From the NCBI RefSeq assembly GCF_016745095.1, contig NZ_CP067087.1:3274501-3338500 (forward strand): a DNA stretch of 64,000 bases, written 5' to 3'. Of the stretch, positions 1 to 64,000 are shown piece by piece. A program made the translations under genes and the position numbers. A model generated the notes under the pieces. That model did no database searches, was not told the DNA's origin, and saw only the letters and a list, made by a program, of their open reading frames with translations. Position 1 is the stretch's first letter, and every line of letters starts with the position of its first letter. The DNA is from Croceicoccus sp. YJ47 (lineage in GTDB: Bacteria > Pseudomonadota > Alphaproteobacteria > Sphingomonadales > Sphingomonadaceae).

Positions 1-169
1 CCTCGGCGATCTTGCCGCCCTCGCCGAGCAACAGGCCCAGCTCGACCCGGCTGCCGCAGCTGGGCGAACGGGCCTCCCCGCGAATGGAAAAGCGCAGATC
101 CAGCGTAAAGGATGCGAGCCGGGTCGCCGCGGCCAGCACGGCGGGCGTATAGAGCCGGTGCGCGTTCAT
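1..169 (-). CDS. NifU-like iron-sulfur cluster assembly scaffold protein, N-terminal part (cut by window start)
   Basis: The minus strand reads in from an ATG at 169 and stays open to the window edge, giving about 56 residues that begin MNAHRLYTPAVLAAATRLAS. The stretch RGEARSPSCGSRVELGL resembles the first conserved Cys region of the small NifU/IscU-like scaffolds of sphingomonads, which hold a nascent Fe-S cluster on cysteines. The ATG overlaps the cvpA stop by four bases (ATGA), so the gene is the third member of a radA-cvpA operon and is probably translationally coupled. The rest of the protein, including the other cluster ligands, lies outside the window. The assignment therefore rests on a short N-terminus. 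Confidence 0.6.
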   Translation of the reverse strand, partial: MNAHRLYTPAVLAAATRLASFTLDLRFSIRGEARSPSCGSRVELGLLLGEGGKIAE

Positions 170-738
170 CGGGTCGCGGCGTCCACTTCGCTGCTCACGC
201 GCTCCATGTCGTCCTCGCCGTCTTCATCGTCCGCCTGCTCGCGAAAAGCGGCGCGGCGCTGCTCGATATCCTCGACCAGTGCGATGCTGGCCGCGTTGAC
301 GAAGGAATAGCTGCGCGCCTTGGCGATCCAGTCGGGCCGCCCCTCCACACCCCAGATCGTGTCATATCCCAGCACCAGCACCGAAAAGGCCAGCACCACC
401 ATGATCAGCCCCTTCACGATGCCAAAGCCCAGGCCCAGCATCCGGTCCACCGCGCCGAGCACCGAATTGCGCGCACGCGACCCGGCCCACCGCGCGATCA
501 GCTTCACGATGAGATAGGGCACCATCAACAATACGGCGAATGCGAGCACGGCCGCGCTCGCCTGCGTGTCGATATACTGCAGCATCCATTGCGTCAGCGG
601 CGTATGCAGCGCGGAAATCGCGATCATCGCGGCGATCCACGCGGCAAGCGCCAGTATCTCATGCACGAACCCGCGCATGAAGCCGCCCACCGCCGCAAAA
701 CCGACGATGATAATCACCACGAGATCGAATGCCGTCAT
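166..738 (-). CDS. cvpA: CvpA family inner-membrane protein
   Basis: This 190-residue protein matches the CvpA family in length and layout. Four hydrophobic segments lie at roughly residues 5-25, 28-46, 62-85 and 102-122, with the conserved glycine-rich N-terminus (IIIVGFAAVGGFMRGFVHEI) and the motif GAVDRMLGLGFGIVKGLI near residue 100. An acidic, probably cytoplasmic tail closes the protein. CvpA proteins affect colicin V export, envelope stress and bile tolerance; the molecular role is not settled. The gene starts 11 bases after the radA stop and overlaps the NifU-like gene by four bases, so the three are very likely co-transcribed. Confidence 0.9.
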   Translation of the reverse strand: MTAFDLVVIIIVGFAAVGGFMRGFVHEILALAAWIAAMIAISALHTPLTQWMLQYIDTQASAAVLAFAVLLMVPYLIVKLIARWAGSRARNSVLGAVDRMLGLGFGIVKGLIMVVLAFSVLVLGYDTIWGVEGRPDWIAKARSYSFVNAASIALVEDIEQRRAAFREQADDEDGEDDMERVSSEVDAATR

Positions 739-749
739 GGCGTTATCCG

Positions 750-2126
750 CTATTGGCTCCCCACCACATGGTCAACGAGATTTGGCAATTGCCGCATCGG
801 GTGAAAGCGCGCGCCCGCAACCTTTTCGCCCTTTTCCGCCACCGAACCTGGCCCGAATGCACGGTCGAAGCCAAGCTTCACCGATTCGCGAAGACGCAGC
901 GGCGCATGCGCCACGGGCCGAATCTCACCCGCCAGCGACACCTCCCCGAACCAGACCGATTTGGCGGGCAACGCCCGTTCCGACAAGGCGGATACCAGCG
1001 CCGCCGCCACGGCGAGGTCCGCCGCCGGATCGGTCAGCCGGTATCCCCCCGCCACGTTGAGATAAACCTCCGCCGAGGAGAAATTGAGCCCGCACCGCGC
1101 CTCCAGCACGGCGAGCAGCATCGCCATGCGCCCGTTGTCCCACCCCACGACCGCGCGGCGCGGCGTCGCCCCGCTCTGCAACCGCACGATGAGCGCCTGA
1201 ATCTCGACCAGAACCGGGCGCGTCCCTTCGAGCGCGGGGAACACCGCACTTCCCGCGAGCGGCTCGTCCCGGCCCGACAGGAACAGCATGGACGGGTTCG
1301 TGACCTCGACAAGGCCGGCCCCTTCCATCGAGAAAACACCAATTTCATCGACCGCGCCGAACCGGTTCTTCAACGCGCGCAGGATGCGATATTGATGCGA
1401 ACGCTCGCCTTCGAAGCTCATCACGACATCGACCATGTGTTCGAGCACGCGCGGTCCGGCGATATTGCCATCCTTGGTGACATGCCCGACCAGCACCATC
1501 GCCACCCCGTTCCGCTTGGCATAGCGGATGAGTTCGAGCGCGCAGCCGCGCACCTGGCTCACCGTTCCGGGTGCGCCCTCGATCTGGTCGGAATGCATGG
1601 TCTGTATGGAATCGATGATGAGCAGTGCCGGCGGCTCCATATCGCCCAGCGTCGTCAGGATGTCGCGCACCGATGTCGTCGCCGCAAGGCTCACCGGCGC
1701 GTCCGAAAGACCGAGCCGTTCGGCGCGCAGCCGCACCTGCCCGGCTACTTCCTCCCCGCTGATATAGACGACGCGCCCGCCCGAGCGCGCCACCGTCGCG
1801 CAGGTCTGTAGCAGCAGGGTCGATTTGCCGATGCCCGGATCGCCGCCCATCAATATGGCGCTACCCGGCACGAAGCCGCCGCCCAGTGCGCGATCGAATT
1901 CGGCAAGACCCGTCGGGCGCCGTTGCGGGAGCGGGACCGGCGCGTCGAGCGGCACGAAACGGATCGTCTGCCCCCCGCCCGAAAGGTCGTGCTTTGCGGA
2001 AAAGACGGTCGGTGCCGCCTCCTCGACAAGGCTGTTCCATTCGGCGCAATCGCCGCATTGCCCCTGCCATCTGGGCGATACGCTGCCGCAGGCCTGGCAT
2101 ACATATTTGCGCTTTGTCTTTGCCAT
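750..2126 (-). CDS. radA: DNA repair protein RadA
   Basis: The 458-residue product has the full RadA/Sms architecture. It starts with a four-cysteine zinc finger (C10, C13, C24, C27), followed by a RecA-like ATPase with Walker A GGDPGIGKST at 94-103. The RadA signature KNRFG lies at 253-257, and the C-terminus is a Lon-protease-like domain. RadA is a hexameric helicase-like ATPase that drives branch migration of recombination intermediates. The ATG at 2126 gives the standard N-terminus MAKTKRKYVCQACG. The gene heads the radA-cvpA-NifU-like operon. About 105 bases upstream, the patatin-like gene runs divergently. Confidence 0.97.
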   Translation of the reverse strand: MAKTKRKYVCQACGSVSPRWQGQCGDCAEWNSLVEEAAPTVFSAKHDLSGGGQTIRFVPLDAPVPLPQRRPTGLAEFDRALGGGFVPGSAILMGGDPGIGKSTLLLQTCATVARSGGRVVYISGEEVAGQVRLRAERLGLSDAPVSLAATTSVRDILTTLGDMEPPALLIIDSIQTMHSDQIEGAPGTVSQVRGCALELIRYAKRNGVAMVLVGHVTKDGNIAGPRVLEHMVDVVMSFEGERSHQYRILRALKNRFGAVDEIGVFSMEGAGLVEVTNPSMLFLSGRDEPLAGSAVFPALEGTRPVLVEIQALIVRLQSGATPRRAVVGWDNGRMAMLLAVLEARCGLNFSSAEVYLNVAGGYRLTDPAADLAVAAALVSALSERALPAKSVWFGEVSLAGEIRPVAHAPLRLRESVKLGFDRAFGPGSVAEKGEKVAGARFHPMRQLPNLVDHVVGSQ

Positions 2127-2231
2127 GGCCTCGCCTACCCGGAACAGGAGGGGAACACAACCACGTTGCGGTAAAGCGCACCCTCCGTTTTCACGCAGGT
2201 CTTTTCATCGCGGCGCGGGCCTGCCATCACC

Positions 2232-4553
2232 GTGGCCATGCGGGAAAAGGAACTGCGGATCGCGCTCGTGTGCTATGGCGGCGTCAGCCTCGCCGTCTAC
2301 ATGCACGGCATCACGAAAGAGGTCTGGAAACTGGCGCAGGCGAGCCGCGCGTTCCGTCTCGACGAGCGGCCGCAAACCGGGTCGCAGCGTGCCTATCACC
2401 GGCTGCTGACGTTGATTGCGGAAAAAGGGGAGACGCGGCTGCGCGTGTTGCCCGACATATTATCCGGGGCGAGCGCGGGGGGAATGAACGCGGTGTTCCT
2501 CGCAGAGGCGCTCGTGAGCGGGCGTTCGCTCGATCCGTTGACGCGACTTTGGCTTGAAAAGGCGGATAGCGACCTGCTGATCGCGCCGGATGCGATGGCG
2601 CGCAACCGGCTCTCGAAATTCTGGGCGACGCCGCTGGTCAAATGGACGTTGAAACGGCCGGGTAATGCCATCAACCGCACCGTGGCGCCCGAAACGCGTG
2701 CGGAACTGCGGGAGAAACTGTCGCGGCTCATGCGCTCGCGCTGGTTCGCGCCGCCGTTTTCGGGCATCGGTTTTTCCCGGCTCATCGACGATGCGCTGCT
2801 GGCCATGGATGCGCAGATCGCGGGACCGCCGCTGTTGCCGCCGCGCCATCCGATCGACCTGTTCGTCACCGCGACCGATTTTCACGGGCACCGCAGCGTC
2901 CTCAAACTGCACAGCCCGGATTTCGCGGTGGAGGCCGAACATCGCCTCCCGATTTCTTTCCGTGCGCGAAGCGGCGACGGACGCTTGGCGGCGCGGCCCG
3001 AGCTCGTGTTCGCCGCGCGCGCCACGGCCAGCTTTCCCGGCGCCTTCCCACCCTTGCGCGTCGGCGAGATCGACACGTTGTTGCAGGAACGCGGCGCCGA
3101 ATGGCCGGGCCGCGAACGGTTCCTGCGGCGCATCATGCCGCAACATATTGCAAGCGGGGATATCGAGGAGGTCGCGCTCATCGACGGGGCGGTGCTTGCC
3201 GGACGCCCGTTTGCAGAGGCGATCGGCGCACTCGACAACCGGCCCTCCATGCGGGAGGTTGACCGGCGCTTCGTCTATATCGATCCGCACCCGCCGCAAC
3301 ATGCCAATGCCAAGGCCGAGCCACGCAGCACCGGTTTCTTCAGCACGATCTTCGGCGCGCTATCCTCCATCCCGCGCGAACAGCCGATCCGCGACGATAT
3401 CGAACGCATCGCGCAACATTCCGAGGAGGCGGAGCGTGCCCGCGCCATCGTCGATGCCCTCCGCCCGGAGGTAGAGGCCGCAGTGGACCGGCTGTTCGGG
3501 CGAACGCTGTTCCTCGACCGCCCGACGCCCGCGCGCCTCGGCAGATGGCGCAACAAGGCGCAGCAGGCCGCGGCCAAGCAATCCGGCTTTGCTTTTCACG
3601 GCTATGCCAAGGCGAAATATACGCGCATCATCGATACGCTGGCCGAAACGATCCGCCGCGCCAATCCGGACGAGGCACCGCCGAGGGCGGCGATCGTCGA
3701 TGCGTTGACCCGTCATTTCGATGCAGCCGGGCTGGACCGGCTTGCCGCGGACGGCGGCGGGGCGAGCGAGGCGGCCATCTCCTTCTTCCGCACCCATGAC
3801 ATCGCATTCCGCGTGCGGCGGCTTCGCTTGCTGGCGCGGCGGCTGCTACCGGTGGGGGAGAGCGGGATCGGCGGGCAGCTCACCGCGGCGGAGCGCGAGG
3901 GCGCGCGCGACACCGTGTTCAAGGCGCTCGCGCTTTATGGCGAGCTGGAGCAGGTCGAAACGCTGGGCGAGGATTTTGCCGCGCTGGCGTCCGATGCACT
4001 GCGCCATCCGGAACGCGCGATGGCCCGGCTCGCCGACCGGCGCGATCTCAGGCGCACGGATGCCGAGGTCGACGCCATGCTCGCCGATGCGATGGCGCAA
4101 TTGCCGCGCGAGGTGCGCCGCACGCTGCTGTTGAGCTATCTCGGCTTTCCCTTTTACGACATCGCCACGCTTCCCATCCTGGGCGGGCGCGGGCCCGACG
4201 AATTCGACCCGATCAAGGTGGACCGGATTTCACCGGAGGATGCCAATGCGATCCGTTCGGGCGGCGCGGCGCAGACGTTGCGCGGCGTCGAATTCTACCG
4301 CTTCGGCGCGTTCTTTTCCCGCGCCTATCGCGAGAACGATTACCTGTGGGGCAGGCTTCAGGGCGCCGACCGCCTGATCGACATCACCGCCTCGACATTG
4401 GACGCGGAGCACGCATTGCCACCGCAGATGCTGCGCGATCTGAAGCGCGACGCATTCGCCGCAATCCTCGACGAGGAGGATGAGGACGGCAATTGCAACC
4501 CCGCCCTCATCGCCCGGCTCCGCGCGGAGATCGCCGACAAATTCGACACGTAA
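2232..4553 (+). CDS. patatin-like phospholipase-domain protein (large, DUF3376-type)
   Basis: A 773-residue protein with an N-terminal patatin domain. The nucleophile elbow GASAGG lies at 79-84 (Ser81) and the catalytic Asp is D318 in LIDGAV, giving the Ser-Asp dyad of patatin lipases. The oxyanion-type loop is the CYGGVSLAVYMHG stretch near residue 15. The C-terminal half, rich in Arg and helices, is typical of the large patatin-like proteins seen in sphingomonads and actinobacteria, whose substrates are unknown. The frame can start at GTG 2232 or ATG 2238; the family N-terminus REKELRIALVCYGGVS fits either. No signal peptide is apparent, so it is probably cytoplasmic or membrane-peripheral. 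Confidence 0.88.
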   Translation: MAMREKELRIALVCYGGVSLAVYMHGITKEVWKLAQASRAFRLDERPQTGSQRAYHRLLTLIAEKGETRLRVLPDILSGASAGGMNAVFLAEALVSGRSLDPLTRLWLEKADSDLLIAPDAMARNRLSKFWATPLVKWTLKRPGNAINRTVAPETRAELREKLSRLMRSRWFAPPFSGIGFSRLIDDALLAMDAQIAGPPLLPPRHPIDLFVTATDFHGHRSVLKLHSPDFAVEAEHRLPISFRARSGDGRLAARPELVFAARATASFPGAFPPLRVGEIDTLLQERGAEWPGRERFLRRIMPQHIASGDIEEVALIDGAVLAGRPFAEAIGALDNRPSMREVDRRFVYIDPHPPQHANAKAEPRSTGFFSTIFGALSSIPREQPIRDDIERIAQHSEEAERARAIVDALRPEVEAAVDRLFGRTLFLDRPTPARLGRWRNKAQQAAAKQSGFAFHGYAKAKYTRIIDTLAETIRRANPDEAPPRAAIVDALTRHFDAAGLDRLAADGGGASEAAISFFRTHDIAFRVRRLRLLARRLLPVGESGIGGQLTAAEREGARDTVFKALALYGELEQVETLGEDFAALASDALRHPERAMARLADRRDLRRTDAEVDAMLADAMAQLPREVRRTLLLSYLGFPFYDIATLPILGGRGPDEFDPIKVDRISPEDANAIRSGGAAQTLRGVEFYRFGAFFSRAYRENDYLWGRLQGADRLIDITASTLDAEHALPPQMLRDLKRDAFAAILDEEDEDGNCNPALIARLRAEIADKFDT

Positions 4554-4562
4554 ATCCGGCGA

Positions 4563-5684
4563 TCAGCCTGTGAAGCTGTCGCGGATACGTTCGAAGAACC
4601 CGCGCGAATCCGGGCATTCGGCGCCGGTTTCGGTGTCCTGAAATTCGCGGAGCAACTCCTTCTGCTTCGCGCTCAGCTTACGCGGGGTTTCGACATTTAC
4701 CTCCACGACCAGATCGCCGCGCCCGCGACCCTGCAACACCGGCATGCCTTCGCCGCGCTTGCGCAATTGCTCGCCCGACTGCACCCCGGCGGGGATCGTG
4801 ACGGTGATCCATTCATCGTCCATGCCCGGCAATTCGACCGTCCCGCCCAGCGCCGCCGTCGTGAAGGTGATCGGCACGCGCGTCAGCAAGGTCGTGCCTT
4901 CCCGCTCGAACACCGAATGGCGTTTGACGTGGAGGAAGATGTAGAGATCGCCCGGCGGCGCGCCGTATGGCCCGGCCTCGCCCTTGCCCGAAAGGCGGAT
5001 GCGCGTGCCCGTTTCGACGCCGGGCGGGATGTTGACCTCCAGCGTCTGCGGCTTGTCGACCCGGCCTTCGCCGCCGCAATTGCGGCACGGGCTTTCGATG
5101 ACCTCGCCGCGCCCGTGGCACGTCGGACAGGCGCGTTCGACCATGAAGAAGCCCTGCTGCGCGCGGACCTTGCCATAACCTTCGCACATGGGGCAGCGGC
5201 GCTTGCCCGTGCCGGGTTCGGCGCCGGTGCCTTCGCACGGTTCGCAAGCCTGCGATACCTCGATCGTGATCTCGGTATCCTTGCCGTGAAACGCGTCCTC
5301 GAGCGCGATTTCCATGTCGTAGCGCAGATCGGCGCCCCGGCGCGGGCGTGGCCCGGCCCCGCGACCGCCGCCGAAACCCTGTCCAAAAATGGTCTCGAAA
5401 ATATCGCCGATGTCGGAAAATCCGGCCTGCCCGCCGCCGCCGCCACTGCTCGCCTGTTCGAAGGCGGCGTGGCCGTAACGGTCGTAGGCCGCGCGTTTCT
5501 GCGGATCTTTCAAACAGTCATAGGCGCGGCTGATCGCCTTGAACTTCGCCTCGCTCTCCGCATCGCCGGGGTTGCGATCGGGATGAAATTTCATCGCCAG
5601 CTTGCGATAGGCGGACTTGATCGTCTTGTCGTCCGCGCTTCGTTCGACCTGAAGCAGTTCGTAAAAGTCGATTTCGGTTTCCAT
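4563..5684 (-). CDS. dnaJ: chaperone DnaJ
   Basis: This 373-residue type I J-protein has a J domain with HPD at 34-36, a Gly/Phe-rich linker around 78-115, four CxxCxGxG zinc-binding repeats (CEPCEGTG, CPMCEGYG, CPTCHGRG, CRNCGGEG) and the C-terminal substrate-binding domains. It stimulates the ATPase of DnaK and delivers unfolded clients. The gene lies 178 bases downstream of dnaK on the same strand. That gap is unusually long for a dnaKJ operon and shows no clear terminator, so co-transcription is likely. The patatin-like gene converges on it with only nine bases between the stops. Confidence 0.97.
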   Translation of the reverse strand: METEIDFYELLQVERSADDKTIKSAYRKLAMKFHPDRNPGDAESEAKFKAISRAYDCLKDPQKRAAYDRYGHAAFEQASSGGGGGQAGFSDIGDIFETIFGQGFGGGRGAGPRPRRGADLRYDMEIALEDAFHGKDTEITIEVSQACEPCEGTGAEPGTGKRRCPMCEGYGKVRAQQGFFMVERACPTCHGRGEVIESPCRNCGGEGRVDKPQTLEVNIPPGVETGTRIRLSGKGEAGPYGAPPGDLYIFLHVKRHSVFEREGTTLLTRVPITFTTAALGGTVELPGMDDEWITVTIPAGVQSGEQLRKRGEGMPVLQGRGRGDLVVEVNVETPRKLSAKQKELLREFQDTETGAECPDSRGFFERIRDSFTG

Positions 5685-5862
5685 GGCCCATCCCGCCGTT
5701 GCGATACGCCGCGCGTGTCATCGTGCCGGAGGAACCGGCCCGCGCGCACGGCCTGAATATGTCGAAGCGGCCGGCGGCGAACTCTCGCTGACGCCGACCG
5801 CTTCCCGTGTTCCGTCGCCGCCCCGCACGATGGCCGGGCGGCGCTCGGTTTCATCGGGCGTT

Positions 5863-7785
5863 TCAGCCCTTGTTTTCGTCCTCGTTCACTTCCGAGAACT
5901 CGGCATCGACGACGTCTTCTTCCGCGCCGCCCGCTTCGGACCCTTCAGCGGCACCGTCGGTCGCTGCCGCGCCTTCGGCCTGCTGCTGCTCGTACATCGC
6001 CTGGCCCATCTGCATGGCCTTCTGCGCGAGCGCCTCGCTCTTGGACTTGATCGCGTCGATGTCCTCGCCTTCGAGCGCGGTCTTCACCTCGGCGATCGCG
6101 GCCTCGATGTCGGACTTGAGCGATGCATCGATCTTGTCGCCGTTTTCGGACAGCTGCTGTTCGGTCGAGTGGACGAGACTGTCGGCCTGGTTGCGGGCCT
6201 CGGCCTGCTCCTTGCGCTTCTTGTCCTCCTCGGCGAACTTTTCCGCGTCCTGCACCATCTGCTCGATGTCGCTGTCGGACAGGCCGCCCGATGCCTGGAT
6301 GCGGATCTGCTGCTCCTTGCCGGTGCCCTTGTCCTTGGCCGACACGTTCACGATGCCGTTGGCGTCGATATCGAACGTCACCTCGATCTGCGGAACGCCG
6401 CGCGGTGCGGGCGGAATGCCGACGAGATCGAACTGACCCAGCATCTTGTTGTCGCTCGCCATCTCGCGTTCGCCCTGGAACACGCGAATGGTCACGGCCT
6501 GCTGGTTGTCGTCCGCGGTGGAGTAGACCTGGCTCTTCTTCGTCGGGATCGTGGTGTTGCGGTCGATCATCTTGGTCATGATCCCGCCCAGCGTCTCGAT
6601 CCCGAGCGACAGCGGCGTCACGTCGAGAAGGAGCACGTCCTTAACATCGCCCTGCAACACGCCGGCCTGAATGGCCGCGCCCATCGCGACGACTTCGTCG
6701 GGGTTCACGCCGGTGTGCGGTTCCTTGCCAAAGAAATCCTTCACCGCCTCGCGCACCTTGGGCATGCGGGTCATGCCGCCGACCATCACGACCTCGTCGA
6801 TCTCCTTGGCCGTGACGCCCGCATCGGCGAGCGCCTTCTTCATCGGCTCCTTCGTGCGTTCGATGAGATTGCCAACCATCTTTTCGAGGTCGGACCGGCT
6901 GATCGTCTTCACGAGATGCTTCGGACCGTTCTGATCCGCGGTGATGAAGGGCAGGTTGACTTCGGTGCTCTGCGCCGAGGACAGCTCGATCTTCGCCTTT
7001 TCGGCCGCTTCCTTCAAGCGCTGCAGCGCAAGCTTGTCGCCGCGAAGGTCGATGCCCTCGTCTTTCTTGAAGCTGTCGCCGAGATATTCGACCACGGCGG
7101 TATCGAAATCCTCACCGCCGAGGAACGTGTCGCCGTTCGTGGACTTCACCTCGAACACGCCATCGCCGATTTCGAGGATCGACACGTCGAACGTACCGCC
7201 GCCAAGGTCATAGACCGCGATCGTCTTGCCGTCCGCCTTGTCGAGACCATAGGCCAGCGCCGCCGCCGTCGGCTCGTTGATGATGCGCAGCACTTCGAGA
7301 CCCGCGATCTGGCCCGCGTCCTTGGTCGCCTGGCGCTGCGCGTCGTTGAAGTAGGCCGGAACGGTGATGACCGCCTGCGTAACCGTTTCGCCAAGATAGC
7401 TCTCGGCCGTTTCCTTCATCTTCTGAAGCGTGAAGGCACTGATTTCCGACGGGCTGTAATCCTTGCCGCCGGCATTGACCCATGCATCGCCGTTCTTGCC
7501 CTTGACGATGGAATAGGGGACGAGCTCGGTGTCCTTCTTGGTCACCGGGTCGTCGAAGCGGCGGCCGATGAGGCGCTTCACCGCGAAAATCGTGTTGTCG
7601 CCGTTCGTGACGGCCTGGCGCTTGGCCGGCTGCCCGACGAGGCGTTCGCCATCCTTGGTGAAGGCGATAATAGAGGGCGTCGTGCGCGCGCCTTCGGAAT
7701 TTTCGATAACCTTCGGCTTGTCGCCATCCATCACCGCAACGCAGCTGTTGGTCGTGCCAAGGTCGATACCGATAACTTTAGACAT
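5863..7785 (-). CDS. dnaK: chaperone DnaK (Hsp70)
   Basis: The 640-residue protein begins [18 protein letters not shown], the phosphate-1 motif of Hsp70, and carries the other family signatures: [15 protein letters not shown] and [18 protein letters not shown] beta-sandwich substrate-binding domain and helical lid follow. The C-terminus ends in an acidic tail with [12 protein letters not shown], which is standard for proteobacterial DnaK. It works with DnaJ and GrpE, both encoded in this window (grpE at 10.6-11.1 kb). A sigma-32-like promoter lies about 95-120 bases upstream. The ATG at 7785 is the only start that gives the conserved N-terminus. Confidence 0.98.
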
Positions 7786-7878
7786 TTAAGTGTTCCCACC
7801 TCTTTGACATTGGACACCGCGCATTCGGGGCCCCCCAGACACGGGCAAGCCCGCCACGCGGCTCAGTAACAGGGCGCG

Positions 7879-7906
7879 ATATAGGGGCGGTTTTTCATGG
7901 AACAAG
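7879..7906 (-). promoter_or_regulatory. sigma-32 (RpoH)-like heat-shock promoter of dnaK
   Basis: On the minus strand CTTGTT (7901-7906) and CTATAT (7879-7884) are separated by 16 bases. Alphaproteobacterial RpoH promoters have a CTTG-type -35 and a CYTATNT-type -10 with about this spacing. It sits roughly 93 bases upstream of the dnaK start. The match is by eye and no transcript start is known. Confidence 0.5.
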
Positions 7907-7961
7907 GGCTTGAAAACGCCTATCGACGGTTGAGAAACGCGCAGCCTGTATCGGCCGCGCC

Positions 7962-8534
7962 ATGCCGAGGATGAAAAACACACCCATGCGCCGTTTTGCG
8001 ATTTTTGCCCCGCTCGTCCCCGCTGCGCTGATGCTTTCGGCATGCGGCGACACGACGGAGGCGCCGCCCGCCGACGAACTGATCGAGGAGGCGACCGATC
8101 CCGACACGCCCGAAGGCATTCAGCTCACCGATGCCTATGTCCGCCTCCCCGCCGTGAGCGGCCGGCCCGGCGCCGCCTATTTCAACGTGGTCAACAATGG
8201 CGACGGCGTACGCAATATCGCCTCGGTGTCCATCGTGAACGCCGGCCGCACCGAAATGCACCGCACGATGCAGGAAGGCGGCGTGTCATCGATGGAGCCG
8301 GTTACCGAAATCGCCATACAACCGGGTCAGACGGTCGCCTTCGAACAGGGCGGCTACCACGTGATGCTTTTCGATCTCGACCCTGCGATCATGGCGCGCA
8401 CCACCGCCGACCTGACCGTGACGTTCGACAATGGCGACAAGGCATCGTTCGCCGCCCCCATCCTGAAACCCGGTGAAAGCCCCGGCGGCCTGGGCGATAG
8501 CGACGAGATGGGCGGGATGGAGGCGATGCGCTGA
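7962..8534 (+). CDS. PCu(A)C family periplasmic copper chaperone (lipoprotein)
   Basis: The product of up to 190 residues has a lipobox (LSAC, Cys28 counted from ATG 7962) followed by a short acidic linker and a PCu(A)C beta-barrel. The copper signature H-x10-M-x21-H-x-M is exact: H100, M111, H133 and M135. Family members hand Cu(I) to the CuA or CuB sites of cytochrome oxidase in the periplasm. ATG codons at 7971 and 7986 are alternative starts; 7986 gives a compact signal peptide beginning MRRFAIFAPLVP. The gene is divergent from dnaK and followed 17 bases later by an HExxH protein gene. Confidence 0.92.
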   Translation: MPRMKNTPMRRFAIFAPLVPAALMLSACGDTTEAPPADELIEEATDPDTPEGIQLTDAYVRLPAVSGRPGAAYFNVVNNGDGVRNIASVSIVNAGRTEMHRTMQEGGVSSMEPVTEIAIQPGQTVAFEQGGYHVMLFDLDPAIMARTTADLTVTFDNGDKASFAAPILKPGESPGGLGDSDEMGGMEAMR

Positions 8535-8551
8535 ATCCGGCGCCCGATCCT

Positions 8552-9052
8552 GTGGCCCCCCATCCTGCACCCGGCGCTTGTCCCGCGGGCGGGGAGCGCG
8601 GCCTGACCGATGGGGAGAAGGCGCTCGTCGCCTCCGTCTTCGGCGGCGCGCTCGACCCGGATCCGGTGCGGATCAAGCGGCGAAAATGGTTTCCGTTCCA
8701 ACCCGCCAACACCTTGATGGCGCCGACCGGGCATATCCATTTTCCCGCGCGGACCCGGCTTTATTGCGACGATTTCGCCCATGCCTCGCTCTGGCTCAAG
8801 GGGCTGTTCCTGCATGAAATGACGCATGTCTGGCAATCGCAGCAGCGCGGCAAATACTGGCTCGTGATGATGCGGCACCCATTTTGCCGCTATGGCTATG
8901 CGGTGATGCCGGGGCGCAGGTTGACGCAATACGGGATCGAGCAGCAGGCCGAAATCGTGCGCCACGCGTTCCTGCTGCGCCATGGTTTCCCGCTGATCGG
9001 CGCGCCGCCGCGCGAGCAGCTGGAAACCATCCTGCCCTTCACCCCGCAGTAG
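8552..9052 (+). CDS. vgr-related predicted metalloprotein with HExxH motif
   Basis: This 166-residue protein of unknown function starts at GTG 8552. It contains HEMTH at 88-92, a zincin-type HExxH metal site, followed by the conserved VWQSQQRGKY. Similar short proteins in sphingomonads carry the uninformative name vgr-related protein. The usual third zinc ligand is not obvious; E146-region residues or the QYGIEQQAEIVRH segment, which contains Glu and His downstream, could supply it. No signal peptide or membrane segment is seen. It follows the copper chaperone closely and may share its transcript. Protease activity is inferred from the motif only. Confidence 0.65.
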   Translation: MAPHPAPGACPAGGERGLTDGEKALVASVFGGALDPDPVRIKRRKWFPFQPANTLMAPTGHIHFPARTRLYCDDFAHASLWLKGLFLHEMTHVWQSQQRGKYWLVMMRHPFCRYGYAVMPGRRLTQYGIEQQAEIVRHAFLLRHGFPLIGAPPREQLETILPFTPQ

Positions 9053-9055
9053 CGA

Positions 9056-10036
9056 TCATCCCGCGTTGCGGTCGCCGAGACACACGGTGGTGCGGACGGC
9101 CCGGTGATCGGAGCTGTTCTTCGGCATCACGGTGAAATCGCGCAATTCCAAGTCGCCGCGCACCATGACTTGGTCGAGCGGCCAGCCGAGCCAGGTCATG
9201 TCCGCCGGAAAGGTCGGATAGGTGCCGCGCCCGATCCGCGGATCGCGCCAGTCGCCTTCCTTGCGAAACTTGCTCGTCGTGGCCGACCACGGCACATCGT
9301 TGAAATCGCCCATGACCAGCGCGTCGGGAAGGCCGTTGGGCGTTTCCGTGCCCGCACGCACGATATTGGCGTCGCGTTCCTCGGTATCCATGCCGGGAAT
9401 GGGCGGTTTGGGATGCAGGCCGATGAAATCGAACCGGCGCCCGTTGGGCAGCGCCACCGTGGCGTAGAGCGTCGGCGTATCGCGCGAGGTATTCTCCACC
9501 ATGCGCGCACCCGACACCGGAATGCGCGATGCGAAGATCATGCCGAAGGCGTGCGGCTGAATATCCTGCGTCCGGTAATCATACTGGCTAAGCACGGGGT
9601 CGAGCTGCCGCTCCCACGTCACGTCGGTTTCCATCAAAAGCAGGAGATCGGGCGAAACACGCTCGATCTGCCGAATAACCTCGGCATAGCCGTCGTTCTT
9701 CACCTTCACATTGACGGCGAGCGCGGTGACGCATTGCGCGCTTTCATCGTTCGGATCGGCCAGGGCAATATCCGTGCCGGCAAGCGCATTATAGGGCCAG
9801 ATGCGCAGAAGATGAACGATGGCGATCACGACGAACGTGCCCGCTACGACCCATCGCCCCGCGCGCAGCACGAGCACCGCCACGATCGCCAGGATGATCG
9901 CCGCCCACATCGCCGGTTCCCGCGTCATGTCGAGCGCACGAATGAACCATTGATCGCTCGGGATCAGCGATACCAGCGTCAGCAATAAGCCGACCGCCGC
10001 CACGATCCCCAAAATCCATTTCAAACCCTTGCGCAT
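9056..10036 (-). CDS. membrane-anchored endonuclease/exonuclease/phosphatase (EEP) family protein
   Basis: The start is placed at ATG 10036, which has AGGGGG seven bases upstream; a longer reading to 10063 lacks this. The 326-residue product has three N-terminal membrane segments (about residues 4-22, 38-56 and 60-78). A periplasmic EEP domain follows with LLMETD (metal Glu), GLHPKPP, MGDFNDVPWS (Asp-Asn) and SSDHRAV (Asp-His), the usual DNase I-fold catalytic set. Such anchored EEP proteins are predicted phosphodiesterases or phosphatases; their substrate is unknown. It converges on the HExxH gene with a three-base gap between the stops. Confidence 0.85.
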   Translation of the reverse strand: MRKGLKWILGIVAAVGLLLTLVSLIPSDQWFIRALDMTREPAMWAAIILAIVAVLVLRAGRWVVAGTFVVIAIVHLLRIWPYNALAGTDIALADPNDESAQCVTALAVNVKVKNDGYAEVIRQIERVSPDLLLLMETDVTWERQLDPVLSQYDYRTQDIQPHAFGMIFASRIPVSGARMVENTSRDTPTLYATVALPNGRRFDFIGLHPKPPIPGMDTEERDANIVRAGTETPNGLPDALVMGDFNDVPWSATTSKFRKEGDWRDPRIGRGTYPTFPADMTWLGWPLDQVMVRGDLELRDFTVMPKNSSDHRAVRTTVCLGDRNAG

Positions 10037-10103
10037 ATCTGCCCCCTGTGTGTTCATTCGCATATCGACGCGTCTCCGCGCATCACCCGCCCCGGCCCCA
10101 AAC

Positions 10104-10140
10104 GAAAAAGGGCGCCGCCTGCAGGCAGCGCCCTTTCAAG
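10104..10140 (-). terminator. rho-independent terminator downstream of the glycine-zipper lipoprotein gene
   Basis: AAAGGGCGC (10107-10115) pairs with GCGCCCTTT (10128-10136), and the enclosed GCCTGCAGGC is itself palindromic. On the minus strand the stem is followed by a TTTTTCG run, the expected orientation for the gene ending at 10160. Confidence 0.8.
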
Positions 10141-10159
10141 ACCGAAGGGAAAACCGCGA

Positions 10160-10459
10160 TCAAAAATAATTGCGATAGCGATCGTCGTTCCGGCAATCCT
10201 CGTCGATGTAACGATTGCCGTTGCGGTCGCGGAAACCGTTGCAATCGTTGTTCTTGTCCTTGAACGTGCCGGCAAGACCACCCGCAAGCGCACCCACGGC
10301 CGCATAGGTAATCACGTCCTCGCCCGTCACGGCCGCGACGCCCGCGCCGAGCGCGCCGCCGATGCCGGCACCTTCGACCGCGTAATTGTCGGCACAGCCG
10401 CCCATCGAAAGCGCAGCGGCACCCATCATGGGCAGAGCAATCATCTTCATCGTATTCAT
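10160..10459 (-). CDS. glycine-zipper lipoprotein, hypothetical
   Basis: The start is set at ATG 10459, preceded by GGGAAG. This gives a 99-residue protein with signal peptide MNTMKMIALPMMGAAALSM and a lipobox-like GGC. A Gly/Ala-rich double glycine zipper (AGIGGALGAGVAAVTG and AVGALAGGLAGTF) covers residues 28-67. The tail is rich in Asp, Asn and Arg with two DRNGN/DKNNDCN-like loops that look calcium-binding. Glycine-zipper lipoproteins are usually outer-membrane or envelope stress components. No specific function can be given. A strong terminator follows the gene. Confidence 0.75.
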   Translation of the reverse strand: MNTMKMIALPMMGAAALSMGGCADNYAVEGAGIGGALGAGVAAVTGEDVITYAAVGALAGGLAGTFKDKNNDCNGFRDRNGNRYIDEDCRNDDRYRNYF

Positions 10460-10556
10460 GGCAAAACTTCCCTTGTCCGCCCCTGTTTCATTCTGCTGGA
10501 TGATACGATCCAATCCGCGAACCGTTCCGGCAGAAACGAAATCGGGGCGCAGGACA

Positions 10557-11144
10557 TCAATCCGGCTTTTTCGCGACACCCACCATGGCGGGGCGAAGAA
10601 GACGCTCGCGGATCATCCAGCCGCTCTGCATTTCCTGCACCACCGTGCCGGGTTCTTCATCCGACGGAACCTCGATCATGGCCTGATGCTGATTGGGGTC
10701 GAGGGGGAGCCCCTTGGCCGCGATGCGGGTGATGCCATGCTGCCCGAAAATCTTGTCGAGCTCGCGGCCCGTCGCCTCCAGCCCGGCGACGAGACCCTTC
10801 ATCTTCTCGTCCTCGCGCATGGCGGGCGGGATCGCTTCCAGCGCGCGCTGCATGTTGTCATAGACGGAGAGAATGTCGCGCGCAAAACCGGTCGCGGCAT
10901 AGGCGCGGGCATCGGCGACGTCCTTCTCCATGCGGCGCCGCACGTTCTGCGTCTCGGCGCGGGCATAGAGCACCTGCTGCTTCGCCTCGGCGAGTTCGTT
11001 TTCCAGTTCCGCGACGCGGTCGCCGCCGCCTGCCTCGCCCTCTTCCTCCGGCGTTCCATCGTCCAGCATGTCTTCGGGCACGCCTTTCAGTTCGTGTTCC
11101 ACCGCTTCGTCGTGAGTGCCTTCGTCGTTCATTGACGTTTCCAT
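10557..11144 (-). CDS. grpE: nucleotide exchange factor GrpE
   Basis: A 195-residue GrpE with a long acidic N-terminus, a central coiled coil (about 45-105, with ELENELAEAKQQVLYARAET) and the C-terminal beta domain (GLPLDPNQHQAMIEV). The tail ends in the family pattern GWMIRERLLRPAMVGVAK. It exchanges ADP for ATP on DnaK. The gene lies 64 bases downstream of hrcA on the same strand, the common hrcA-grpE arrangement, and dnaKJ is three kilobases away. ATG 11144 is used; ATG 11132 (MNDEG) is also possible. Confidence 0.95.
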   Translation of the reverse strand: METSMNDEGTHDEAVEHELKGVPEDMLDDGTPEEEGEAGGGDRVAELENELAEAKQQVLYARAETQNVRRRMEKDVADARAYAATGFARDILSVYDNMQRALEAIPPAMREDEKMKGLVAGLEATGRELDKIFGQHGITRIAAKGLPLDPNQHQAMIEVPSDEEPGTVVQEMQSGWMIRERLLRPAMVGVAKKPD

Positions 11145-11208
11145 GTCCTGTTGTCCGGTGATGAAACCGGGCGCGATTGTCGCCGCGCACCGGCGCTTGC
11201 CCCATTGG

Positions 11209-12264
11209 TCATCCGCGCGGATTGCCCAGCGAATGCCCCAATGACCGGGCCGTGAAATCCACCATGGGGACGAGCCGCGCGTAATTCAACCGCGTCGGGC
11301 CGATGACCCCCACCACGCCGATCACCCGCCCTTCGCGGTCGCGATAGGGCGAAGCGATGACCGACGACCCCGAAAGCGAGAACAGCTTGTTCTCCGACCC
11401 GATGAAAATCCGCGCCGCCTGCGCATCGCGCGCGCTGTCGAGCAGGCGCGCCACCTGTTCGGAGCGTTCGATGTCGTCGATAAGCGAGCGCACCCGTTCG
11501 AGATCCGCCACCGCCCCGTCGTCCAGCAGCCGCGCCTGTCCCCGCACGATCAGCACCGGGCGCCGCGCGGCATCCTCGCTCAATATCGCAAGGCCCCGTT
11601 CGGCAAGGTCGCGCGCCGCGGCATCGAGGCTCGCCCGGTCGGCGTCGAGCTCGTGGCGCACGGCCTGCGACGCTTCGGGCAGGGTGCGGCCCTGCAATTG
11701 GGCGCTGATTAAATTGGCCGCCTGCTCTAGAGCGGAGGGACCGGCGCCGGCAGGCACTTCGATCACGCGGTTCTCGATGCCCCCATCCTCGCCCACCATC
11801 ACGACAAGCGCGCGCCCCTGCCCCAGCGGCACGAGGCTGAACTGGTCAAGGCGGGGTTCGCGCGGCGGCACCATGACCACGCCGGCGCATGCGGACAGGT
11901 TCGACAACGCCTCGCTCGTCCGCGAAAGCGCCGTCTCCACCGGGCCGGGATTGGCAAGCTCGCGCTCGATCGTGGCGCGTTCCTGCTCGGTCGGTTCGGC
12001 GACCTGCATCATGCCATCGACAAACAGGCGCAGCCCGCTTTCCGTCGGCATCCGCCCCGCGCTGGTATGCGGCGCGGACAACAGCCCGGCGCGTTCCAGA
12101 TCGGCCAGGACCGACCGGATCGACGCGGGCGAAAGATTGACCCCATCCGCCCCTGCCAGCAATTTCGACCCGACCGGCGCGCCCGTTTCGATGTATCCCT
12201 CGACCACCAGGCGAAAGATTTCGCGTGCGCGAGTGGTCAGTTCGGTGATGGGCGGGGCTGTCAT
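11209..12264 (-). CDS. hrcA: heat-inducible transcription repressor HrcA
   Basis: The start is placed at ATG 12264, giving a 351-residue product beginning [20 protein letters not shown]. The frame is open upstream, but that sequence is not HrcA-like and would run into the divergent rph region. The N-terminal winged helix ([19 protein letters not shown]) and the conserved [18 protein letters not shown] are typical, followed by the GAF-like domain and the C-terminal [19 protein letters not shown]. HrcA represses groESL and related genes through CIRCE elements. I see no CIRCE repeat in this window, so its targets lie elsewhere. Confidence 0.95.
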
Positions 12265-12434
12265 GCATTCGAAGTAGGGTGGAACGCGCCCATGCTCAAG
12301 CGTTTCGGGCCATGGCACCCGGTGAAACGGCCTCGCGGACGATGGCCGCTTTACCGGATTCCAGAGCGAAACCCCTTGCGCCGCGCCGCGCCATCCGTAA
12401 GACCGCGTGCGAATTACCACAGGAGAACACATTC

Positions 12435-13148
12435 ATGCGCCCATCCGGCCGCGCCCCCGATGAAATGCGGGCGATCTCGATCGAAACCGGCTTTACCAGG
12501 CATGCCGAAGGCTCGTGCCTGATCGCATTTGGCGATACACGCGTGCTGTGCACCGCCAGTGTCGAGGAACGCCTGCCGCCATGGCTGCGCGGCAAGGGCG
12601 AAGGTTGGGTCACGGGCGAATACTCCATGCTGCCCCGCGCCACCCACACCCGCGGATCGCGCGAGGCGGCCAAGGGCAAGCAATCGGGCCGGACGCAGGA
12701 AATTCAACGGCTTATCGGGCGTTCCTTGCGTTCCGTCACGGATCTGAAGCTGCTTGGTGAACGGCAGATCACGCTCGACTGCGATGTGATCCAGGCCGAT
12801 GGCGGCACGCGCACCGCGGCGATTTCGGGCGCATGGGTCGCGCTCAAACTCGCGGTGAAAGGCCTGATGGAGGCGGGCGCGATCAAGCAGGACCCCCTCA
12901 CCCGCAAGGTCGCGGCGGTGAGCTGCGGCATCTTTGACGGGACGCCGGTGCTCGACCTCGATTATGCGGAGGATTCCAACGCCGACGCCGATGCCAATTT
13001 CGTCCTCATCGAAGGCGGGCACATCGCCGAGGTACAGGCCACCGCGGAGGGCGCGACCTATGACGAGGAGGCGCTGCTGCGCCTGCTTCGCCTCGCCCGC
13101 ACCGGTTGCAGCGAAATCTTCGCCGCGCAGGGAAAGGCCGTCGCATAA
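12435..13148 (+). CDS. rph: ribonuclease PH
   Basis: Start at ATG 12435 with AGGAGA at 12421-12426. The 237-residue enzyme begins [19 protein letters not shown] and carries the RNase PH landmarks: [11 protein letters not shown] (phosphate-binding Arg), [12 protein letters not shown], and the catalytic aspartates in [19 protein letters not shown]. It trims the 3' ends of tRNA precursors phosphorolytically. It opens an rph-rdgB pair that sits divergently from hrcA, a frequent arrangement in Alphaproteobacteria. Confidence 0.97.
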
Positions 13149-13157
13149 AGGACGCAT

Positions 13158-13796
13158 GTGATGAGTGACAATCCCCGTCTCGGCGCCGGTTCGCTGGTGA
13201 TCGCAACCCATAATGCAGGCAAGCTGAAGGAGATTTCCGCCCTTCTCGAACCCTATGGGATGAAATGTCTTTCGGCAGGCTCGCTCGGCCTGCCGGAGCC
13301 GGCGGAGACGGGGACGACCTTCGTTGAAAACGCGCTGATCAAGGCGCATGCGGCGGCAAAATCCTCGCAATTGCCGGCGCTGGCCGATGACAGCGGCATG
13401 TCGGTTGCCGCGCTGGACGGGCGGCCGGGCGTCTACACCGCGGACTGGGCCGAACGGCAATGGTTCGAGGGCGATGCCGGGCGCGACTGGTACATGGCGA
13501 TGGGCAAGGTCGAGGGCATGCTGGCCGAGCGCGGGCCGGACGTCGCGCGCGACGCGTGGTTCAGCTGCGTTCTCGCCATCGCCTGGCCCGACGGGCGGCA
13601 AGCGGTGTACGAAGGGCGCGTAGACGGTTCGCTGACATGGCCGCCGCGCGGGCAGCTGGGCTTTGGATACGATCCCGTCTTCGTGCCCGCGGGCCGCGAC
13701 CGGACCTTCGCCGAAATCGACCCGGCGGAAAAACACAGGGTCAGCCACCGCGCCCATGCCTTTGCCAAATTGCGCGCGGATCAGTTCGGCGCCTGA
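13158..13796 (+). CDS. rdgB: RdgB/HAM1 family non-canonical purine NTP pyrophosphatase
   Basis: A 212-residue ITPase-family protein. It shows the N-terminal substrate motif ATHNAGKLKEI, the metal/catalytic segment LADDSGMSVAALDGRPGVYT and the conserved GYDPVFVPAG, with HRVSHRA near the C-terminus. It hydrolyses dITP, ITP and XTP to monophosphates and so keeps deaminated purines out of nucleic acids. GTG 13158 and ATG 13161 are adjacent starts; the difference is a single residue. The gene begins nine bases after rph. Confidence 0.96.
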   Translation: MMSDNPRLGAGSLVIATHNAGKLKEISALLEPYGMKCLSAGSLGLPEPAETGTTFVENALIKAHAAAKSSQLPALADDSGMSVAALDGRPGVYTADWAERQWFEGDAGRDWYMAMGKVEGMLAERGPDVARDAWFSCVLAIAWPDGRQAVYEGRVDGSLTWPPRGQLGFGYDPVFVPAGRDRTFAEIDPAEKHRVSHRAHAFAKLRADQFGA

Positions 13797-13855
13797 ACCC
13801 GAAGCACGTTCGCCGGGCTTGACTTTGGCGGGCGATGCGGCGCTGAAATGGCGGC

Positions 13856-15007
13856 ATGACGCTTGCGCTTTACATCCACTGGCCCTTCTGCGCGAAGAAA
13901 TGCCCCTACTGTGATTTTAACAGCCATGTGCGCGATACGGTGGACGTGGCCGCGTGGGAGGCGGCGCTGCTCGCCGACATGGCGTTCGAGGCGGAGCGGA
14001 CGGGTCAACGCACCCTCACCTCGATCTTTTTCGGGGGCGGCACCCCGTCCCTCATGCCGCCGGAACTGGTCGAGCGGCTGATCGCGGCGGCGGGGCGGCA
14101 CTGGTCCTTTGCGGAGGATGTCGAGATCACGCTGGAGGCCAATCCCTCCTCGGTCGAGGCATCGCGCTTTGCCGATCTGGCGCGGGCGGGGATTAACCGG
14201 ACCTCGCTCGGTTTGCAAAGTCTGGATGACAAGGCGTTGAAATTCCTGGGACGACTGCACGGCGCGGCGGAGGGTCTTGCCGCGCTCGACACGGCGCAGG
14301 CGCATTTCAAGCGGGTCAGTTTCGACCTCATCTACGCCCTCCCCGGTCAGACGGAGGAGGAATGGCAAGCGATGCTCTCCCGCGCACTCGGCTTCGGGAC
14401 GGGGCATCTTTCGCTGTATCAGCTCACGATCGAGCCGGGCACCCGCTTCGCCACCGACCTGCGCCAAGGCGCCTTCGCCATGCCGGAGGAGGATCTGTCC
14501 GCCGAGATGTTCGCCATGACGCGCGCGATGACCGCGGCGGCGGGGCTGCCCGCCTATGAGGTGAGCAATCATGCGCGGCCGGGGGGGGAAAGCCGCCACA
14601 ATCTCACCTACTGGCGCTATGGCGATTATGCGGGGATCGGACCGGGCGCGCATGGCCTGCGTTGCGCCACGGCGACGCAGCGACACCGCAAGCCGGAGAA
14701 TTTCCTCACCGCGGTCCGGCGGGACGGTCACGGCATTTGCGACAGCCATCCCCTGCCGACGGGCGAGCAGGCGGCAGAGGCGCTGATGATGGGCCTCCGG
14801 CTGGACGAGGGTGTCGATCTCGACCGGCTTTCGGCGCGGTTCGGCATGCCGATGGACGGGCTGGTGGCGATGCGGCAGGTGGCGCTGTACCGCGATCTCG
14901 GTTTCGTCACGCTCGATGGCTCGCGGCTTACCGTGACGCCGCGGGGGATGGTCCTGCTCGACGGTCTGCTGGGCGAGCTGGTGCAGCCCGAATTGCTGCT
15001 ATCGTGA
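13856..15007 (+). CDS. hemW: radical SAM heme chaperone HemW
   Basis: The 383-residue protein has the radical SAM cluster motif C12-x3-C16-x2-C19 in HWPFCAKKCPYCDFNSH. The GGGTPSLM glycine motif and the HemN-type C-terminal domain ending in VLLDGLLGEL follow. The extra cysteine right after the cluster triad that is used by true coproporphyrinogen III oxidase (HemN) is absent, which favours HemW, a haem-delivery protein. It follows rdgB after 59 bases and overlaps the xerC start by four bases (GTGA). Confidence 0.93.
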   Translation: MTLALYIHWPFCAKKCPYCDFNSHVRDTVDVAAWEAALLADMAFEAERTGQRTLTSIFFGGGTPSLMPPELVERLIAAAGRHWSFAEDVEITLEANPSSVEASRFADLARAGINRTSLGLQSLDDKALKFLGRLHGAAEGLAALDTAQAHFKRVSFDLIYALPGQTEEEWQAMLSRALGFGTGHLSLYQLTIEPGTRFATDLRQGAFAMPEEDLSAEMFAMTRAMTAAAGLPAYEVSNHARPGGESRHNLTYWRYGDYAGIGPGAHGLRCATATQRHRKPENFLTAVRRDGHGICDSHPLPTGEQAAEALMMGLRLDEGVDLDRLSARFGMPMDGLVAMRQVALYRDLGFVTLDGSRLTVTPRGMVLLDGLLGELVQPELLLS

Positions 15008-15933
15008 CGCATTTTGCCGATCTGCTGGCCGAATGGCACGCGCATCAGACCCACAACCTGCGCCGTTCCACCCATACCGTACGCGCGTATCAGGCCGCGG
15101 CGAAACGCCTGCTCGATTATCTCGGAGGCGATGTGGGATGGGCGGAGCTGGCGCGGTGCGATGCGGCGACCCTGCGCGGGCATATGGCACGGCGGCGCGG
15201 CGACGGATTGTCCAACGCATCGGCGGCGCGGGAGATTTCCGCGTTGAAGGCATTTATCGCCTTTGCCCGACAACGCACTGGAATCGAACATGAAACGCCG
15301 CCCCGCCTGCGCGCGCCGCGGGTCAAGAAGGGCATCCCCCGCGCCATCACCCCGGACGAGGCGGTGGGCGTCTCCGACATGGTGGCGCAAGGCTCGGACG
15401 AGGACTGGATCGGTGCACGCGACCGGGCCGTGCTGCTGCTGCTTTACGGCGCGGGGCTGCGCATTGGGGAGGCGCTCGCGCTCGATTGTGAGGCATGGCC
15501 ACCGGGCGACACGCTGACCGTCATGGGCAAGGGCCGGAAACAGCGCGTCGTGCCCATCATGCCCATCGTGCGCGACGCGGTCGTTGACTATCTTGCCCTC
15601 TCCCCATGGCTGGCGCGGCCCGGCGATCCCTTGTTCCGCGGGGCGAAGGGAGGGCGCCTGTCGCAGGGTGTCGTACAGAAAACGGTGGCGGCTGCGCGGC
15701 AGATTCTCGGCCTGCCATCATCGGCCACGCCCCATGCGCTGCGCCACAGCTTTGCCACGCACCTGCTCGCCGCGGGGGCCGATCTGCGCAGCCTGCAGGA
15801 ATTGCTCGGCCATGCGAGCCTCGGCTCGACACAGATCTATACCAAGGTGGACGCGGCGACCATCCTCGACATCTACCGGGAGGCGCACCCGCGCGAACGC
15901 TCCGGCGAGCGTCAGCCGCGCGAGAGCGGCTAA
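15004..15933 (+). CDS. xerC: tyrosine recombinase XerC-type
   Basis: The start is GTG 15004, overlapping the hemW stop. The frame is open upstream, but that sequence lies inside hemW and is not recombinase-like. The 309-residue product has the SAM-like N-terminal DNA-binding domain and all six catalytic residues: R153 (GLRIGEA), K176, H244 and R247 (HALRHSF), H270 (LGHASLGSTQ) and Y279. Length and context (single copy, chromosomal, no flanking mobile genes) fit the XerC partner of dimer resolution at dif rather than a phage integrase. XerD is not excluded. Confidence 0.9.
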   Translation: MTHFADLLAEWHAHQTHNLRRSTHTVRAYQAAAKRLLDYLGGDVGWAELARCDAATLRGHMARRRGDGLSNASAAREISALKAFIAFARQRTGIEHETPPRLRAPRVKKGIPRAITPDEAVGVSDMVAQGSDEDWIGARDRAVLLLLYGAGLRIGEALALDCEAWPPGDTLTVMGKGRKQRVVPIMPIVRDAVVDYLALSPWLARPGDPLFRGAKGGRLSQGVVQKTVAAARQILGLPSSATPHALRHSFATHLLAAGADLRSLQELLGHASLGSTQIYTKVDAATILDIYREAHPRERSGERQPRESG

Positions 15934-16442
15934 TCCTCCTCGCGGCGGCGCAATTCGCGCGAGATGCGGCGCCGGTCGCGTGAAGAGCGGGTCGCAAGCT
16001 GCGTTTCGAGCAGGAAATAGAGCAGGCTCACGAACACGCCCATCATCGCCGCGATCCACGCCGCCGCAACCCATGTGCCGAGCGGCGGGCGGATGAAGGC
16101 CGACACGAACATCAGGCTGACCACGATACAGATCATCAGCGCGGAGCCCGTGCTGAAATTAATGGCGACATGCGCGAATTTCTGACGCCGCAGGAGGGCG
16201 GGCAATTCCTGCACCTCCCGGTCGAGCCCGCCGCGCTCGGCCCTGCGTTCGAGCCGTTCGACACGGTCGACGATCCATGTCAGCCGCTGATTCATGACGT
16301 TCAGCATCGCCGCCACCGCAGCCAGCAGGAACGCCGGCGCCAGCGACAGTTGCAGGATCTGCTGCACCCGCGCCGTGCTGGCGGTGCGGGACACGAGATC
16401 GGATGCGATCTGCGTATTCACGGCGAGGATATCGGGGATCAT
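15930..16442 (-). CDS. DUF2721 membrane protein
   Basis: Start at ATG 16442 (MIPDILAVNTQIASDLVSRT); an upstream ATG at 16472 adds ten residues unlike the family. The 170-residue protein has three hydrophobic segments (about 35-53, 98-118 and 123-145) and an Arg/Glu-rich charged loop between the first and second (DRVERLERRAERGG). The C-terminus is also very basic (RSSRDRRRISRELRRREED). This matches DUF2721, a family without assigned function. The stop overlaps that of xerC by four bases in convergent orientation. Confidence 0.85.
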   Translation of the reverse strand: MIPDILAVNTQIASDLVSRTASTARVQQILQLSLAPAFLLAAVAAMLNVMNQRLTWIVDRVERLERRAERGGLDREVQELPALLRRQKFAHVAINFSTGSALMICIVVSLMFVSAFIRPPLGTWVAAAWIAAMMGVFVSLLYFLLETQLATRSSRDRRRISRELRRREED

Positions 16443-16482
16443 GCCGCCTCGATACGCCGGGCGGCCTACCATATCAACACGG

Positions 16483-17106
16483 TCACGCCGGCGGATCGCC
16501 CGGATCGTGGTCCACGGCCTTCCACGTGACCACGCGGTAGATGTAGAACGCCGTCATCGCGACGACGAGCACGAGCACCGCATCGCCCAGGTAATGTTCG
16601 AATTCCCGGAACCAGCGCGCCATCAATCCCGCCCCCCAGATCAGCGCCGCATTCCAGATCGCCGTCCCCGCAAGCGTGTATATGAGGAATTTCCAGTGTC
16701 CCATGTGGGCAAGACCGGCCGGTAGCGAGATGATCGTGCGCATCAACGGCGAAAAGCGCAGGAAGAACACGACCCATTGGCCCCAGCGGCGAAAGAAGCG
16801 GCTCGTCGCCTCCACCTGTCGCCAGTCCATGGTGAGCCAGCGGCCATGCCGGTCGACAAACGGCCGCATGCGTTCGTATCCCAGCCTGTCGCCGAGCAGG
16901 AACCATGCGTAATTGCCGAGCGTCGCACCCAATGTGCTCCAGGCGAGCAGGGGCCAGAACGCCATCCGCCCCTCCGCCACGGCGACGCCGGCCACGCCCA
17001 TGATGACCTCGCTGGGCAGGGGCGGGAAAATATTCTCCAGCGCCATCAGGAACGCGATCCCGACATAGCCGCCACCCTCGATGATCGAGACGATCCAGTC
17101 GCTCAT
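16483..17106 (-). CDS. DedA family membrane protein
   Basis: This 207-residue DedA/SNARE-associated (VTT) domain protein shows NIFPPLPSEVIMGVAG near residue 25, the re-entrant helix region ARFSPLMRTIISLPAGL-like (here FLRFSPLMRTIISLPAGLA, about 115-133) and four to five membrane segments. DedA proteins act as lipid transporters or scramblases, for example for undecaprenyl phosphate or phosphatidylethanolamine, depending on subfamily. The exact substrate cannot be read here. The gene lies between gshB and the DUF2721 gene, all on the minus strand. Confidence 0.93.
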   Translation of the reverse strand: MSDWIVSIIEGGGYVGIAFLMALENIFPPLPSEVIMGVAGVAVAEGRMAFWPLLAWSTLGATLGNYAWFLLGDRLGYERMRPFVDRHGRWLTMDWRQVEATSRFFRRWGQWVVFFLRFSPLMRTIISLPAGLAHMGHWKFLIYTLAGTAIWNAALIWGAGLMARWFREFEHYLGDAVLVLVVAMTAFYIYRVVTWKAVDHDPGDPPA

Positions 17107-17209
17107 GCCCCCATCGCCAATGCCGAAGCGTCGTTCATGTCGAAACGTCCATATCGCTTACCCAACCGGCGAGAGCGGCAAAAGCTCCGCCCATCGGCAA
17201 CGGCACGGA

Positions 17210-18178
17210 TCAGGATTGCGCCCGCGCGGCGATCCGGCGCTCGATCGCGGTCCAGATCATGCCGGCGCAATCGCTGCCGTTGAAACGGTCGATGGCGACG
17301 ATGCCGGTGGGCGAGGTCACGTTGATCTCGGTCAGCCATTCGCCGCCGATCACGTCGATGCCCACGAACGTCAGCCCCTTTTCGCGCAGGTCCGGCCCCA
17401 TCGCGTCGCAGATTTCCCGTTCGCGCGGGGTCAGTTCCGCCGCCTCGGCAAAGCCGCCCTGCGCCAGGTTGGAGCGGAACTCCCGCTCGCCCGGCTTGCG
17501 GTTGATGGCGCCGGCCACCTCCCCGTCGATCAGCACGATGCGCTTGTCGCCCTTCGCCACTTCGGGAAGGAAGGGCTGCACCATGTGCGGTTCGGGCCAG
17601 GTCTGGTTGAACATTTCCATCAGCGCGGACAGGTTCGCGCCATCCGCATCGACGCGAAACACCGCCTTCCCCCCGTTGCCGTGCAGGGGTTTGAGCACGA
17701 TCGCGCCGTGCTTTTCCTGGAAATGCCGCACCTCCTCGATCCGCCGGGTGATGAGCGTGGGCGGCATGAAGCGCGCATAATCGAGGACATAGACCTTTTC
17801 CGGCGCGTTGCGCACCGAAACCGGGTCGTTCACCACCAGCGTCTCCCCCGCAATCCGCTCCAGCAGCCAGGTGCCGGTGAGATAGCCGATGTCGAACGGC
17901 GGATCCTGCCGCATCAGCACGAGATCGACATCGCGGCCGAGGTCTATCGTGCGATGATCGCCCATGTCGAAATGATCGCCCGCGACATCGCGCACCGTCA
18001 CCGGCGCGGCGAAGGCGGTCACGCGCCCGTCCTGCCAGCTCAACGAACGCACGTCGTAATGGAACAGCGTATGCCCCCGCGCCTGCGCCGCCATCATCAG
18101 GGCAAAGCTGCTGTCGCCGGCGATATTGATCGAATCCATCGGATCCATCTGGACCGCGACGCGCAATTGTTCGGACAC
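17210..18178 (-). CDS. gshB: glutathione synthase
   Basis: A 322-residue ATP-grasp ligase that joins gamma-glutamylcysteine and glycine. Visible landmarks are the N-terminal QMDPMDSINIAGDSSFALM, RQDPPFDIGYLTGTWLLE, the ATP-grasp loop VLKPLHGNGGKAVFRV and the metal-binding EINVTSPTGIVAIDRF. It starts at GTG 18178, giving VSEQLRVAVQMDP. The order rsmI-yraN-gshB is widely conserved in Alphaproteobacteria and the three are probably one transcript. Confidence 0.97.
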   Translation of the reverse strand: MSEQLRVAVQMDPMDSINIAGDSSFALMMAAQARGHTLFHYDVRSLSWQDGRVTAFAAPVTVRDVAGDHFDMGDHRTIDLGRDVDLVLMRQDPPFDIGYLTGTWLLERIAGETLVVNDPVSVRNAPEKVYVLDYARFMPPTLITRRIEEVRHFQEKHGAIVLKPLHGNGGKAVFRVDADGANLSALMEMFNQTWPEPHMVQPFLPEVAKGDKRIVLIDGEVAGAINRKPGEREFRSNLAQGGFAEAAELTPREREICDAMGPDLREKGLTFVGIDVIGGEWLTEINVTSPTGIVAIDRFNGSDCAGMIWTAIERRIAARAQS

Positions 18179-18217
18179 TGGGCAATTCTCCGCATGTTCT
18201 CGGGTGTTTTCGGCAGA

Positions 18218-18568
18218 TCAGAACTGCCCGGCGTTTTCCAGATGGCGCGGCAAGTGCCCCGGCGCAAGGAGCAGCACGTCGATCCGGCAATCGTCGCCAT
18301 CCTGCATATAGTCGGGCATGGCGATCGCGGCGGCGGCGCTGACCCGCGACAGGCGCCGTGCATCGATGGCGGTGTCGAGATCGGCGGCGCGCGCCCGCCA
18401 TTTCACCTCGACAAAGACGACCATGGTTTCGCGCCGTGCGACGATGTCGATTTCGCCGCCCGCATTGCGCACGCGTTCGGCAAGGATGCGAAACCCTTTC
18501 GATTGCAGATATTGCGCGGCGCTGCGCTCTGCCGTGCGGCCACGCTTTTCGGCGATCTGCCGCTTCAT
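18218..18568 (-). CDS. YraN family protein (UPF0102)
   Basis: The 116-residue protein has the PD-(D/E)xK-nuclease-like core of the family: GGEIDIVARRETMVVFVEVKWR, shortened here to its key parts EIDIVA and VFVEVK. ATG 18568 is chosen because it overlaps the rsmI stop (ATGA) and gives the usual start MKRQIAEKRGRTAE. It is a putative Holliday-junction-resolvase-like nuclease; its cellular role is unknown. Open sequence upstream belongs to rsmI in another frame. Confidence 0.9.
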   Translation of the reverse strand: MKRQIAEKRGRTAERSAAQYLQSKGFRILAERVRNAGGEIDIVARRETMVVFVEVKWRARAADLDTAIDARRLSRVSAAAAIAMPDYMQDGDDCRIDVLLLAPGHLPRHLENAGQF

Positions 18569-19428
18569 GGGGATTTGAGTTCCATCGCGCGGGCATAGAG
18601 CGCCTTGCGGTCGAGGCCGTGGGCCTTTGCGACATGGGCGGCGGCCTGACTCGGCTTGCGCTGCGCCATTTCGGCGCGAAGGGCGGCGTCGATGTCGATA
18701 TCCTGCGCCGCCGCGGCCACCGGCGGGCCGACCATCAACACGATCTCCCCCTTGGGCGGATGCGCGGTGTAGTGATCGGCGAGCGCGGCGGCGGACCCGG
18801 TGCGGCATTCCTCGAACTTCTTGGTCAGTTCGCGCGCGACGGAGACTTCCCGCTCAGGACAGATCGCCGCGATCGCACCCAACGCCGAAACGAGGCGCGG
18901 CCCGGTTTCGTAGAACACCAGCGTCGCTGCCACCGCGCCCAGTTCGGCGAGCACGTCGGCGCGCGCCTTGTCCTTGACCGGAAAGAACCCGGCGAACAGG
19001 AATCGGTCCGTCGGCAGGCCCGACAGGGTGAGTGCGACGATAGCCGCGCTCGGCCCCGGCAGGCTGGTGATGGCAAGACCCGCCTCGCGCGCGGCCCGCA
19101 CCAGCCGGTAGCCCGGATCGGAAATCAGCGGCGTCCCCGCGTCCGACACCAGCGCGACGGCACTTTGCGCCATCAGGCCGAGGAGAAAGTCGCGCGTCTC
19201 CTCGCTCGCATGGTCGTCATAGCGCACGAGCCGTTTCTTCGCCCCGATATGGTGGAGCAATTTTCCCGCGACGCGCGTATCCTCGCACGCGACGGCATCG
19301 CACCGGGAAAGCACGTCGGCGGCGCGGATTGTCATGTCGCCAAGATTGCCAATCGGCGTGGCGACAATATAAAGGCCCGGAGCAAGGGGCGCGCCATCGT
19401 GCTGGCCCGGAACGGCATTTTCGGTCAT
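18565..19428 (-). CDS. rsmI: 16S rRNA (cytidine(1402)-2'-O)-methyltransferase RsmI
   Basis: Start at ATG 19428, giving a 287-residue tetrapyrrole-methylase-fold enzyme. It carries LYIVATPIGNLGDMTIRA near residue 18, ACEDTRVAGKLL, the SAM-binding SDAGTPLISDPGYRLV and LPGPSAAIVALTLSGLP. RsmI methylates the ribose of C1402 in 16S rRNA. The C-terminus DRKALYARAMELK is the usual family tail. The frame continues open far upstream through the divergent lipoprotein gene, but that part has no homology to the family. It is the first gene of rsmI-yraN-gshB. Confidence 0.96.
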   Translation of the reverse strand: MTENAVPGQHDGAPLAPGLYIVATPIGNLGDMTIRAADVLSRCDAVACEDTRVAGKLLHHIGAKKRLVRYDDHASEETRDFLLGLMAQSAVALVSDAGTPLISDPGYRLVRAAREAGLAITSLPGPSAAIVALTLSGLPTDRFLFAGFFPVKDKARADVLAELGAVAATLVFYETGPRLVSALGAIAAICPEREVSVARELTKKFEECRTGSAAALADHYTAHPPKGEIVLMVGPPVAAAAQDIDIDAALRAEMAQRKPSQAAAHVAKAHGLDRKALYARAMELKSP

Positions 19429-19467
19429 GGCGCCGTGATGCACGCGTATATCGAGGAGTTGCAAGCA

Positions 19468-20691
19468 ATGTTTGAACGGGCCGCAGCCAATCTGGCGGAC
19501 AAGCCGGAGGCGGGGGAACGCCCCGGCACGTTGAGCCGCGGGGCGTTTGTGCGTCGCGGGATTACGGGCGCGCTGGCGCTTGCGCTCGCCGGGTGCGCCG
19601 GGATCATTCCGGGCAGCGACCGCGCCCCGCCCCCGCCGCCCCGCCCGGCCGATACCGGGCCGAGTGCCGAACGCCTCCCCGACGCGGACGAGGATCGGCA
19701 CCGCGTCGCCCTGCTCGTGCCATTGTCGGGCGACAATGCCGCGGTGGGGCAATCCATCGCCAATGCGACCACGATGGCGCTGCTCGACACCAATACGTCC
19801 AACATCCGCATCACCACCTACGACACGGCGAGCCAGCCCGGCACCGCGGCGGAGCGTGCGATCGCGGACGGTAACCGGCTCATCCTCGGCCCGCTGCTTT
19901 CCGACAATATCGACAATATCGCCCGCGTCGCCGGCCCTGCGCGCGTGCCGATCATCAGCTTTTCGAACGACAGCCAGGCCTCGGGCCGCGGCGTCTACAT
20001 CATGGGACAGGTCCCGGAGCAGTCGATCGATCGCACGATGCGCTATGCCGCCGGGCAAGGCGTGCGCGATTTCGCCGCGCTCGTACCCGAGGGCGAATAT
20101 GGCCGCCGCGCGTCGGAGGCGATGGTGCGCACCGCGCGCGATCTCGACGTGCGGATCGCCGGCGTCGAAACCTACGACCGTAGCGCAACCTCGATCACGG
20201 CGGCCGCCAACCGCCTTTCGGCGCAGGGCGGCTTTGGCGCGGTGCTGATTGCCGATGGCGCGCGCGTGGCGGTGCGCGCCGCGCCCCTGCTGCGCGACCG
20301 GAACGCCTCGGCCCGGTTCCTCGGCACCGAATTGTGGAGCGGCGAGGCCGACATCGCCGAGAGCAGCGCATTGCGCGGTGCATGGTTCTCCGCGATTTCG
20401 GACGGACGCTATCGCCGGTTCAGCGACAGCTATCGCTCCCGCTTCGGCAGCGCGCCCTATCGCGTCGCCACGCTGGGTTACGACGCGGTGCTGCTCGCCA
20501 TCAATATCGCGCAGGAATGGCCCGTGGGCACGCGCTTCCCGCTTGAAAAGCTGGAGGACGAAGGCGGGTTCATCGGGCTCGACGGGGCGTTCCGTTTCGA
20601 CCGCGATGGTGAGATCGAACGCATGTTCGAAGTGCGCGAGGTGACCGCCAACGGCATGCGCGTCGTGTCGGAGGCGCCGACCGCATTCTGA
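19468..20691 (+). CDS. LpoA-like penicillin-binding protein activator (lipoprotein)
   Basis: ATG 19468 is chosen because GAGGAG lies nine bases upstream (19453-19458); ATG 19438 would swallow that site. The 407-residue product has a twin-Arg-containing signal region and lipobox LALAGC (Cys43), a Pro-rich linker (PPPPPPRPAD) and a type I periplasmic-binding fold beginning RVALLVPLSGDNAAVGQSI. This is the LpoA-type C-terminal domain, which activates PBP1A from the outer membrane in gammaproteobacteria. In Alphaproteobacteria the partner is not established. The gene is divergent from rsmI with a 39-base gap, so the two share a promoter region, another widely conserved layout. Confidence 0.85.
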   Translation: MFERAAANLADKPEAGERPGTLSRGAFVRRGITGALALALAGCAGIIPGSDRAPPPPPRPADTGPSAERLPDADEDRHRVALLVPLSGDNAAVGQSIANATTMALLDTNTSNIRITTYDTASQPGTAAERAIADGNRLILGPLLSDNIDNIARVAGPARVPIISFSNDSQASGRGVYIMGQVPEQSIDRTMRYAAGQGVRDFAALVPEGEYGRRASEAMVRTARDLDVRIAGVETYDRSATSITAAANRLSAQGGFGAVLIADGARVAVRAAPLLRDRNASARFLGTELWSGEADIAESSALRGAWFSAISDGRYRRFSDSYRSRFGSAPYRVATLGYDAVLLAINIAQEWPVGTRFPLEKLEDEGGFIGLDGAFRFDRDGEIERMFEVREVTANGMRVVSEAPTAF

Positions 20692-20753
20692 TCGTGCGGC
20701 GGGCACGGGTGTGGGCATGGCGCCCGGCACACCACCGCCAAAACGGGACATAA

Positions 20754-20787
20754 GCCGAACGGCGCGCTTGCCAGTGCGCCGTTCGGC
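20754..20787. terminator. 12-bp perfect hairpin between the LpoA-like gene and parE
   Basis: GCCGAACGGCGC (20754-20765) and GCGCCGTTCGGC (20776-20787) are exact inverted repeats around a ten-base loop. There is no U-run on either side, so it is either an inefficient terminator for the upstream gene or a structure in the parE leader. The parE ATG is 11 bases downstream. Confidence 0.5.
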
Positions 20788-20798
20788 CCGCTAGTCTG

Positions 20799-22802
20799 AT
20801 GCGCATGTCCGACGACGATCTTTTCGAAAACGCACCCTCGGCCTCGGGGGAAAACTACGACGGCTCCTCGATCGAGGTGCTCGAAGGGCTGGAGCCGGTA
20901 CGCCGCCGCCCCGGCATGTATATCGGCGGCACCGACGAACGCGCGCTGCACCACCTCGCCGCCGAAGTCATCGACAACGCCATGGACGAAGCCGTCGCCG
21001 GGCACGCCAACCGGATCGAGGTCACGCTGGAGGAAGGCAATCGCCTGACGGTGAGCGACAACGGCCGCGGCATTCCGGTCGACGAACATCCCAAATATCC
21101 GGGGCAATCCGCGCTCGAGGTGATCCTCACCACGCTGCATTCCGGCGGCAAGTTTTCGGGCAAGGCCTATGCGACGAGCGGCGGCCTGCACGGCGTCGGC
21201 GTGTCGGTCGTCAACGCGCTGAGCAGCCTGACGCGGGTCGAGATCGCACGGAACAAGGAACTGTTTGCGCAGGAATTTTCGCGCGGCCTTCCGCAGGGCA
21301 AGCTTGAAAAGATCGGCGCCGCCCCCAACCGGCGCGGCACCACGGTCAGCTTCACCCCCGACACCGAGATTTTCGGCAAGCAGCAGTTCAAGCCCGCGCG
21401 GCTGTTCCGCCTCACCCGGTCGAAGGCGTATCTGTTCGCCGGGGTTGAAATCCGCTGGAAATGCGCGCCCTCGCTGGCGAGCGACGACGTGCCGCAGGAG
21501 GCGGTGTTTCAGTTTCCCGGCGGGCTTGCCGACCATTTGCGCGAACAGATCGGAACACGCGAATGTGCCACCACCGATTTCTTTGCCGGATGCCAGGATT
21601 TTCCCAAAGGCGAAGACGGTTCGGATCAGGGGCGCGTCGAATGGGCCATCGCCTGGCCGCTGTATTCCGATGGATCCTATAGCTGGTATTGCAACACCAT
21701 CCCGACGCCGGATGGCGGCACGCATGAACAGGGGCTTCGTGCCGCGCTGACCAAGGGGTTGCGCGCCTTTGCCGAATTGACCGGGGTGAAGAAGGCGAAG
21801 GACATCACCCCCGACGATGTCACCAACGGCAGCGAGATCATGCTCTCGCTCTTCATCCGCGACCCGCAGTTTCAGTCGCAGACGAAGGACCGCCTCACCT
21901 CGCCAGAGGCTGCGCGGCTGGTCGAAAACGCCATGCGCGACCATTTCGACCATTTCCTGACCGCGAACATGGACCGGGGCAAGGCGCTGCTCTCGCAGGT
22001 AATGGAGCGCATGGACGAACGCCTCCGCCGCAAGCAGGAGCGCGAGGTCAAGCGCAAGACCGCCACCAATGCGCGGAAACTGCGCCTTCCCGGCAAGCTC
22101 ACCGATTGTTCGGGGGAGCCGGGCCGCGACACCGAATTGTTCATCGTGGAGGGCGATTCCGCCGGCGGCAGCGCAAAGCAGGCCCGCGACCGCAAGTCTC
22201 AGGCGATCCTGCCCATCCGCGGCAAGATCCTGAACGTTGCGTCGGCCAGCCTTGACAAGATCCGCGCCAATGCCGAAATCGCGGACCTGATGCTCGCGAT
22301 CGGATGCGGGGTGCGCAAGGATTGCGACACGGACAATCTGCGTTACGACCGCATCATCATCATGACCGACGCCGATGTCGACGGCGCGCATATCGCGACG
22401 CTGTTGATGACGTTCTTCTTTCAGGAAATGGCCGATATCGTGCGCGGCGGGCACCTCTATCTCGCACAGCCGCCGCTTTACCGGCTCACCGCGGGCAAGG
22501 AGAGCCGCTATGCCCGCGACGTTGCCCACCGGGCCGAGCTGGAAGCGACGGTGTTCAAGGGCAAGAAGGTCGATGTCGGCCGGTTCAAGGGTCTAGGCGA
22601 GATGAACCCGCAGCAATTGCGCGAAACCACGATGGCCCCCGAAAGCCGCAGCCTGATCCGCATCACCCTGCCCCCCGAATTCGAGCAGCGCGCCGCGGTG
22701 AAGGAGCTGGTCGATCAGCTCATGGGGCGCAATCCCGAACACCGCTTCAACTTCATTCAGAACCGCGCAGGCGAGCTCGACCGCGACATGATCGACGCCT
22801 GA
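20799..22802 (+). CDS. parE: DNA topoisomerase IV subunit B
   Basis: A 667-residue GHKL ATPase/TOPRIM protein. It has EGLEPVRRRPGMYIGG, the ATP-binding EVIDNAMDEA and GRGIPVDEHP, the glycine loop GGLHGVGVSVVNAL and the TOPRIM motifs EGDSAGGSAKQARDRK and MTDADVDGAHI. The KQARDRK form and the lack of a GyrB-type insert support ParE over GyrB. With ParC it decatenates replicated chromosomes. Starts at ATG 20799 or 20805 differ by two residues. The A subunit parC is not in this window; gyrA, ten kilobases away, is a separate gene. Confidence 0.95.
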   Translation: MRMSDDDLFENAPSASGENYDGSSIEVLEGLEPVRRRPGMYIGGTDERALHHLAAEVIDNAMDEAVAGHANRIEVTLEEGNRLTVSDNGRGIPVDEHPKYPGQSALEVILTTLHSGGKFSGKAYATSGGLHGVGVSVVNALSSLTRVEIARNKELFAQEFSRGLPQGKLEKIGAAPNRRGTTVSFTPDTEIFGKQQFKPARLFRLTRSKAYLFAGVEIRWKCAPSLASDDVPQEAVFQFPGGLADHLREQIGTRECATTDFFAGCQDFPKGEDGSDQGRVEWAIAWPLYSDGSYSWYCNTIPTPDGGTHEQGLRAALTKGLRAFAELTGVKKAKDITPDDVTNGSEIMLSLFIRDPQFQSQTKDRLTSPEAARLVENAMRDHFDHFLTANMDRGKALLSQVMERMDERLRRKQEREVKRKTATNARKLRLPGKLTDCSGEPGRDTELFIVEGDSAGGSAKQARDRKSQAILPIRGKILNVASASLDKIRANAEIADLMLAIGCGVRKDCDTDNLRYDRIIIMTDADVDGAHIATLLMTFFFQEMADIVRGGHLYLAQPPLYRLTAGKESRYARDVAHRAELEATVFKGKKVDVGRFKGLGEMNPQQLRETTMAPESRSLIRITLPPEFEQRAAVKELVDQLMGRNPEHRFNFIQNRAGELDRDMIDA

Positions 22803-22897
22803 TTGCCGGCCCCAAGATACGGCGGGGCTTGTCCGAATGGCCGGGACCGTGGCACGAAGGCACGCGAACACGAACCCAACGATCGGCAGGACAGGCA

Positions 22898-23746
22898 ATG
22901 AAAGAACGTTTCGAAGGCACCAGCAATTATGTGGCGACCGACGATCTCAAGGTCGCGGTAAACGCCGCGGTGACGCTGCGCCGTCCGCTGCTCATCAAGG
23001 GGGAGCCGGGCACGGGCAAGACCGTGCTCGCCCATGAAATCAGCAAGGCGACCGGTGCCCCGCTGATCGAATGGAACGTCAAATCCACGACAAAGGCGCA
23101 GCAGGGGCTCTACGAATATGATGCCGTCGCACGGCTTCGCGACGGACAGCTTGGCGACGAGCGCGTGCACGACATCGGCAATTACATCCGCAAGGGCAAG
23201 CTGTGGGAGGCGTTCACCAGCCCCGAACTGCCCGTGCTGCTCATCGACGAGATCGACAAGGCCGACATCGAGTTTCCGAACGACCTGCTTCAGGAACTCG
23301 ACCGGATGAGCTTCGACGTTTACGAAACGGGCGAGCGGGTCGAGGCGAAGGAACGCCCCATCGTCGTCATCACCTCGAACAATGAAAAGGAACTGCCGGA
23401 CGCGTTTCTGCGCCGCTGTTTCTTTCACTACATCAAGTTCCCCGACCGGGAGACGATGGAGGCGATCATCGCCGTCCATTTCCCGGATATTCAGAACCGG
23501 CTGGTGAGCGAGGCGCTCGAAATCTTCTACGAATTGCGGGAGGTGCCGGGCTTGAAGAAAAAGCCCAGCACGTCGGAACTGCTCGACTGGCTCAAACTGC
23601 TTCTGGTGGAGGACATGCCGATGGACGTGTTGCAGAGCCGCGATTCGTCGAAGGCGATCCCGCCCTTGCACGGTGCATTGCTCAAGAACGAGCAGGACGT
23701 GATGATGCTCGAAAGGCTCGCCTTCCTCGCCCGGCGGGAGCGGTGA
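22898..23746 (+). CDS. MoxR family AAA+ ATPase
   Basis: Start at ATG 22898 behind AGGACAGG. The 282-residue ATPase has Walker A GEPGTGKT at 35-42, Walker B LLIDEIDKAD, sensor 1 VITSNNEKELP and the arginine-finger region DAFLRRCFFHYIKFP. MoxR ATPases work with VWA proteins as chaperones that load metals or cofactors or remodel complexes. The partner here is the next gene, four bases downstream. This MoxR/VWA pair resembles the CoxD/CoxE type, but no CO-dehydrogenase-like genes are nearby, so its client is unknown. Confidence 0.92.
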   Translation: MKERFEGTSNYVATDDLKVAVNAAVTLRRPLLIKGEPGTGKTVLAHEISKATGAPLIEWNVKSTTKAQQGLYEYDAVARLRDGQLGDERVHDIGNYIRKGKLWEAFTSPELPVLLIDEIDKADIEFPNDLLQELDRMSFDVYETGERVEAKERPIVVITSNNEKELPDAFLRRCFFHYIKFPDRETMEAIIAVHFPDIQNRLVSEALEIFYELREVPGLKKKPSTSELLDWLKLLLVEDMPMDVLQSRDSSKAIPPLHGALLKNEQDVMMLERLAFLARRER

Positions 23747-23750
23747 GCGC

Positions 23751-24932
23751 GTGCTTCTCGGCTTTCTCGACGAATTGCGCGCCGCGGGGATCAAGGCCAG
23801 CCTGAAGGAGCATCTGGTCCTGCTCGAGGCGCTCGACCGCGACGTCATCGATCGCACGCCCGAGGCGTTCTATTACCTGTCGCGCGCGATCTACGTAAAG
23901 GACGAAGGCCTGCTCGACCGCTTCGACCAGGTGTTCCACAAGGTGTTCAAGGGCGTCCTCGCCGATATGGGGCAGGACGCGGTCGACATTCCCGAAGACT
24001 GGCTGCGCGCGATTGCCGAAAAATATCTGAGCGCCGAGGAACGGGCGAAGATCGAGGCGCTCGGCGACTGGGACACAATCATGGAGACGTTGAAGAAACG
24101 GCTCGAGGAACAGGAATCGCGCCATCAGGGCGGCAACAAGTGGATCGGCACGGGCGGCACCTCGCCGTTCGGCCATTCGGGCTATAACCCCGCCGGCGTG
24201 CGGATCGGCGGCGAGAGCCGGCACCGCCGCGCGATCAAGGTGTGGGAGAAGCGCGAGTTCGCCGATCTCGACAATTCGCGCGAGCTCGGCACGCGCAACA
24301 TCAAGATGGCGCTGCGCCGCCTGCGCCGGTTCGCACGGGAGGGCGCGGCGGACGAACTCGACCTCGATGCGACCATCCGCGGCACCGCGCGGCAGGGGTA
24401 TCTCGATCTCAAGATGCGGCCCGAACGGCGCAATGCGGTGAAACTGCTGCTGTTCCTCGACGTCGGCGGCTCGATGGACCCGCATATCCGTGATGTGGAG
24501 GAATTGTTCAGCGCGGCCCATGCGGAGTTCAAGAACCTCGAATTCTTCTACTTCCACAATTGCCTGTACGAAGGGGTGTGGAAGGAAAACCACCGCCGCT
24601 GGACCGATCGCACGCCGACTTGGGATGTGCTTCACAAATATGGCCACGATTACAAGATCGTGTTCGTCGGCGATGCGGCCATGTCCCCCTATGAAATCGC
24701 GCATCCGGGCGGTTCGGTCGAGCATATGAATGCCGAGGCCGGCGGCGTGTGGCTCAAACGTGTGGTCGATACCTATCCGGCGACGGTCTGGCTCAACCCG
24801 GAGGAGCGGCGCGCATGGGATTACACGCAGTCGAACCGCATGATCCGGGAGATCATGAACGACCGCATGTACCCGCTCACCATGGACGGGCTTGAGGATG
24901 CGATGCGCGAATTGAGCCGCAAGCGCGGCTAG
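23751..24932 (+). CDS. VWA domain-containing CoxE-like protein
   Basis: This 393-residue partner of the preceding MoxR ATPase starts at GTG 23751. The N-terminal helical half (LLDRFDQVFHKVFKG) is followed by a C-terminal von Willebrand A domain with the MIDAS motif LFLDVGGSMDPHI (D-x-G-x-S) and later FVGDAAMSPYEI. Proteins of this type bind a divalent metal through MIDAS and recruit the client for the ATPase. The operon is two genes only and ends against the convergent NamZ-like gene, with one base between the stops. Confidence 0.9.
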   Translation: MLLGFLDELRAAGIKASLKEHLVLLEALDRDVIDRTPEAFYYLSRAIYVKDEGLLDRFDQVFHKVFKGVLADMGQDAVDIPEDWLRAIAEKYLSAEERAKIEALGDWDTIMETLKKRLEEQESRHQGGNKWIGTGGTSPFGHSGYNPAGVRIGGESRHRRAIKVWEKREFADLDNSRELGTRNIKMALRRLRRFAREGAADELDLDATIRGTARQGYLDLKMRPERRNAVKLLLFLDVGGSMDPHIRDVEELFSAAHAEFKNLEFFYFHNCLYEGVWKENHRRWTDRTPTWDVLHKYGHDYKIVFVGDAAMSPYEIAHPGGSVEHMNAEAGGVWLKRVVDTYPATVWLNPEERRAWDYTQSNRMIREIMNDRMYPLTMDGLEDAMRELSRKRG

Positions 24933-24933
24933 G

Positions 24934-26133
24934 TCAATACAGCAGCAGCGGCGCGATTTCGTCCCGCCACGCCGCCTCGTCCCGCGATGCGATGGCGTCG
25001 AGGTCGGCGGGCGCCGCGTCCGGATTGTCGACCCATTCGCGCAGGTCCGGCCCGCCATTGATCACGTCGATCGCCAGACGGTCGAACTCGTATTCATAGG
25101 GGAAATCGCGCCACAAATCGTAATCGGGGTAGAGCCGCCGGATCGCCTTGAATGCCAGCGCCTGCAACCGCCACGGCTGGAACGCGGCATGGTCGTAGAA
25201 CGGCCCCTCCGCATGGACCATCAGCCCGTGACACAGCGTGCCCGCATGTTTGTGAAACGTCGGCTCGAACCAGCATTCGCGGATCGCGCAGCCCGCCAGC
25301 CATTCGGGCGCAAACCCGCGCATCTCGGTCAGAACCGCCTTCGCATCGATGTCGGGGGCGCCGAACAATATCTCCAGCGGGCGGGTCGTGCCGCGCCCTT
25401 CGGACACGGTCGCACCCTCGATCATGACGGTCCCGGCATAGGCGCGCGCCATGTTCACATTGGCGGCATTCGGGCTGGGGTTGATCCACACCCGGTCCTG
25501 CGGCCAGCCATGGCCCGGACCGTCCGGCTGCCAGCCTTCCATCCCGATCACGCGATATTCCACGTCGAGCCCGAAATGCGCCACGAACCAATGTCCCATC
25601 TCGCCCAGGGTCAGCCCGTGCCGCATTGGCATCGGCCCTGCACCGACGAAGCTTTCCTGGCCCGCGCGCAAGGTCGTCCCCTCCACCGGGCGCCCGGCGG
25701 GGTTGGGCCGGTCGAGCACCCAGACCGCCTTCCCGCTCTCCGCCGCGGCCTCCAGCATGTAGAGCAGCGTCGTCACGAAGGTGTAGATCCGGCAGCCCAG
25801 ATCCTGAAGATCGAAGAGGAACACGTCGGCGCTGTCCATCATCGCAGCGGTCGGGCGGCGCACCTCGCCATAGAGGCTGAAGACCGGGATGCCGTAATCG
25901 GGATCCGTCTCGTCCGCGGTTTCGACCATATTGTCCTGCTTGTCCCCCTTCAGCCCATGTTGCGGGCCGAAGGCGGCGGATAGCGTGATCCCCTCGCACG
26001 CGGCCAGCGCGTCGAGCGAATGGGTCAGGTCCGCCGTAACGGATGCGGGATGAGCCACCAGCGCAACGCGGCGCCCGGCAAGCGGGCGGCGCAGTTCCGC
26101 ATCGGCGACGAGGCGATCGATACCGAATTTCAT
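24934..26133 (-). CDS. DUF1343 exo-beta-N-acetylmuramidase NamZ-like protein
   Basis: Start at ATG 26133, overlapping the DOMON-like stop by four bases. The 399-residue protein carries the DUF1343/NamZ pattern: ALVAHPASVTADLTHSLDAL, AFGPQHGLKGDKQDNM, VFSLYGEVRRPTAAM, FDLQDLGCRIYTFVTTL and VLDRPNPAGRPVEG. NamZ (GH171) releases terminal MurNAc from peptidoglycan fragments. No signal peptide is visible with this start, so it would act in the cytoplasm on imported muropeptides. It may serve peptidoglycan recycling; that is inference. Confidence 0.88.
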   Translation of the reverse strand: MKFGIDRLVADAELRRPLAGRRVALVAHPASVTADLTHSLDALAACEGITLSAAFGPQHGLKGDKQDNMVETADETDPDYGIPVFSLYGEVRRPTAAMMDSADVFLFDLQDLGCRIYTFVTTLLYMLEAAAESGKAVWVLDRPNPAGRPVEGTTLRAGQESFVGAGPMPMRHGLTLGEMGHWFVAHFGLDVEYRVIGMEGWQPDGPGHGWPQDRVWINPSPNAANVNMARAYAGTVMIEGATVSEGRGTTRPLEILFGAPDIDAKAVLTEMRGFAPEWLAGCAIRECWFEPTFHKHAGTLCHGLMVHAEGPFYDHAAFQPWRLQALAFKAIRRLYPDYDLWRDFPYEYEFDRLAIDVINGGPDLREWVDNPDAAPADLDAIASRDEAAWRDEIAPLLLY

Positions 26134-26684
26134 GCGTTCAACGGTGGCGAAATCTGCGCCGCAAAGCAAGCGCGCGCGTGAAAATCGGGCCGCCCCTCGC
26201 CATGGGCCAAAGCCCAGAAATCGCGATCCCCGCTTATCCGTTCGATCACCGCGCAAAGGCCGACCGCCAAAGGCTGCATGCCCGTCACCGGCCAGACATC
26301 GACGGCGACGCGCATCGCGGCGACATCGCCCATCCGCAAATCGATCACAGGCGGAAAGGTGGCGGGCGGCGGGCTGACCGGCGCGCGATACTCGGCAAAT
26401 TCATACGCTGCCCAGCATCCGTCGGGCGCGAAGTTCCACTCGTGATAACCGCCGCCCTCGCCCCTTGCGAACAATTCGAAGCATGTATGCTGCCACAATC
26501 CGTCGGCGCGTTCGGGCGCGCGGGGCCGCGGCCACACGATGCCGCCAATGTCGCCCATCACGCGATAATCGATAAGCCAGCGCCCGTCGGATGCGAAGCC
26601 GACCCGCGTCGACACCGCGTAGGGCACCGCCTCGCCCGCCGGATGCGGGAGCAGCGCGATCCATTCGTCGTCATTCATCGCCAT
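26130..26684 (-). CDS. DOMON-like domain-containing protein
   Basis: A 184-residue protein with the DOMON-like beta-sandwich layout seen in sphingomonad genomes: [33 protein letters not shown] and [22 protein letters not shown]-like domains bind haem or sugars. The family is usually encoded just before the NamZ-like gene, as here, with a four-base overlap. This suggests a role in handling muropeptides or cell-wall sugars, but nothing proves it. No export signal is seen. Confidence 0.8.
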
Positions 26685-26767
26685 GCGCTTCGCCTTCCCC
26701 CTACCCGCGCGGCGGAACCCGTGTTACGGGCGCCGCGCAAACCATTCTTGCCGGACGGACAGCCACG

Positions 26768-27991
26768 ATGACCTACAAATCCCAATTGCTTCGCACGCTG
26801 GACGAACGCGGCTATATCCATCAGGCGACCGATGCCGATGCGCTCGACACGCTGGCGGCAAAGGAGATCGTGCCCGGCTATATCGGGTTCGATCCCACCG
26901 CGCCATCGCTGCATGTCGGATCGCTGGTGCAGATCATGATGCTGCGCCGGTTGCAGCAGGCCGGGCACAAGCCGATCGTCGTCATGGGCGGCGGCACGGG
27001 CAAGATCGGCGACCCCAGCTTCAAGGACGAAGCCCGCTCGATGATGACGGAGGACGTCATCGCGTCCAATGTCGCCTCCATCCGCAAGGTGTTTTCGCGC
27101 CTGCTCAATTTTGGCGACGGGCCGACCGATGCGGTGATGGTCGACAATGCGGAATGGCTCGACCGGCTCGAATATATCCCGTTCCTGCGCGACATCGGTC
27201 AGCATTTCTCGGTCAACCGGATGCTGAGCTTCGATTCGGTGAAGCTGCGTCTCGATCGGGAGCAATCCTTGAGCTTCCTCGAATTCAATTACATGATCTT
27301 GCAGGCGTATGATTTCCGCGAATTGTCGCGGCGGTATGATTGCCGGTTGCAGATGGGCGGTTCGGATCAGTGGGGCAACATCGTCAACGGGATCGAGCTC
27401 ACGCGCCGCGTCGATGCGCGCGAGGTGTACGGGCTGACCACGCCGCTGCTGACGACGGCGGATGGCGCGAAGATGGGCAAGTCGGTGAACGGTGCGGTGT
27501 GGCTCAATGAAGAGATGCTGCCCGCGTATGATTTCTGGCAATACTGGCGCAATTGCGACGACCGGGACGTGGGCCGGTTCCTGCGGCTTTTCACTGATCT
27601 GCCGCTGGCCGAAATCGCGGAGCTGGAGGCGGCGGAAGGCGCCGGGATCAACGCCGCGAAGGTGCGGCTCGCCAATGAGGTAACCGCCCTTTGCCGGGGC
27701 GAGGATGCCGCGAAAAAGGCCGAGGCCACGGCGCAGGCCACCTTTGCCGCAGGCGGCGTTGGCGGCGATCTTCCCGTGTTCGCGGTGCCCGCAGAAGGCG
27801 TCGCCATCGTCGATGCACTCATCGGCGTGGGCTTTGCCAAGTCGAAGGGCGAGGCACGCCGCCTGATCGCGGGCGGCGGTGCGCGGCTGAACGGGGAGCA
27901 GGTCGCGGACGAAACCATGCATATCGCGGCCCCGTCCGAAGACATGCGCATTTCGGCCGGGAAAAAGCGCCACGGCATCCTGCGCGGCTGA
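26768..27991 (+). CDS. tyrS: tyrosyl-tRNA synthetase
   Basis: Start at ATG 26768 ([19 protein letters not shown]). The 407-residue class I synthetase has the HIGH-equivalent HVGSL in [11 protein letters not shown], tyrosine and tRNA contacts in [15 protein letters not shown], the KMGKS loop ([17 protein letters not shown]) and a C-terminal S4 RNA-binding domain. HVGSL in place of HIGH is normal for alphaproteobacterial TyrRS. The gene is divergent from the DOMON-like gene. A weak hairpin (GCGCCT/AGGCGC near 28006-28024) follows the stop. Confidence 0.96.
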
Positions 27992-28027
27992 CCCCCGACC
28001 TGCGCCTTATCCGTAGGCGCCTGTTTA

Positions 28028-28077
28028 CCATATGTTATCCAGTGGGTGTTAAGCCCATGATCTGGATTAACATATGG
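28028..28077. repeat. 50-bp inverted repeat spanning the PilZ gene start
   Basis: CCATATGTTATCCAG (28028-28042) is the reverse complement of CTGGATTAACATATGG (28062-28077) except for one extra base in the right arm. The 19-base centre contains a second stem, TGGG (28043-28046) with CCCA (28054-28057). The right arm includes the GGA that could act as ribosome-binding site and the PilZ ATG at 28074-28076. As RNA it would hide both; as DNA it could be a dimeric repressor site. Confidence 0.75.
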
Positions 28078-28424
28078 GGGCGCAGGTGCAGGGCGGCGCA
28101 CGATTATCGGTCACGGATCTTCGCAGGGCGACACGCCACCCGGTCGATTGTCCGGTGGTGGCGGACCACCGCATCCACGGCGATCTGCCGATGCGCCTTT
28201 GCAATATTTCCGCGAACGGTTTCATGGCGCAAAGCGACGTCACGCTCGATCGCGGGGAAAGGCTGACCGTACGCCTGCCCGAAATCGGACGGATCGAGGC
28301 GCATGTCATCTGGTCCGCGGACGGGCGCGCCGGGTGTCAGCTCGAACGCGTGATCCCTCCCGACCGCTTTACCCGGATGCTGTCGCAGATGAAGCCGAAG
28401 GCGCGCATTCGTCCGCGCGGATGA
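28074..28424 (+). CDS. PilZ domain-containing protein (predicted c-di-GMP receptor)
   Basis: This 116-residue stand-alone PilZ domain has both ligand motifs. R17-x3-R21 is in DLRRATRH and the N-x-S-x2-G motif N44-I-S-A-N-G49 is in LCNISANGF, so c-di-GMP binding is likely. ATG 28074 is the first start after an in-frame stop (TAA 28068-28070); GTG 28086 is an alternative downstream of a G-run. The ATG lies inside a long inverted repeat. No partner gene is adjacent. It may connect to the MshEN/BcsB/GGDEF-like cluster 16 kb away, which is inference. Confidence 0.85.
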   Translation: MGAQVQGGARLSVTDLRRATRHPVDCPVVADHRIHGDLPMRLCNISANGFMAQSDVTLDRGERLTVRLPEIGRIEAHVIWSADGRAGCQLERVIPPDRFTRMLSQMKPKARIRPRG

Positions 28425-28485
28425 CGGGGCGACGCCATCGCCAATCGACCTTGCAATGGCGCGCGCGCCGTCGCACAGGGGCGCA

Positions 28486-29232
28486 ATGTCTGAAGATCTT
28501 CTTTCCAACATTGCGCTTCTCATCGATGCGGACAATGTCACGCCTGCCGGAATCGATCCGGTCCTGACCGTTCTGGCCGAGCTGGGGCAGGTCAATATCC
28601 GCCGCGCTTACGGCAATTGGGCAAAGCCCCAATTGGCGAAATGGCGCGACATCACGAATCAGTTCGGAATTCATCCGCAACAGCAATTCGACCTTACCAA
28701 GGGGAAGAACGCCACCGACATGGCCATGACGATCGATGCGATCGACCTGCTCTATCGCGGCAAGGTCGACGGTTTCGGCATCATGTCATCCGATAGCGAT
28801 TTTACCCCGCTCGCCACGCGCCTCCGCCAGGACGGGCTCGTCGTGTACGGTTTCGGCAGCGCGGACCGTGCGCCCGACGCGTTCAAGACCGCCTGCACGC
28901 GCTTCATCAACATCGACGCGCTGATCGCCGGCGATGCGGAGGATACCGGAACCTCCGGTCGCCGTTCCGACGAGGAGGGCAAGCCGCGCAAGCCCAAGCG
29001 CGCCACGGTGGACGAGGAACTGGTCCAATTGCTGGGCAAGGCATTCCGCGCGGCCAGTCGCGACGACGAAGGCTACGCCCGCATGGGCGAGGTCGGGCAG
29101 ATCGCCGGCAACCGGTCCAGCTTCGACGTGCGCAACTATGGCTACAAGCGGCTCATCGACCTCATGCGGGAGCTGGATCAGTTCGACGTCGTCATGCGCA
29201 ACGGGCAACCCTTCATCAAACGCATGCGCTGA
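28486..29232 (+). CDS. NYN domain (LabA-like) protein with C-terminal LOTUS/OST-HTH domain
   Basis: Start taken at ATG 28486 (MSEDLLSNIALLIDADN); a start at 28456 adds ten unlike residues. The 248-residue product has a PIN-like NYN nuclease core with acidic residues D14 and D16 (LLIDADNV), KGKNATDMAMTIDAIDLL and MSSDSDFTPLATRLR. A basic linker (RRSDEEGKPRKPKRA) leads to an OST-HTH/LOTUS domain (about 180-248) that likely binds RNA. Such proteins are predicted RNases; the substrate is not known. A strong terminator follows. Confidence 0.88.
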   Translation: MSEDLLSNIALLIDADNVTPAGIDPVLTVLAELGQVNIRRAYGNWAKPQLAKWRDITNQFGIHPQQQFDLTKGKNATDMAMTIDAIDLLYRGKVDGFGIMSSDSDFTPLATRLRQDGLVVYGFGSADRAPDAFKTACTRFINIDALIAGDAEDTGTSGRRSDEEGKPRKPKRATVDEELVQLLGKAFRAASRDDEGYARMGEVGQIAGNRSSFDVRNYGYKRLIDLMRELDQFDVVMRNGQPFIKRMR

Positions 29233-29252
29233 ACCCCCACATTCTCAAACGG

Positions 29253-29297
29253 CGAAACGAAAAAGGGCGGCCCCGCGGGGCCGCCCTTCTCGTTTCG
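29253..29297. terminator. bidirectional rho-independent terminator
   Basis: The arms CGAAACGAAAAAGGGCGGCC and GGCCGCCCTTCTCGTTTCG form a nearly perfect stem of about 20 bp around CCGCGG. A-rich and T-rich tracts flank it on both sides. It serves the NYN gene (plus) and the TPR protein gene (minus), which converge here. Confidence 0.88.
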
Positions 29298-29310
29298 ATG
29301 CATCAGGCCG

Positions 29311-30678
29311 TCAGCTGGCCATCTGCGTATCGACATAGGCCATCCATGCACGCGCAAGGCTGGTGCGGTTGCCGGTCTGGATCTGCTCGAACGTGCTCTT
29401 GGCCTCGGCGAACTGACCCATGTCGGCCAGCGCGATGCCAAGCCCGGTCAGCGCCTTTTCCTTGTTCACGCCACCCTTTTCGAGCGCCACGCGATACAGC
29501 GCAGCCGCCTCGCTCGACTTTTCATAGCCGAGGTAGATGTCGGCCAGCGTCATCGCGTCCTTGCCGGTCGCGGCATTGCGGGCGCCGGCGGCATCGGTGT
29601 TCAGTTCGGACAGCACCGAATCATAACGCGCGTTGGCGGTCGAGAGCGTCTCGGTCACGGCCTGCGCATTGCGGTCGAGCACGCCGGCCTCGATCCCGGC
29701 ATTGGCGACGGCGCGTGCTTCGCCCGGACGCAGGCGGGGGTCGGTCTGATACAGATAGGCGAGATACTGACGCTCATCCGAAATCGCATTCTCACGCAGC
29801 ATCAGCCGCAGCAGGTCGAGCTCTTCCTCCTCGGTATAGGGGGAGAGCGATGCGACCACGCTATAGGCCTGCTTGCGCTGATCCGCGGTCGGCGACGCTT
29901 CGAGCGTACGCAGCGCCCATTCGAAAGCCTGATCGTTGAGACCATTGTTCGCCGCCACGGCAAGGCCGCGGAAGACAAGATCGGTCTGCGGCTGACCGGT
30001 GGCGGTCTGGCGCGCCTCGATCGCGTCGTTCAGCTTCACCAGGCCTTCTTCGTGCATGTTGTCGGCCAGATAGCTTTCGGCGAGCAGCATGCGAACGTCG
30101 TTCTCGGTGTAACCGGCAGCGATCGCCTTGGGCAGCGCCTCGCGCGCACCGGCGTAATCACCCGAATCATAGGCGAGCGCGCCCGAGAAATAGTGATAGG
30201 TCGGCACGTTCGCGGCCGGCGCCAGTCCGCTGGCGAGCATCATGTCGATGCCGCGCTTCTGCAGCTTGGGATCGAACATCAGCTGTCCGGCGGTCAGCGC
30301 GATCTGGCCGACGAAATACTTGTCGTCCGGCTTCGTCGTGGCAGCCGCGGCGGCGTCGATCTTCGCGCGAATACCGCCCAGCGCCTGATCCACGCCGTTC
30401 TGCGCGGCGGTCAACTGCGCCTGCGCCTGCTGCTTTGCGGCGGGTTCGCGCGCACTGACATAGGCCTGGCGTGCCTGCTGCGCCTGCTGCGACGCGGCGG
30501 TCACGGCGGCGTCTTCCTTCGCGCCCTGAACGGCCTGCTGCAATTCGGCGGCCGTGGGGCGGAATTCCTTCGAAATCTTGATATCCTGCGCCATCGCGGG
30601 CGCCGCACCTGCGCCAACGGCACCGGTCGAAAGCGCGAGGGCGAGCGCAATGCGGGAAATGGAACGTTTCATATTCAT
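29311..30678 (-). CDS. secreted TPR-like protein, hypothetical
   Basis: Start at ATG 30678 with GGTGGAG upstream; the product is 455 residues. A signal peptide (MNMKRSISRIALALALSTG, cleavage near AMAQD) precedes an Ala/Gln-rich helical region (about 45-95) and a string of tetratricopeptide-like helix pairs to the C-terminus. Examples are YHYFSGALAYDSGDYAGARE and KALTGLGIALADMGQFAEAK. No catalytic motif is seen. It is probably a periplasmic scaffold of sphingomonads with unknown role. It is monocistronic, bounded by a strong terminator, and divergent from gyrA with 283 bases between the starts. Confidence 0.8.
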   Translation of the reverse strand: MNMKRSISRIALALALSTGAVGAGAAPAMAQDIKISKEFRPTAAELQQAVQGAKEDAAVTAASQQAQQARQAYVSAREPAAKQQAQAQLTAAQNGVDQALGGIRAKIDAAAAATTKPDDKYFVGQIALTAGQLMFDPKLQKRGIDMMLASGLAPAANVPTYHYFSGALAYDSGDYAGAREALPKAIAAGYTENDVRMLLAESYLADNMHEEGLVKLNDAIEARQTATGQPQTDLVFRGLAVAANNGLNDQAFEWALRTLEASPTADQRKQAYSVVASLSPYTEEEELDLLRLMLRENAISDERQYLAYLYQTDPRLRPGEARAVANAGIEAGVLDRNAQAVTETLSTANARYDSVLSELNTDAAGARNAATGKDAMTLADIYLGYEKSSEAAALYRVALEKGGVNKEKALTGLGIALADMGQFAEAKSTFEQIQTGNRTSLARAWMAYVDTQMAS

Positions 30679-30961
30679 CTTTCTCCACCAAAACTTGACG
30701 GCCAGCGGGTTTTCGCCTCCGGCTAAATGAAACACGCGGGGTCAAATGCCGCTAAAAATCCGCGAACGCAACCGTGGCCCGCGTCATCTCTCTTGCGCTC
30801 TTTATGAAGGGGCCGTGCTGAATAGCGATTGAATGACCCGCGGGGGCGATCCCCCTGACCCTGTGGAAAAGCATGGCGGACCGGCCCGTGCGGGGGTCGT
30901 TCCGCTGGCATTCGGGCGCCCCGTGCCCTAGGGTCGCGGCGCCCCGGCGAATGTCCGGGAA

Positions 30962-33766
30962 ATGACCGTTGATAAAAGAGAGCCAACCGGCGTGAACGAC
31001 CTGACCGACACCCTGCCCCATGGCGGACCCGACATCGAACCGATCGACATCGTCGATGAGATGAAGTCCAGCTATCTCGATTACGCGATGAGCGTGATCG
31101 TATCGCGCGCGCTTCCCGATGTGCGCGACGGGCTGAAGCCGGTGCACCGCCGCATCCTCTACAGCTGTCAGGAAGCCGGATATGTCGCCGGCCGCCCCTA
31201 TCGCAAGTCGAGCCGCATCGTCGGCGACGTCATGGGTAAGTATCACCCCCATGGCGACAGCGCGATCTACGACGCGCTCGCCCGCATGACGCAGGACTGG
31301 TCGATGCGCCTCCCGCTCATCGACGGACAGGGCAATTTCGGTTCGATGGACCCCGATCCGCCCGCCGCCATGCGTTATACCGAGGCGCGGCTGGCGAAGG
31401 TTTCGGAATCGCTGCTCTCCGACATCGACAAGAACACGGTCGACTTCATCGACAATTACGATGGCAGCGAGAGCGAGCCTTCGGTCCTCCCCGCCCGCTA
31501 TCCCAACCTTCTGGTCAATGGCGCGGGCGGCATCGCGGTCGGCATGGCGACGAACATCCCGCCCCATAATCTGGGCGAGGTGATCGACGGCACGCTGGCG
31601 ATGATGGACAATCCCGCCATCACCGTCGATGAATTGTTCGAGATCATCCCCGGTCCCGATTTTCCCACCGCGCCGCTGATCCTGGGTCAGACGGGGGCGC
31701 GGGCCGCCTATCGCGAAGGGCGCGGTTCCGTCCTGATGCGCTGCCGCCACGAGATCGAGACCGCGCGCGGCGACAAGCGCTCCATCGTGCTGACCTCGAT
31801 CCCCTATCAGGTGGGCAAGAACAATCTGGTCGAGAAGATCGCCGAGGCCGCCAAGGACAAGCGGATCGAGGGCGTCTCCGACATTCGCGATGAATCCAAT
31901 CGGGAGGGCATGCGCGTCGTCGTCGACCTGAAACGCGACGCAACGCCGGAGGTGGTGCTCAACCAGATCTGGCGCCACACCCCGGCGCAGTCGAGCTTCC
32001 CCGCCAACATGCTCGCGATCAGCGGCGGGCGTCCGATGACGCTGACGCTGCGCGATTTTCTCTCGCTGTTCATCCGCTTCCGCGAGGAGGTCATCACCCG
32101 GCGCACCAAGTTCGAGCTGAACAAGGCGCGCGAGCGGGCGCATATCTTGCTCGGCCTGGTGATCGCGGTGACCAATCTCGACGAGGTGGTGCGCATCATC
32201 CGCGGGTCGGCGACCCCTGCCCTTGCGCGCGAAACCCTGCTGAAACGCGAATGGCCGATCGGCGACATCGCGCAATATCTGCGCCTGGTCGAGGCGATCG
32301 AGAGCGACGAGCACGAAGGCAAGGATGCGACCTATCGCCTGTCCGAAACGCAGGTGCGCGCCATTCTCGACCTGCGGCTGCACCGGCTTACCGCGCTCGG
32401 CCGCGACGAAATCGGCGAGGAGCTGGAGAAGCTCGCCAAGGCGATTGCCGAATATCTCGAAATCCTGTCCGACCGGGCAAAGCTCTATGCCGTCATGCGC
32501 GAGGAGCTGACGCAGGTGCGCGACACCTATGCGACGCCGCGCCTGTCCGAAATCGCGCCGGCCTGGGACGGGCTGGAGGACGAGGATCTGATCGAGCGCG
32601 ACGAAATGGTCGTGACCGTGACCATGGACGGCTATATCAAGCGGACCCCGCTTTCGACCTTCCGCGCGCAGAACCGCGGCGGCAAAGGCCGCGCCGGCAT
32701 GGCGACGAAGGACGAGGACGCCATTTCCGAAATGTTCGTGACGAGCACGCACAACCCGGTGCTGTTCTTCGCCAGTTCGGGTAAGGTCTATCGCCTCAAG
32801 GTCTGGAAACTGCCCGAAGGCGGCCCGGCGACGCGTGGGCGGCCCATCGTCAACCTGCTGCCCTCGCTCGACAAGGACGAAAGCATCGCAACCGTGCTGC
32901 CCTTGCCGGAGGACGAGGAAGGCTGGGGCGCGCTGAATGTCGTGTTCGCCACGGCGAAGGGCAACGTCCGCCGCAATTCGATGGATGCCTTCGCCAACAT
33001 CCCGTCGAACGGCAAGTTCGCGATGCGGTTCGACGACGACAGCGACGACCGCCTGATCGGCGTGGCCTTGCTGGAGAGCGGGGACGACGTGCTGCTCGCC
33101 ACGCGGCAGGGCAAGGCGATCCGTTTCGACGGAGAGGACGTGCGCGAGTTCCAGAGCCGCACCTCCACCGGCGTGCGCGGCATGCGATTGAAGGACGATG
33201 ACGAGGTCGTCTCGCTCTCCATCCTCGCCGGCGGGACGGCGACGCCGGAGGAACGCGACGCCTATCTGCGCGTCGCCCCGTGGAAGAACGGCGACGATGC
33301 GACCGGCCTGTCCGACGACCACGCCGCCATGGCCGAGGCTGAGGAATTCATCCTCACCCTGTGTCAGAACGGCTATGGCAAGCTGTCTTCCGCCTATGAA
33401 TACCGGCGCACCGGGCGCGGCGGCCAGGGTATCACGAATATCGACAATATCGCCCGCAACGGGCTCGTCGTGGCGAGCTTCAAGGCGGAAAAGACCGATC
33501 AGCTCATGCTCGTCACCGATCAGGCGAAGCTGATCCGCATCGGGCTGGACAGCCTGCGCGTGATCGGACGCAACAGCGCGGGCGTCCGCCTGTTCAACGT
33601 CGGCAAGAACGAGCATGTCGTGTCGGTCGCGCTGATCGACGACGACGAATCGCCCGAAAACGCCGCCGAAGAGGCGATTGTGGAGGAAATGGTTGGCCGC
33701 GATACGCCCGCGACCACGCCGGACACGACGCAGGACCGCGACGATCCCACCCCGACCGACGTGTAA
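30962..33766 (+). CDS. gyrA: DNA gyrase subunit A
   Basis: The 934-residue protein has the GyrA winged-helix/tower with catalytic Tyr139 ([10 protein letters not shown]). The quinolone-determining region [12 protein letters not shown] keeps Ser100 and Asp104, the residues equivalent to E. coli S83 and D87, so it looks quinolone-sensitive at these sites. The six-bladed C-terminal domain contains the GyrA box as [11 protein letters not shown]-like sequence near residue 565, which marks GyrA rather than ParC. A tail rich in Thr, Asp and Pro ends the protein. The 226-base region before the start presumably holds its promoter. Confidence 0.97.
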
Positions 33767-33773
33767 CCGACCC

Positions 33774-33807
33774 GTCCGCCTCAGCCGCGCTCGCGCCTGA
33801 GGCGGAC
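33774..33807. terminator. possible hairpin between gyrA and the lysoplasmalogenase gene
   Basis: GTCCGCCTCAG (33774-33784) pairs with CTGAGGCGGAC (33797-33807) just after the gyrA stop. It overlaps the last codons of the convergent gene and has no U-run, so termination is plausible but not clear. Confidence 0.4.
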
Positions 33808-34437
33808 GACAACCCCGGTGCAGATCATCAGCACGCCAATATAGTAGAGCGGCCAGACCAACGCGCCGGCCAGCGCGACGCTGCGCAAAGGACCGTTCGC
33901 CGCAATCAGCAGCAGGTCCGACAGCACGAACAGAACCGCGCCCGCCCCGATGCGGTACCGCGAAAACCGGCTTTGCCATGCCATCGCCGCCATCGCGCCG
34001 AGAATCAGCGCATAGCCTGCCACCAGCCAGCGCCCCTCACCCCCGAATGCGAGGAGAAACGCATCGAGCGGCACCCCGACGAGCAGCGCAATCCCCACCA
34101 GCCTTTGCGACCGGGTGGGATTGGCGCGCCGGTTCCGCGCAAACAGCCAGATCGCGAGCACATGACCGACGGCATGCAAGACGCCGCCCGCCGCCAGCCA
34201 TAATTCCTGCGCCATGTCGGCCAGCGCATAGAGTGTCATGACCCCGGCGATAAGCGCGCCGTCACGGCCCAGATGGCGTTGAAACGCGTAGACCGCCAAT
34301 GCGCCGACGGCCGCGCCCTTCCACGCGATCTGGTACAGGCCGGGCATGGCGCCGCCCGCGACGAACCACCAGCTGACGCCGAAAAACAGGCTGAGCAGCA
34401 GCCAGGGCCGTCGTTCGATCAAAGCGCGCTTTACCAT
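33781..34437 (-). CDS. lysoplasmalogenase (YhhN/TMEM86 family)
   Basis: Start at ATG 34437 (MVKRALIERRPWLLLSL); longer readings are not family-like. The 218-residue protein is almost all membrane helices, about eight, with the YhhN landmarks YQIAWKGAAVGALAVYAF, LYALADMAQE (conserved acidic pair) and GAVLFVLSDLLLIA (Ser-Asp). Family members hydrolyse the vinyl-ether bond of lysoplasmalogens, although many bacteria with the gene make no plasmalogens, so the substrate here is open. It is divergent from trmFO. Confidence 0.85.
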   Translation of the reverse strand: MVKRALIERRPWLLLSLFFGVSWWFVAGGAMPGLYQIAWKGAAVGALAVYAFQRHLGRDGALIAGVMTLYALADMAQELWLAAGGVLHAVGHVLAIWLFARNRRANPTRSQRLVGIALLVGVPLDAFLLAFGGEGRWLVAGYALILGAMAAMAWQSRFSRYRIGAGAVLFVLSDLLLIAANGPLRSVALAGALVWPLYYIGVLMICTGVVVRLRRERG

Positions 34438-34513
34438 GAGTTCCCTTAGCAATTCGGTACACCGGCCCTGATTGCATTTGCCAAGCCGCCTGCGCAATCG
34501 CTAACCCGCCGGT

Positions 34514-35896
34514 ATGAAACACGATATCCATATTATCGGCGGCGGTCTCGCCGGGAGCGAGGCGGCATGGCAATTGGCACAGCGCGGATTTCGCGTGCGC
34601 CTGTCCGAAATGCGCGGCGGGGGCGGCGGCACGACCCCCGCGCATCATTCCGATCTGCTGGCGGAGCTGGTATGCTCCAACTCGTTCCGGTCGGACGACG
34701 ACACGTCGAACGCGGTCGGCCTGCTCCACTATGAAATGCGGCAACTCAATTCGGTCATCATGGCCGCGGCGGAAAAGGCGCGCGTGCCCGCCGGTTCGGC
34801 GCTGGCCGTGGATCGCGACGTGTTTTCCGAACATGTCGAACGCGCGCTCGCCGACCATCCCAACATCGCCATCGTGCGCGAAAAGATCGACCGGCTGCCA
34901 ACCGAAGGTCCGACCATCGTCGCGACCGGCCCGCTCACCGCGGCGGCGCTCGCCGACAGCATCGGACAGGCGACGGGCCGTGACAGCCTCGCCTTTTTCG
35001 ACGCGATCGCACCCATCGTCTACCGCGACAGCATCGACATGGACATCTGCTGGATCCAGTCGCGATGGAACAAGGTATCCGGCCCCGAAAGCGAAGGGCA
35101 GGAGGGTGATTACATCAATTGCCCGATGACGAGGGAGCAATATCTCGCCTTTCACCAAGGCCTGCTCGACGGGGAAAAGACCGAGTTCAAGGAGTGGGAA
35201 AAGGACACCCCCTATTTCGAGGGCTGCATGCCGATCGAGGTGATGGCATCCCGCGGCGTCGACACGTTGCGCTATGGCCCGATGAAGCCCGTCGGCCTCG
35301 ACAATCCGCGCGATACGACGCCCGAATTTCCGCAGGGGCGATGGCCCTATGCCGTGGTGCAATTGCGGCAGGACAACCGGCTCGGCACGCTGTGGAACAT
35401 GGTGGGTTTCCAGACAAAGCTGAAATGGGGCGCGCAGAAAGAGCTGTTCCGTACCATTCCGGGTCTTGAGAATGCGGAATTTGCGCGGCTGGGCGGATTG
35501 CATCGCAACACGTTCCTCAATTCACCCGAACTGCTCGACCGGCAATTGCGCCTGCGCGGGGCGGAACATGTGCGCTTTGCGGGCCAGATCACGGGGTGCG
35601 AAGGCTATGTCGAAAGCAGCGCGGTCGGCTTGATGGCCGGGTTGATGGCGGCGGCGGAGCTTTCGGGAGCGGCATGGACCGCCCCGCCCCGCACGACCGC
35701 GATGGGCGCGTTGCTGTCGCACATCACCGGCGATGCGGAGGCGGACAGCTATCAGCCGATGAACGTCAATTTCGGCCTGTTCCCGCCGCCGGAGGACAAG
35801 GTGAAGAAGAAGGAGCGCAAGCTGTTCTACACCGCGCGGGCCAAGCAGGATTTCCCCGCATGGCAGAACACGCTGCGCAGCCCCGCGCCCGCATGA
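34514..35896 (+). CDS. trmFO: tRNA (uracil-5-)-methyltransferase TrmFO
   Basis: The 460-residue folate/FAD-dependent enzyme starts [20 protein letters not shown], with the dinucleotide motif GGGLAGSEA. It shows [15 protein letters not shown] with the conserved Cys, [37 protein letters not shown]-type sequence and [19 protein letters not shown]. It methylates U54 of tRNA using methylenetetrahydrofolate. Presence of TrmFO instead of TrmA fits Alphaproteobacteria. It ends one base from the convergent EF-hand gene. Confidence 0.96.
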
Positions 35897-36364
35897 TCAG
35901 CAGTTGCAGCGCGGCTTTCGCGGTTTGGTCGGGCTGCGCGTGGTGGCGAATTCGGCGGCGTTGAGCTGTCCGTTGCCGTTCGCGTCGGCCTTGTCGAACT
36001 TGTCGACGGTGGTGACTGCCCATTCCTCGAAGGTGAGGAGATTATTGCCGTCCTTGTCGAGCTTGCGAAACGAATTGACCCGCGTCGACAGCATTTCGTT
36101 GCGGGTGATAATGCTGTCATTGTTGCGGTCGTAACGGGCGAAGCGTTTCTGCTCCTTCGACATTTCGATCGCTTCGGGAAGGGCGGGACCGCGCATGTCC
36201 GCGACATCGGCGGATGGGAGGACGTCGGGCTGTTTCGGTTCGGCGGTCGGCGCGGGTTCGGGCGGCGGCGGGCCGGGCGCCTCGATCGCGCGCCCCTGCC
36301 ACCAGAAAAGCCCGATGGCGACCAGCACGAGCGCACCCAAGGCGCCGAGAAGTGTCCTGTTCAT
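35897..36364 (-). CDS. EF-hand calcium-binding protein, membrane-anchored or secreted
   Basis: The 155-residue protein has an N-terminal hydrophobic segment (residues 4-22), a Pro-rich spacer (25-50) and three EF-hand loops: DRNNDSIITRNE (79-90), DKDGNNLLTFEE (103-114) and DANGNGQLNAAE (127-138). Each loop has acidic residues at positions 1 and 12. It would face the periplasm and bind calcium. A basic tail with CNC ends it. Function is unknown; bacterial EF-hand proteins of this type are often calcium sensors or buffers. Confidence 0.85.
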   Translation of the reverse strand: MNRTLLGALGALVLVAIGLFWWQGRAIEAPGPPPPEPAPTAEPKQPDVLPSADVADMRGPALPEAIEMSKEQKRFARYDRNNDSIITRNEMLSTRVNSFRKLDKDGNNLLTFEEWAVTTVDKFDKADANGNGQLNAAEFATTRSPTKPRKPRCNC

Positions 36365-36427
36365 GGTTTGCGACCCCTGACAAGTAATGCCGCCAGAGTA
36401 TAGCCGCGCGCCGCGAAATGGAAACGA

Positions 36428-37093
36428 TTAAGCGCCCAGCCACCCCGCACGCACTGCCCGCGCGAAATCGCCGGCCCCGCCGATCGGACGATTTTCATGG
36501 GCCGCCCGTTCGGTCATCCGCGCCAACACGATGAGCGGACGCATCGCCCGCCCCGCGCGTCGTTCGGGCGCCGCCGCCGCGCGCAGCAGCGTCATGGCCC
36601 GCCCCCGCTCCGTCTCGTCCCCCATGTGCACGGCAAGGTCCGCCAGCGCCCAGCGATAGGCAAGCGCCGCAACCGCCCCGCCATTGAGCACCCGCGAAAG
36701 CCCGGCCATCGCCGCCGCCCGGCCCTGCGCCGTGGCGGCAATATCGACCGTCGCGAGCGGCGCATCCCCGATCATCGCTTCCCATCCGTCGACCAGTTCG
36801 GTGAACGCGGCGCGCCCCTCCCCCCACGGACGCAGCGCCGCCAACAACGGCTCCCCCGCAGGCCACTCCCCGGCCGGGCGCGCAAATGTCTCGCGCCACC
36901 ATGCCAGCCGCATCTGCGCCAGCATCGGTTCGCGCGAAGGGTCGATCAACTGCGCCAGCCGCCGGTCCAGCGCCATGAACGCCCGCCACGCACCGCGCGC
37001 ACGCCGCGGCGCATAGGCCAGCGCCAGGCGCACCGGCGGCGCGATCAGCGCGTCGATCTGCGCCGTGGCGGCTTCGTCTTCCTCGAAATTCAT
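36428..37093 (-). CDS. squalene/phytoene synthase-like protein, hypothetical
   Basis: Start at ATG 37093; the frame is open upstream into the pdhB terminator region, which is not coding-like. The 221-residue all-helical protein has RLALAYAPRRARGAWRAFMA and MLAQMRLAWWRETF, the pattern of the trans-isoprenyl synthase superfamily (NDUFAF6-like branch). The two DxxxD prenyl-diphosphate motifs of true squalene or phytoene synthases are not clear, so catalysis is doubtful. The fold assignment is moderate, and no carotenoid or hopanoid genes are adjacent. Confidence 0.6.
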   Translation of the reverse strand: MNFEEDEAATAQIDALIAPPVRLALAYAPRRARGAWRAFMALDRRLAQLIDPSREPMLAQMRLAWWRETFARPAGEWPAGEPLLAALRPWGEGRAAFTELVDGWEAMIGDAPLATVDIAATAQGRAAAMAGLSRVLNGGAVAALAYRWALADLAVHMGDETERGRAMTLLRAAAAPERRAGRAMRPLIVLARMTERAAHENRPIGGAGDFARAVRAGWLGA

Positions 37094-37129
37094 GGGCACC
37101 CCATCGCCGTGCCGCCGTGCGGGTGCAAG

Positions 37130-37160
37130 AAAAAACCCCGGCGCGAAGGTCGCGCCGGGG
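37130..37160 (-). terminator. rho-independent terminator of pdhA-pdhB
   Basis: TCGCGCCGGGG (37150-37160) pairs with CCCCGGCGCGA (37136-37146) around a three-base loop. On the minus strand the stem is followed by six T residues. It lies 28 bases after the pdhB stop. Confidence 0.9.
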
Positions 37161-37187
37161 TCGGTCATGGTCGCGATCTCGGCGCGC

Positions 37188-38573
37188 TCAATCCTTGTAG
37201 CAGACCTTCTTGGCCGCAGCGACGATGCTCGACGATTTGAGCAGGGCGTCCTTTTCGAGGTTGGCGGCATAGGGCAGCGGCACATCTTCGTTGCACACGC
37301 GCAGCACGGGCGCGTCGAGATGGTCGAACCCTTCGGTCATGCATACCGCGATGATCTCGCTCGCGATGGAACAGGTCGGCCAGCCTTCCTCGGCAACGAT
37401 CAGCCGGTTTGTCTTGGCCAGGCTGTCGAGCACAGTCTTCGTGTCGAGCGGACGCAGCGTGCGAAGGTCGATCACCTCCGCGTCGATCCCCTGCGAGGCA
37501 AGCTCCTCCGCCGCTTCGAGCGCGAGGCCTACCCCGATGGAATAGGACACGATCGTCACGTCCGAGCCGGCCCGAACGATGCGCGCCTTGCCGATGGGCA
37601 GCACCCAGTCGTCGAGATCGGGCAAATCGAAGCTCTTGCCATACAGCAATTCGTTTTCGAGGAAGACGACCGGATCCTCGGTGCGGATCGCGGCCTTCAT
37701 CAAACCCTTCGCATCGGCGGCGTCATAAGGCGCGATGACCACGAGGCCCGGCACGCTCGCATACCACGGGCCGTAGTTCTGGCTGTGCTGCGCCGCGACG
37801 CGCGATGCCGCGCCATTGGGCCCGCGGAACACGACCGGGCACCGCATCTGCCCGCCCGACATGTAATTCGTCTTTGCCGCCGAGTTTACGAGGTGGTCGA
37901 TCGCCTGCATGGCGAAGTTGAACGTCATGAACTCCACGATCGGACGAAGGCCACCCATCGCGGCGCCCGTGCCCACGCCGGCAAAGCCATATTCGGTGAT
38001 CGGCGTGTCGATCACGCGCTTGGCGCCGAATTCGTCCAGCAGGCCCTGCGTAACCTTGTACGCGCCTTGATATTCGGCGACTTCCTCGCCCATCACGAAG
38101 ACGCGGTCGTCGGCGCGCATTTCCTCGGCCATGGCGTCGCGCAATGCTTCGCGGACGGAGAGCGAGACCATCTTCGTGCCTTCGGGCACCTCGGGATCGC
38201 GGACGGGTTCGGCCTGCGCCTCGGACTTGGTCACTTCGGCCTCGCTCGGCTCGCGGCCGGTATCCTTGCCCTCGCCCGCGACGTCCTTGGGCGCTTCGCT
38301 TTTCGCAGGAGCGCCGTCTTCGATGTCGCTTTCATCGCCGTCGAGCACGGCGATCACCGTGCCGACCTTCACGCCCTCGGTGCCCTCGGCCACGGTCAGC
38401 TTGCCGACCGTGCCCTCGTCGATGGCTTCGAATTCCATGGTCGCCTTGTCGGTCTCGATCTCGGCGAGGATGTCGCCGGGTCCGACCTGGTCGCCTTCCT
38501 TGACCAGCCATTTGGCCAGCGTGCCCTCCTCCATCGTCGGGGAAAGGGCGGGCATCTTGATTGCGGTGGCCAT
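37188..38573 (-). CDS. pdhB: pyruvate dehydrogenase E1 component subunit beta with N-terminal lipoyl domain
   Basis: The 461-residue protein starts with a lipoyl domain (residues 1-78) with lipoylated Lys43 in [10 protein letters not shown], then an acidic/Pro-Ala linker, then the E1-beta transketolase fold from about 125 ([32 protein letters not shown]). The fused lipoyl domain on E1-beta is typical of alphaproteobacterial PDH. With PdhA it decarboxylates pyruvate and acetylates lipoamide. It overlaps pdhA by one base (TGATG) and ends in a strong terminator. E2 and E3 genes are not in the window. Confidence 0.96.
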
Positions 38574-39649
38574 CAGTATTTCTCCACCAGAACGTCGGTA
38601 TAAAGTTCGGATGCATCGGGTTCGGGCGAGCTTTCGGCGAAATCGGCGGCTTCGCTGATCTGCGCGCGAATGTCCTTTTCAAGGTCCTTCAGCTTCGCCT
38701 CGTCCATGCCGCGCTTGATGAGCTCGGCCTTCGCCGCCTCGATCGGATCGTGGTTCTCGCGCATGTCCTTCACCTCATCGCGGCTGCGATATTTCGCAGG
38801 GTCGGACATCGAGTGCCCGCGATAGCGATAGGTGTTGAGCTCCATCAACACCGGCCCGCCACCGCCGCGCACATGTTCGAGTGCGATTTCGGCAGCGCTG
38901 CGCACGGCGAGGACGTCCATGCCGTCCACATCCATGCCGGGGATGCGGAACGCAGCCCCCCGTCGGTGGAACTCGGTTTCCGCGCTCGACCGCACGGTGC
39001 TGGTGCCCATCGCGTATTGATTGTTCTCGATCACGAAGATGATCGGCAACTGCCACAGGCTGGCCATGTTGAAGGTTTCGTAGACCTGCCCCTGATTGGC
39101 TGCGCCATCGCCGAAATAGGCGAGGCAGACGCCGCCGTCCTCGCGATATTTGTGCGCGAAGGCGAGCCCGGCGCCCAATGGCACCTGCGCGCCGACGATG
39201 CCGTGGCCGCCGTAGAAGGCGTGTTCGGTGCTGAACATGTGCATCGAGCCGCCCTTGCCCTTGGAAATGCCGGCCTGGCGCCCGGTCAGCTCGGCCATGA
39301 TCACCTTGGGATCGATGCCGTAGGCGAGCATGTGGCCGTGGTCGCGGTAGCCGGTGATGACGCTGTCCTTGCCCTCCGCGAGCGCGGATTGCAGGCCGAC
39401 GGCGACGGCTTCCTGACCGATGTAGAGATGGCAGAACCCGCCGATCAGGCCGAGGCCGTAAAGCTGGCCGGCCTTCTCCTCGAACCGGCGGATGAGCAGC
39501 ATCTGCTTGTAGAAATCGAGAAGCTGGTCGTCCGATGCTTCGAAACGACCCGCTTCCTCGAAACGATTTTGAAGCGTTGCGAGCTTGAAATCGGGATCTT
39601 CGACCGGTGCGGTCACGCTGTCCGCTTTCGCGGCGGGCTTGTCTGACAA
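38573..39649 (-). CDS. pdhA: pyruvate dehydrogenase E1 component subunit alpha
   Basis: A 358-residue E1-alpha with the thiamine diphosphate/Mg motif [15 protein letters not shown] near residue 185 and [15 protein letters not shown] after it. The phosphorylation-loop equivalent [14 protein letters not shown] lies near 285. The N-terminal 20 residues are an extension typical of the group. It forms the alpha2beta2 E1 with PdhB. The 143 bases to the FtsB-like gene upstream, on the same strand, should contain its promoter. Confidence 0.97.
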
Positions 39650-39792
39650 GATAGAAATCCTCGGGTTCGATCAGCCAAAAGGTCCGGAAAAATGCGGACC
39701 GCGTTTCACGATCCTATAGAGACGGTGAGCGCCATTGTGCAAGACGCTGTGCGCCGCGCAATGCACGATTACAAAGCGGCCCGCCGTCACGC

Positions 39793-40128
39793 TCAATCGC
39801 GGGGGATCACGACCTCGTCGGGATGCGCCACGTTGAGATTGCGGCGCAGCAATTCGCCGACCAGATCCGGATCGGCATTGTTGGGGTCGAGCAGTTGCAC
39901 GCGGTTCGCCACGCGGTCGCGCTCCGCCTGAAGCTGCGCGAGCTCCGCCTCCCTTTGTTGGAGCAGCTGCGTCGAATCACCCCATGCGCGCACGCCGGTC
40001 GGCCCGACGAGCGCGGTCGCGCACAGCACGCCGACCGTAATCGCGGCGGTGACGCGGCCCATGTTGCGGCGCCGCACGCGGGGGCGCGTCACGCGAATGT
40101 CGTGGGGTTTGGAACGCTTTGCGGGCAT
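39793..40128 (-). CDS. FtsB/DivIC-type septum formation initiator protein
   Basis: The 111-residue protein has a basic N-terminus (RVTRPRVRRRNMG), one membrane helix (about 24-44) and a short coiled coil (LLQQREAELAQLQAERDRV, about 54-73). It ends with the conserved DPDLVGELLRRNLNVAHPDEVV. This is the usual layout of FtsB-like divisome proteins, which link FtsL and FtsQ and regulate septal peptidoglycan synthesis. In Alphaproteobacteria it commonly lies just upstream of pdhA, as here. Confidence 0.88.
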   Translation of the reverse strand: MPAKRSKPHDIRVTRPRVRRRNMGRVTAAITVGVLCATALVGPTGVRAWGDSTQLLQQREAELAQLQAERDRVANRVQLLDPNNADPDLVGELLRRNLNVAHPDEVVIPRD

Positions 40129-40266
40129 CGGGCGACAGAATCACAAAAACGCATGGGTTGCAAGCGCCGACTCGTTGGAATGTCGCGATTTCTGCGCCGA
40201 ACCGATGGCGGGTGGCAGCCGCTGCGAAGAGCCCCTATGACCGCAGGCCAAAAGGAGAGCGCAACG

Positions 40267-41070
40267 ATGGGTGACTTCGTACAGATCGAACGCAAGGGTC
40301 CGGTTGCGATCCTGCGCATGAACCAGCCCGACCGGCTGAATGCCATTGCCGATTTTTCCGATTGCGAGGATCTGATTGCCGCGATCGACATGGTGAACGC
40401 CGATATCACCGTTGCCGCCGCGATCCTGACCGGCAATGGCCGGGGTTTCAGTGCGGGGGGCAATCTTGCCGCGATGAAGGCGAAGACCGGCATCGGCCCG
40501 CGCGACAGTGCCGACGATACGCGCCGCGTGTACCGGCGCGGGGTGCAGGAAATCTCCCGCACGATGGAGGCCTGCGAGGTTCCGCTCATCGCGGCGGTGA
40601 ACGGGCCTGCGGTGGGGCTTGGCTGCGACATTGCCTGCCTGTGCGACATCCGCATCGCGAGCGAGAACGCGATATTTGCCGCCTCGTTCACGAAAATCGG
40701 GCTGATTCCCGGCGATGGCGGGGCGTGGGCGTTGCAGCAGGCGATCGGCTATGCGCGCGCGGCGGAAATGATGCTGACCTCGCGGCGCTATGACGCGGCG
40801 CAGGCGCTCGCGCTCGGGCTGGTGAACGGGGTGCACCCCGCCGACCGGCTCATGGACGAGGCGATGGATCTGGCGGACGGCATTGCGAGCAATCCGGTGC
40901 GTGCGACACGCATGACAAAGCGACTGCTTCGCCGGGCGCGGCAGCAATCGCTTGATGATGTCCTGGAACTCTCGGCGGCGATGCAGGCGATTGCCCACGA
41001 CACCGACGATCACAGGGAGGCGGTCGACGCGTTCCTCGAAAAACGCGCGCCGGATTTTTCGGGCCAATAA
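40267..41070 (+). CDS. enoyl-CoA hydratase/isomerase (crotonase) family protein
   Basis: Start at ATG 40267 with AGGAG at 40253-40257; ATG 40237 is a weaker alternative. The 267-residue crotonase has the oxyanion-hole regions FSAGGNLAAM and AVNGPAVGLGCDIACLCDIR. In the catalytic strip ASFTKIGLIPGDGG the first hydratase Glu (the rat E144 position) appears replaced by Thr or Lys; the later Glu in ARAAEMMLTS is kept. It may therefore be an isomerase or another crotonase rather than a classical hydratase. No beta-oxidation genes are adjacent. Confidence 0.8.
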   Translation: MGDFVQIERKGPVAILRMNQPDRLNAIADFSDCEDLIAAIDMVNADITVAAAILTGNGRGFSAGGNLAAMKAKTGIGPRDSADDTRRVYRRGVQEISRTMEACEVPLIAAVNGPAVGLGCDIACLCDIRIASENAIFAASFTKIGLIPGDGGAWALQQAIGYARAAEMMLTSRRYDAAQALALGLVNGVHPADRLMDEAMDLADGIASNPVRATRMTKRLLRRARQQSLDDVLELSAAMQAIAHDTDDHREAVDAFLEKRAPDFSGQ

Positions 41071-41106
41071 TTCCTCCGCAACGTTGCACCTGATCGCCGC
41101 GCAATG

Positions 41107-41146
41107 AAAAGGCGCACCGCCCCCATCCGGGAACGGTGCGCCTTTT
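41107..41146. terminator. bidirectional rho-independent terminator
   Basis: AAAAGGCGCACCG (41107-41119) pairs exactly with CGGTGCGCCTTTT (41134-41146). It lies between the crotonase gene (plus) and the CsbD gene (minus) and has A and T tracts in both directions. Confidence 0.88.
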
Positions 41147-41167
41147 ACGTCGTCGGATCTGATGGGA

Positions 41168-41338
41168 TCAGATGTCGTCGCCCAACTTACCCTTGACCTC
41201 ACCCTTGAGCTGCTGGCCCTTGCCCTCGGCTTCCTGTGCGCGGCCATCCGCGCGGGTTTCGGGATCGTTGCTCTGCTGCTTCACCTTGCCGGCGGCTTCG
41301 TTGGCATTGCCTTTGATCTTGTCGGTCAGTTCGCCCAT
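41168..41338 (-). CDS. CsbD family stress-response protein
   Basis: A small 56-residue gene on the minus strand, beginning MGELTDKIKGNANEAAGKVK and ending KGEVKGKLGDDI, with AAAGGA as ribosome-binding site. The hydrophilic, Lys/Glu/Gly-rich repeat (GKVKQQ, GRAQEAEGKG) is the CsbD pattern of small stress-induced proteins, in which each half begins with a GNANEAAGKVK-like stretch. The function is not established. A strong terminator lies 22 bases past the stop. It is short enough to be missed by length-filtered gene finding. Confidence 0.85.
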   Translation of the reverse strand: MGELTDKIKGNANEAAGKVKQQSNDPETRADGRAQEAEGKGQQLKGEVKGKLGDDI

Positions 41339-41686
41339 TTTTCAATCCTTTGCGTCATCGCAGACGAAGCGTCGTCTGCATCATGCCCTATCAACGGCCC
41401 GCATCCGCTTTGGGTCCGGCCCGCGCATTCCGCCCGTCGTCCCGCGCGGTCGGATCGTCGCGAATGGCCGGGTCCGCATCGACACACCGGTTTCCGCATC
41501 ATGAAATCCGGCCATGAAATCCGGCCATGAAATCCGGACGTTGGCAGAACGGAACTTAACGCCTAAGCCGGGGTTCAGAAGCCTGGATGCGGCGTATTCA
41601 CCGTCCGTGAAATGGCTGACGCGCCCGCTTGGCGCCATTTATGGCCAGGCGCAGCGGAACGGTGCCGGAGCATTGCGGGGAGAAGA
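41339..41686. other. 348-base intergenic region between csbD-like and LOV kinase genes
   Basis: This region holds the start regions of the two divergent genes. Apart from the tandem 13-mer at 41501-41537 I see no coding signal. Upstream of the LOV kinase start, CGGGGAGAAGA (41677-41686 region) serves as ribosome-binding site. Confidence 0.5.
41501..41537. repeat. 13-bp tandem repeat, about 2.8 copies
   Basis: The unit ATGAAATCCGGCC occurs at 41501-41513 and 41514-41526, followed by ATGAAATCCGG at 41527-41537. The copies are identical. It lies in the shared upstream region of the csbD-like and LOV kinase genes. Confidence 0.85.
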
Positions 41687-42766
41687 ATGAGCAACGACGA
41701 AAAACCGGTATCCTCGCGGCAGGCCATGCGCACGATCGAGGGGAAATCGCGCGGCGACAATCGGTTTGCCGGCGCGTCGGGCCTGTTGTTCGAACAGGCC
41801 ATGGCACAGACGCGCATGGCGGTGTGCCTGTCCGATCCGCATGTCAGGGACATGCCGATCGTCTTCTGCAACGAAGCGTTTCAGCGGCTCACCGGCTATG
41901 ACGAAATGGATATCGTCGGGGAAAACTGCCGCTTTCTGCAAGGGCCCGGCACGGATCAGGAGCAGGTCGCGAAAATCCGCAACGCCATCGCCGAAGAGAA
42001 GGTGATCGTGGTCGAGCTGCTGAATTATCGCAAGGACGGTTCGACGTTCTGGAATGCGCTTCACCTCGGGCCGATCTATGGTGAGGACGGGAGGCTGAAA
42101 TATTTCTTCGGGAGCCAGTGGGACGTCACCGACATCTACGAATCCCGCGCCGAGGAACGACACGCCAAGGCGATTGTCCGCGAGATATCGCACCGTTTGA
42201 AAAACGTCTTTTCCGTGATCGGCGGTATCGTCAACGTGACCGGACGGTCGATGGACGCACGCCCCGTCGCGCGCAAGATCAACGAAAGGGTGCAGGCGCT
42301 CGGTAGGTCGTACGAACCGACGCTGGATGATGCGGCGATGGGCACGATCCATATCGGACAGGCCATACGCTCCGTCCTTGCTCCCTATGATCCCGAAGGC
42401 GACCGCATCCGGTTTTCGGGCAATGGCACGCGCACCGAACCCAATGCGGTGTCGGCCATCGGCCTCACCCTGCACGAGCTTGCCACGAATGCGACGAAAT
42501 ATGGCGCGCTTTCCAATGGCGGGGGGACGGTCACCGTATCGTGGGGCCATGTGCGGGACCGGTTCGGCCATTCCGCGCTGGAAATCGAATGGGAGGAACA
42601 GGGCGGCCCTGCGATAGAAAGGGAGCCCGACATCTCCGAGGCGGCGAGCGGGACCGGCTTCAATATCGCGCGCGTCCTGCTCGAACATGCGCGCGGTCTG
42701 CTCGACCTCGAATGGCGGGCCGGCGGATTGTTCGCGCGCATTTCCATCCCCATTCAGAACGGATAG
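41687..42766 (+). CDS. LOV-domain blue-light histidine kinase (HWE/HisKA_2 family)
   Basis: Start at ATG 41687 behind GGGGAGAAGA; 359 residues. A LOV domain (about 32-152) carries the flavin-photoadduct motif GENCRFLQG with Cys81, plus the FMN-contact segments LLNYRKDGSTFWNAL and GSQWDVTD. The HWE-type dimerisation domain has the phosphoacceptor His169 in REISHRLKNVFSVIGG. The ATPase domain has LHELATNATKYGAL, the family WEE-GGP motif (EIEWEEQGGPAI) and GTGFNIARVL. Length and layout resemble Erythrobacter litoralis EL346-type LOV kinases. No membrane segment is present, so it is a soluble cytoplasmic photosensor. A frameshifted receiver gene follows 12 bases later. Confidence 0.93.
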   Translation: MSNDEKPVSSRQAMRTIEGKSRGDNRFAGASGLLFEQAMAQTRMAVCLSDPHVRDMPIVFCNEAFQRLTGYDEMDIVGENCRFLQGPGTDQEQVAKIRNAIAEEKVIVVELLNYRKDGSTFWNALHLGPIYGEDGRLKYFFGSQWDVTDIYESRAEERHAKAIVREISHRLKNVFSVIGGIVNVTGRSMDARPVARKINERVQALGRSYEPTLDDAAMGTIHIGQAIRSVLAPYDPEGDRIRFSGNGTRTEPNAVSAIGLTLHELATNATKYGALSNGGGTVTVSWGHVRDRFGHSALEIEWEEQGGPAIEREPDISEAASGTGFNIARVLLEHARGLLDLEWRAGGLFARISIPIQNG

Positions 42767-42778
42767 ACAGATTTTTAC

Positions 42779-43136
42779 ATGAAAACTTTTCTCGTGCTCG
42801 AGGACGAGCCATTTCATCGCCATGGACCTGAAATTCGCGTTCGAGGATGCAGGCCACGAGGCGGTGACCGCATCCGACAATGAAGAGGCGCTGCGCTGTA
42901 TCGAGCAGCGGTCCATCGCGGGCGCCGTCCTCGATGTCAGCCTGGGCCGCGGCGTTACCTGTGCGGAGACGGCCTCGGCGCTGCTCAATCGCAAGATACC
43001 CTTCGTGCTGCACACCGGCGACCTCAACCGGGTCGGCGAATATCTGCGCGAGATCGACGCCCCCGTCATTGCCAAGCCGCGCCCGGCCGAGGATGTCGTC
43101 AATCGCGTGGTGACCATGGTCGCCAGCAACGCCTGA
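42779..43136 (+). pseudogene. single-domain response regulator (LovR-like) with a one-base frameshift
   Basis: From ATG 42779 the frame reads MKTFLVLEDEPF, the beta-1 strand and acidic pocket of a receiver domain, then leaves frame near 42811-42815. The rest of the domain continues one base out of phase from 42813 as ...IAMDLKFAFEDAGHEAVT. It contains the phospho-Asp in AVLDVSLG, the Thr in FVLHTGD and the Lys in VIAKPRP. Removing one T from ATTTC restores a full receiver of about 118 residues. Initiation at ATG 42822 instead would drop the acidic pocket. The gene follows the LOV kinase after 12 bases, as a cognate regulator or phosphate sink would. It may be a real lesion, programmed slippage or a sequencing error. 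Confidence 0.8.
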
Positions 43137-43169
43137 TCCCGCGCGCACCAAGCGCTGGGCGGCGTGATG

Positions 43170-44150
43170 CTACCCCTGCTCCAGACAGCGTGACAGTCGG
43201 ATGAGATCGGCGCGGCCTTCGCCATCGCCCAGCTCATCCTGAAGCCGGCGCGCACGGTCGCCAATCTGCTGATCGCCGAAATGCGCCGCGATGCCGGCCA
43301 TGATGTGCATTTCATCGCGCAGCTTCTCGGTCCTGTCGGCATCCGGGATTTCGAGCGCGAGATAATCCTCCATCTCGATCAGCAACTCACGCTTGCGCCG
43401 TGCATAAAGCGCCTCCAGCGAGGCGATCGCATCATCGCCGCGCGCCGCCTTGTCCGGGGTCGCGAGCGGTGCATCGACCCATTTGCAAAGCGCATCGCGC
43501 AAGCGTTCGCTGCTCAGCGGCTTGGTGAGGTGATCCTGCATGCCGGCGGCGAGACAGCGCTGTGTATCCTCAGCCCCGCCATTGGCGGTAATGGCCAGGA
43601 TCGGGAGATCCGATGCGGCGAATCCATTTGCGCGGATCGTGCGCGCGGCCGTCACGCCGTCCATGACCGGCATTTCCATGTCCATCAATATGCCGCCAAA
43701 AGCCCGCCCTTCGCGGTGCGCGCGCTCCACCGCATCGACCGCCTCCTGACCATCGCCTACCGCCTCGGCCGCAACGCCGAGCTCCCGCAACATGCGCAGC
43801 ATGACATCGCGGCTGATGTCGGAATCTTCGGCGAGCAATATGCGTGCGCCCGACACGTCGCGCCGGCCGGATGCGGGCCAATCGCCGGACGCACTCGCCG
43901 CGACTTTTGGCTCCGTTTCGGTGTGAACCAAGACATCGCCGATGTGCTTCGGCGCCTCCTCGCGCATGATCGGCGGCGCGGGCAGTTCGCGCGAATCGTC
44001 GCCTGTCTCGACAGGTGCCGGTCCGTCCGCCTCGCCCGCCCCCTCAGTCGGCGACGACGCCGCCCGCCATCGGCGCGCAAGCAGCCATGCGCACACGATC
44101 GCCAGCCCGATCGCAACGCCGGCAAGAGCAGCCACCACAGCGTCGTCCAT
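43170..44150 (-). CDS. membrane-anchored response regulator with REC and Hpt-like domains
   Basis: The 326-residue protein has one N-terminal membrane helix (about 5-25) followed by RRWR, a disordered acidic linker (30-100) and a complete receiver domain (101-222). The receiver has the acidic pair in LLAEDSD, phospho-Asp157 in GILMDMEMPVMDG and Lys210 in LTKPLS. A helical C-terminus (240-326) includes MHIMAGIAAHFG, an Hpt-like site with His282. This is the REC-Hpt tail of a hybrid kinase without its kinase. It would pass phosphate from a kinase to a downstream regulator at the membrane. It is divergent from the BcsB-like operon and convergent with the LOV kinase pair. Confidence 0.82.
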   Translation of the reverse strand: MDDAVVAALAGVAIGLAIVCAWLLARRWRAASSPTEGAGEADGPAPVETGDDSRELPAPPIMREEAPKHIGDVLVHTETEPKVAASASGDWPASGRRDVSGARILLAEDSDISRDVMLRMLRELGVAAEAVGDGQEAVDAVERAHREGRAFGGILMDMEMPVMDGVTAARTIRANGFAASDLPILAITANGGAEDTQRCLAAGMQDHLTKPLSSERLRDALCKWVDAPLATPDKAARGDDAIASLEALYARRKRELLIEMEDYLALEIPDADRTEKLRDEMHIMAGIAAHFGDQQIGDRARRLQDELGDGEGRADLIRLSRCLEQG

Positions 44151-44351
44151 CGGCGTTCGTCTCCTTCATCTGTGTAAAATTCACGGCTATGGTCTTAACC
44201 GCACTTCTATCGAAACGCGTCCTCCATTAGAACCGGAACGGAGCAAATAAGAGAGAAATATTAACTATTTGGTCCGATGCAGGATACCAATCAATTCCGG
44301 GTTCCGATTGCGGTTTACCGACCGTAAGCCGGCAACTCCCAAGGGTTCGCA

Positions 44352-46277
44352 ATGAAAATCACCACGTCCTTCTGGACCGCGTCCGCGGTTGCCGTTCTGA
44401 CATCGACCGTCCTTGCGCAGGGGGCGGCGGAGCAGGCCGCCGCGCCGGCGTCGCAGCGCGCGATGACGGCGCCGCCCCCTGCGCAGGCGGCGGGATCCGT
44501 TTCGCGTTTCATCACCCTGGGCGAGCTTGGCCTGTCCGACGGATTCGAGATGGACGGGCTTTCGGGTACGCGTGAACTCTATTTCCCGGTTCCCGCCGGA
44601 CTGGACATCGGCGACATGCGGCTTCGCCTGCCCTACCGGTCCGATGCGGCCTTCGAAAGCCGCCGCGCCGTTGGAATCGAAATCGGCGGCCGGACGCGCT
44701 TTACCGCGGCTTTGCCCGACGGGTATTCGGAGGGCGTGATCGACATTCCGCTGTCGCCGGACATGATTGAGGGCGGCTTTCTCGCGGCGCGCATCGACTA
44801 TTCCGGCGCGATAACGGAGGATCGCTGCGTCGATCAGCGCGTGTCGGGCGCCTATCTCGCCTTTGACGGGACAGGCGGGCTGTCCGCCCGTCTCGGCAGG
44901 GGCGGATTATCCGATGTCGGCGTGCTCGCGGCCGCGATGCCGCGCGCGGTCAATATCGTCCTGCCCCCCAATCCCCGCCCTTCGGAAGCCGCCGCGGCGC
45001 TTTCGCTTCTGCTCGGCTTTCCCGATGCGAGGCTTGCGGGCGACCGGGATGAGCGAGGAACGGACGATGCACGCTGGTCCAGCGGGACGGTGCGGATCGC
45101 GCGCGGCAATGGCCCCGCGCTGGCCGTCGTGGATGGGTCGAACGGTCCGGCATTGCAGATCGGCGGCGACGATCCGGTGGCTGCGGTCCGCTTTCTGCGC
45201 AGCAGGGGACGCACGCTGGCCGCGACGCCTGCGGCCGCGACCGCCGGGCGCACGGCAACAGGGGACGCGCAGACGCTGACCATCGCGGATCTTGGCGCCG
45301 ATACCACGCCCAAAAGCTTCGCCGAAAACGCGGAATGGGGCGTTTCGATCCCGGCCTCCGCCATCCCGGCGGGGGAGCGCATGACGGGCGCGGAACTCGA
45401 CGTCGCGGTCGCGGTACGGCAGGGCGCCACCAAACCGGTCATCAGCGTGACGATGAACGGCGTGCTCCTCGCCAGTGCAACGGCGGCAATGGACGAGCCG
45501 ACGCGCATTCCCGTGACCTTCCCGGCCGGCATCGCGGCTTCGCGCAACCGGATGGAAGTGCGCGTCACCCGGCAGACCGCCGGCGGCGATTGCAGGTTCG
45601 CGCCGCAGGGATACCCGGCACAGCTCCTCCCCTCCAGCCGCATCGTCACCGCCCCGGCGGGGCCGCCAGCGGATTTTTCCGACCTCCCCGCCGCGCTCAA
45701 TGGCGGGTTCACCGCGGTTCTGCGCGGGCCGGGCGATCTTGGCCCGGTGGCGGCACTCCTCGGCCCGCTCGTCAACGCGGACGCGGATATTACCGTGACC
45801 TATGGCGAGGTGCCCGACGACGGCCCCGTCGTGTTCGTCGGGACCGACGCGCCCGCCGGCTTCGACCCGGTGGTCCGTTTCGATCAGGGCGCGATCCGGC
45901 TCGACAGCCCGGCGGGCGAAACGATCCTCGATTCCGCCGCGATCGCCCGGCATACCACGGTGCAGTTCGGCGAAATGGGCGACCGCACGCTCCTCTGGAT
46001 CAGGCCGGGCAGCGCCTTCGCAAGCCTTGCACAAAGCACGGAGCCGGCGGTGCTCGGCTTTGGCAATGTCGCGTTCCTCGACGGGGACCGCATCGATTTC
46101 GCCTTCAATAGCGAGCGTGAGAGGCTCATCGACATTCGCTATCCAGAGCGGTTCTCCGTCTGGCAGTTTTTCGAACGCTATCGGCTCTGGATCATCGGCC
46201 TTGGCTGGCTGCTCGTCACGCTTGGCTTCGTCTATCTCTTGCGGCGCGTCCTGTCCTCGTCCCGTTCGGACGATTGA
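44352..46277 (+). CDS. BcsB-like cellulose/exopolysaccharide synthase periplasmic subunit
   Basis: This 641-residue protein has a signal peptide (about 1-22) and two repeats of jellyroll plus flavodoxin-like modules in the BcsB style (ELYFPVPAGLDIGDMRLRL; LPPNPRPSEAAAALSLLLG; then WGVSIPASAIPAGERMTGAEL; ADITVTYGEVPDDGPVVF). A single C-terminal membrane helix (about 615-634) is preceded by an interfacial segment SVWQFFERYRLW. BcsB anchors the inner-membrane synthase and guides nascent glucan through the periplasm. Here the partner synthase is encoded next, with a two-base gap. It heads a five-gene operon. Family-level identity is good; the polymer need not be cellulose. Confidence 0.8.
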   Translation: MKITTSFWTASAVAVLTSTVLAQGAAEQAAAPASQRAMTAPPPAQAAGSVSRFITLGELGLSDGFEMDGLSGTRELYFPVPAGLDIGDMRLRLPYRSDAAFESRRAVGIEIGGRTRFTAALPDGYSEGVIDIPLSPDMIEGGFLAARIDYSGAITEDRCVDQRVSGAYLAFDGTGGLSARLGRGGLSDVGVLAAAMPRAVNIVLPPNPRPSEAAAALSLLLGFPDARLAGDRDERGTDDARWSSGTVRIARGNGPALAVVDGSNGPALQIGGDDPVAAVRFLRSRGRTLAATPAAATAGRTATGDAQTLTIADLGADTTPKSFAENAEWGVSIPASAIPAGERMTGAELDVAVAVRQGATKPVISVTMNGVLLASATAAMDEPTRIPVTFPAGIAASRNRMEVRVTRQTAGGDCRFAPQGYPAQLLPSSRIVTAPAGPPADFSDLPAALNGGFTAVLRGPGDLGPVAALLGPLVNADADITVTYGEVPDDGPVVFVGTDAPAGFDPVVRFDQGAIRLDSPAGETILDSAAIARHTTVQFGEMGDRTLLWIRPGSAFASLAQSTEPAVLGFGNVAFLDGDRIDFAFNSERERLIDIRYPERFSVWQFFERYRLWIIGLGWLLVTLGFVYLLRRVLSSSRSDD

Positions 46278-46279
46278 GG

Positions 46280-48166
46280 ATGGCGAGCTTCCTTTCCATC
46301 GACAGCTGGACAGGGGACTTCCTCGCCGAGCGCGGGCTGGTGACGGCGCGCCAGCTCAATGAGGCGAGCGAGCTTGCCGCGCGCTGGGGCTCCAGCCTCG
46401 TCGATGTCATGCTGACGAAGAACTGGATCGCGGCGGATGATTATTATGCCGCGCTCGCCGACCGGTTCGGCGTGGCGCTCGTCGATCTCGAACGCGATCC
46501 CCCCGCGCCCGATCTTCTGAACGAGGGGGAAGTCGCCCATTACATGCGCGCGCTCGTCATTCCCTGGCGCGAGGACGGCGGCGTCACGACCATCGTGACC
46601 GCCCTGCCCGGCCCCGAGGTGATCCTCTACGCGCGGGCAGGCTGGGGCGAGAATGTCCGCATCGCCATCGCCTCGAAACAGCAGATACAGCATGCGGTGC
46701 AACAGGCCTTCTCGCAGCGTTTCAGCCATGCCGCGGTGTATGACCTTGCCGAACACGATCCCGTGATGTCGGCGCAGACGGTTTTCACCCCGGCACAGAT
46801 CGTGTGCGCCTGGCTCGGGATAAGTGCCGTCGCGGTAGGCCTCGCACTCGCGCCGGTGGCGACGTTGATCGCGGTCAACCTCGTGATGACGGTGTTCTAT
46901 CTGGGCAATTTCGTGTTCAAGAGCGTGCTTGTCTGGTCCGGCGGGCGGCGCCAACATGCGAGTGAGCGGCAGCTCGACGCCGCGGTCGCCATGCTGCGCG
47001 ACGAAGATCTGCCGGTTTATACCGTGCTCGTCCCCATGTTTCGCGAACCCGACGTGCTGCCGATCGTCGCCAATGCGCTGCGCGAGCTCGATTACCCGAC
47101 CAGCCGGCTCGACATCAAGATCGTGCTGGAGGAAGGCGACCAGGTCACGATCGACGCCGCGACCGCACTCGGTCTCGAAAGCATATTCGAGATCGTGCTC
47201 GTCCCTCCCTCGCAGCCGCAGACGAAGCCCAAGGCATGCAATTACGCGCTGAAATTCGCGCGGGGCGAATATCTCGTCATCTACGATGCAGAGGACAAGC
47301 CTGAGCCCGACCAGCTCAAGAAAGTCGTCGTCACGTTTCAGCGTTCGCCGGCCCACGTCGCCTGCGTGCAATGCCGGCTCAACTATTTCAACCGCGAGGA
47401 AAACTGGCTGACCCGGCTGTTCACGCTCGACTATTCCTTGTGGTTCGATCTGATGCTGCCGGGCCTGGAAAAGCTGAAGATCCCGATCCCGCTCGGCGGC
47501 ACGTCGAACCATTTCCGCATGGATGTGCTGCGCGAATTGCGGGCGTGGGATCCCTTCAACGTGACCGAGGATGCCGATCTCGGCATTCGCCTTACGCAGA
47601 AGGGTTACGAGGTCCGGCTCGCCGCCTCCACCACTTTCGAGGAGGCGAATGTCTCGCAATCCAACTGGATCCGGCAACGCTCCCGCTGGATCAAGGGGTA
47701 TATGCAGACGTTCCTGGTGCATACGCGCCGGCTACTGCATCTCTATCGCACCATCGGCACGCTGGGCATACTGGGCTTTGTATTCTTCATCGGCGGGACG
47801 ATGTTCTCGGGGCTGCTGAACCCCGTTTTCTGGGCGATATTCGCGGCTTGGCTGGTGACCGAGATCGGCGCCTTCGATGTGCTATTCCCTCCGGCGTTGC
47901 TGTATCTTTCGCTGTTCAACCTGCTGGCGGGCAATGGGTTGTTCGTGTTCATCATGATGCTTGCCCCGTTCCGGCGAAACTGGCTCTCGCTCGTGCCCTT
48001 CAGCCTGACGGTCATCTGGTACTGGGTGCTCATGTCCATCGCCGCGTGGAAGGGCGCCTGGCAGCTCGTGACCAAGCCGTTCTACTGGGAAAAGACCGAG
48101 CATGGCCTGTCGAAACACACCGCCGAGGAAGTGAACAAGGCGCGCGCAGGACAGCAGGCGGCATGA
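46280..48166 (+). CDS. processive GT2 glycosyltransferase with N-terminal MshEN/GspE-N-like domain
   Basis: The 628-residue protein starts at ATG 46280 (TTG 46274 would overlap the upstream stop). Residues about 12-145 form a GspE-N/MshEN-like domain ([52 protein letters not shown]). Two membrane helices (175-218) precede the GT-A core with DAED 336-339, TED 429-431 and QRSRW 466-470, the D-x-D, TED and Q-x-x-R-W set of processive BcsA-like synthases; three or four helices close it. MshEN domains can bind c-di-GMP, but the Arg-Leu-Gly contacts of the consensus are only partly kept. No PilZ domain is present. It overlaps the next gene by four bases. Confidence 0.88.
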
Positions 48167-49626
48167 GCGTGTCGCGTCTCGCCCTCCCCGCGGTCCTGTC
48201 GCTGCTTGTATGCCTGTTCGTCGCGGCGGTGTTCGCGTTTCACCTGCGCGGCTTTGTATCGACGAGCGATCTCGACCTTCATGGCCGCACCTTGCTCGGC
48301 CTTTCGGGATCGCTGTCCTTCGCCTCCATCGTGACGGCGTTTCCCCCCGTGCCCTACATTGCCGCGGTGATGTTCGGCTATGTCCTGCCCGATGCAGGGA
48401 CATCCGGGCTTTCTTTGTTGAGCGCGGGCCTTTCTGCGCTGCTAGCGCTGGCGTGGTATCGCGCCTTCACCATCAACGGCCTGTCCCGGTGGGAGGCCGC
48501 GGCGGCGAGCGGCGCGCTGCTGTTCAATCCGGTATTCCTGCGCGCGGCGGGCGAAGGGATCGGCTTCGTGATCCTTCACTGGGGCTTCTGGTTGACCGCG
48601 CTGGGCGCATTCGGCCTGCGGCGGGGGGAACGGGTCAATGATCTGATGCTGGTGTCGGTCGGGCTGTGCATCATGGCATTCGCGCATCCCTACGGGCTGA
48701 TCCTCGTCTTCGCGAGCCTGCCTTTCCTTGCGCTCATCATGCCGGCGGATCGGTTGAGCACGGCGCCCGTGGCACTTTATCTTATCCTGCTTTTCCCTGT
48801 CATCTTCGCCCTGCTTTCGTTTCTCTACGTCAACTGGGTCTTCGCGTTCGATCCCCTGTCCTTCGCGCACGCAATCAGCCGGGAGGCCGCCGGTCTGGGT
48901 GCCGATCCGTCGGGCCGCGCCATTGCCGCGCCATGGCAGGCCGTTGCCCTCGCCGCGGCCGGTCTTTTCGCGGTATGCCCCGCGGCGGTGTCGATGTTTT
49001 ACGCAGCGCGCGGGATGGCTCCGCTGCGCTATGCCGTGATGGCGCTTTTTCTTTCGCTGCTCGGCGCGATGGTCCTGGCCTTTGCTTTCGGCATGTTCCC
49101 CTCCCCCGCTATCGCGGCCAGCCTCGGCGTCACGGCGGCGGCATGCTGCGTCGCGCGCTGGCCGCTCAACCGTTTGCGCCGGGTGGAACTGCTGCTCCTG
49201 CTCGCAGGCGCGGTCGGCGGCGGGGTGCTGATCCTCGCGGATGGTTCGCCGGAGACGGAGCGGTGGAAAGCCGCCGCATTACAGCGCGCCGTTCCCGTCG
49301 CCGACCCGGAACTGGCCGCGCTTTCCCGCGTGCTTCGCGGCCGGTCGGAAATCCTCTTCGATGCGGAGGCGGCACCGGCTGTCATCGCCCTGCGCGGGGG
49401 TCCGGACGGAATATGGACGAGCGAGGACACGCCCTTCACGCTTGCCTCGCTGCGCGGGCGAACGGATGCCCGCATGCTGGTCGTGCGCGACCGGGGGTCG
49501 GTTTACGGGAGTGACCGGGTGGGCCGTATTTTCCCCGATCTTTATGACGACGGCCATCCCGGTTACGATCTCGTCTACGATGGCCTTCGATGGCGTGTTT
49601 ACGAAACAAGCGGCGAGGCAGGATAA
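48163..49626 (+). CDS. multi-pass membrane protein, GT-C/PMT-like, hypothetical
   Basis: A 487-residue protein starting [17 protein letters not shown]. About ten membrane helices span residues 5-365, with a first periplasmic loop containing acidic residues (STSDLDLHG), reminiscent of the catalytic loop of GT-C glycosyltransferases. A soluble domain of about 120 residues ends it. I recognise no named family. The ATGA overlap with the synthase gene and the TAATG overlap with the next gene show it is part of the operon. It could add side groups to the glycan or act as an accessory membrane subunit; both are inference. Confidence 0.65.
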
Positions 49627-50585
49627 TGGGCGCAGGTGAACAGACGAAAATCCTCGTGGTCGACGACGTGCCCGAAAGCGCGCTCATCACGAAGGCGATG
49701 CTGACCAAAGGTGGCTTTGACCATATCGATATCGCGCGCGGCGGACGCGATGCGTTGCGCATGTGTGGGATCGGCGACGATGGCGGTACGGCGGCCTTTG
49801 CCCATTCCTACGCGCTGGTCGTGCTCGACATCCGCATGCCCGATATCGACGGGCTGGAGGTCTGCGCGCGGATGCGATTGTCGCGCCATACGCGCCGTCT
49901 CCCCATACTGATGCTGACCGCGACGAACGATGCCGAAACGTTGAATCAGGCGTTCATGGCAGGCGCGGACGATTTCCTGACCAAGCCGATCAACGATGTC
50001 CGTCTGCTGGCCCGCATACGCACGCTCTTGCGGATGCAGCGCGAGCGTGAGCGGCGCGCCCTGCGCGAAGAAGAGCTGCAATTGCAGAACGCCGCGCTCA
50101 AGCAGGGACAGATCAGTTTCAGCCTCATCGACCCCGACACCGACCTCCTGCGCGAAAGGGCGTTCGATCTCGTCGTGTCCGATTGCCGCCGGCGCGACCG
50201 GCCCGCCGCGATCGCTCTCGTGCGGATCGTCGATTTTCCCGGCTTCGTCGAATTGCATGGGCAGGACAGCGCAGAGGCGATGGTGCGCGACGTTGCCGGC
50301 ATGCTGCGGACGATCCCGGCGCCGGTGGGCGTGATGCTCACCGCCTATGGCCCCGGCATGTTCATGGGAATCGAACCGGGAGCGTCGTCGCCCCGCGCGC
50401 TGGACCATTGGGGGGAGCAGGCCGCGCGCGCGATCGCGGAGCGGCGCATCCATCACGGCAATTCGATACAGTCGGGGCATGTCGCCCTGATGATCCGGAC
50501 GGCCTGGGCGAAACCGGGCGATCTCGGCCCGGCCGCCGATCGCATCATTCACGAAACCAAGACCATGCTAGTGGAGCGCCAATGA
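49626..50585 (+). CDS. response regulator with degenerate GGDEF output domain
   Basis: The 319-residue protein has an intact receiver (VVDDVPES, phospho-Asp68 in VVLDIRMPDIDG, Lys120 in FLTKPIND) and a coiled linker (135-160, RMQRERERRALREEELQLQN). A C-terminal domain then follows GGDEF topology: DPDTDLLRERAFDLVVSDCRRRDRPAAIA, given here by its ends DPDTDLLRERAF and RRRDRPAAIALVRIVDF. The active-site loop reads AYGPGMFMG (GPGMF, 242-246) in place of R-Y-G-G-D-E-F, so cyclase activity is not expected. It may bind nucleotide or protein instead. It lies inside the synthase operon, a likely phosphorylation-controlled switch for it. Confidence 0.8.
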   Translation: MGAGEQTKILVVDDVPESALITKAMLTKGGFDHIDIARGGRDALRMCGIGDDGGTAAFAHSYALVVLDIRMPDIDGLEVCARMRLSRHTRRLPILMLTATNDAETLNQAFMAGADDFLTKPINDVRLLARIRTLLRMQRERERRALREEELQLQNAALKQGQISFSLIDPDTDLLRERAFDLVVSDCRRRDRPAAIALVRIVDFPGFVELHGQDSAEAMVRDVAGMLRTIPAPVGVMLTAYGPGMFMGIEPGASSPRALDHWGEQAARAIAERRIHHGNSIQSGHVALMIRTAWAKPGDLGPAADRIIHETKTMLVERQ

Positions 50586-51388
50586 CCCCCCGTACCTGCA
50601 TTATCGGGCTGGCTTGCGCCGCCCTGTTCCCTGCCCTGCCTGCCTGTGCGCAGGATGGCGGGGTCGACGCGGCGCCGCCCCCGCCGAGCGATGGGCAGAT
50701 CATCGCCACGTTCTACTATTCCAACAGCACACGCGGCTTCGGCCCGGACGGCGACACGATCGACATCCCCGATTACGAGAAGATGGAGCTTTTCCTGCTC
50801 GCCGAATATCGCGTCACGCCGGACCTCACGCTGGTGGTGAAGCCGAGCTTTCGCAACATCTCGGTCGAGGGCGAGGACGACGACAGCGGGCTTGGCTACA
50901 CCGATCTGGGTGCGCGTTACCGGTTGATTGGCGACGACGGTGCCTGGCTCGCGGCTAAAGGGGCGGTGCGCATTCCCGGCTTCACGCGCGACGACCGGCT
51001 CGCGCAGGTGGGCAACACCGGCACCGAATATGATCTTCGCCTGCGGGGCTTTCACAATATCGCGGCGGGTGCGCATGGCGCGTTCGTCGATGCACAGGCG
51101 AGCTACCGCCTGCGCGACGGCGACCCGCCGAACGAATTTCACGGCGATGTCACACTGGGCTACCGGCCTAGCGCGGACCTGCTCATCATGGCGCAAAGCT
51201 TCAACACGATCAGCGATGGCGCAGGCCGCGGCATTTTCGACGAATATCGCTATTATAACGTGCAACTGGGCGCGGTGCAGCAGGTGTCGCCGGCGGTCGC
51301 GCTCCAGGCCGGTTTGATGGGCACGATTGGCGGCACGAACGCCCTGCGCGAACGTGGTTTCTTCACAGGGGTATGGTTCGCGTTCTAG
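50582..51388 (+). CDS. putative outer-membrane beta-barrel protein of the exopolysaccharide operon
   Basis: A 268-residue protein with a signal peptide (about 1-23, cleavage near ACAQD), a short Pro-rich start and alternating amphipathic strands (TLVVKPSFRNISVEG, YTDLGARYRLIGDDGAWLA, GAFVDAQASYRLRDGD). The C-terminus ends in Phe (GVWFAF), the BAM signal of outer-membrane barrels. It starts in an ATGA overlap with the regulator gene and is the last gene of the operon. An export or secretion-pore role for the glycan is inferred from position. No named family is recognised. Confidence 0.65.
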   Translation: MTPRTCIIGLACAALFPALPACAQDGGVDAAPPPPSDGQIIATFYYSNSTRGFGPDGDTIDIPDYEKMELFLLAEYRVTPDLTLVVKPSFRNISVEGEDDDSGLGYTDLGARYRLIGDDGAWLAAKGAVRIPGFTRDDRLAQVGNTGTEYDLRLRGFHNIAAGAHGAFVDAQASYRLRDGDPPNEFHGDVTLGYRPSADLLIMAQSFNTISDGAGRGIFDEYRYYNVQLGAVQQVSPAVALQAGLMGTIGGTNALRERGFFTGVWFAF

Positions 51389-52410
51389 CGTCCGTGGCGG
51401 AGCAGCCGGGCCGCCGGCTTGTTCTGAATGGTGAAATCGGTGTCGGCTTGCCCGCCCCCGTCGGGATCGCTCAACCAGCGCCAGATCAGCGCCGTGTCGA
51501 TCCCGAAGGCACGCGCCTCGTCCAGCCAGATGGACAGCACGTCGCGCTGCACGGCGAGATTCGGCGTTCCGGCGCGCTCCTCCGCGCTTTCCCACGGGCG
51601 CAACGTCGCACCACCGACAGACCGCAGGCCGATCTCGCCCAGCCATGCCGGTTTCGCATGACGCTCGCCCAACGCGCGCAGCACACTCAATTCCGCACGC
51701 ATCGCCCCCCGCCATGCCGCGCGATCCGAACCCGGTCCCAGAACGGGGTATGACGTCATGGCGATCAAATCGAGCCGGTCCCAGAATGCGACCGCTTCCG
51801 CCCCCGCGGCATTATGCGCCACATAGGTCAGCCGCCCCGGAAACACATCGCGCAGCCGTTCGATGATGCCGCGCCATTCGGGCCGCCGCGTCGTATGGCG
51901 CAGCTCCGTCCCGATGCAGAGGGTCGAGGCTCCCGCCTGCGCCGCCGCCGCGGCATGGAGGCGCAAGGCATCTTCATAGGCCGCGAACCATGCGGTCCAG
52001 TCTTCCTCGCGAGCGAAGGAAATCGCCCCAGCCCACCGTTCCGGCACCCAGACATGCGGCTTCACCACGACATCGAGTCCGCATTCGCGCGCCTGCGCAA
52101 TTCCGCGTCGCAAGCCATCGGGGGACAGCGCGCTTCCCGGCACGAGCTGCGGATCGTTCTCCCCCGGCTGCCAGAAGAAGGGGATGAGCGCGACCACCGA
52201 CGCGCCCGCCTCGGCAAGCTGGCGAAAGCTGCCGAGCGCGGCCGCGCTGCCGAAGGGGGCGGCGGCATCCTCGACGAGGTTTACACCGACCCGCATGCCT
52301 CTGCTACGTCCCACGACGGAAAGCGCCGAGAGGCACGGCGCCGCACACGCCGCCTGCACAAAGCCGCGCCGCCCGATCATCCCTGCCCGCAATGCGCCTG
52401 CTGGTGTCAT
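51385..52410 (-). CDS. GH113-like TIM-barrel glycoside hydrolase
   Basis: Start taken at ATG 52410; ATG 52380 (MIGRRGFVQAAC) is also possible, and either gives a Tat-like signal with Arg-Arg. The 341-residue protein shows a (beta/alpha)8 glycosidase pattern with probable acid/base Glu169 (CIGTELRH), nucleophile Glu259 (AWLGEIGLRS), VKPHVWVPERW and LIWRWLSDP. This pattern fits GH113 (beta-mannanases) and related families. It is convergent with the synthase operon, with a four-base stop overlap (CTAG). By analogy with BcsZ it may trim or release the polymer in the periplasm. Specificity is not proven. Confidence 0.7.
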   Translation of the reverse strand: MTPAGALRAGMIGRRGFVQAACAAPCLSALSVVGRSRGMRVGVNLVEDAAAPFGSAAALGSFRQLAEAGASVVALIPFFWQPGENDPQLVPGSALSPDGLRRGIAQARECGLDVVVKPHVWVPERWAGAISFAREEDWTAWFAAYEDALRLHAAAAAQAGASTLCIGTELRHTTRRPEWRGIIERLRDVFPGRLTYVAHNAAGAEAVAFWDRLDLIAMTSYPVLGPGSDRAAWRGAMRAELSVLRALGERHAKPAWLGEIGLRSVGGATLRPWESAEERAGTPNLAVQRDVLSIWLDEARAFGIDTALIWRWLSDPDGGGQADTDFTIQNKPAARLLRHGR

Positions 52411-52488
52411 ATCCCGCCCGATCCATCCCCTGTCACGATCATGGATAGGCCACACGCGCGATGATGGCGATAGCCAGCCGCCGATGGC

Positions 52489-53436
52489 TCAAAAACTGTA
52501 GCGCGCCCCGATCCGGCCGATGAATTCATTGTCGTCCAGACCGTTCGCGACATCGTCATTGAGCATCCAGACATCGACCCCGCCATTGAAAGACAGCGCG
52601 GGCACCGCCTCGATCGGGCTGATCGCGAGAGTTACACCGGTGCGGAAAAAACCGAAGTCGGGATTGCCGCCATCCACGCCCCTGTAGAAACTGTCCGACA
52701 ATCCGATCATCAACGGCACCGACACCGTGACCGGCGTTTCCGTGCCCACGGTAAAGCTCGGCGTGAGCGATGGCTGCACGTAAAGGGCGTCGTCGCGCAG
52801 CGGCTGCCCCTCTTCCTGCACCATACGCAAGGACGGCGAGAGGGTGAAATTGTCGAGCGGGACCCGCCCTTCCCAGAATTGCGTGTCGTCGAAACGCAGG
52901 ATCATCTCGAAATCGTCGTAATCGGTAAAGGAATCGGCCGGCGAAATATAGCGATACCACGCGAGCGACACGGTAAACCGCTCCCGGAATGTGAGGGCGA
53001 CGCCGGTATAGATGTCCGCTTCGTACCATCCCGGCACCGGGCCGTCGTTCGCCTGGCCCAGGCCGGGGCCGCCGCTCTGAATGCTGTTCCAGGTGCCGAC
53101 GAAGGCCGTCACCCCGGTGAGCGCCCCGCCCTCCAGTTCCGGCAAAGCAATCCGCGCCGACGCGAAGGGTTGCAGGCTCGGCTCCTCCGAAAATGCCACG
53201 CCGCGCGAGATATACTTGCCGACCGCGGTCGCCCCGACGGACCAGGTCACGCGATCCGGGTCCGGCGTCCGTGCCTTCGCGGCGCCGGGCGGCACCGCTT
53301 CGGGCGGACGTTCGTCGCCATCGGGAGCCTCGATATCCTGCGCAAACGCGGGAGAACCGGCCGCGGCCGCAGCGATCAGGGCAGCGCCCATGGGAAAAGT
53401 ACGAAGATTCGCGGGGAAATTGAAATGTCGCAGCAT
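52489..53436 (-). CDS. outer-membrane porin-like protein (TorF/Gcw_chp type)
   Basis: A 315-residue protein with a signal peptide (cleavage near AFAQD, residue 33), a Pro/Asp-rich linker and a barrel domain with the Gcw_chp-like opening TAVGKYISRGVAFSEEPSLQ. Many aromatic-flanked strands follow, and it ends in Phe (GRIGARYSF). Such barrels are common in sphingomonads, with unknown cargo. ATG 53391 is an alternative start. It lies upstream of the GH113-like gene on the same strand (78-base gap to the start used here), so the two may be co-transcribed and belong to the glycan system. Confidence 0.7.
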   Translation of the reverse strand: MLRHFNFPANLRTFPMGAALIAAAAAGSPAFAQDIEAPDGDERPPEAVPPGAAKARTPDPDRVTWSVGATAVGKYISRGVAFSEEPSLQPFASARIALPELEGGALTGVTAFVGTWNSIQSGGPGLGQANDGPVPGWYEADIYTGVALTFRERFTVSLAWYRYISPADSFTDYDDFEMILRFDDTQFWEGRVPLDNFTLSPSLRMVQEEGQPLRDDALYVQPSLTPSFTVGTETPVTVSVPLMIGLSDSFYRGVDGGNPDFGFFRTGVTLAISPIEAVPALSFNGGVDVWMLNDDVANGLDDNEFIGRIGARYSF

Positions 53437-53576
53437 GGCTTTTCTATAATGGAGCAGGGCGTCCGCCGTTCCGTTCCGGCGGTCGCGCTGGCCAGCGTGC
53501 GTGGGATGGGCGCGCTTCGGCTTGCCGCGCCTTGATCGCTCTTTAGCAATTGCGCAAGAGCGGCTAGCGTCGGGCG

Positions 53577-54110
53577 ATGACCGACAATGCCGATCTTCTC
53601 GCCCTCGTCCGCGAAATCGCCGACCATCCCAAACCGGGCATCGCCTTTCGCGACATCAGCACGCTGCTGCTCGACGGCGCGGCGTTTCGCACCACGATCG
53701 ACCGTATGGCGGAGCTTTTGAACGGCACGCAGCCGTGCATGCTGGCCGGGATCGAGGCGCGCGGTTTCATATTTGCCTCCGCCCTCGCCTATCGCATGGG
53801 GTGGGGCATGATCATGCTTCGCAAGCCGGGCAAGCTGCCGGGTACGCGCCTGTCGATCGAATACGAGCTGGAATACGGGAGCGATACGCTCGAAATGCAC
53901 GACGATGCATGCGTTCCCGACACGCCCGTAGTGCTGGTCGACGATTTGCTGGCCACCGGGGGAACCGCGCTGGCGGCGGCGCGCCTGCTCCGCGATGCCG
54001 GTGCACGAGTCGAACAGGCGCTCTTCGCGATCGATCTCGTCGACCTTGGCGGCGGGGACCGTTTGCGCGAAGAAAATATTGCGGTGCGCTCGCTCATAAA
54101 TATCGGTTAA
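53577..54110 (+). CDS. apt: adenine phosphoribosyltransferase
   Basis: The 177-residue enzyme begins MTDNADLLALVREIADHPKPG and has FRDISTLLLDG, the substrate region IEARGFIFASALAYRMG, and the PRPP-binding motif VVLVDDLLATGGTALAA near residue 120. It makes AMP from adenine and PRPP for purine salvage. It is a single-gene unit. A short GTCCC/GGGAC hairpin (54132-54146) after the stop could be a weak terminator. Confidence 0.96.
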   Translation: MTDNADLLALVREIADHPKPGIAFRDISTLLLDGAAFRTTIDRMAELLNGTQPCMLAGIEARGFIFASALAYRMGWGMIMLRKPGKLPGTRLSIEYELEYGSDTLEMHDDACVPDTPVVLVDDLLATGGTALAAARLLRDAGARVEQALFAIDLVDLGGGDRLREENIAVRSLINIG

Positions 54111-54466
54111 CGACCGGTTTTCGCACCCACTGTCCCAAAAAGGGACTTCGCCCTGCTGCAACAGCGTTTGACATCACCCCTCCGATTTGAGGATGTTAAG
54201 ACATTACCTGAGCAGAGCATGATGCGCGATGTCGCTTTTGGCGAAATTCCGCGACACGGATGCAAAGCGGGCAGGTTGTCGACCATATTCAACGATTGTC
54301 GGGGGGCACTCTTGAAACACCATTCTAGAAAACGCGCAATGCGTCGGTTTCGGCGCAAGCATTCGGAACTTTTTATCTTTCTGATTTCAGCCGTTGTATT
54401 CGCGGCCTGCTATTACGTTATTCTGAATTAAGCGTTGCCGCCGCGACGGCATTCCCGCCAACGCGT
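54111..54466. other. 356-base region between apt and purU
   Basis: This stretch has lower GC than its surroundings. It contains the small hairpin GTCCCAAAAAGGGAC (54132-54146) and one possible tiny gene at 54339-54431. I see no tRNA, sRNA-like terminator or long repeat in the rest. Confidence 0.5.
54339..54431 (+). CDS. possible 30-residue single-pass membrane microprotein
   Basis: An ATG at 54339 opens MRRFRRKHSELFIFLISAVV followed by FAACYYVILN and a stop at 54431. The pattern is a basic N-terminus plus one membrane helix, typical of small membrane proteins. There is no strong ribosome-binding site. The frame is open further upstream to 54168, but that sequence looks non-coding. Weakly supported. 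Confidence 0.3.
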   Translation: MRRFRRKHSELFIFLISAVVFAACYYVILN

Positions 54467-55339
54467 CTAGAAGACCACGGTCCTGAAGCCATTGAGGAAG
54501 ACACGATCCTCAAGATGCGCGCGGACCGCGCGGGCGAGCACGCGCCGTTCGACATCGCGCCCCTTGGCGACCAGCATGTCGGGCGTATCGGAATGGGTGA
54601 CGGCTTCGACATCCTGGTGAATGATCGGGCCTTCGTCGAGATCGGCGGTCACGTAATGGGCCGTCGCGCCGATCATCTTCACGCCGCGATCATGCGCCTG
54701 ATGATAGGGTTTCGCACCCTTGAATCCCGGCAGGAAACTGTGATGGATATTGATGCACCGGCCCGATAGAAACCGCGCGAAATCGTCCGAAAGGATCTGC
54801 ATGTAACGCGCCAGCACCACCAGTTCGGCGCCCGTATCCGCAATCACCTGCTTGACCTGCGCTTCCTGCCGCGGCTTGGTCTCTGCGGTGATCGGGAAAT
54901 GATAATACGGAATATCGCCGATCAGCGACAGGGTCAGCGCGTTGCGCGGATGGTTGGACACGATGGCGACCACATCCATCGACAGTTCGCCAATCCTGTG
55001 CCGATAGAGGAGATCGGCCAGGCAATGGTCGAATTTCGACACCATCAGCACGACCTTGCGCCGGACCGCCGTATCGCGAAGCGTCCAGCGCGCCGCCATC
55101 GATTGGGCTGGCTCCGCGAAATCGTCCCGGTAGGTGTCCAGCGTCGCGGCGCCGGGATCGAATTGAACCCGCATGAAGAATTGCCCGGTCGCGGCATCGT
55201 TGTAATGCTGCGCCTCGGTGATGTTCCCCCCCTTTTCGGCGAGGAAACCGGCAACCTTCGCGACAAGACCGGCACGATCGTTACAGGTCAGGTTCAGAAC
55301 AAATCTTGGTGCCAATGCGTGTCTCCCGCTCCACCCCAT
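54467..55339 (-). CDS. purU: formyltetrahydrofolate deformylase
   Basis: Start at ATG 55339 (TTG 55345 is two codons upstream). The 290-residue protein has an N-terminal ACT domain ([20 protein letters not shown]) and a C-terminal formyltransferase-fold domain. The latter carries the catalytic region [17 protein letters not shown] (His) and [13 protein letters not shown] (Asp), plus VAIVSNHP. PurU hydrolyses 10-formyl-THF to formate and THF, balancing one-carbon pools. The three catalytic residues Asn, His and Asp appear intact. It is monocistronic. Confidence 0.95.
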
Positions 55340-55476
55340 ACGCAAGGGACGCGATGCCCCGGTGACGCGCTATAGGCGAAAATCCGTGCGGGCGAAGGCA
55401 AAACCGCAAGCGCGCCGGCGCGAACGAAGGCGCACGCCTGCCGTGTTCGGCAAACGCGCGCCGTCATTCCCGGTGG

Positions 55477-56436
55477 TCAGCGCTGGACGACCGTCTGCTC
55501 GATCGTTCCGAAGGGGTGCGTACCGTCTGTCCGGCGTGCCGCCATGCGAACGCGGTCGCCAAAGCGCATGAACTGCGTTTCGGGAAGGCCTTTTTCGATC
55601 ATCTCGATGGCGCGCCGCTCTGAAATACAGCTTGAACCGACCTTGGCGTAATCGGGGCTCGATACGGTGCCCGATCCGATGATCGTGCCGGCCACCAGAT
55701 CGCGCGTGCGGGCGGCATGGGCGACGAGTTCATGGAAGCCGAACGCCATTTCGCGCCCGTTGGCCGCGCCGAAACGCGCACCATTCCATTCGACGTCGAG
55801 GTCGAGACACACCCGCCCCTCGCGCCAGTCCTCGCCCAGCTCATCAGGGGTGACGGCGATCGGCGCGATGGAACAGGCGGGCTTGGCCTGTACCCACCCA
55901 AAGCCTGTCTTCATCTCGATCGGGGCGATCGTGCGCAAGGACCAGTCGTTGATCTGCACGATGAGCCGGATGTGCTTCATCGCATCGGCGGCGCTCGTCC
56001 CCATGGGCACGGCATCGACGATCACGCCGAATTCGCCCTCGAAATCGATGCCATCGTCCTCCGACGGGAAGGGGATGTCGTCATTGGGGCCGTAGAAACG
56101 ATCGGACATCCCCTGATACATCAAGGGCCGGTCGCTTTCGATCGGGTCGAGGCCGAACGCGATCTGCATCAGCTTGCCATGCTGATCGAAGGCCGAACCA
56201 TCGAGCCATTGCCAGCTGCGCGGCATGGGGGCGCGCAGCGTGCCCGTTGCCGTGCCCTCCCCTGCATCGAGCCGGGCCGCCGCGTCGCCAAGCGCAGGCT
56301 GGCCCGCGGTCCAGTCCGCCATGAGCGCGAGGAGATTCGGCGCACCAGCCCCGACCTCCACCATGCGCGCACCGTCGGCAGAGACAAGCACCAGGGCACC
56401 ATCGGGCGTATCGTTATCGAGCGTCGCGAGCCTCAT
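55477..56436 (-). CDS. fumarylacetoacetate hydrolase (FAH) family protein
   Basis: Start at ATG 56436, overlapping the cupin stop by four bases. The 319-residue protein begins MRLATLDNDTPDGALVLVSA. It has the FAH metal site (DFEGEFGVIVDAVP, with Glu-x-Glu), the lysine-containing KTGFGWVQAKPACS and the C-terminal GSGTVSSPDYAKVGSSC. FAH-fold enzymes cleave C-C bonds or hydrate/decarboxylate products of aromatic ring cleavage. It is the last gene of the operon VOC dioxygenase, alpha/beta hydrolase, cupin, FAH, so it probably acts at a lower step of that pathway. Confidence 0.88.
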   Translation of the reverse strand: MRLATLDNDTPDGALVLVSADGARMVEVGAGAPNLLALMADWTAGQPALGDAAARLDAGEGTATGTLRAPMPRSWQWLDGSAFDQHGKLMQIAFGLDPIESDRPLMYQGMSDRFYGPNDDIPFPSEDDGIDFEGEFGVIVDAVPMGTSAADAMKHIRLIVQINDWSLRTIAPIEMKTGFGWVQAKPACSIAPIAVTPDELGEDWREGRVCLDLDVEWNGARFGAANGREMAFGFHELVAHAARTRDLVAGTIIGSGTVSSPDYAKVGSSCISERRAIEMIEKGLPETQFMRFGDRVRMAARRTDGTHPFGTIEQTVVQR

Positions 56437-56998
56437 GCTTCCAGCTCCGCATTGAATTTGCCGTCGATGAGGACGAAGCAGATGCGGCAATTCTGGTTGG
56501 TGCGATTGGCCCATCCGTGATTGGTGCCGCGCTGCACGATGATGTCGCCGGCGCGCACGGTGGTCTCGCCCTCGTCCATGATGAGCACGAGTTCGCCTTC
56601 GATCACTATGCCGTAATCGATCGTCTCGGTGCGGTGCATGAGCGCGTGCTTCGCGCCGGCCTTTGCCGCATTGGACGCAGCGCCCGCGCCGATCTCGGCA
56701 AAATGGGCGGCGGCTTCCTCGGGCGTCATGTTGCGGATGCCGTCCCCCTCGGGCGGAATGTCGAGCACGCGGATGCGCGTGCCGTTCGCCGGCAGGGCGA
56801 GCACGATGCCCTCCTCGGTTCGCCGCTTGCCGCATCGATCGGTGCGGGCGTCGCGCGCGTGTTCCACACCTCGTGGAACATCGGGCCGATCGCGCCGCCG
56901 ACCTGCTGCACCCGCGGCACCGCGCCGTCCTCCTGGATGATTGCGTTTCCGTCCTTGTCATGGCCGGTGACGACGCGCCTGACTGCCTTGCTTTCCAT
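56433..56998 (-). pseudogene. cupin domain protein with a one-base frameshift
   Basis: ATG 56998 opens MESKAVRRVVTGHDKDGNAI and reads in frame to about 56820 (DAASGEP). From there the rest of the protein continues in another frame as EEGIVLALPANGTRI to the stop at 56433. The second part carries the cupin barrel with HALMHRTETIDYGIVIEG and RAGDIIVQRGTNHGWANR. The two parts fit if one base is missing near 56815-56820, which would give a protein of about 188 residues. The cupin metal motifs lie intact in the downstream part. It sits between the alpha/beta hydrolase and FAH genes of a catabolic operon. A sequencing error is as likely as a true mutation. Confidence 0.75.
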
Positions 56999-57077
56999 GA
57001 ATCCTGTCCCTCGTTACGATGTTCCGGCCTCGATGCGGCGATGCGGCGTCCTTATCGCCGGGTCGCCGCGCCGCGCA

Positions 57078-58232
57078 TCACCCCGCCTGTCCGCCCAGCG
57101 TCTCTGCAAACCAGTCGGAGAGGAGGTCGCGGCCATAGGCCATGTTGTCGGCGCCGACATGTTCGACCCCGCCTTCGCGTTCGGTGAAGATCACCTTTTC
57201 CCGCCGCGGCGAATTGACGAGCTGCTCGTACAGATCGTCGGCATAGGTCGGGCTGATCTGCCGGTCGTTCGCGCCGTGGGTCACGAGGAAGGGCACCGTG
57301 ATCCGGTCCATGTGGCCGTTGAGGTTCATCCCGGACGATTTCTCGAGGAAATCCTCCTGGTCCTCGGCGCCGAAGGCCCAGTGCACATGCGCCCAGTAAT
57401 GCGGCACGGGGTTCTCGCCCTCGCGCTGCATGCGCTTGTCCTGCACCTCGCGCCAGTTGTGGTTCGCGCCCCACACCGCGCCGCTGGCAAAGCGCGGTTC
57501 GTAGGCAACCGCGCGTGGCGCGAAATGACCGCCCAGCGAAATGCCGGTCATGCCGATGCGGTTGGCGTCGACCTCGTCGCGGCCCTCCAGCCAGTCCACC
57601 GCCTTCGAGGCCCAGCTTTCGCTATGCGGATCGACCGGCAGACCCTGCAACCGCAGCGCCTCGCCGCTGCCCGGCTGATCGACGCAGAGGGTCGAAATGC
57701 CGCGCCGCGCCAGCTCCTCGGGCAGGCGGGTCCAGTAGAGCAGCTCCTTGCAGCTATCGAGCCCGTTGCAGAACACGACCGCCGGCATGGCCCCATCGCC
57801 CGGCGCGCGGGTCCACAATGCGGGCATCGTGCCGGTGTCGAGCGGGATCTCCACCCGCTCGCGATTGATGCGGAGCCTGGTCGAACGGTCGAACGCCTCG
57901 CGCGCCTTCGCAAAGGTCTCCGTGCGGCCCGGGTGGCCGTGGCCCTGCATCCGCTCCGCCGTGAAGAGGTAGAGCGAGGCACGCTCCAGCTTGTTCGAGG
58001 CGGAAAAGGCGCGGCCCTTCGCCGCATCCTCGTCCGCGAGGGCGAGCAGCTTCTCGCCCATCTTCGCCCATTCGCGCATGAACGCGGGCGTGCCGGCATC
58101 CGCGCCCTCGTTCGCCGCGTCGAGGATCGGCTGACACATGTCGACGATCTCGCCGACCTGCCCGCCGCTTTCCATCGCGATGGCGACGCTGAGGTTCCAG
58201 ATATAGTTCTTGAACGGGGAGTAGAGGGCCAC
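57078..58232 (-). CDS. alpha/beta hydrolase (FrsA / dihydroxypseudooxynicotine-hydrolase-like)
   Basis: The 384-residue protein has a helical N-terminal domain (1-125) and an alpha/beta hydrolase core with nucleophile Ser232 in GISLGGHF, Asp323 in THGANDRQIS and His358 in GGVEHVGADN. The helical cap followed by the hydrolase core resembles the 2,6-dihydroxypseudooxynicotine hydrolase group, which cleaves C-C bonds of ring-cleavage-type diketones. Its stop is 79 bases before the cupin start, and its own ATG is three bases after the VOC dioxygenase stop. A meta-cleavage product is a reasonable substrate guess. Confidence 0.82.
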   Translation of the reverse strand: MALYSPFKNYIWNLSVAIAMESGGQVGEIVDMCQPILDAANEGADAGTPAFMREWAKMGEKLLALADEDAAKGRAFSASNKLERASLYLFTAERMQGHGHPGRTETFAKAREAFDRSTRLRINRERVEIPLDTGTMPALWTRAPGDGAMPAVVFCNGLDSCKELLYWTRLPEELARRGISTLCVDQPGSGEALRLQGLPVDPHSESWASKAVDWLEGRDEVDANRIGMTGISLGGHFAPRAVAYEPRFASGAVWGANHNWREVQDKRMQREGENPVPHYWAHVHWAFGAEDQEDFLEKSSGMNLNGHMDRITVPFLVTHGANDRQISPTYADDLYEQLVNSPRREKVIFTEREGGVEHVGADNMAYGRDLLSDWFAETLGGQAG

Positions 58233-58235
58233 GGC

Positions 58236-59141
58236 TCAGATCTCCGCCGGGGTGAACAGGCAGGGGTCCGCTTCGGGCTTGGGCATGGTCTGCGGACCGC
58301 CGACGCCGGTGCCCCACTGGTCCATGACCTGCGGGCCGGGTTCGTGGACCTTGTCCTCGTGGTTCTCGAAATCGACCTCGTCCAGTTCGGAGGTGTATTC
58401 CACCGCAAAGCCACCGGGCGTCGTGAAATAGCTGAACGTGTTGTTGCCCGCCGTATGCCGCCCCGGGCCCCAGCGGATGTCGGTCCCGCGCTTCTTCAGC
58501 CGCGAGGCGCCCCGCATCATGTCATCGACCGTCAGCATGTCATAGGCGACATGGTTGAGGCACGGCGGCCCCGGCAGCAGCGCGATGCGGTGATGCGCCG
58601 AATTGCAGCGCAGGAAGCACATGAAATCGCCGAGCCAGTCGCTCACCCTGAAGCCGAGCACATCGGTAAAGAACGCCACCATCGCCTGGTGATCGGGCGA
58701 GTGGAGCACGATATGGCTGATCTTGACCGGCGTGCCTTCCCAGCGTTCCATCGCGCGCTTGTCCGCCCGGGCGACATCGGCGCTGATCTCGAACGGCAGG
58801 CCGTCGGGCGAGAAGAAGCGAAAGCCATAGCCGCCGCCCGGCGCATCGAGATCGCGCGGTTCGTGCACGATCCTGCACCCGGCATCCACGACCCTGGCGT
58901 GGAGCGTGTCGACATCGGCGCGGCTGTCGGCCGCCAGCGCGATCACCTCGACGCAATTGCTCTCCCGCTTGTGCAGGCGCACCACGTGATGTTCGTCATG
59001 GCCATGCGTCTTGAACCAGGCGGTATCCTCGCTCGCCCCCACCTCGACCAGACCCCAGTCGTCGGTGTAAAACGCGCGCTCCGCGTCAAAATCGCTGGTG
59101 CCGTATCCGACATAGCGGATCTCGGTAACACGGGCGGTCAT
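58236..59141 (-). CDS. type I extradiol ring-cleavage dioxygenase (VOC superfamily)
   Basis: Start at ATG 59141 with AGAGGAA upstream. The 301-residue protein has two VOC repeats. The second repeat holds the Fe(II) triad of catalytic extradiol enzymes: His143 (KISHIVLHS), His197 (CLNHVAYD) and Glu248 (GGFAVEYTSE). These correspond to H146, H210 and E260 of BphC, so it should open a catechol ring next to the diol. Likely the first gene of the dioxygenase-hydrolase-cupin-FAH operon. An inverted repeat about 200 bases upstream may be its operator. The substrate is unknown. Confidence 0.88.
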   Translation of the reverse strand: MTARVTEIRYVGYGTSDFDAERAFYTDDWGLVEVGASEDTAWFKTHGHDEHHVVRLHKRESNCVEVIALAADSRADVDTLHARVVDAGCRIVHEPRDLDAPGGGYGFRFFSPDGLPFEISADVARADKRAMERWEGTPVKISHIVLHSPDHQAMVAFFTDVLGFRVSDWLGDFMCFLRCNSAHHRIALLPGPPCLNHVAYDMLTVDDMMRGASRLKKRGTDIRWGPGRHTAGNNTFSYFTTPGGFAVEYTSELDEVDFENHEDKVHEPGPQVMDQWGTGVGGPQTMPKPEADPCLFTPAEI

Positions 59142-59338
59142 GGGCAATTCCTCTCTGCGGGGCACAGCGAACGGGGTCGCCGCGGGGCCAAGGTTCAAAC
59201 TATCGCCGCATCGCGGGGATACGGCGGCAATGTATACGACGGGAGGGGGAGCCGGAACGGGCATGATCGGACGGGGTGCGGCGCCGGATCGATCCGGTCC
59301 TTCCCCTCGCCTTTCAAAGCTCTTCCCCTCGTCATATT

Positions 59339-59358
59339 ATTAGAATGAAATTTCTAAT
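59339..59358. promoter_or_regulatory. operator-like inverted repeat upstream of the extradiol dioxygenase operon
   Basis: ATTAGAA (59339-59345) and TTCTAAT (59352-59358) are perfect inverted repeats around six bases, in an AT-rich pocket that stands out from the high-GC surroundings. Size and symmetry suit a dimeric MarR, TetR or GntR repressor. No regulator gene is adjacent. Confidence 0.5.
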
Positions 59359-59469
59359 TAAGGAACCGCCGGGCGTCAATGCCGCGCGCGGTCACGCTTT
59401 GCAAAAATCTTGGAAGAAAATTTCAGAAGACATGTCGCGTAAAATGCGCGCGCGACGACAATCGCAGTT

Positions 59470-60060
59470 TCGCTCCCTTTTGCCCGATTAGGAAACAGGC
59501 CGCACCGACGATGGGGATATAAAGCGCACCGACGATCTGCTGCGCGGTTCGGAATGTTGCACTAGCCGTGCCGGCGTCGCCGCGCTCGACCTTTTGCGAC
59601 CCCGATCGGACCGAGCGGTCCGGACAGCGCCCCCATCCCGATCCCGCCACGCAGCACCGCGCGATCAGGAACGGACCGGCAAGGATGGCCGCGCTTCATC
59701 GCCTGCACCACAAGCGTGAACGCGCCAAGCGTGAGGATTCCCCCCAGCGGAAGTTTCTGACGAAGCGCATTTCGACCCAACCCCTGCGGTCGCGAAACGG
59801 CAAAAGCGATCAGGCATCCATTGCTGGCCGTGGCGAAACAGAATGCCGGGAGCACGCCCCGGCGCACCGTTCCAATGTCCACAATGCAGGCTCGCTATCG
59901 ACGTGGAACGACCATGCCCGTCCAAACCCTTCGATCAGGGGATAGAGCAAACCGCCGAACCCCGCGGCGAAGATCAACGCTCCGACCGGATCCATACGCA
60001 TGTCTTCATGCGGCTGACAGACGAACAGGCTCACGCATCCGCCCGCAAACCAGGGCCGCC
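59470..60060 (-). pseudogene. remnant of a DHA2-type MFS drug transporter
   Basis: Translations in three minus-strand frames line up end to end with the C-terminal half of EmrB/QacA-type MFS transporters. HEDMRMDPVGALIFAAGFGG and LLYPLIEGFGRAW lie near 59.9-60.0 kb; PLGGILTLGAFTLVVQAM and GMGALSGPLGPIGVA follow; then GDAGTASATFRTAQQIVGAL near 59.55 kb. No single frame is intact, several stops and shifts occur, and the N-terminal half is missing. This is a decayed gene of about 600 bases. It lies between two catabolic operons, so it may once have been their permease. Confidence 0.7.
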
Positions 60061-60088
60061 GATCCCCACGAACCGGCGGCCCGGTGTC

Positions 60089-61783
60089 TCAGATCACGCC
60101 CTGCTTCAAAAGTCCCACCGCGCGGTCCGCGGCACGCGCCGTCAGCGCCATGTAGGTCAGCGAGGGATTCTGACACGCGGACGAACTCATCTGAGCGCCG
60201 TCGGTCACGAACAGATTGGGGATATCGTGCGCCTGGCTGAAACGGTTGAGCACGCTTGTCGCCGGGTCCCAGCCCATGCGCGCGCCGCCCATTTCATGGA
60301 TCGCGCTTCCGCCCGCACCCGGACGGTCGAATCCCATGATCACATGCCCGCCCGCGTGGGTGAGCATCTGTGCTGCATCCTCTTTCGCCTGCGTGAGCGC
60401 GGCAAGCTCTTCCGCACCGAACGCAAAGTCGATCTTGAGCTGCGGAATGCCATGCGCATCGGTCTGCGTGGGGTCGAGCGTCAACCGGTTCGTCGCGCGC
60501 GGCACGCAATCCGCAAACGCCACCAGCACGACCTGCCACGGGCCGGGCGGTTGCAGCGATTCTTTATACTCCGTGCCCACCCCGGCCACGCGCTTGCCGC
60601 GGGTCCAGCCCGATTGCAGCGCGCCGCCCTGATACGAGTAGCCGCGGGTGTGGCCCACTCCGTCCATGTCGTCCATGTTGCGATACCGTGCGATCACCAC
60701 GCCTGTGGGACGGTTGCCGAAGGTCGTCACATTCTCGAACCCCGGCATGATCGCCATCGCCGAAAGCGTGCTGGCATGGTCCATGATGTGCGTGCCGAGA
60801 ACCCCGCTCGAATTGGCGAGACCGTTCGGCATCGCCTCGTTCGCGGAATTGAGCATCAGGTGAACCGAGTTGAAGCTCCCGGCGTTGAGGAACACCATGC
60901 GCGCCGTGGCGCTCGTCCGGGTGCCATCCTTGCGATCGACCCAGCGCACGCCGGTCACGCGGCCCTGCGCCGCATCGTAATCGACGCGTTCGACCACCGC
61001 ATCGGTGACGAGCGTGAGATTGCCGGTCGCCTGCGCCGCGGGCAGCGTGCTCGACTGCGTGGAGAAATACGCGCCATAGGAGCATCCGCGCGCACAGATC
61101 GAACGCGCCTGGCACTGTCCCCGACCATTGATCGGCCGGGTGAGGTTGGCGGACCGCCCGACGGTGAGCACGCGGTCGGGCCAGCGCGAACGGATACTCT
61201 CGCGCGCGGCCTGCTCCACCGGGTTCAGATCCCACGGAGGCAGGAACTTGCCGTCGGGCAATTGCGGCAAACCTTCCGCCGCGCCGGACACGCCGATGAA
61301 TTCCTCCACCTTGTCGTACCACGGGGCGAGTTCGGCATAGCGCAACGGCCAGTCGGTGCCATTCCCGTCCCGCTTGTTCGCGGCGAAATCGTAATCGGAC
61401 CAGCGATAGCTCTGCCGCCCCCAGGTCAGCGAACGACCACCGAGGTTATAGCTTCGGAACCAGTTGAAGTCCGTGGCCGCGCCCGTTTGATAGGGATTCT
61501 CGCGGTCGTTCACGAAATGGTTTTCCGTGTATTCCGTGAAATGCCGGTTCAGCATCTGCACCGGATAGTCGCGCGCCCATTTTTCGGCATCGCCGCTTCC
61601 GCGAAACGGCATTTCCCACGGGGTTTTCATCTCGGTGTCGTAGCCGGTCTGGTGCGGGATGTCGCGCCCGCGCTCCAGCATCAACACCTTCAGTCCCGCC
61701 TCGGTCAGCTCCTTTGCCGCCCAGCCACCCGAAATTCCCGAACCGACGACGATTGCGTCGAATTGCATGGCTTCACTCATCAT
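60089..61783 (-). CDS. GMC-family FAD oxidoreductase, glycoside 3-dehydrogenase-like catalytic subunit
   Basis: The 564-residue flavoprotein begins with the FAD motif VVGSGISGGWAAKELTEAG. It carries the four-cysteine-like CQARSICARGCSYGAYFS region (about 240-257), the active-site-associated AIHEMGGARMGWDP and the C-terminal NPSLTYMALTARAADRAV. It has no signal peptide; proteins of this type leave the cell bound to the Tat-exported small subunit, encoded immediately upstream with a four-base overlap. The pair resembles glucoside/lactose 3-dehydrogenases and FAD sugar dehydrogenases. The usual cytochrome c subunit is not in the window. Confidence 0.85.
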   Translation of the reverse strand: MMSEAMQFDAIVVGSGISGGWAAKELTEAGLKVLMLERGRDIPHQTGYDTEMKTPWEMPFRGSGDAEKWARDYPVQMLNRHFTEYTENHFVNDRENPYQTGAATDFNWFRSYNLGGRSLTWGRQSYRWSDYDFAANKRDGNGTDWPLRYAELAPWYDKVEEFIGVSGAAEGLPQLPDGKFLPPWDLNPVEQAARESIRSRWPDRVLTVGRSANLTRPINGRGQCQARSICARGCSYGAYFSTQSSTLPAAQATGNLTLVTDAVVERVDYDAAQGRVTGVRWVDRKDGTRTSATARMVFLNAGSFNSVHLMLNSANEAMPNGLANSSGVLGTHIMDHASTLSAMAIMPGFENVTTFGNRPTGVVIARYRNMDDMDGVGHTRGYSYQGGALQSGWTRGKRVAGVGTEYKESLQPPGPWQVVLVAFADCVPRATNRLTLDPTQTDAHGIPQLKIDFAFGAEELAALTQAKEDAAQMLTHAGGHVIMGFDRPGAGGSAIHEMGGARMGWDPATSVLNRFSQAHDIPNLFVTDGAQMSSSACQNPSLTYMALTARAADRAVGLLKQGVI

Positions 61784-62421
61784 CCAAACTCCACCGCGGT
61801 CCAGTCGCTCGACCAGCCGCGCGTATCGGGGCCCATCGGGACCGAAGGATCGAACCGTCCGGGCACGAGCTCGAACCGCAGTTCCTCCGATCCGCCGACC
61901 TGCGATGTGTAATATCCGGTCAGAATCAACCCCTTAACCTTGCGCCAGGGATGCGTATCGTTCCCCTCGCCAAAGGCTTCCTCATCGAGTTCGGTCAGGA
62001 TGCGGATATGGTCGCGCGGCGTGCGGCGGACGAAATCGCCGTTCGCTCGGCGGTCCAGCTCGTTTTCGAGCCAGCTGACATAACGCAGGCTGCCATCGCG
62101 CCGGCGATATTCGGGAAAGGCCCACGGCATTTCCGACGATCCCGCCGGTTCGCGCGTCCCGTCAAGCCCGTGCGCGAGCGCCAGGATGACGAAATCGCCG
62201 GTGCCGACATCGCCCGCGCCGGCCGTGTCCGTGCGGGGGAGCACGGCCTGGCTGACCTGCGTCATCATCGTGCGCTGACGCTCCGAAGGCGCGTCCTTCT
62301 CATCCAGGTCGGAGAATGAGACGGCGGCCACCGGAACTCCGATCGCAAGCGCAAGCAATGCCGCCCCGCCGAGGAAATCGCGACGGTCCCAGCCCGTCTT
62401 GCGCGTGTTCGTATCAGTCAA
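61780..62421 (-). CDS. gluconate 2-dehydrogenase subunit 3 family protein (Tat-exported small subunit)
   Basis: A 213-residue protein with a twin-arginine signal (GWDRRDFLGGAALLALAIG, residues 10-28) and the small-subunit fold (MTQVSQAVLPRTDTAGAGDV; LVFALAHG-like here as FVILALAHGLDG; KGLILTGYYTSQVGGSEE). It escorts the GMC catalytic subunit to the periplasm. It overlaps the GMC gene by four bases and the isomerase gene by eight. The compact four-gene arrangement suggests one transcript. Confidence 0.88.
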   Translation of the reverse strand: MTDTNTRKTGWDRRDFLGGAALLALAIGVPVAAVSFSDLDEKDAPSERQRTMMTQVSQAVLPRTDTAGAGDVGTGDFVILALAHGLDGTREPAGSSEMPWAFPEYRRRDGSLRYVSWLENELDRRANGDFVRRTPRDHIRILTELDEEAFGEGNDTHPWRKVKGLILTGYYTSQVGGSEELRFELVPGRFDPSVPMGPDTRGWSSDWTAVEFG

Positions 62422-63469
62422 TTCCCATGATCCGCTTGTTCAGGTCGCGATCCGCGCCGCCCTTGGCGAAATCGTCGAACGCATGCTCGGTGACCCGGAT
62501 GATATGGTCGCGAATGAAAGGCGCACCCTCGACCGCGCCCTGCTCCGGATGTTTGAGCGCGCATTCCCATTCGAGCACGGCCCAGCCATCGAAATCGTTC
62601 TCCGCCATCTTGGAGAAGATCGCCTTGAAATCGACCTGCCCGTCGCCGAGCGAACGGAACCGCGCCGCCCGGTCGACCCAGCTTTGATAGCCGCCATAGA
62701 CCCCCTGCCGCCCGGTCGGATTGAATTCGGCGTCCTTCACGTGAAAGCACCGGATCCGCTCGCGGTAGATGTCGATGAAATCGAGATAGTCGAGCTGCTG
62801 CAGCACGAAATGGCTCGGATCGTAGAGGATGTTCGCACGCGAATGACCCCCCACCCGGTCGAGGAACATCTCAAACGTGATCCCGTCGTGCAGATCCTCG
62901 CCCGGATGGATTTCATAGGCGACATCGACACCGTTCTCGTCGAAATGGTCGAGAATGGGGCGCCAGCGCCGCGCCAGCTCCTCGAACGCATCCTCGACAA
63001 GGCCGGCGGGACGCTGCGGCCAGGGGTAGAGATAGGGCCACGCCAGCGCGCCGGAAAAGGTCGCATGCCGGTCGAGCCCGAGCCGCTGGCTCACCACGGC
63101 GGCTTTCTTGACCTGATCGACGGCCCATTCCTGCCGCGCCTTGGGGTTGCCGCGCACGTGTTCGGCGGCAAAACCGTCGAATGCCGCATCATAGGCCGGA
63201 TGCACGGCGACGAGCTGCCCTTGAAGATGCGTCGACAATTCGGTGATCGACAGGCCGTGCTGCTTCACCGTGCCCGCGATCTCGTCGCAATAATCCTTGC
63301 TTTCCGCCGCCTTGTCGAGGTCGAACAACCGGGTTTCGAACGTGGGGATCTGCACCCCTTCGTAACCGAGGCCTACCACCCATTCGCAAATGGTGTCGAG
63401 CGAATTGAACGGCGCTTCGTCGCCCGCGAACTGCGCGAGGAAGATCGCCGGTCCCTTGATCGTTTTCAT
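62414..63469 (-). CDS. sugar phosphate isomerase/epimerase family TIM-barrel protein
   Basis: The 351-residue xylose-isomerase-like TIM barrel has the metal-site segments VDVAYEIHPGEDLHDG (Glu), ILYDPSHFVLQ (Asp-His) and CFHVKDAEFNPTG (His), and WAVLEWECALKHPEQG near the end (Glu). These are the typical four metal ligands of the family. In 3-keto-glycoside pathways such proteins epimerise or cleave keto-sugars. It starts 15 bases after the Gfo/Idh/MocA stop and overlaps the small-subunit gene. Confidence 0.9.
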   Translation of the reverse strand: MKTIKGPAIFLAQFAGDEAPFNSLDTICEWVVGLGYEGVQIPTFETRLFDLDKAAESKDYCDEIAGTVKQHGLSITELSTHLQGQLVAVHPAYDAAFDGFAAEHVRGNPKARQEWAVDQVKKAAVVSQRLGLDRHATFSGALAWPYLYPWPQRPAGLVEDAFEELARRWRPILDHFDENGVDVAYEIHPGEDLHDGITFEMFLDRVGGHSRANILYDPSHFVLQQLDYLDFIDIYRERIRCFHVKDAEFNPTGRQGVYGGYQSWVDRAARFRSLGDGQVDFKAIFSKMAENDFDGWAVLEWECALKHPEQGAVEGAPFIRDHIIRVTEHAFDDFAKGGADRDLNKRIMGID

Positions 63470-63484
63470 GATGTCGTGTCCATT

Positions 63485-64000
63485 TCAGTCCGTGAGTTTC
63501 GCCCAGCCCGCGCCCGCGCCGTTGGCGCGCACGCAGGTGTCGATGAATTGCATCGACCGCAGCCCATCCTCGAGCCCCGGCAGGAAGGGGGCCTCTCCGC
63601 CGCGCAGGATGGTCGCGAAATCGCGGTAGAGATTGGCGAAGGATTCCAGATAGCCTTCGGGATGTCCGCCGGGAATCCGCGTCAGCCGCGTCGCTTCGGC
63701 GCCGAGCGTGGGGTCGCCCGCGCGCAACAGCTGCGTCGTCCCGTCGAGCTTGTGAAACAGGACGCTGTTCGGCGTTTCCTGATGCCAGACCATGCCGCCC
63801 GTCTCCCCGTAAACACGGATGCGCAGGCCGTTGAGCTCGCCAACCTCGATCTGGCTGGCGAGCAGCACGCCGCGCATCCCGCCTTCGAGGCGCAGAAGCA
63901 CGGTGCAATCGTCATCCAGCATCCGGCCCGGAACCACCGCGCCGAGATCGGGAAGAACCTCGGTGACCGCGCGGCCCGTCACGAATTCGGCGAGGTTGAA
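63485..64000 (-). CDS. Gfo/Idh/MocA family oxidoreductase, C-terminal part (cut by window end)
   Basis: About 171 C-terminal residues are present, entering the window as FNLAEFVTGRAVTEV. The stretch is the beta-sheet substrate domain: LLRLEGGMRGVLLASQIEVG, LRIRVYGETGGMVWHQE, GYLESFANLYRDFATIL and the closing LEDGLRSMQFIDTCVRANGA. The N-terminal NAD(P)-binding domain lies beyond the window. Family members oxidise or reduce sugars, often at C3. As first visible gene of the operon it fits a 3-keto-sugar pathway with the downstream isomerase and GMC dehydrogenase. Confidence 0.88.
   Translation of the reverse strand, partial: FNLAEFVTGRAVTEVLPDLGAVVPGRMLDDDCTVLLRLEGGMRGVLLASQIEVGELNGLRIRVYGETGGMVWHQETPNSVLFHKLDGTTQLLRAGDPTLGAEATRLTRIPGGHPEGYLESFANLYRDFATILRGGEAPFLPGLEDGLRSMQFIDTCVRANGAGAGWAKLTD

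Follow-up and report, generated by a model that had tools for sequence, protein, structure and literature searches.

A xag/sfz-type exopolysaccharide locus of Croceicoccus whose MshEN-bearing synthase may be gated by a phosphorelay

Fusions of MshEN domains with glycosyltransferases were already stated in 2016 (PMC5013675). The locus analysed here joins three literatures on such synthases: the xagABCD biofilm polymer of Xanthomonas, the sfz/sfb stalk-formation cluster of the iron oxidisers Mariprofundus and Ferriphaselus, and NfrB of E. coli, which a first, sequence-only reading of this DNA had rightly cited as a precedent. In the NfrBA-YbcH operon, as described in PMC8669469, a GT2 glycosyltransferase carries MshEN in place of PilZ and produces a secreted polysaccharide, as we propose for our locus; there, however, the domain is C-terminal and functional, NfrA is a TPR-rich outer-membrane protein, and the operon as described has no BcsB, GH113 or REC-pseudo-GGDEF gene. 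On the regulatory side, the accounts in PMC7439463 and PMC11470070 present E. coli BcsE and Pseudomonas PelD as degenerate GGDEF proteins that serve exopolysaccharide synthases and sense c-di-GMP via an intact I-site, BcsE being a degenerate REC-GGDEF tandem of the cellulose system whose receiver is phosphorylation-incompetent.

The window, a stretch of 64,000 nucleotides from Croceicoccus sp. YJ47 (NZ_CP067087.1, positions 3,274,501 to 3,338,500), holds the following features, delimited by recomputed gene junctions, Pfam and family alignments:

43170..44150, minus strand: receiver protein whose Hpt match (Pfam) stays below threshold, divergent neighbour of the operon
44352..46277, plus strand: BcsB-like periplasmic co-synthase (Sfz1-like)
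46274 (TTG) or 46280 (ATG) to 48166, plus strand: MshEN-GT2 polysaccharide synthase (XagB/Sfz2-like)
46307..46465, plus strand: 53-residue c-di-GMP motif region of MshEN, decayed (GT2 residues 10-62)
46466..46720, plus strand: Pfam MshEN stretch, PF05157 (GT2 residues 63-147)
47018..47698, plus strand: GT2 catalytic domain (residues 247-473; DAED, TED, QRSRW)
48163..49626, plus strand: polytopic membrane protein (XagC/Sfz3-like) with a soluble C-terminal part
49626..50585, plus strand: REC-pseudo-GGDEF regulator (receiver D13, D14, D68, K120)
50118..50582, plus strand: pseudo-GGDEF domain of the regulator (residues 165-319)
50582..51388, plus strand: putative outer-membrane beta-barrel (XagA-like)
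51385..52455, minus strand: GH113 glycoside hydrolase (XagD/Sfz4-like), convergent

The five plus-strand genes (44352-51388) are packed as tightly as first described. The BcsB-like and GT2 genes overlap by 4 bases if the synthase starts at TTG 46274 and are separated by 2 bases if it starts at ATG 46280; the overlaps that follow are 4 bases (GT2/XagC-like), 1 base (XagC-like/regulator) and 4 bases (regulator/barrel). The five-gene extent was nevertheless one gene short, missing the convergent GH113 gene, which shares 4 bases with the barrel gene and forms part of the system. No RNA switch was detected at the Rfam gathering threshold in 40000-54500, and promoter and terminator scans came out near chance (3 versus 1.1 expected, and 6 versus 5.9).

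Homology and gene order place the locus, very probably, among the synthase-dependent exopolysaccharide systems known as the xagABCD/sfz family. The GT2 protein is 53% identical to a Xanthomonas XagB homologue and 48–50% identical to its Mariprofundus counterparts, and it has the N-terminal MshEN/T2SSE_N domain and the adjacent XagC/Sfz3, XagD/Sfz4 and BcsB (sfz) or XagA barrel (xag) genes by which the family is recognised. In Xanthomonas cucurbitae (L069) the order is barrel-GT2-GTC-GH113 (profile E 9e-73, 2e-271, 7e-38 and 1e-135), in Mariprofundus (L070/L072) BcsB-GT2-GTC-GH113-barrel with a weakly similar barrel (E 2e-8, 3e-5), both in agreement with the xagABCD and sfz1-5 clusters as published. 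Our locus runs BcsB-like, XagB, XagC, regulator, XagA-like barrel and convergent XagD/Sfz4, the four Xag letters being assigned by order. Unlike ours, the Xanthomonas locus is without a BcsB-like gene directly in the cluster and without the regulator, which was not found in the Mariprofundus cluster either. Thus the claim of a secreted polysaccharide synthase system was right, whereas that of an unfamiliar beta-glycan system is ruled out, since an N-terminal MshEN-GT2 protein with BcsB is the XagB/Sfz2 of known clusters. The homologues are accordingly assigned to a system, although not to a characterised polymer: PMC3528676 terms the polymer uncharacterised. Systems of this kind have been described in bacteria that form biofilms or iron stalks; the novelty lies in the control of this one.

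The MshEN assignment of the synthase held up well. PF05157 matches residues 63-147 with 41.9 bits (cut-off 23.1), no other MshEN match occurs in the genome of 3.35 Mb, and the N-terminal 157 residues match the structures of PilF (6f8l, E 2.5e-13) and V. cholerae MshE (5htl, E 0.0013), which rules out that the domain is absent. As also claimed, Pfam finds no PilZ domain on the GT2 protein, C-terminal as in BcsA or elsewhere; the genome's only PilZ match lies in a 241-residue frame elsewhere. Of the catalytic motifs reported, TED (429-431) and QRSRW (466-470) are present to the letter, whereas the donor-site "DxD" reads DAED (336-339).

The remaining structural proteins are assigned with varying firmness. 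The BcsB-like protein, with one C-terminal transmembrane segment and an N-terminus that looks signal-like by eye, scores 11.6 bits against a Pfam cut-off of 21; PF03170 is matched at E<=0.01 by 16 of the 18 proteins in its family alignment, though not by the window protein itself. Its four best PDB matches are all BcsB (best E 0.011), and Cys159 and Cys414 are invariant in 18 aligned sequences. The GT-C label given earlier to the XagC-like protein is unproven: the protein has no Pfam match and no PDB match at E<=1, and among its relatives PMT_2 (E 0.0042) and PTPS_related (E 0.0051) each appear in 1 of 18, no more strongly than three implausible matches in the same scan. The barrel family profile matches 4rl8 (E 5e-6), with Phenol_MetA_deg in 3 of 17 members, and an XagA-type barrel acting as a porin can be considered.

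In the Croceicoccus synthase the Pfam MshEN match falls outside the 53-residue c-di-GMP motif, and that motif has decayed. Only 5 of the 14 key positions are kept; the nine changed ones include R, L and Q of motif I and R, both G and Q of motif II. The domain thus retains homology to the fold and lacks the two 24-residue c-di-GMP binding motifs. On the motif profile NF053729 (cut-off 38 bits) it scores 29.9, as against 60.9 and 61.7 in Mariprofundus, where the motif is near intact, 57.8 in Thiobacillus and 45.3 in Xanthomonas. Fourteen of the 17 scored loci with the regulator, the window included, fall below the cut-off; the 13 loci scored without it are a hand-chosen, non-random set.

The regulator's receiver domain (85.4 bits, Pfam) has the acidic pocket (D13, D14), phosphoacceptor (D68) and lysine (K120) of a response regulator, while its GGDEF domain reaches 13.1 bits, below the cut-off of 23.8. 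A profile-profile comparison with nine of the genome's GGDEF domains nonetheless establishes the homology (98.8%, E 1.2e-16), with YGPGMF facing LGGDEF. GPGMF thus replaces the GG[DE]EF of a diguanylate cyclase, which bears out the claim of a degenerate domain and rules out an active cyclase in the operon, and PVGV stands at the I-site where a BcsE-like GIL domain would have RxxD. The regulator is present at 18 of the 100 homologous loci examined (the best 80 of 576 relatives plus 20 more, several on contigs that end near the operon) in addition to the window. All 19 proteins lack GG[DE]EF. The 16 members of the main clade, to which the window protein belongs, all retain D68 and K120, and in all 9 sphingomonad and rhizobial members the alignment shows neither the R nor the D of the I-site. 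In the window and these relatives the regulator therefore has a phosphorylatable-looking receiver, with active site and I-site lost.

Candidate phosphorelay partners lie nearby. A histidine kinase gene directly follows the regulator gene on the same strand in four relatives (L062, L065, L107, L162), and L064 and L066 have REC-Hpt genes next to the operon, as do L061 and the window with an Hpt match just under the cut-off. The window's divergent neighbour (REC 78.4 bits; Hpt 19.4 against a cut-off of 24.6) is a candidate phosphotransfer partner; its gene is also kept in L058 and L063, the L058 protein having no Hpt match at E<=0.001, and no HisKA kinase adjoins the operon in the window. Kinase genes are frequent neighbours elsewhere too, standing near 15 of the 48 other loci (Mucilaginibacter accounts for 8 of these) as against 8 of the 14 regulator loci; like the missing HisKA neighbour in the window, this counts against the relay.

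We propose that the synthase would polymerise a nucleotide sugar and thread the chain through its own membrane bundle, that the BcsB-like protein would steer it across the periplasm to the XagA-like barrel as its exit, and that GH113 would trim or release it, while the XagC-like protein may decorate it. A histidine kinase/Hpt relay would phosphorylate the receiver of the regulator, whose pseudo-cyclase would then dock on the synthase, probably on its ligand-free MshEN domain, and turn synthesis on or off. The sequence itself shows that the locus belongs to the family, that the motif is lost, that the segment which lost it is constrained and that the genes are linked; phosphorylation, docking, the sense of the switch and the identity of the polymer are read into it. 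We put this reading, xag/sfz membership and phospho-gating taken together, at roughly 45%; that a phosphorelay and not c-di-GMP gates the synthase in this alphaproteobacterial branch we hold tentatively, somewhat short of even odds. The sequence-only reading had left the choice between c-di-GMP and a phosphorylated dead GGDEF protein: with the motif decayed the former is the weaker option, and the latter appears favoured.

An unlikely alternative is that c-di-GMP still controls the synthase via MshEN, as in NfrB, with the changes tolerated and the regulator doing no more than recruit one of the cell's active cyclases. Several key positions vary in other relatives too, the sister locus L161 scores 37.6 bits, 0.4 under the cut-off, and c-di-GMP is very probably available in a cell whose genome encodes 14 GGDEF and 10 EAL domains above Pfam cut-offs. 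According to PMC8669469 a single MshEN change did not seem enough to abolish binding by NfrB. In the window, however, nine positions are changed, PMC5013675 reports a loss of binding in Xanthomonas GspE owing to several changes of this kind, and the altered segment is identical in C. hydrothermalis L063 (dN 0, dS 0.54), so that the decayed segment, to judge from its substitutions, is under purifying selection. Against our own reading, synthase residues 63-150 evolve fast (dN/dS 0.24 versus L161, 0.54 versus L059).

That constraint and the gene linkage also count against a quite improbable reading in which the regulator acts elsewhere, the synthase is constitutive and the MshEN remnant is structural only. 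The pseudo-GGDEF half does evolve fast (dN/dS 0.33 versus L161, 0.69 versus L059), which tells against phospho-gating too, and MshEN has decayed in several lineages without a partner: by residue count, the 13 such rows comprise 8 Bacteroidota, 3 alphaproteobacteria, a cyanobacterium MAG and L180. Yet the 1-base and 4-base overlaps fix the regulator gene inside the unit, and it directly follows the XagC-like gene at 16 of 16 main-clade loci, window included. Improbable as well is a BcsE-like role in assembly, in which the regulator would bind c-di-GMP or a further subunit and its receiver would be a mere scaffold. The domain make-up of BcsE itself speaks for it, as do the distant loci L166-L168, where the receiver has decayed and RLGD stands at the I-site in 2 of 3, and L068, L163 and L164, which keep RxGD there; the window has the reverse pattern, receiver intact and I-site lost, and kinase genes follow the regulator in four relatives.

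Whether motif decay and the regulator go together was examined on a tree of 79 of 101 aligned rows, which left out L071, the rows L113, L117, L132, L172 and L174 (N-terminus missing) and 16 close copies from Bacteroidota (Mucilaginibacter in nearly every case), and in which L133 and L165, the same locus, are both kept. With "decayed" cut at 8 of 14 residues, our own choice, the motif is decayed in 15 of 19 rows with the regulator and 13 of 60 without, but on the tree only two independent pairs bear on the association, which did not reach significance. The regulator loci L068 and L162-L164, with the motif mostly intact, are sister to a 12-row, all-decayed clade (support 98), as if the partner came first and motif loss later. 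This order is weakened by L133, the nearest row outside the main clade, which keeps 9 of 14 residues and counts as intact yet scores 29.4 bits on NF053729, below the cut-off. An alphaproteobacterial conversion, in which a REC-pseudo-cyclase was recruited while the motif was mostly intact, the MshEN motif and the I-site were then lost and the receiver kept, so that a dead cyclase domain came to serve a dead c-di-GMP receptor domain as its protein ligand, and in which L166-L168 are a separate mirror image (receiver lost, I-site mostly kept), is therefore doubtful, if possible.

If phospho-gating holds, a second-messenger switch on a secretion-coupled synthase would have given way to protein phosphorylation; the two decayed domains would survive as a docking pair, and the related loci may represent intermediate states. 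Our comparison also predicts a direct c-di-GMP receptor in the stalk synthase Sfz2, whose N-terminal part was interpreted in 2021 as a secretion-system domain resembling EpsE (PMC8250860).

Lastly, the window hydrolase matches GH113 with 110 bits (Pfam), and its family profile matches the mannanase 3civ (E 1.1e-37). E184 and E274, which we take to be the catalytic glutamate pair of GH113, are invariant in 12 aligned sequences. Hydrolases linked to synthases include BcsZ and the like, and by analogy with these, GH113 suggests a beta-mannan-like chain. Sfz4 and XagD are likewise predicted to be GH113 enzymes, so that a single recombinant hydrolase could serve to probe what the polymer is. Sfz4 is filed as GH10 in PMC8250860, but against GH113 the Mariprofundus genes reach 144 and 158 bits.

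The five overlapping genes of the polysaccharide operon are borne out by recomputed coordinates (44352-51388), but the unit is one gene longer than in the sequence-only reading, which had left out the convergent GH113 gene:

44352-46277, + strand: BcsB-like protein, first of the five overlapping genes
46274 or 46280 (start) to 48166, + strand: GT2 synthase with MshEN and GT2 profile matches
48163-49626, + strand: membrane protein
49626-50585, + strand: REC plus GGDEF-like regulator
50582-51388, + strand: barrel protein
51385-52455, - strand: GH113 hydrolase (110 bits), overlapping the barrel gene by 4 bases

As had been proposed, the synthase carries an MshEN-like domain (41.9 bits, cut-off 23.1), the sole match across the 3.35-Mb genome, besides two GT2 profile matches of >70 bits each, and the profile search found no PilZ domain on it. 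The gene after GH113 (52489-53436, - strand) has no Pfam match above cut-off, and by eye its product looks secreted and beta-rich; among the 80 named loci (the best 80 of 576 relatives) its homologue adjoins the operon only in Croceicoccus L058 and L063 (L numbers denote homologous loci).

Within the same 80 loci, L058 (98% identity) and L063 (95%) are also the closest named relatives by their GT2 proteins, so a Croceicoccus origin of the window is most likely. The occurrence of the GT2 at E<=1e-30 in genomes sampled out of larger groups is patchy: 2/147 of the order (own counted), 45/385 of the class and 89/398 of the phylum. Scanning the named loci with profiles made from the window proteins, we found barrel, GT2, membrane protein and GH113 genes consecutive in Xanthomonas cucurbitae, a row that fits the xagABCD operon in the available portions of PMC3609779 and PMC4643136; from gene order and from the homologies reported in the latter, we infer that these genes are xagA to xagD. 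In Mariprofundus PV-1 and ET2 the genes for BcsB, GT2, the membrane protein and GH113 are accompanied by an only weakly similar barrel, a set that fits the sfz cluster in the accessible text of PMC8250860. Sfz4 is assigned there to family 10; the genes at its place in Mariprofundus L070 and L072 match GH113 at 144 and 158 bits, and the GH113 family profile matches solved GH113-type beta-1,4-mannanases (3civ, E 1.1e-37). About 2.5 kb away from the xag-like cluster of X. cucurbitae (L069, 16636-21203) there are also a BcsB gene and a cellulose-synthase-like gene with a PilZ domain. The enzymes are of an ordinary family, and it is their regulation that is a new variant.

The C-terminal half of the regulator has a GGDEF fold (profile-profile comparison with nine same-genome GGDEF domains, 98.8%, E 1.2e-16) with GPGMF at the active site, upholding the earlier call of a degenerate domain, and its receiver has D13, D14, D68 and K120. 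Scanned with hhalign, 845 frames from the neighbourhoods of 100 loci yielded this pseudo-GGDEF domain at 18, a weak match at L116 (71%) being excluded, and GG[DE]EF occurs in 0/18. These loci form L166-L168, one further family, and a main clade (n=16 with the window):

Niveispirillum-type: L068, L162-L164
rhizobial: L061, L064, L066
rhodobacteral: L062, L065, L107
sphingomonad: L058-L060, L063, L161

D68 and K120 are retained in 16/16 main-clade members. At the aligned I-site (RxxD), L068, L163 and L164 have RLGD or RIGD and L162 has QLGD; L065 and L107 keep D without R, and both residues are absent in L062 and in 9/9 rhizobial and sphingomonad members. L166-L168 have lost the receiver Lys (3/3), and two of the three have RLGD. 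The pseudo-GGDEF half evolves fast, with dN/dS of 0.06 (L063), 0.33 (L161) and 0.69 (L059), the larger distances being near saturation. In the available parts of PMC7439463 and PMC11470070, BcsE is a REC-GGDEF tandem with a phosphorylation-incompetent receiver and a c-di-GMP-binding I-site, and PelD senses c-di-GMP through its I-site; the Croceicoccus regulator shows the reverse of the BcsE pattern.

The MshEN ligand motif spans 53 residues with two copies of RLGxx(L/V/I)(L/V/I)xxG(L/V/I)(L/V/I)xxxxLxxxLxxQ (PMC5013675, accessible text), outside GT2 residues 63-147 covered by the Pfam MshEN model. On the NCBIfam motif model NF053729 (cut-off 38 bits) the window scores 29.9 bits (25.7 with the whole protein), and with conservative changes accepted it keeps 5/14 key positions, against 11/14 in Xanthomonas and 13/14 in Mariprofundus PV-1 and Thiobacillus. 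Counting the window, 14/17 scored loci with the regulator fall under the cut-off (L058 and L164 lay outside the set): sphingomonad L063 30.2, L161 37.6, L059 24.6 and L060 21.0; rhizobial L061 29.6, L064 24.2 and L066 28.4; rhodobacteral L062 23.9, L065 27.1 and L107 30.5; and L166-L168, which have no match. Only L068 (53.6), L162 (51.4) and L163 (49.3) exceed it. Among 13 loci without the regulator, selected by us, seven are above (L067, L069, L070, L072, L078, L118, L123) and six below (L073, L074, L077, L081, L110, L133). Across the lineages with the regulator, c-di-GMP sites tend to disappear where the receiver is sound, and the broken-receiver lineage tends to retain one, whereas the Niveispirillum-type loci retain both receiver and c-di-GMP sites; few independent events underlie this pattern, and the pseudo-GGDEF half is fast-evolving. 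Since L161 misses the cut-off by just 0.4 bits, residual c-di-GMP binding at such a motif is possible. The decayed segment is not in free drift: its 53/53 residues are identical between the window and C. hydrothermalis (L063) at dS 0.54, and for L161 and L059 the dN/dS values are 0.14 and 0.19; residues 63-150 are looser (0.11, 0.24 and 0.54 for L063, L161 and L059). In Mariprofundus Sfz2 (L072, 9968-11842; L070) the motif is near-intact (60.9 and 61.7 bits), so we predict that this stalk synthase acts as a receptor binding c-di-GMP directly, in contrast with the EpsE-like (secretion system) reading of its domain in the accessible part of PMC8250860. NfrB is a c-di-GMP-activated GT2-MshEN protein with MshEN at its C-terminus (PMC8669469, available text).

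On a GT2-core tree (79 rows, columns before residue 170 excluded, quick search, SH-aLRT), the four Niveispirillum-type loci, with the regulator and a mostly intact motif, are sister to a 12-row, all-decayed clade (98), and therefore the regulator seems to have been acquired before motif loss. Counting against this order, however, L133, of which L165 is a duplicate, branches just outside the main clade (support 89), lacks the regulator and, although it keeps 9/14 positions, scores only 29.4 bits, under the cut-off. By residue count, loci with the regulator are 4 intact and 15 decayed, those without 47 and 13; with only two independent pairs on the tree, we claim no significance for the association. 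Bacteroidota members have a decayed motif without the regulator. Mucilaginibacter loci (including L081-L085, L088-L090, L092 and L093) and other Bacteroidota (L087, L108, L110, L126) have BcsB, GT2 and XagC-like genes, 4-6/14 positions and no such regulator nearby.

Kinase, receiver and Hpt genes lie near main-clade loci. In L062, L065, L107 and L162 the next gene after the regulator, on the same strand, is a frame for a histidine kinase (HATPase_c, 82-90 bits). A REC-Hpt gene adjoins GH113 in L064 (Hpt 30.8 bits) and L066 (32.1 bits; cut-off 24.6 for both), with a kinase frame behind it by our own profile, and L061 has a like gene (24.1 bits, under the cut-off) followed by a Pfam-confirmed hybrid kinase. 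Divergent from bcsB lie a hybrid kinase in L161 and a REC gene in the window, whose Hpt match is sub-threshold (19.4 bits) and whose L058 counterpart is REC only. With full 8-kb flanks, main-clade loci have a kinase in 8/14 and another receiver in 11/14, other loci (L166-L168 included) in 15/48 (8 Mucilaginibacter) and 9/48. Taken together, these sequence comparisons best support a model in which a phosphorelay through the regulator would switch the synthase. Our searches of an open-access paper collection brought up no description of this regulator in xag-type loci and nothing on a Croceicoccus exopolysaccharide glycosyltransferase.

In the window, a PAS/HWE histidine kinase (41612-42766, + strand) contains GENCRFLQ, which we take to be a LOV-type photoreceptor motif; it precedes a small gene (42822-43136, + strand) that looks receiver-like by eye and has no Pfam match at E<=0.001. 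This pair, 1.2-2.7 kb upstream of bcsB, is a possible light input. Receiver genes directly beside MshEN-GT2 genes with 10-12/14 motif positions, in Parvibaculum-type L123, L125 and L136 and in L173, L175, L178 and L179, are a further two-component link to the synthase family. Lastly, Cys 159 and Cys 414 are invariant in 18 aligned BcsB-like proteins (44352-46277 and relatives), perhaps as a disulfide joining the periplasmic domains.
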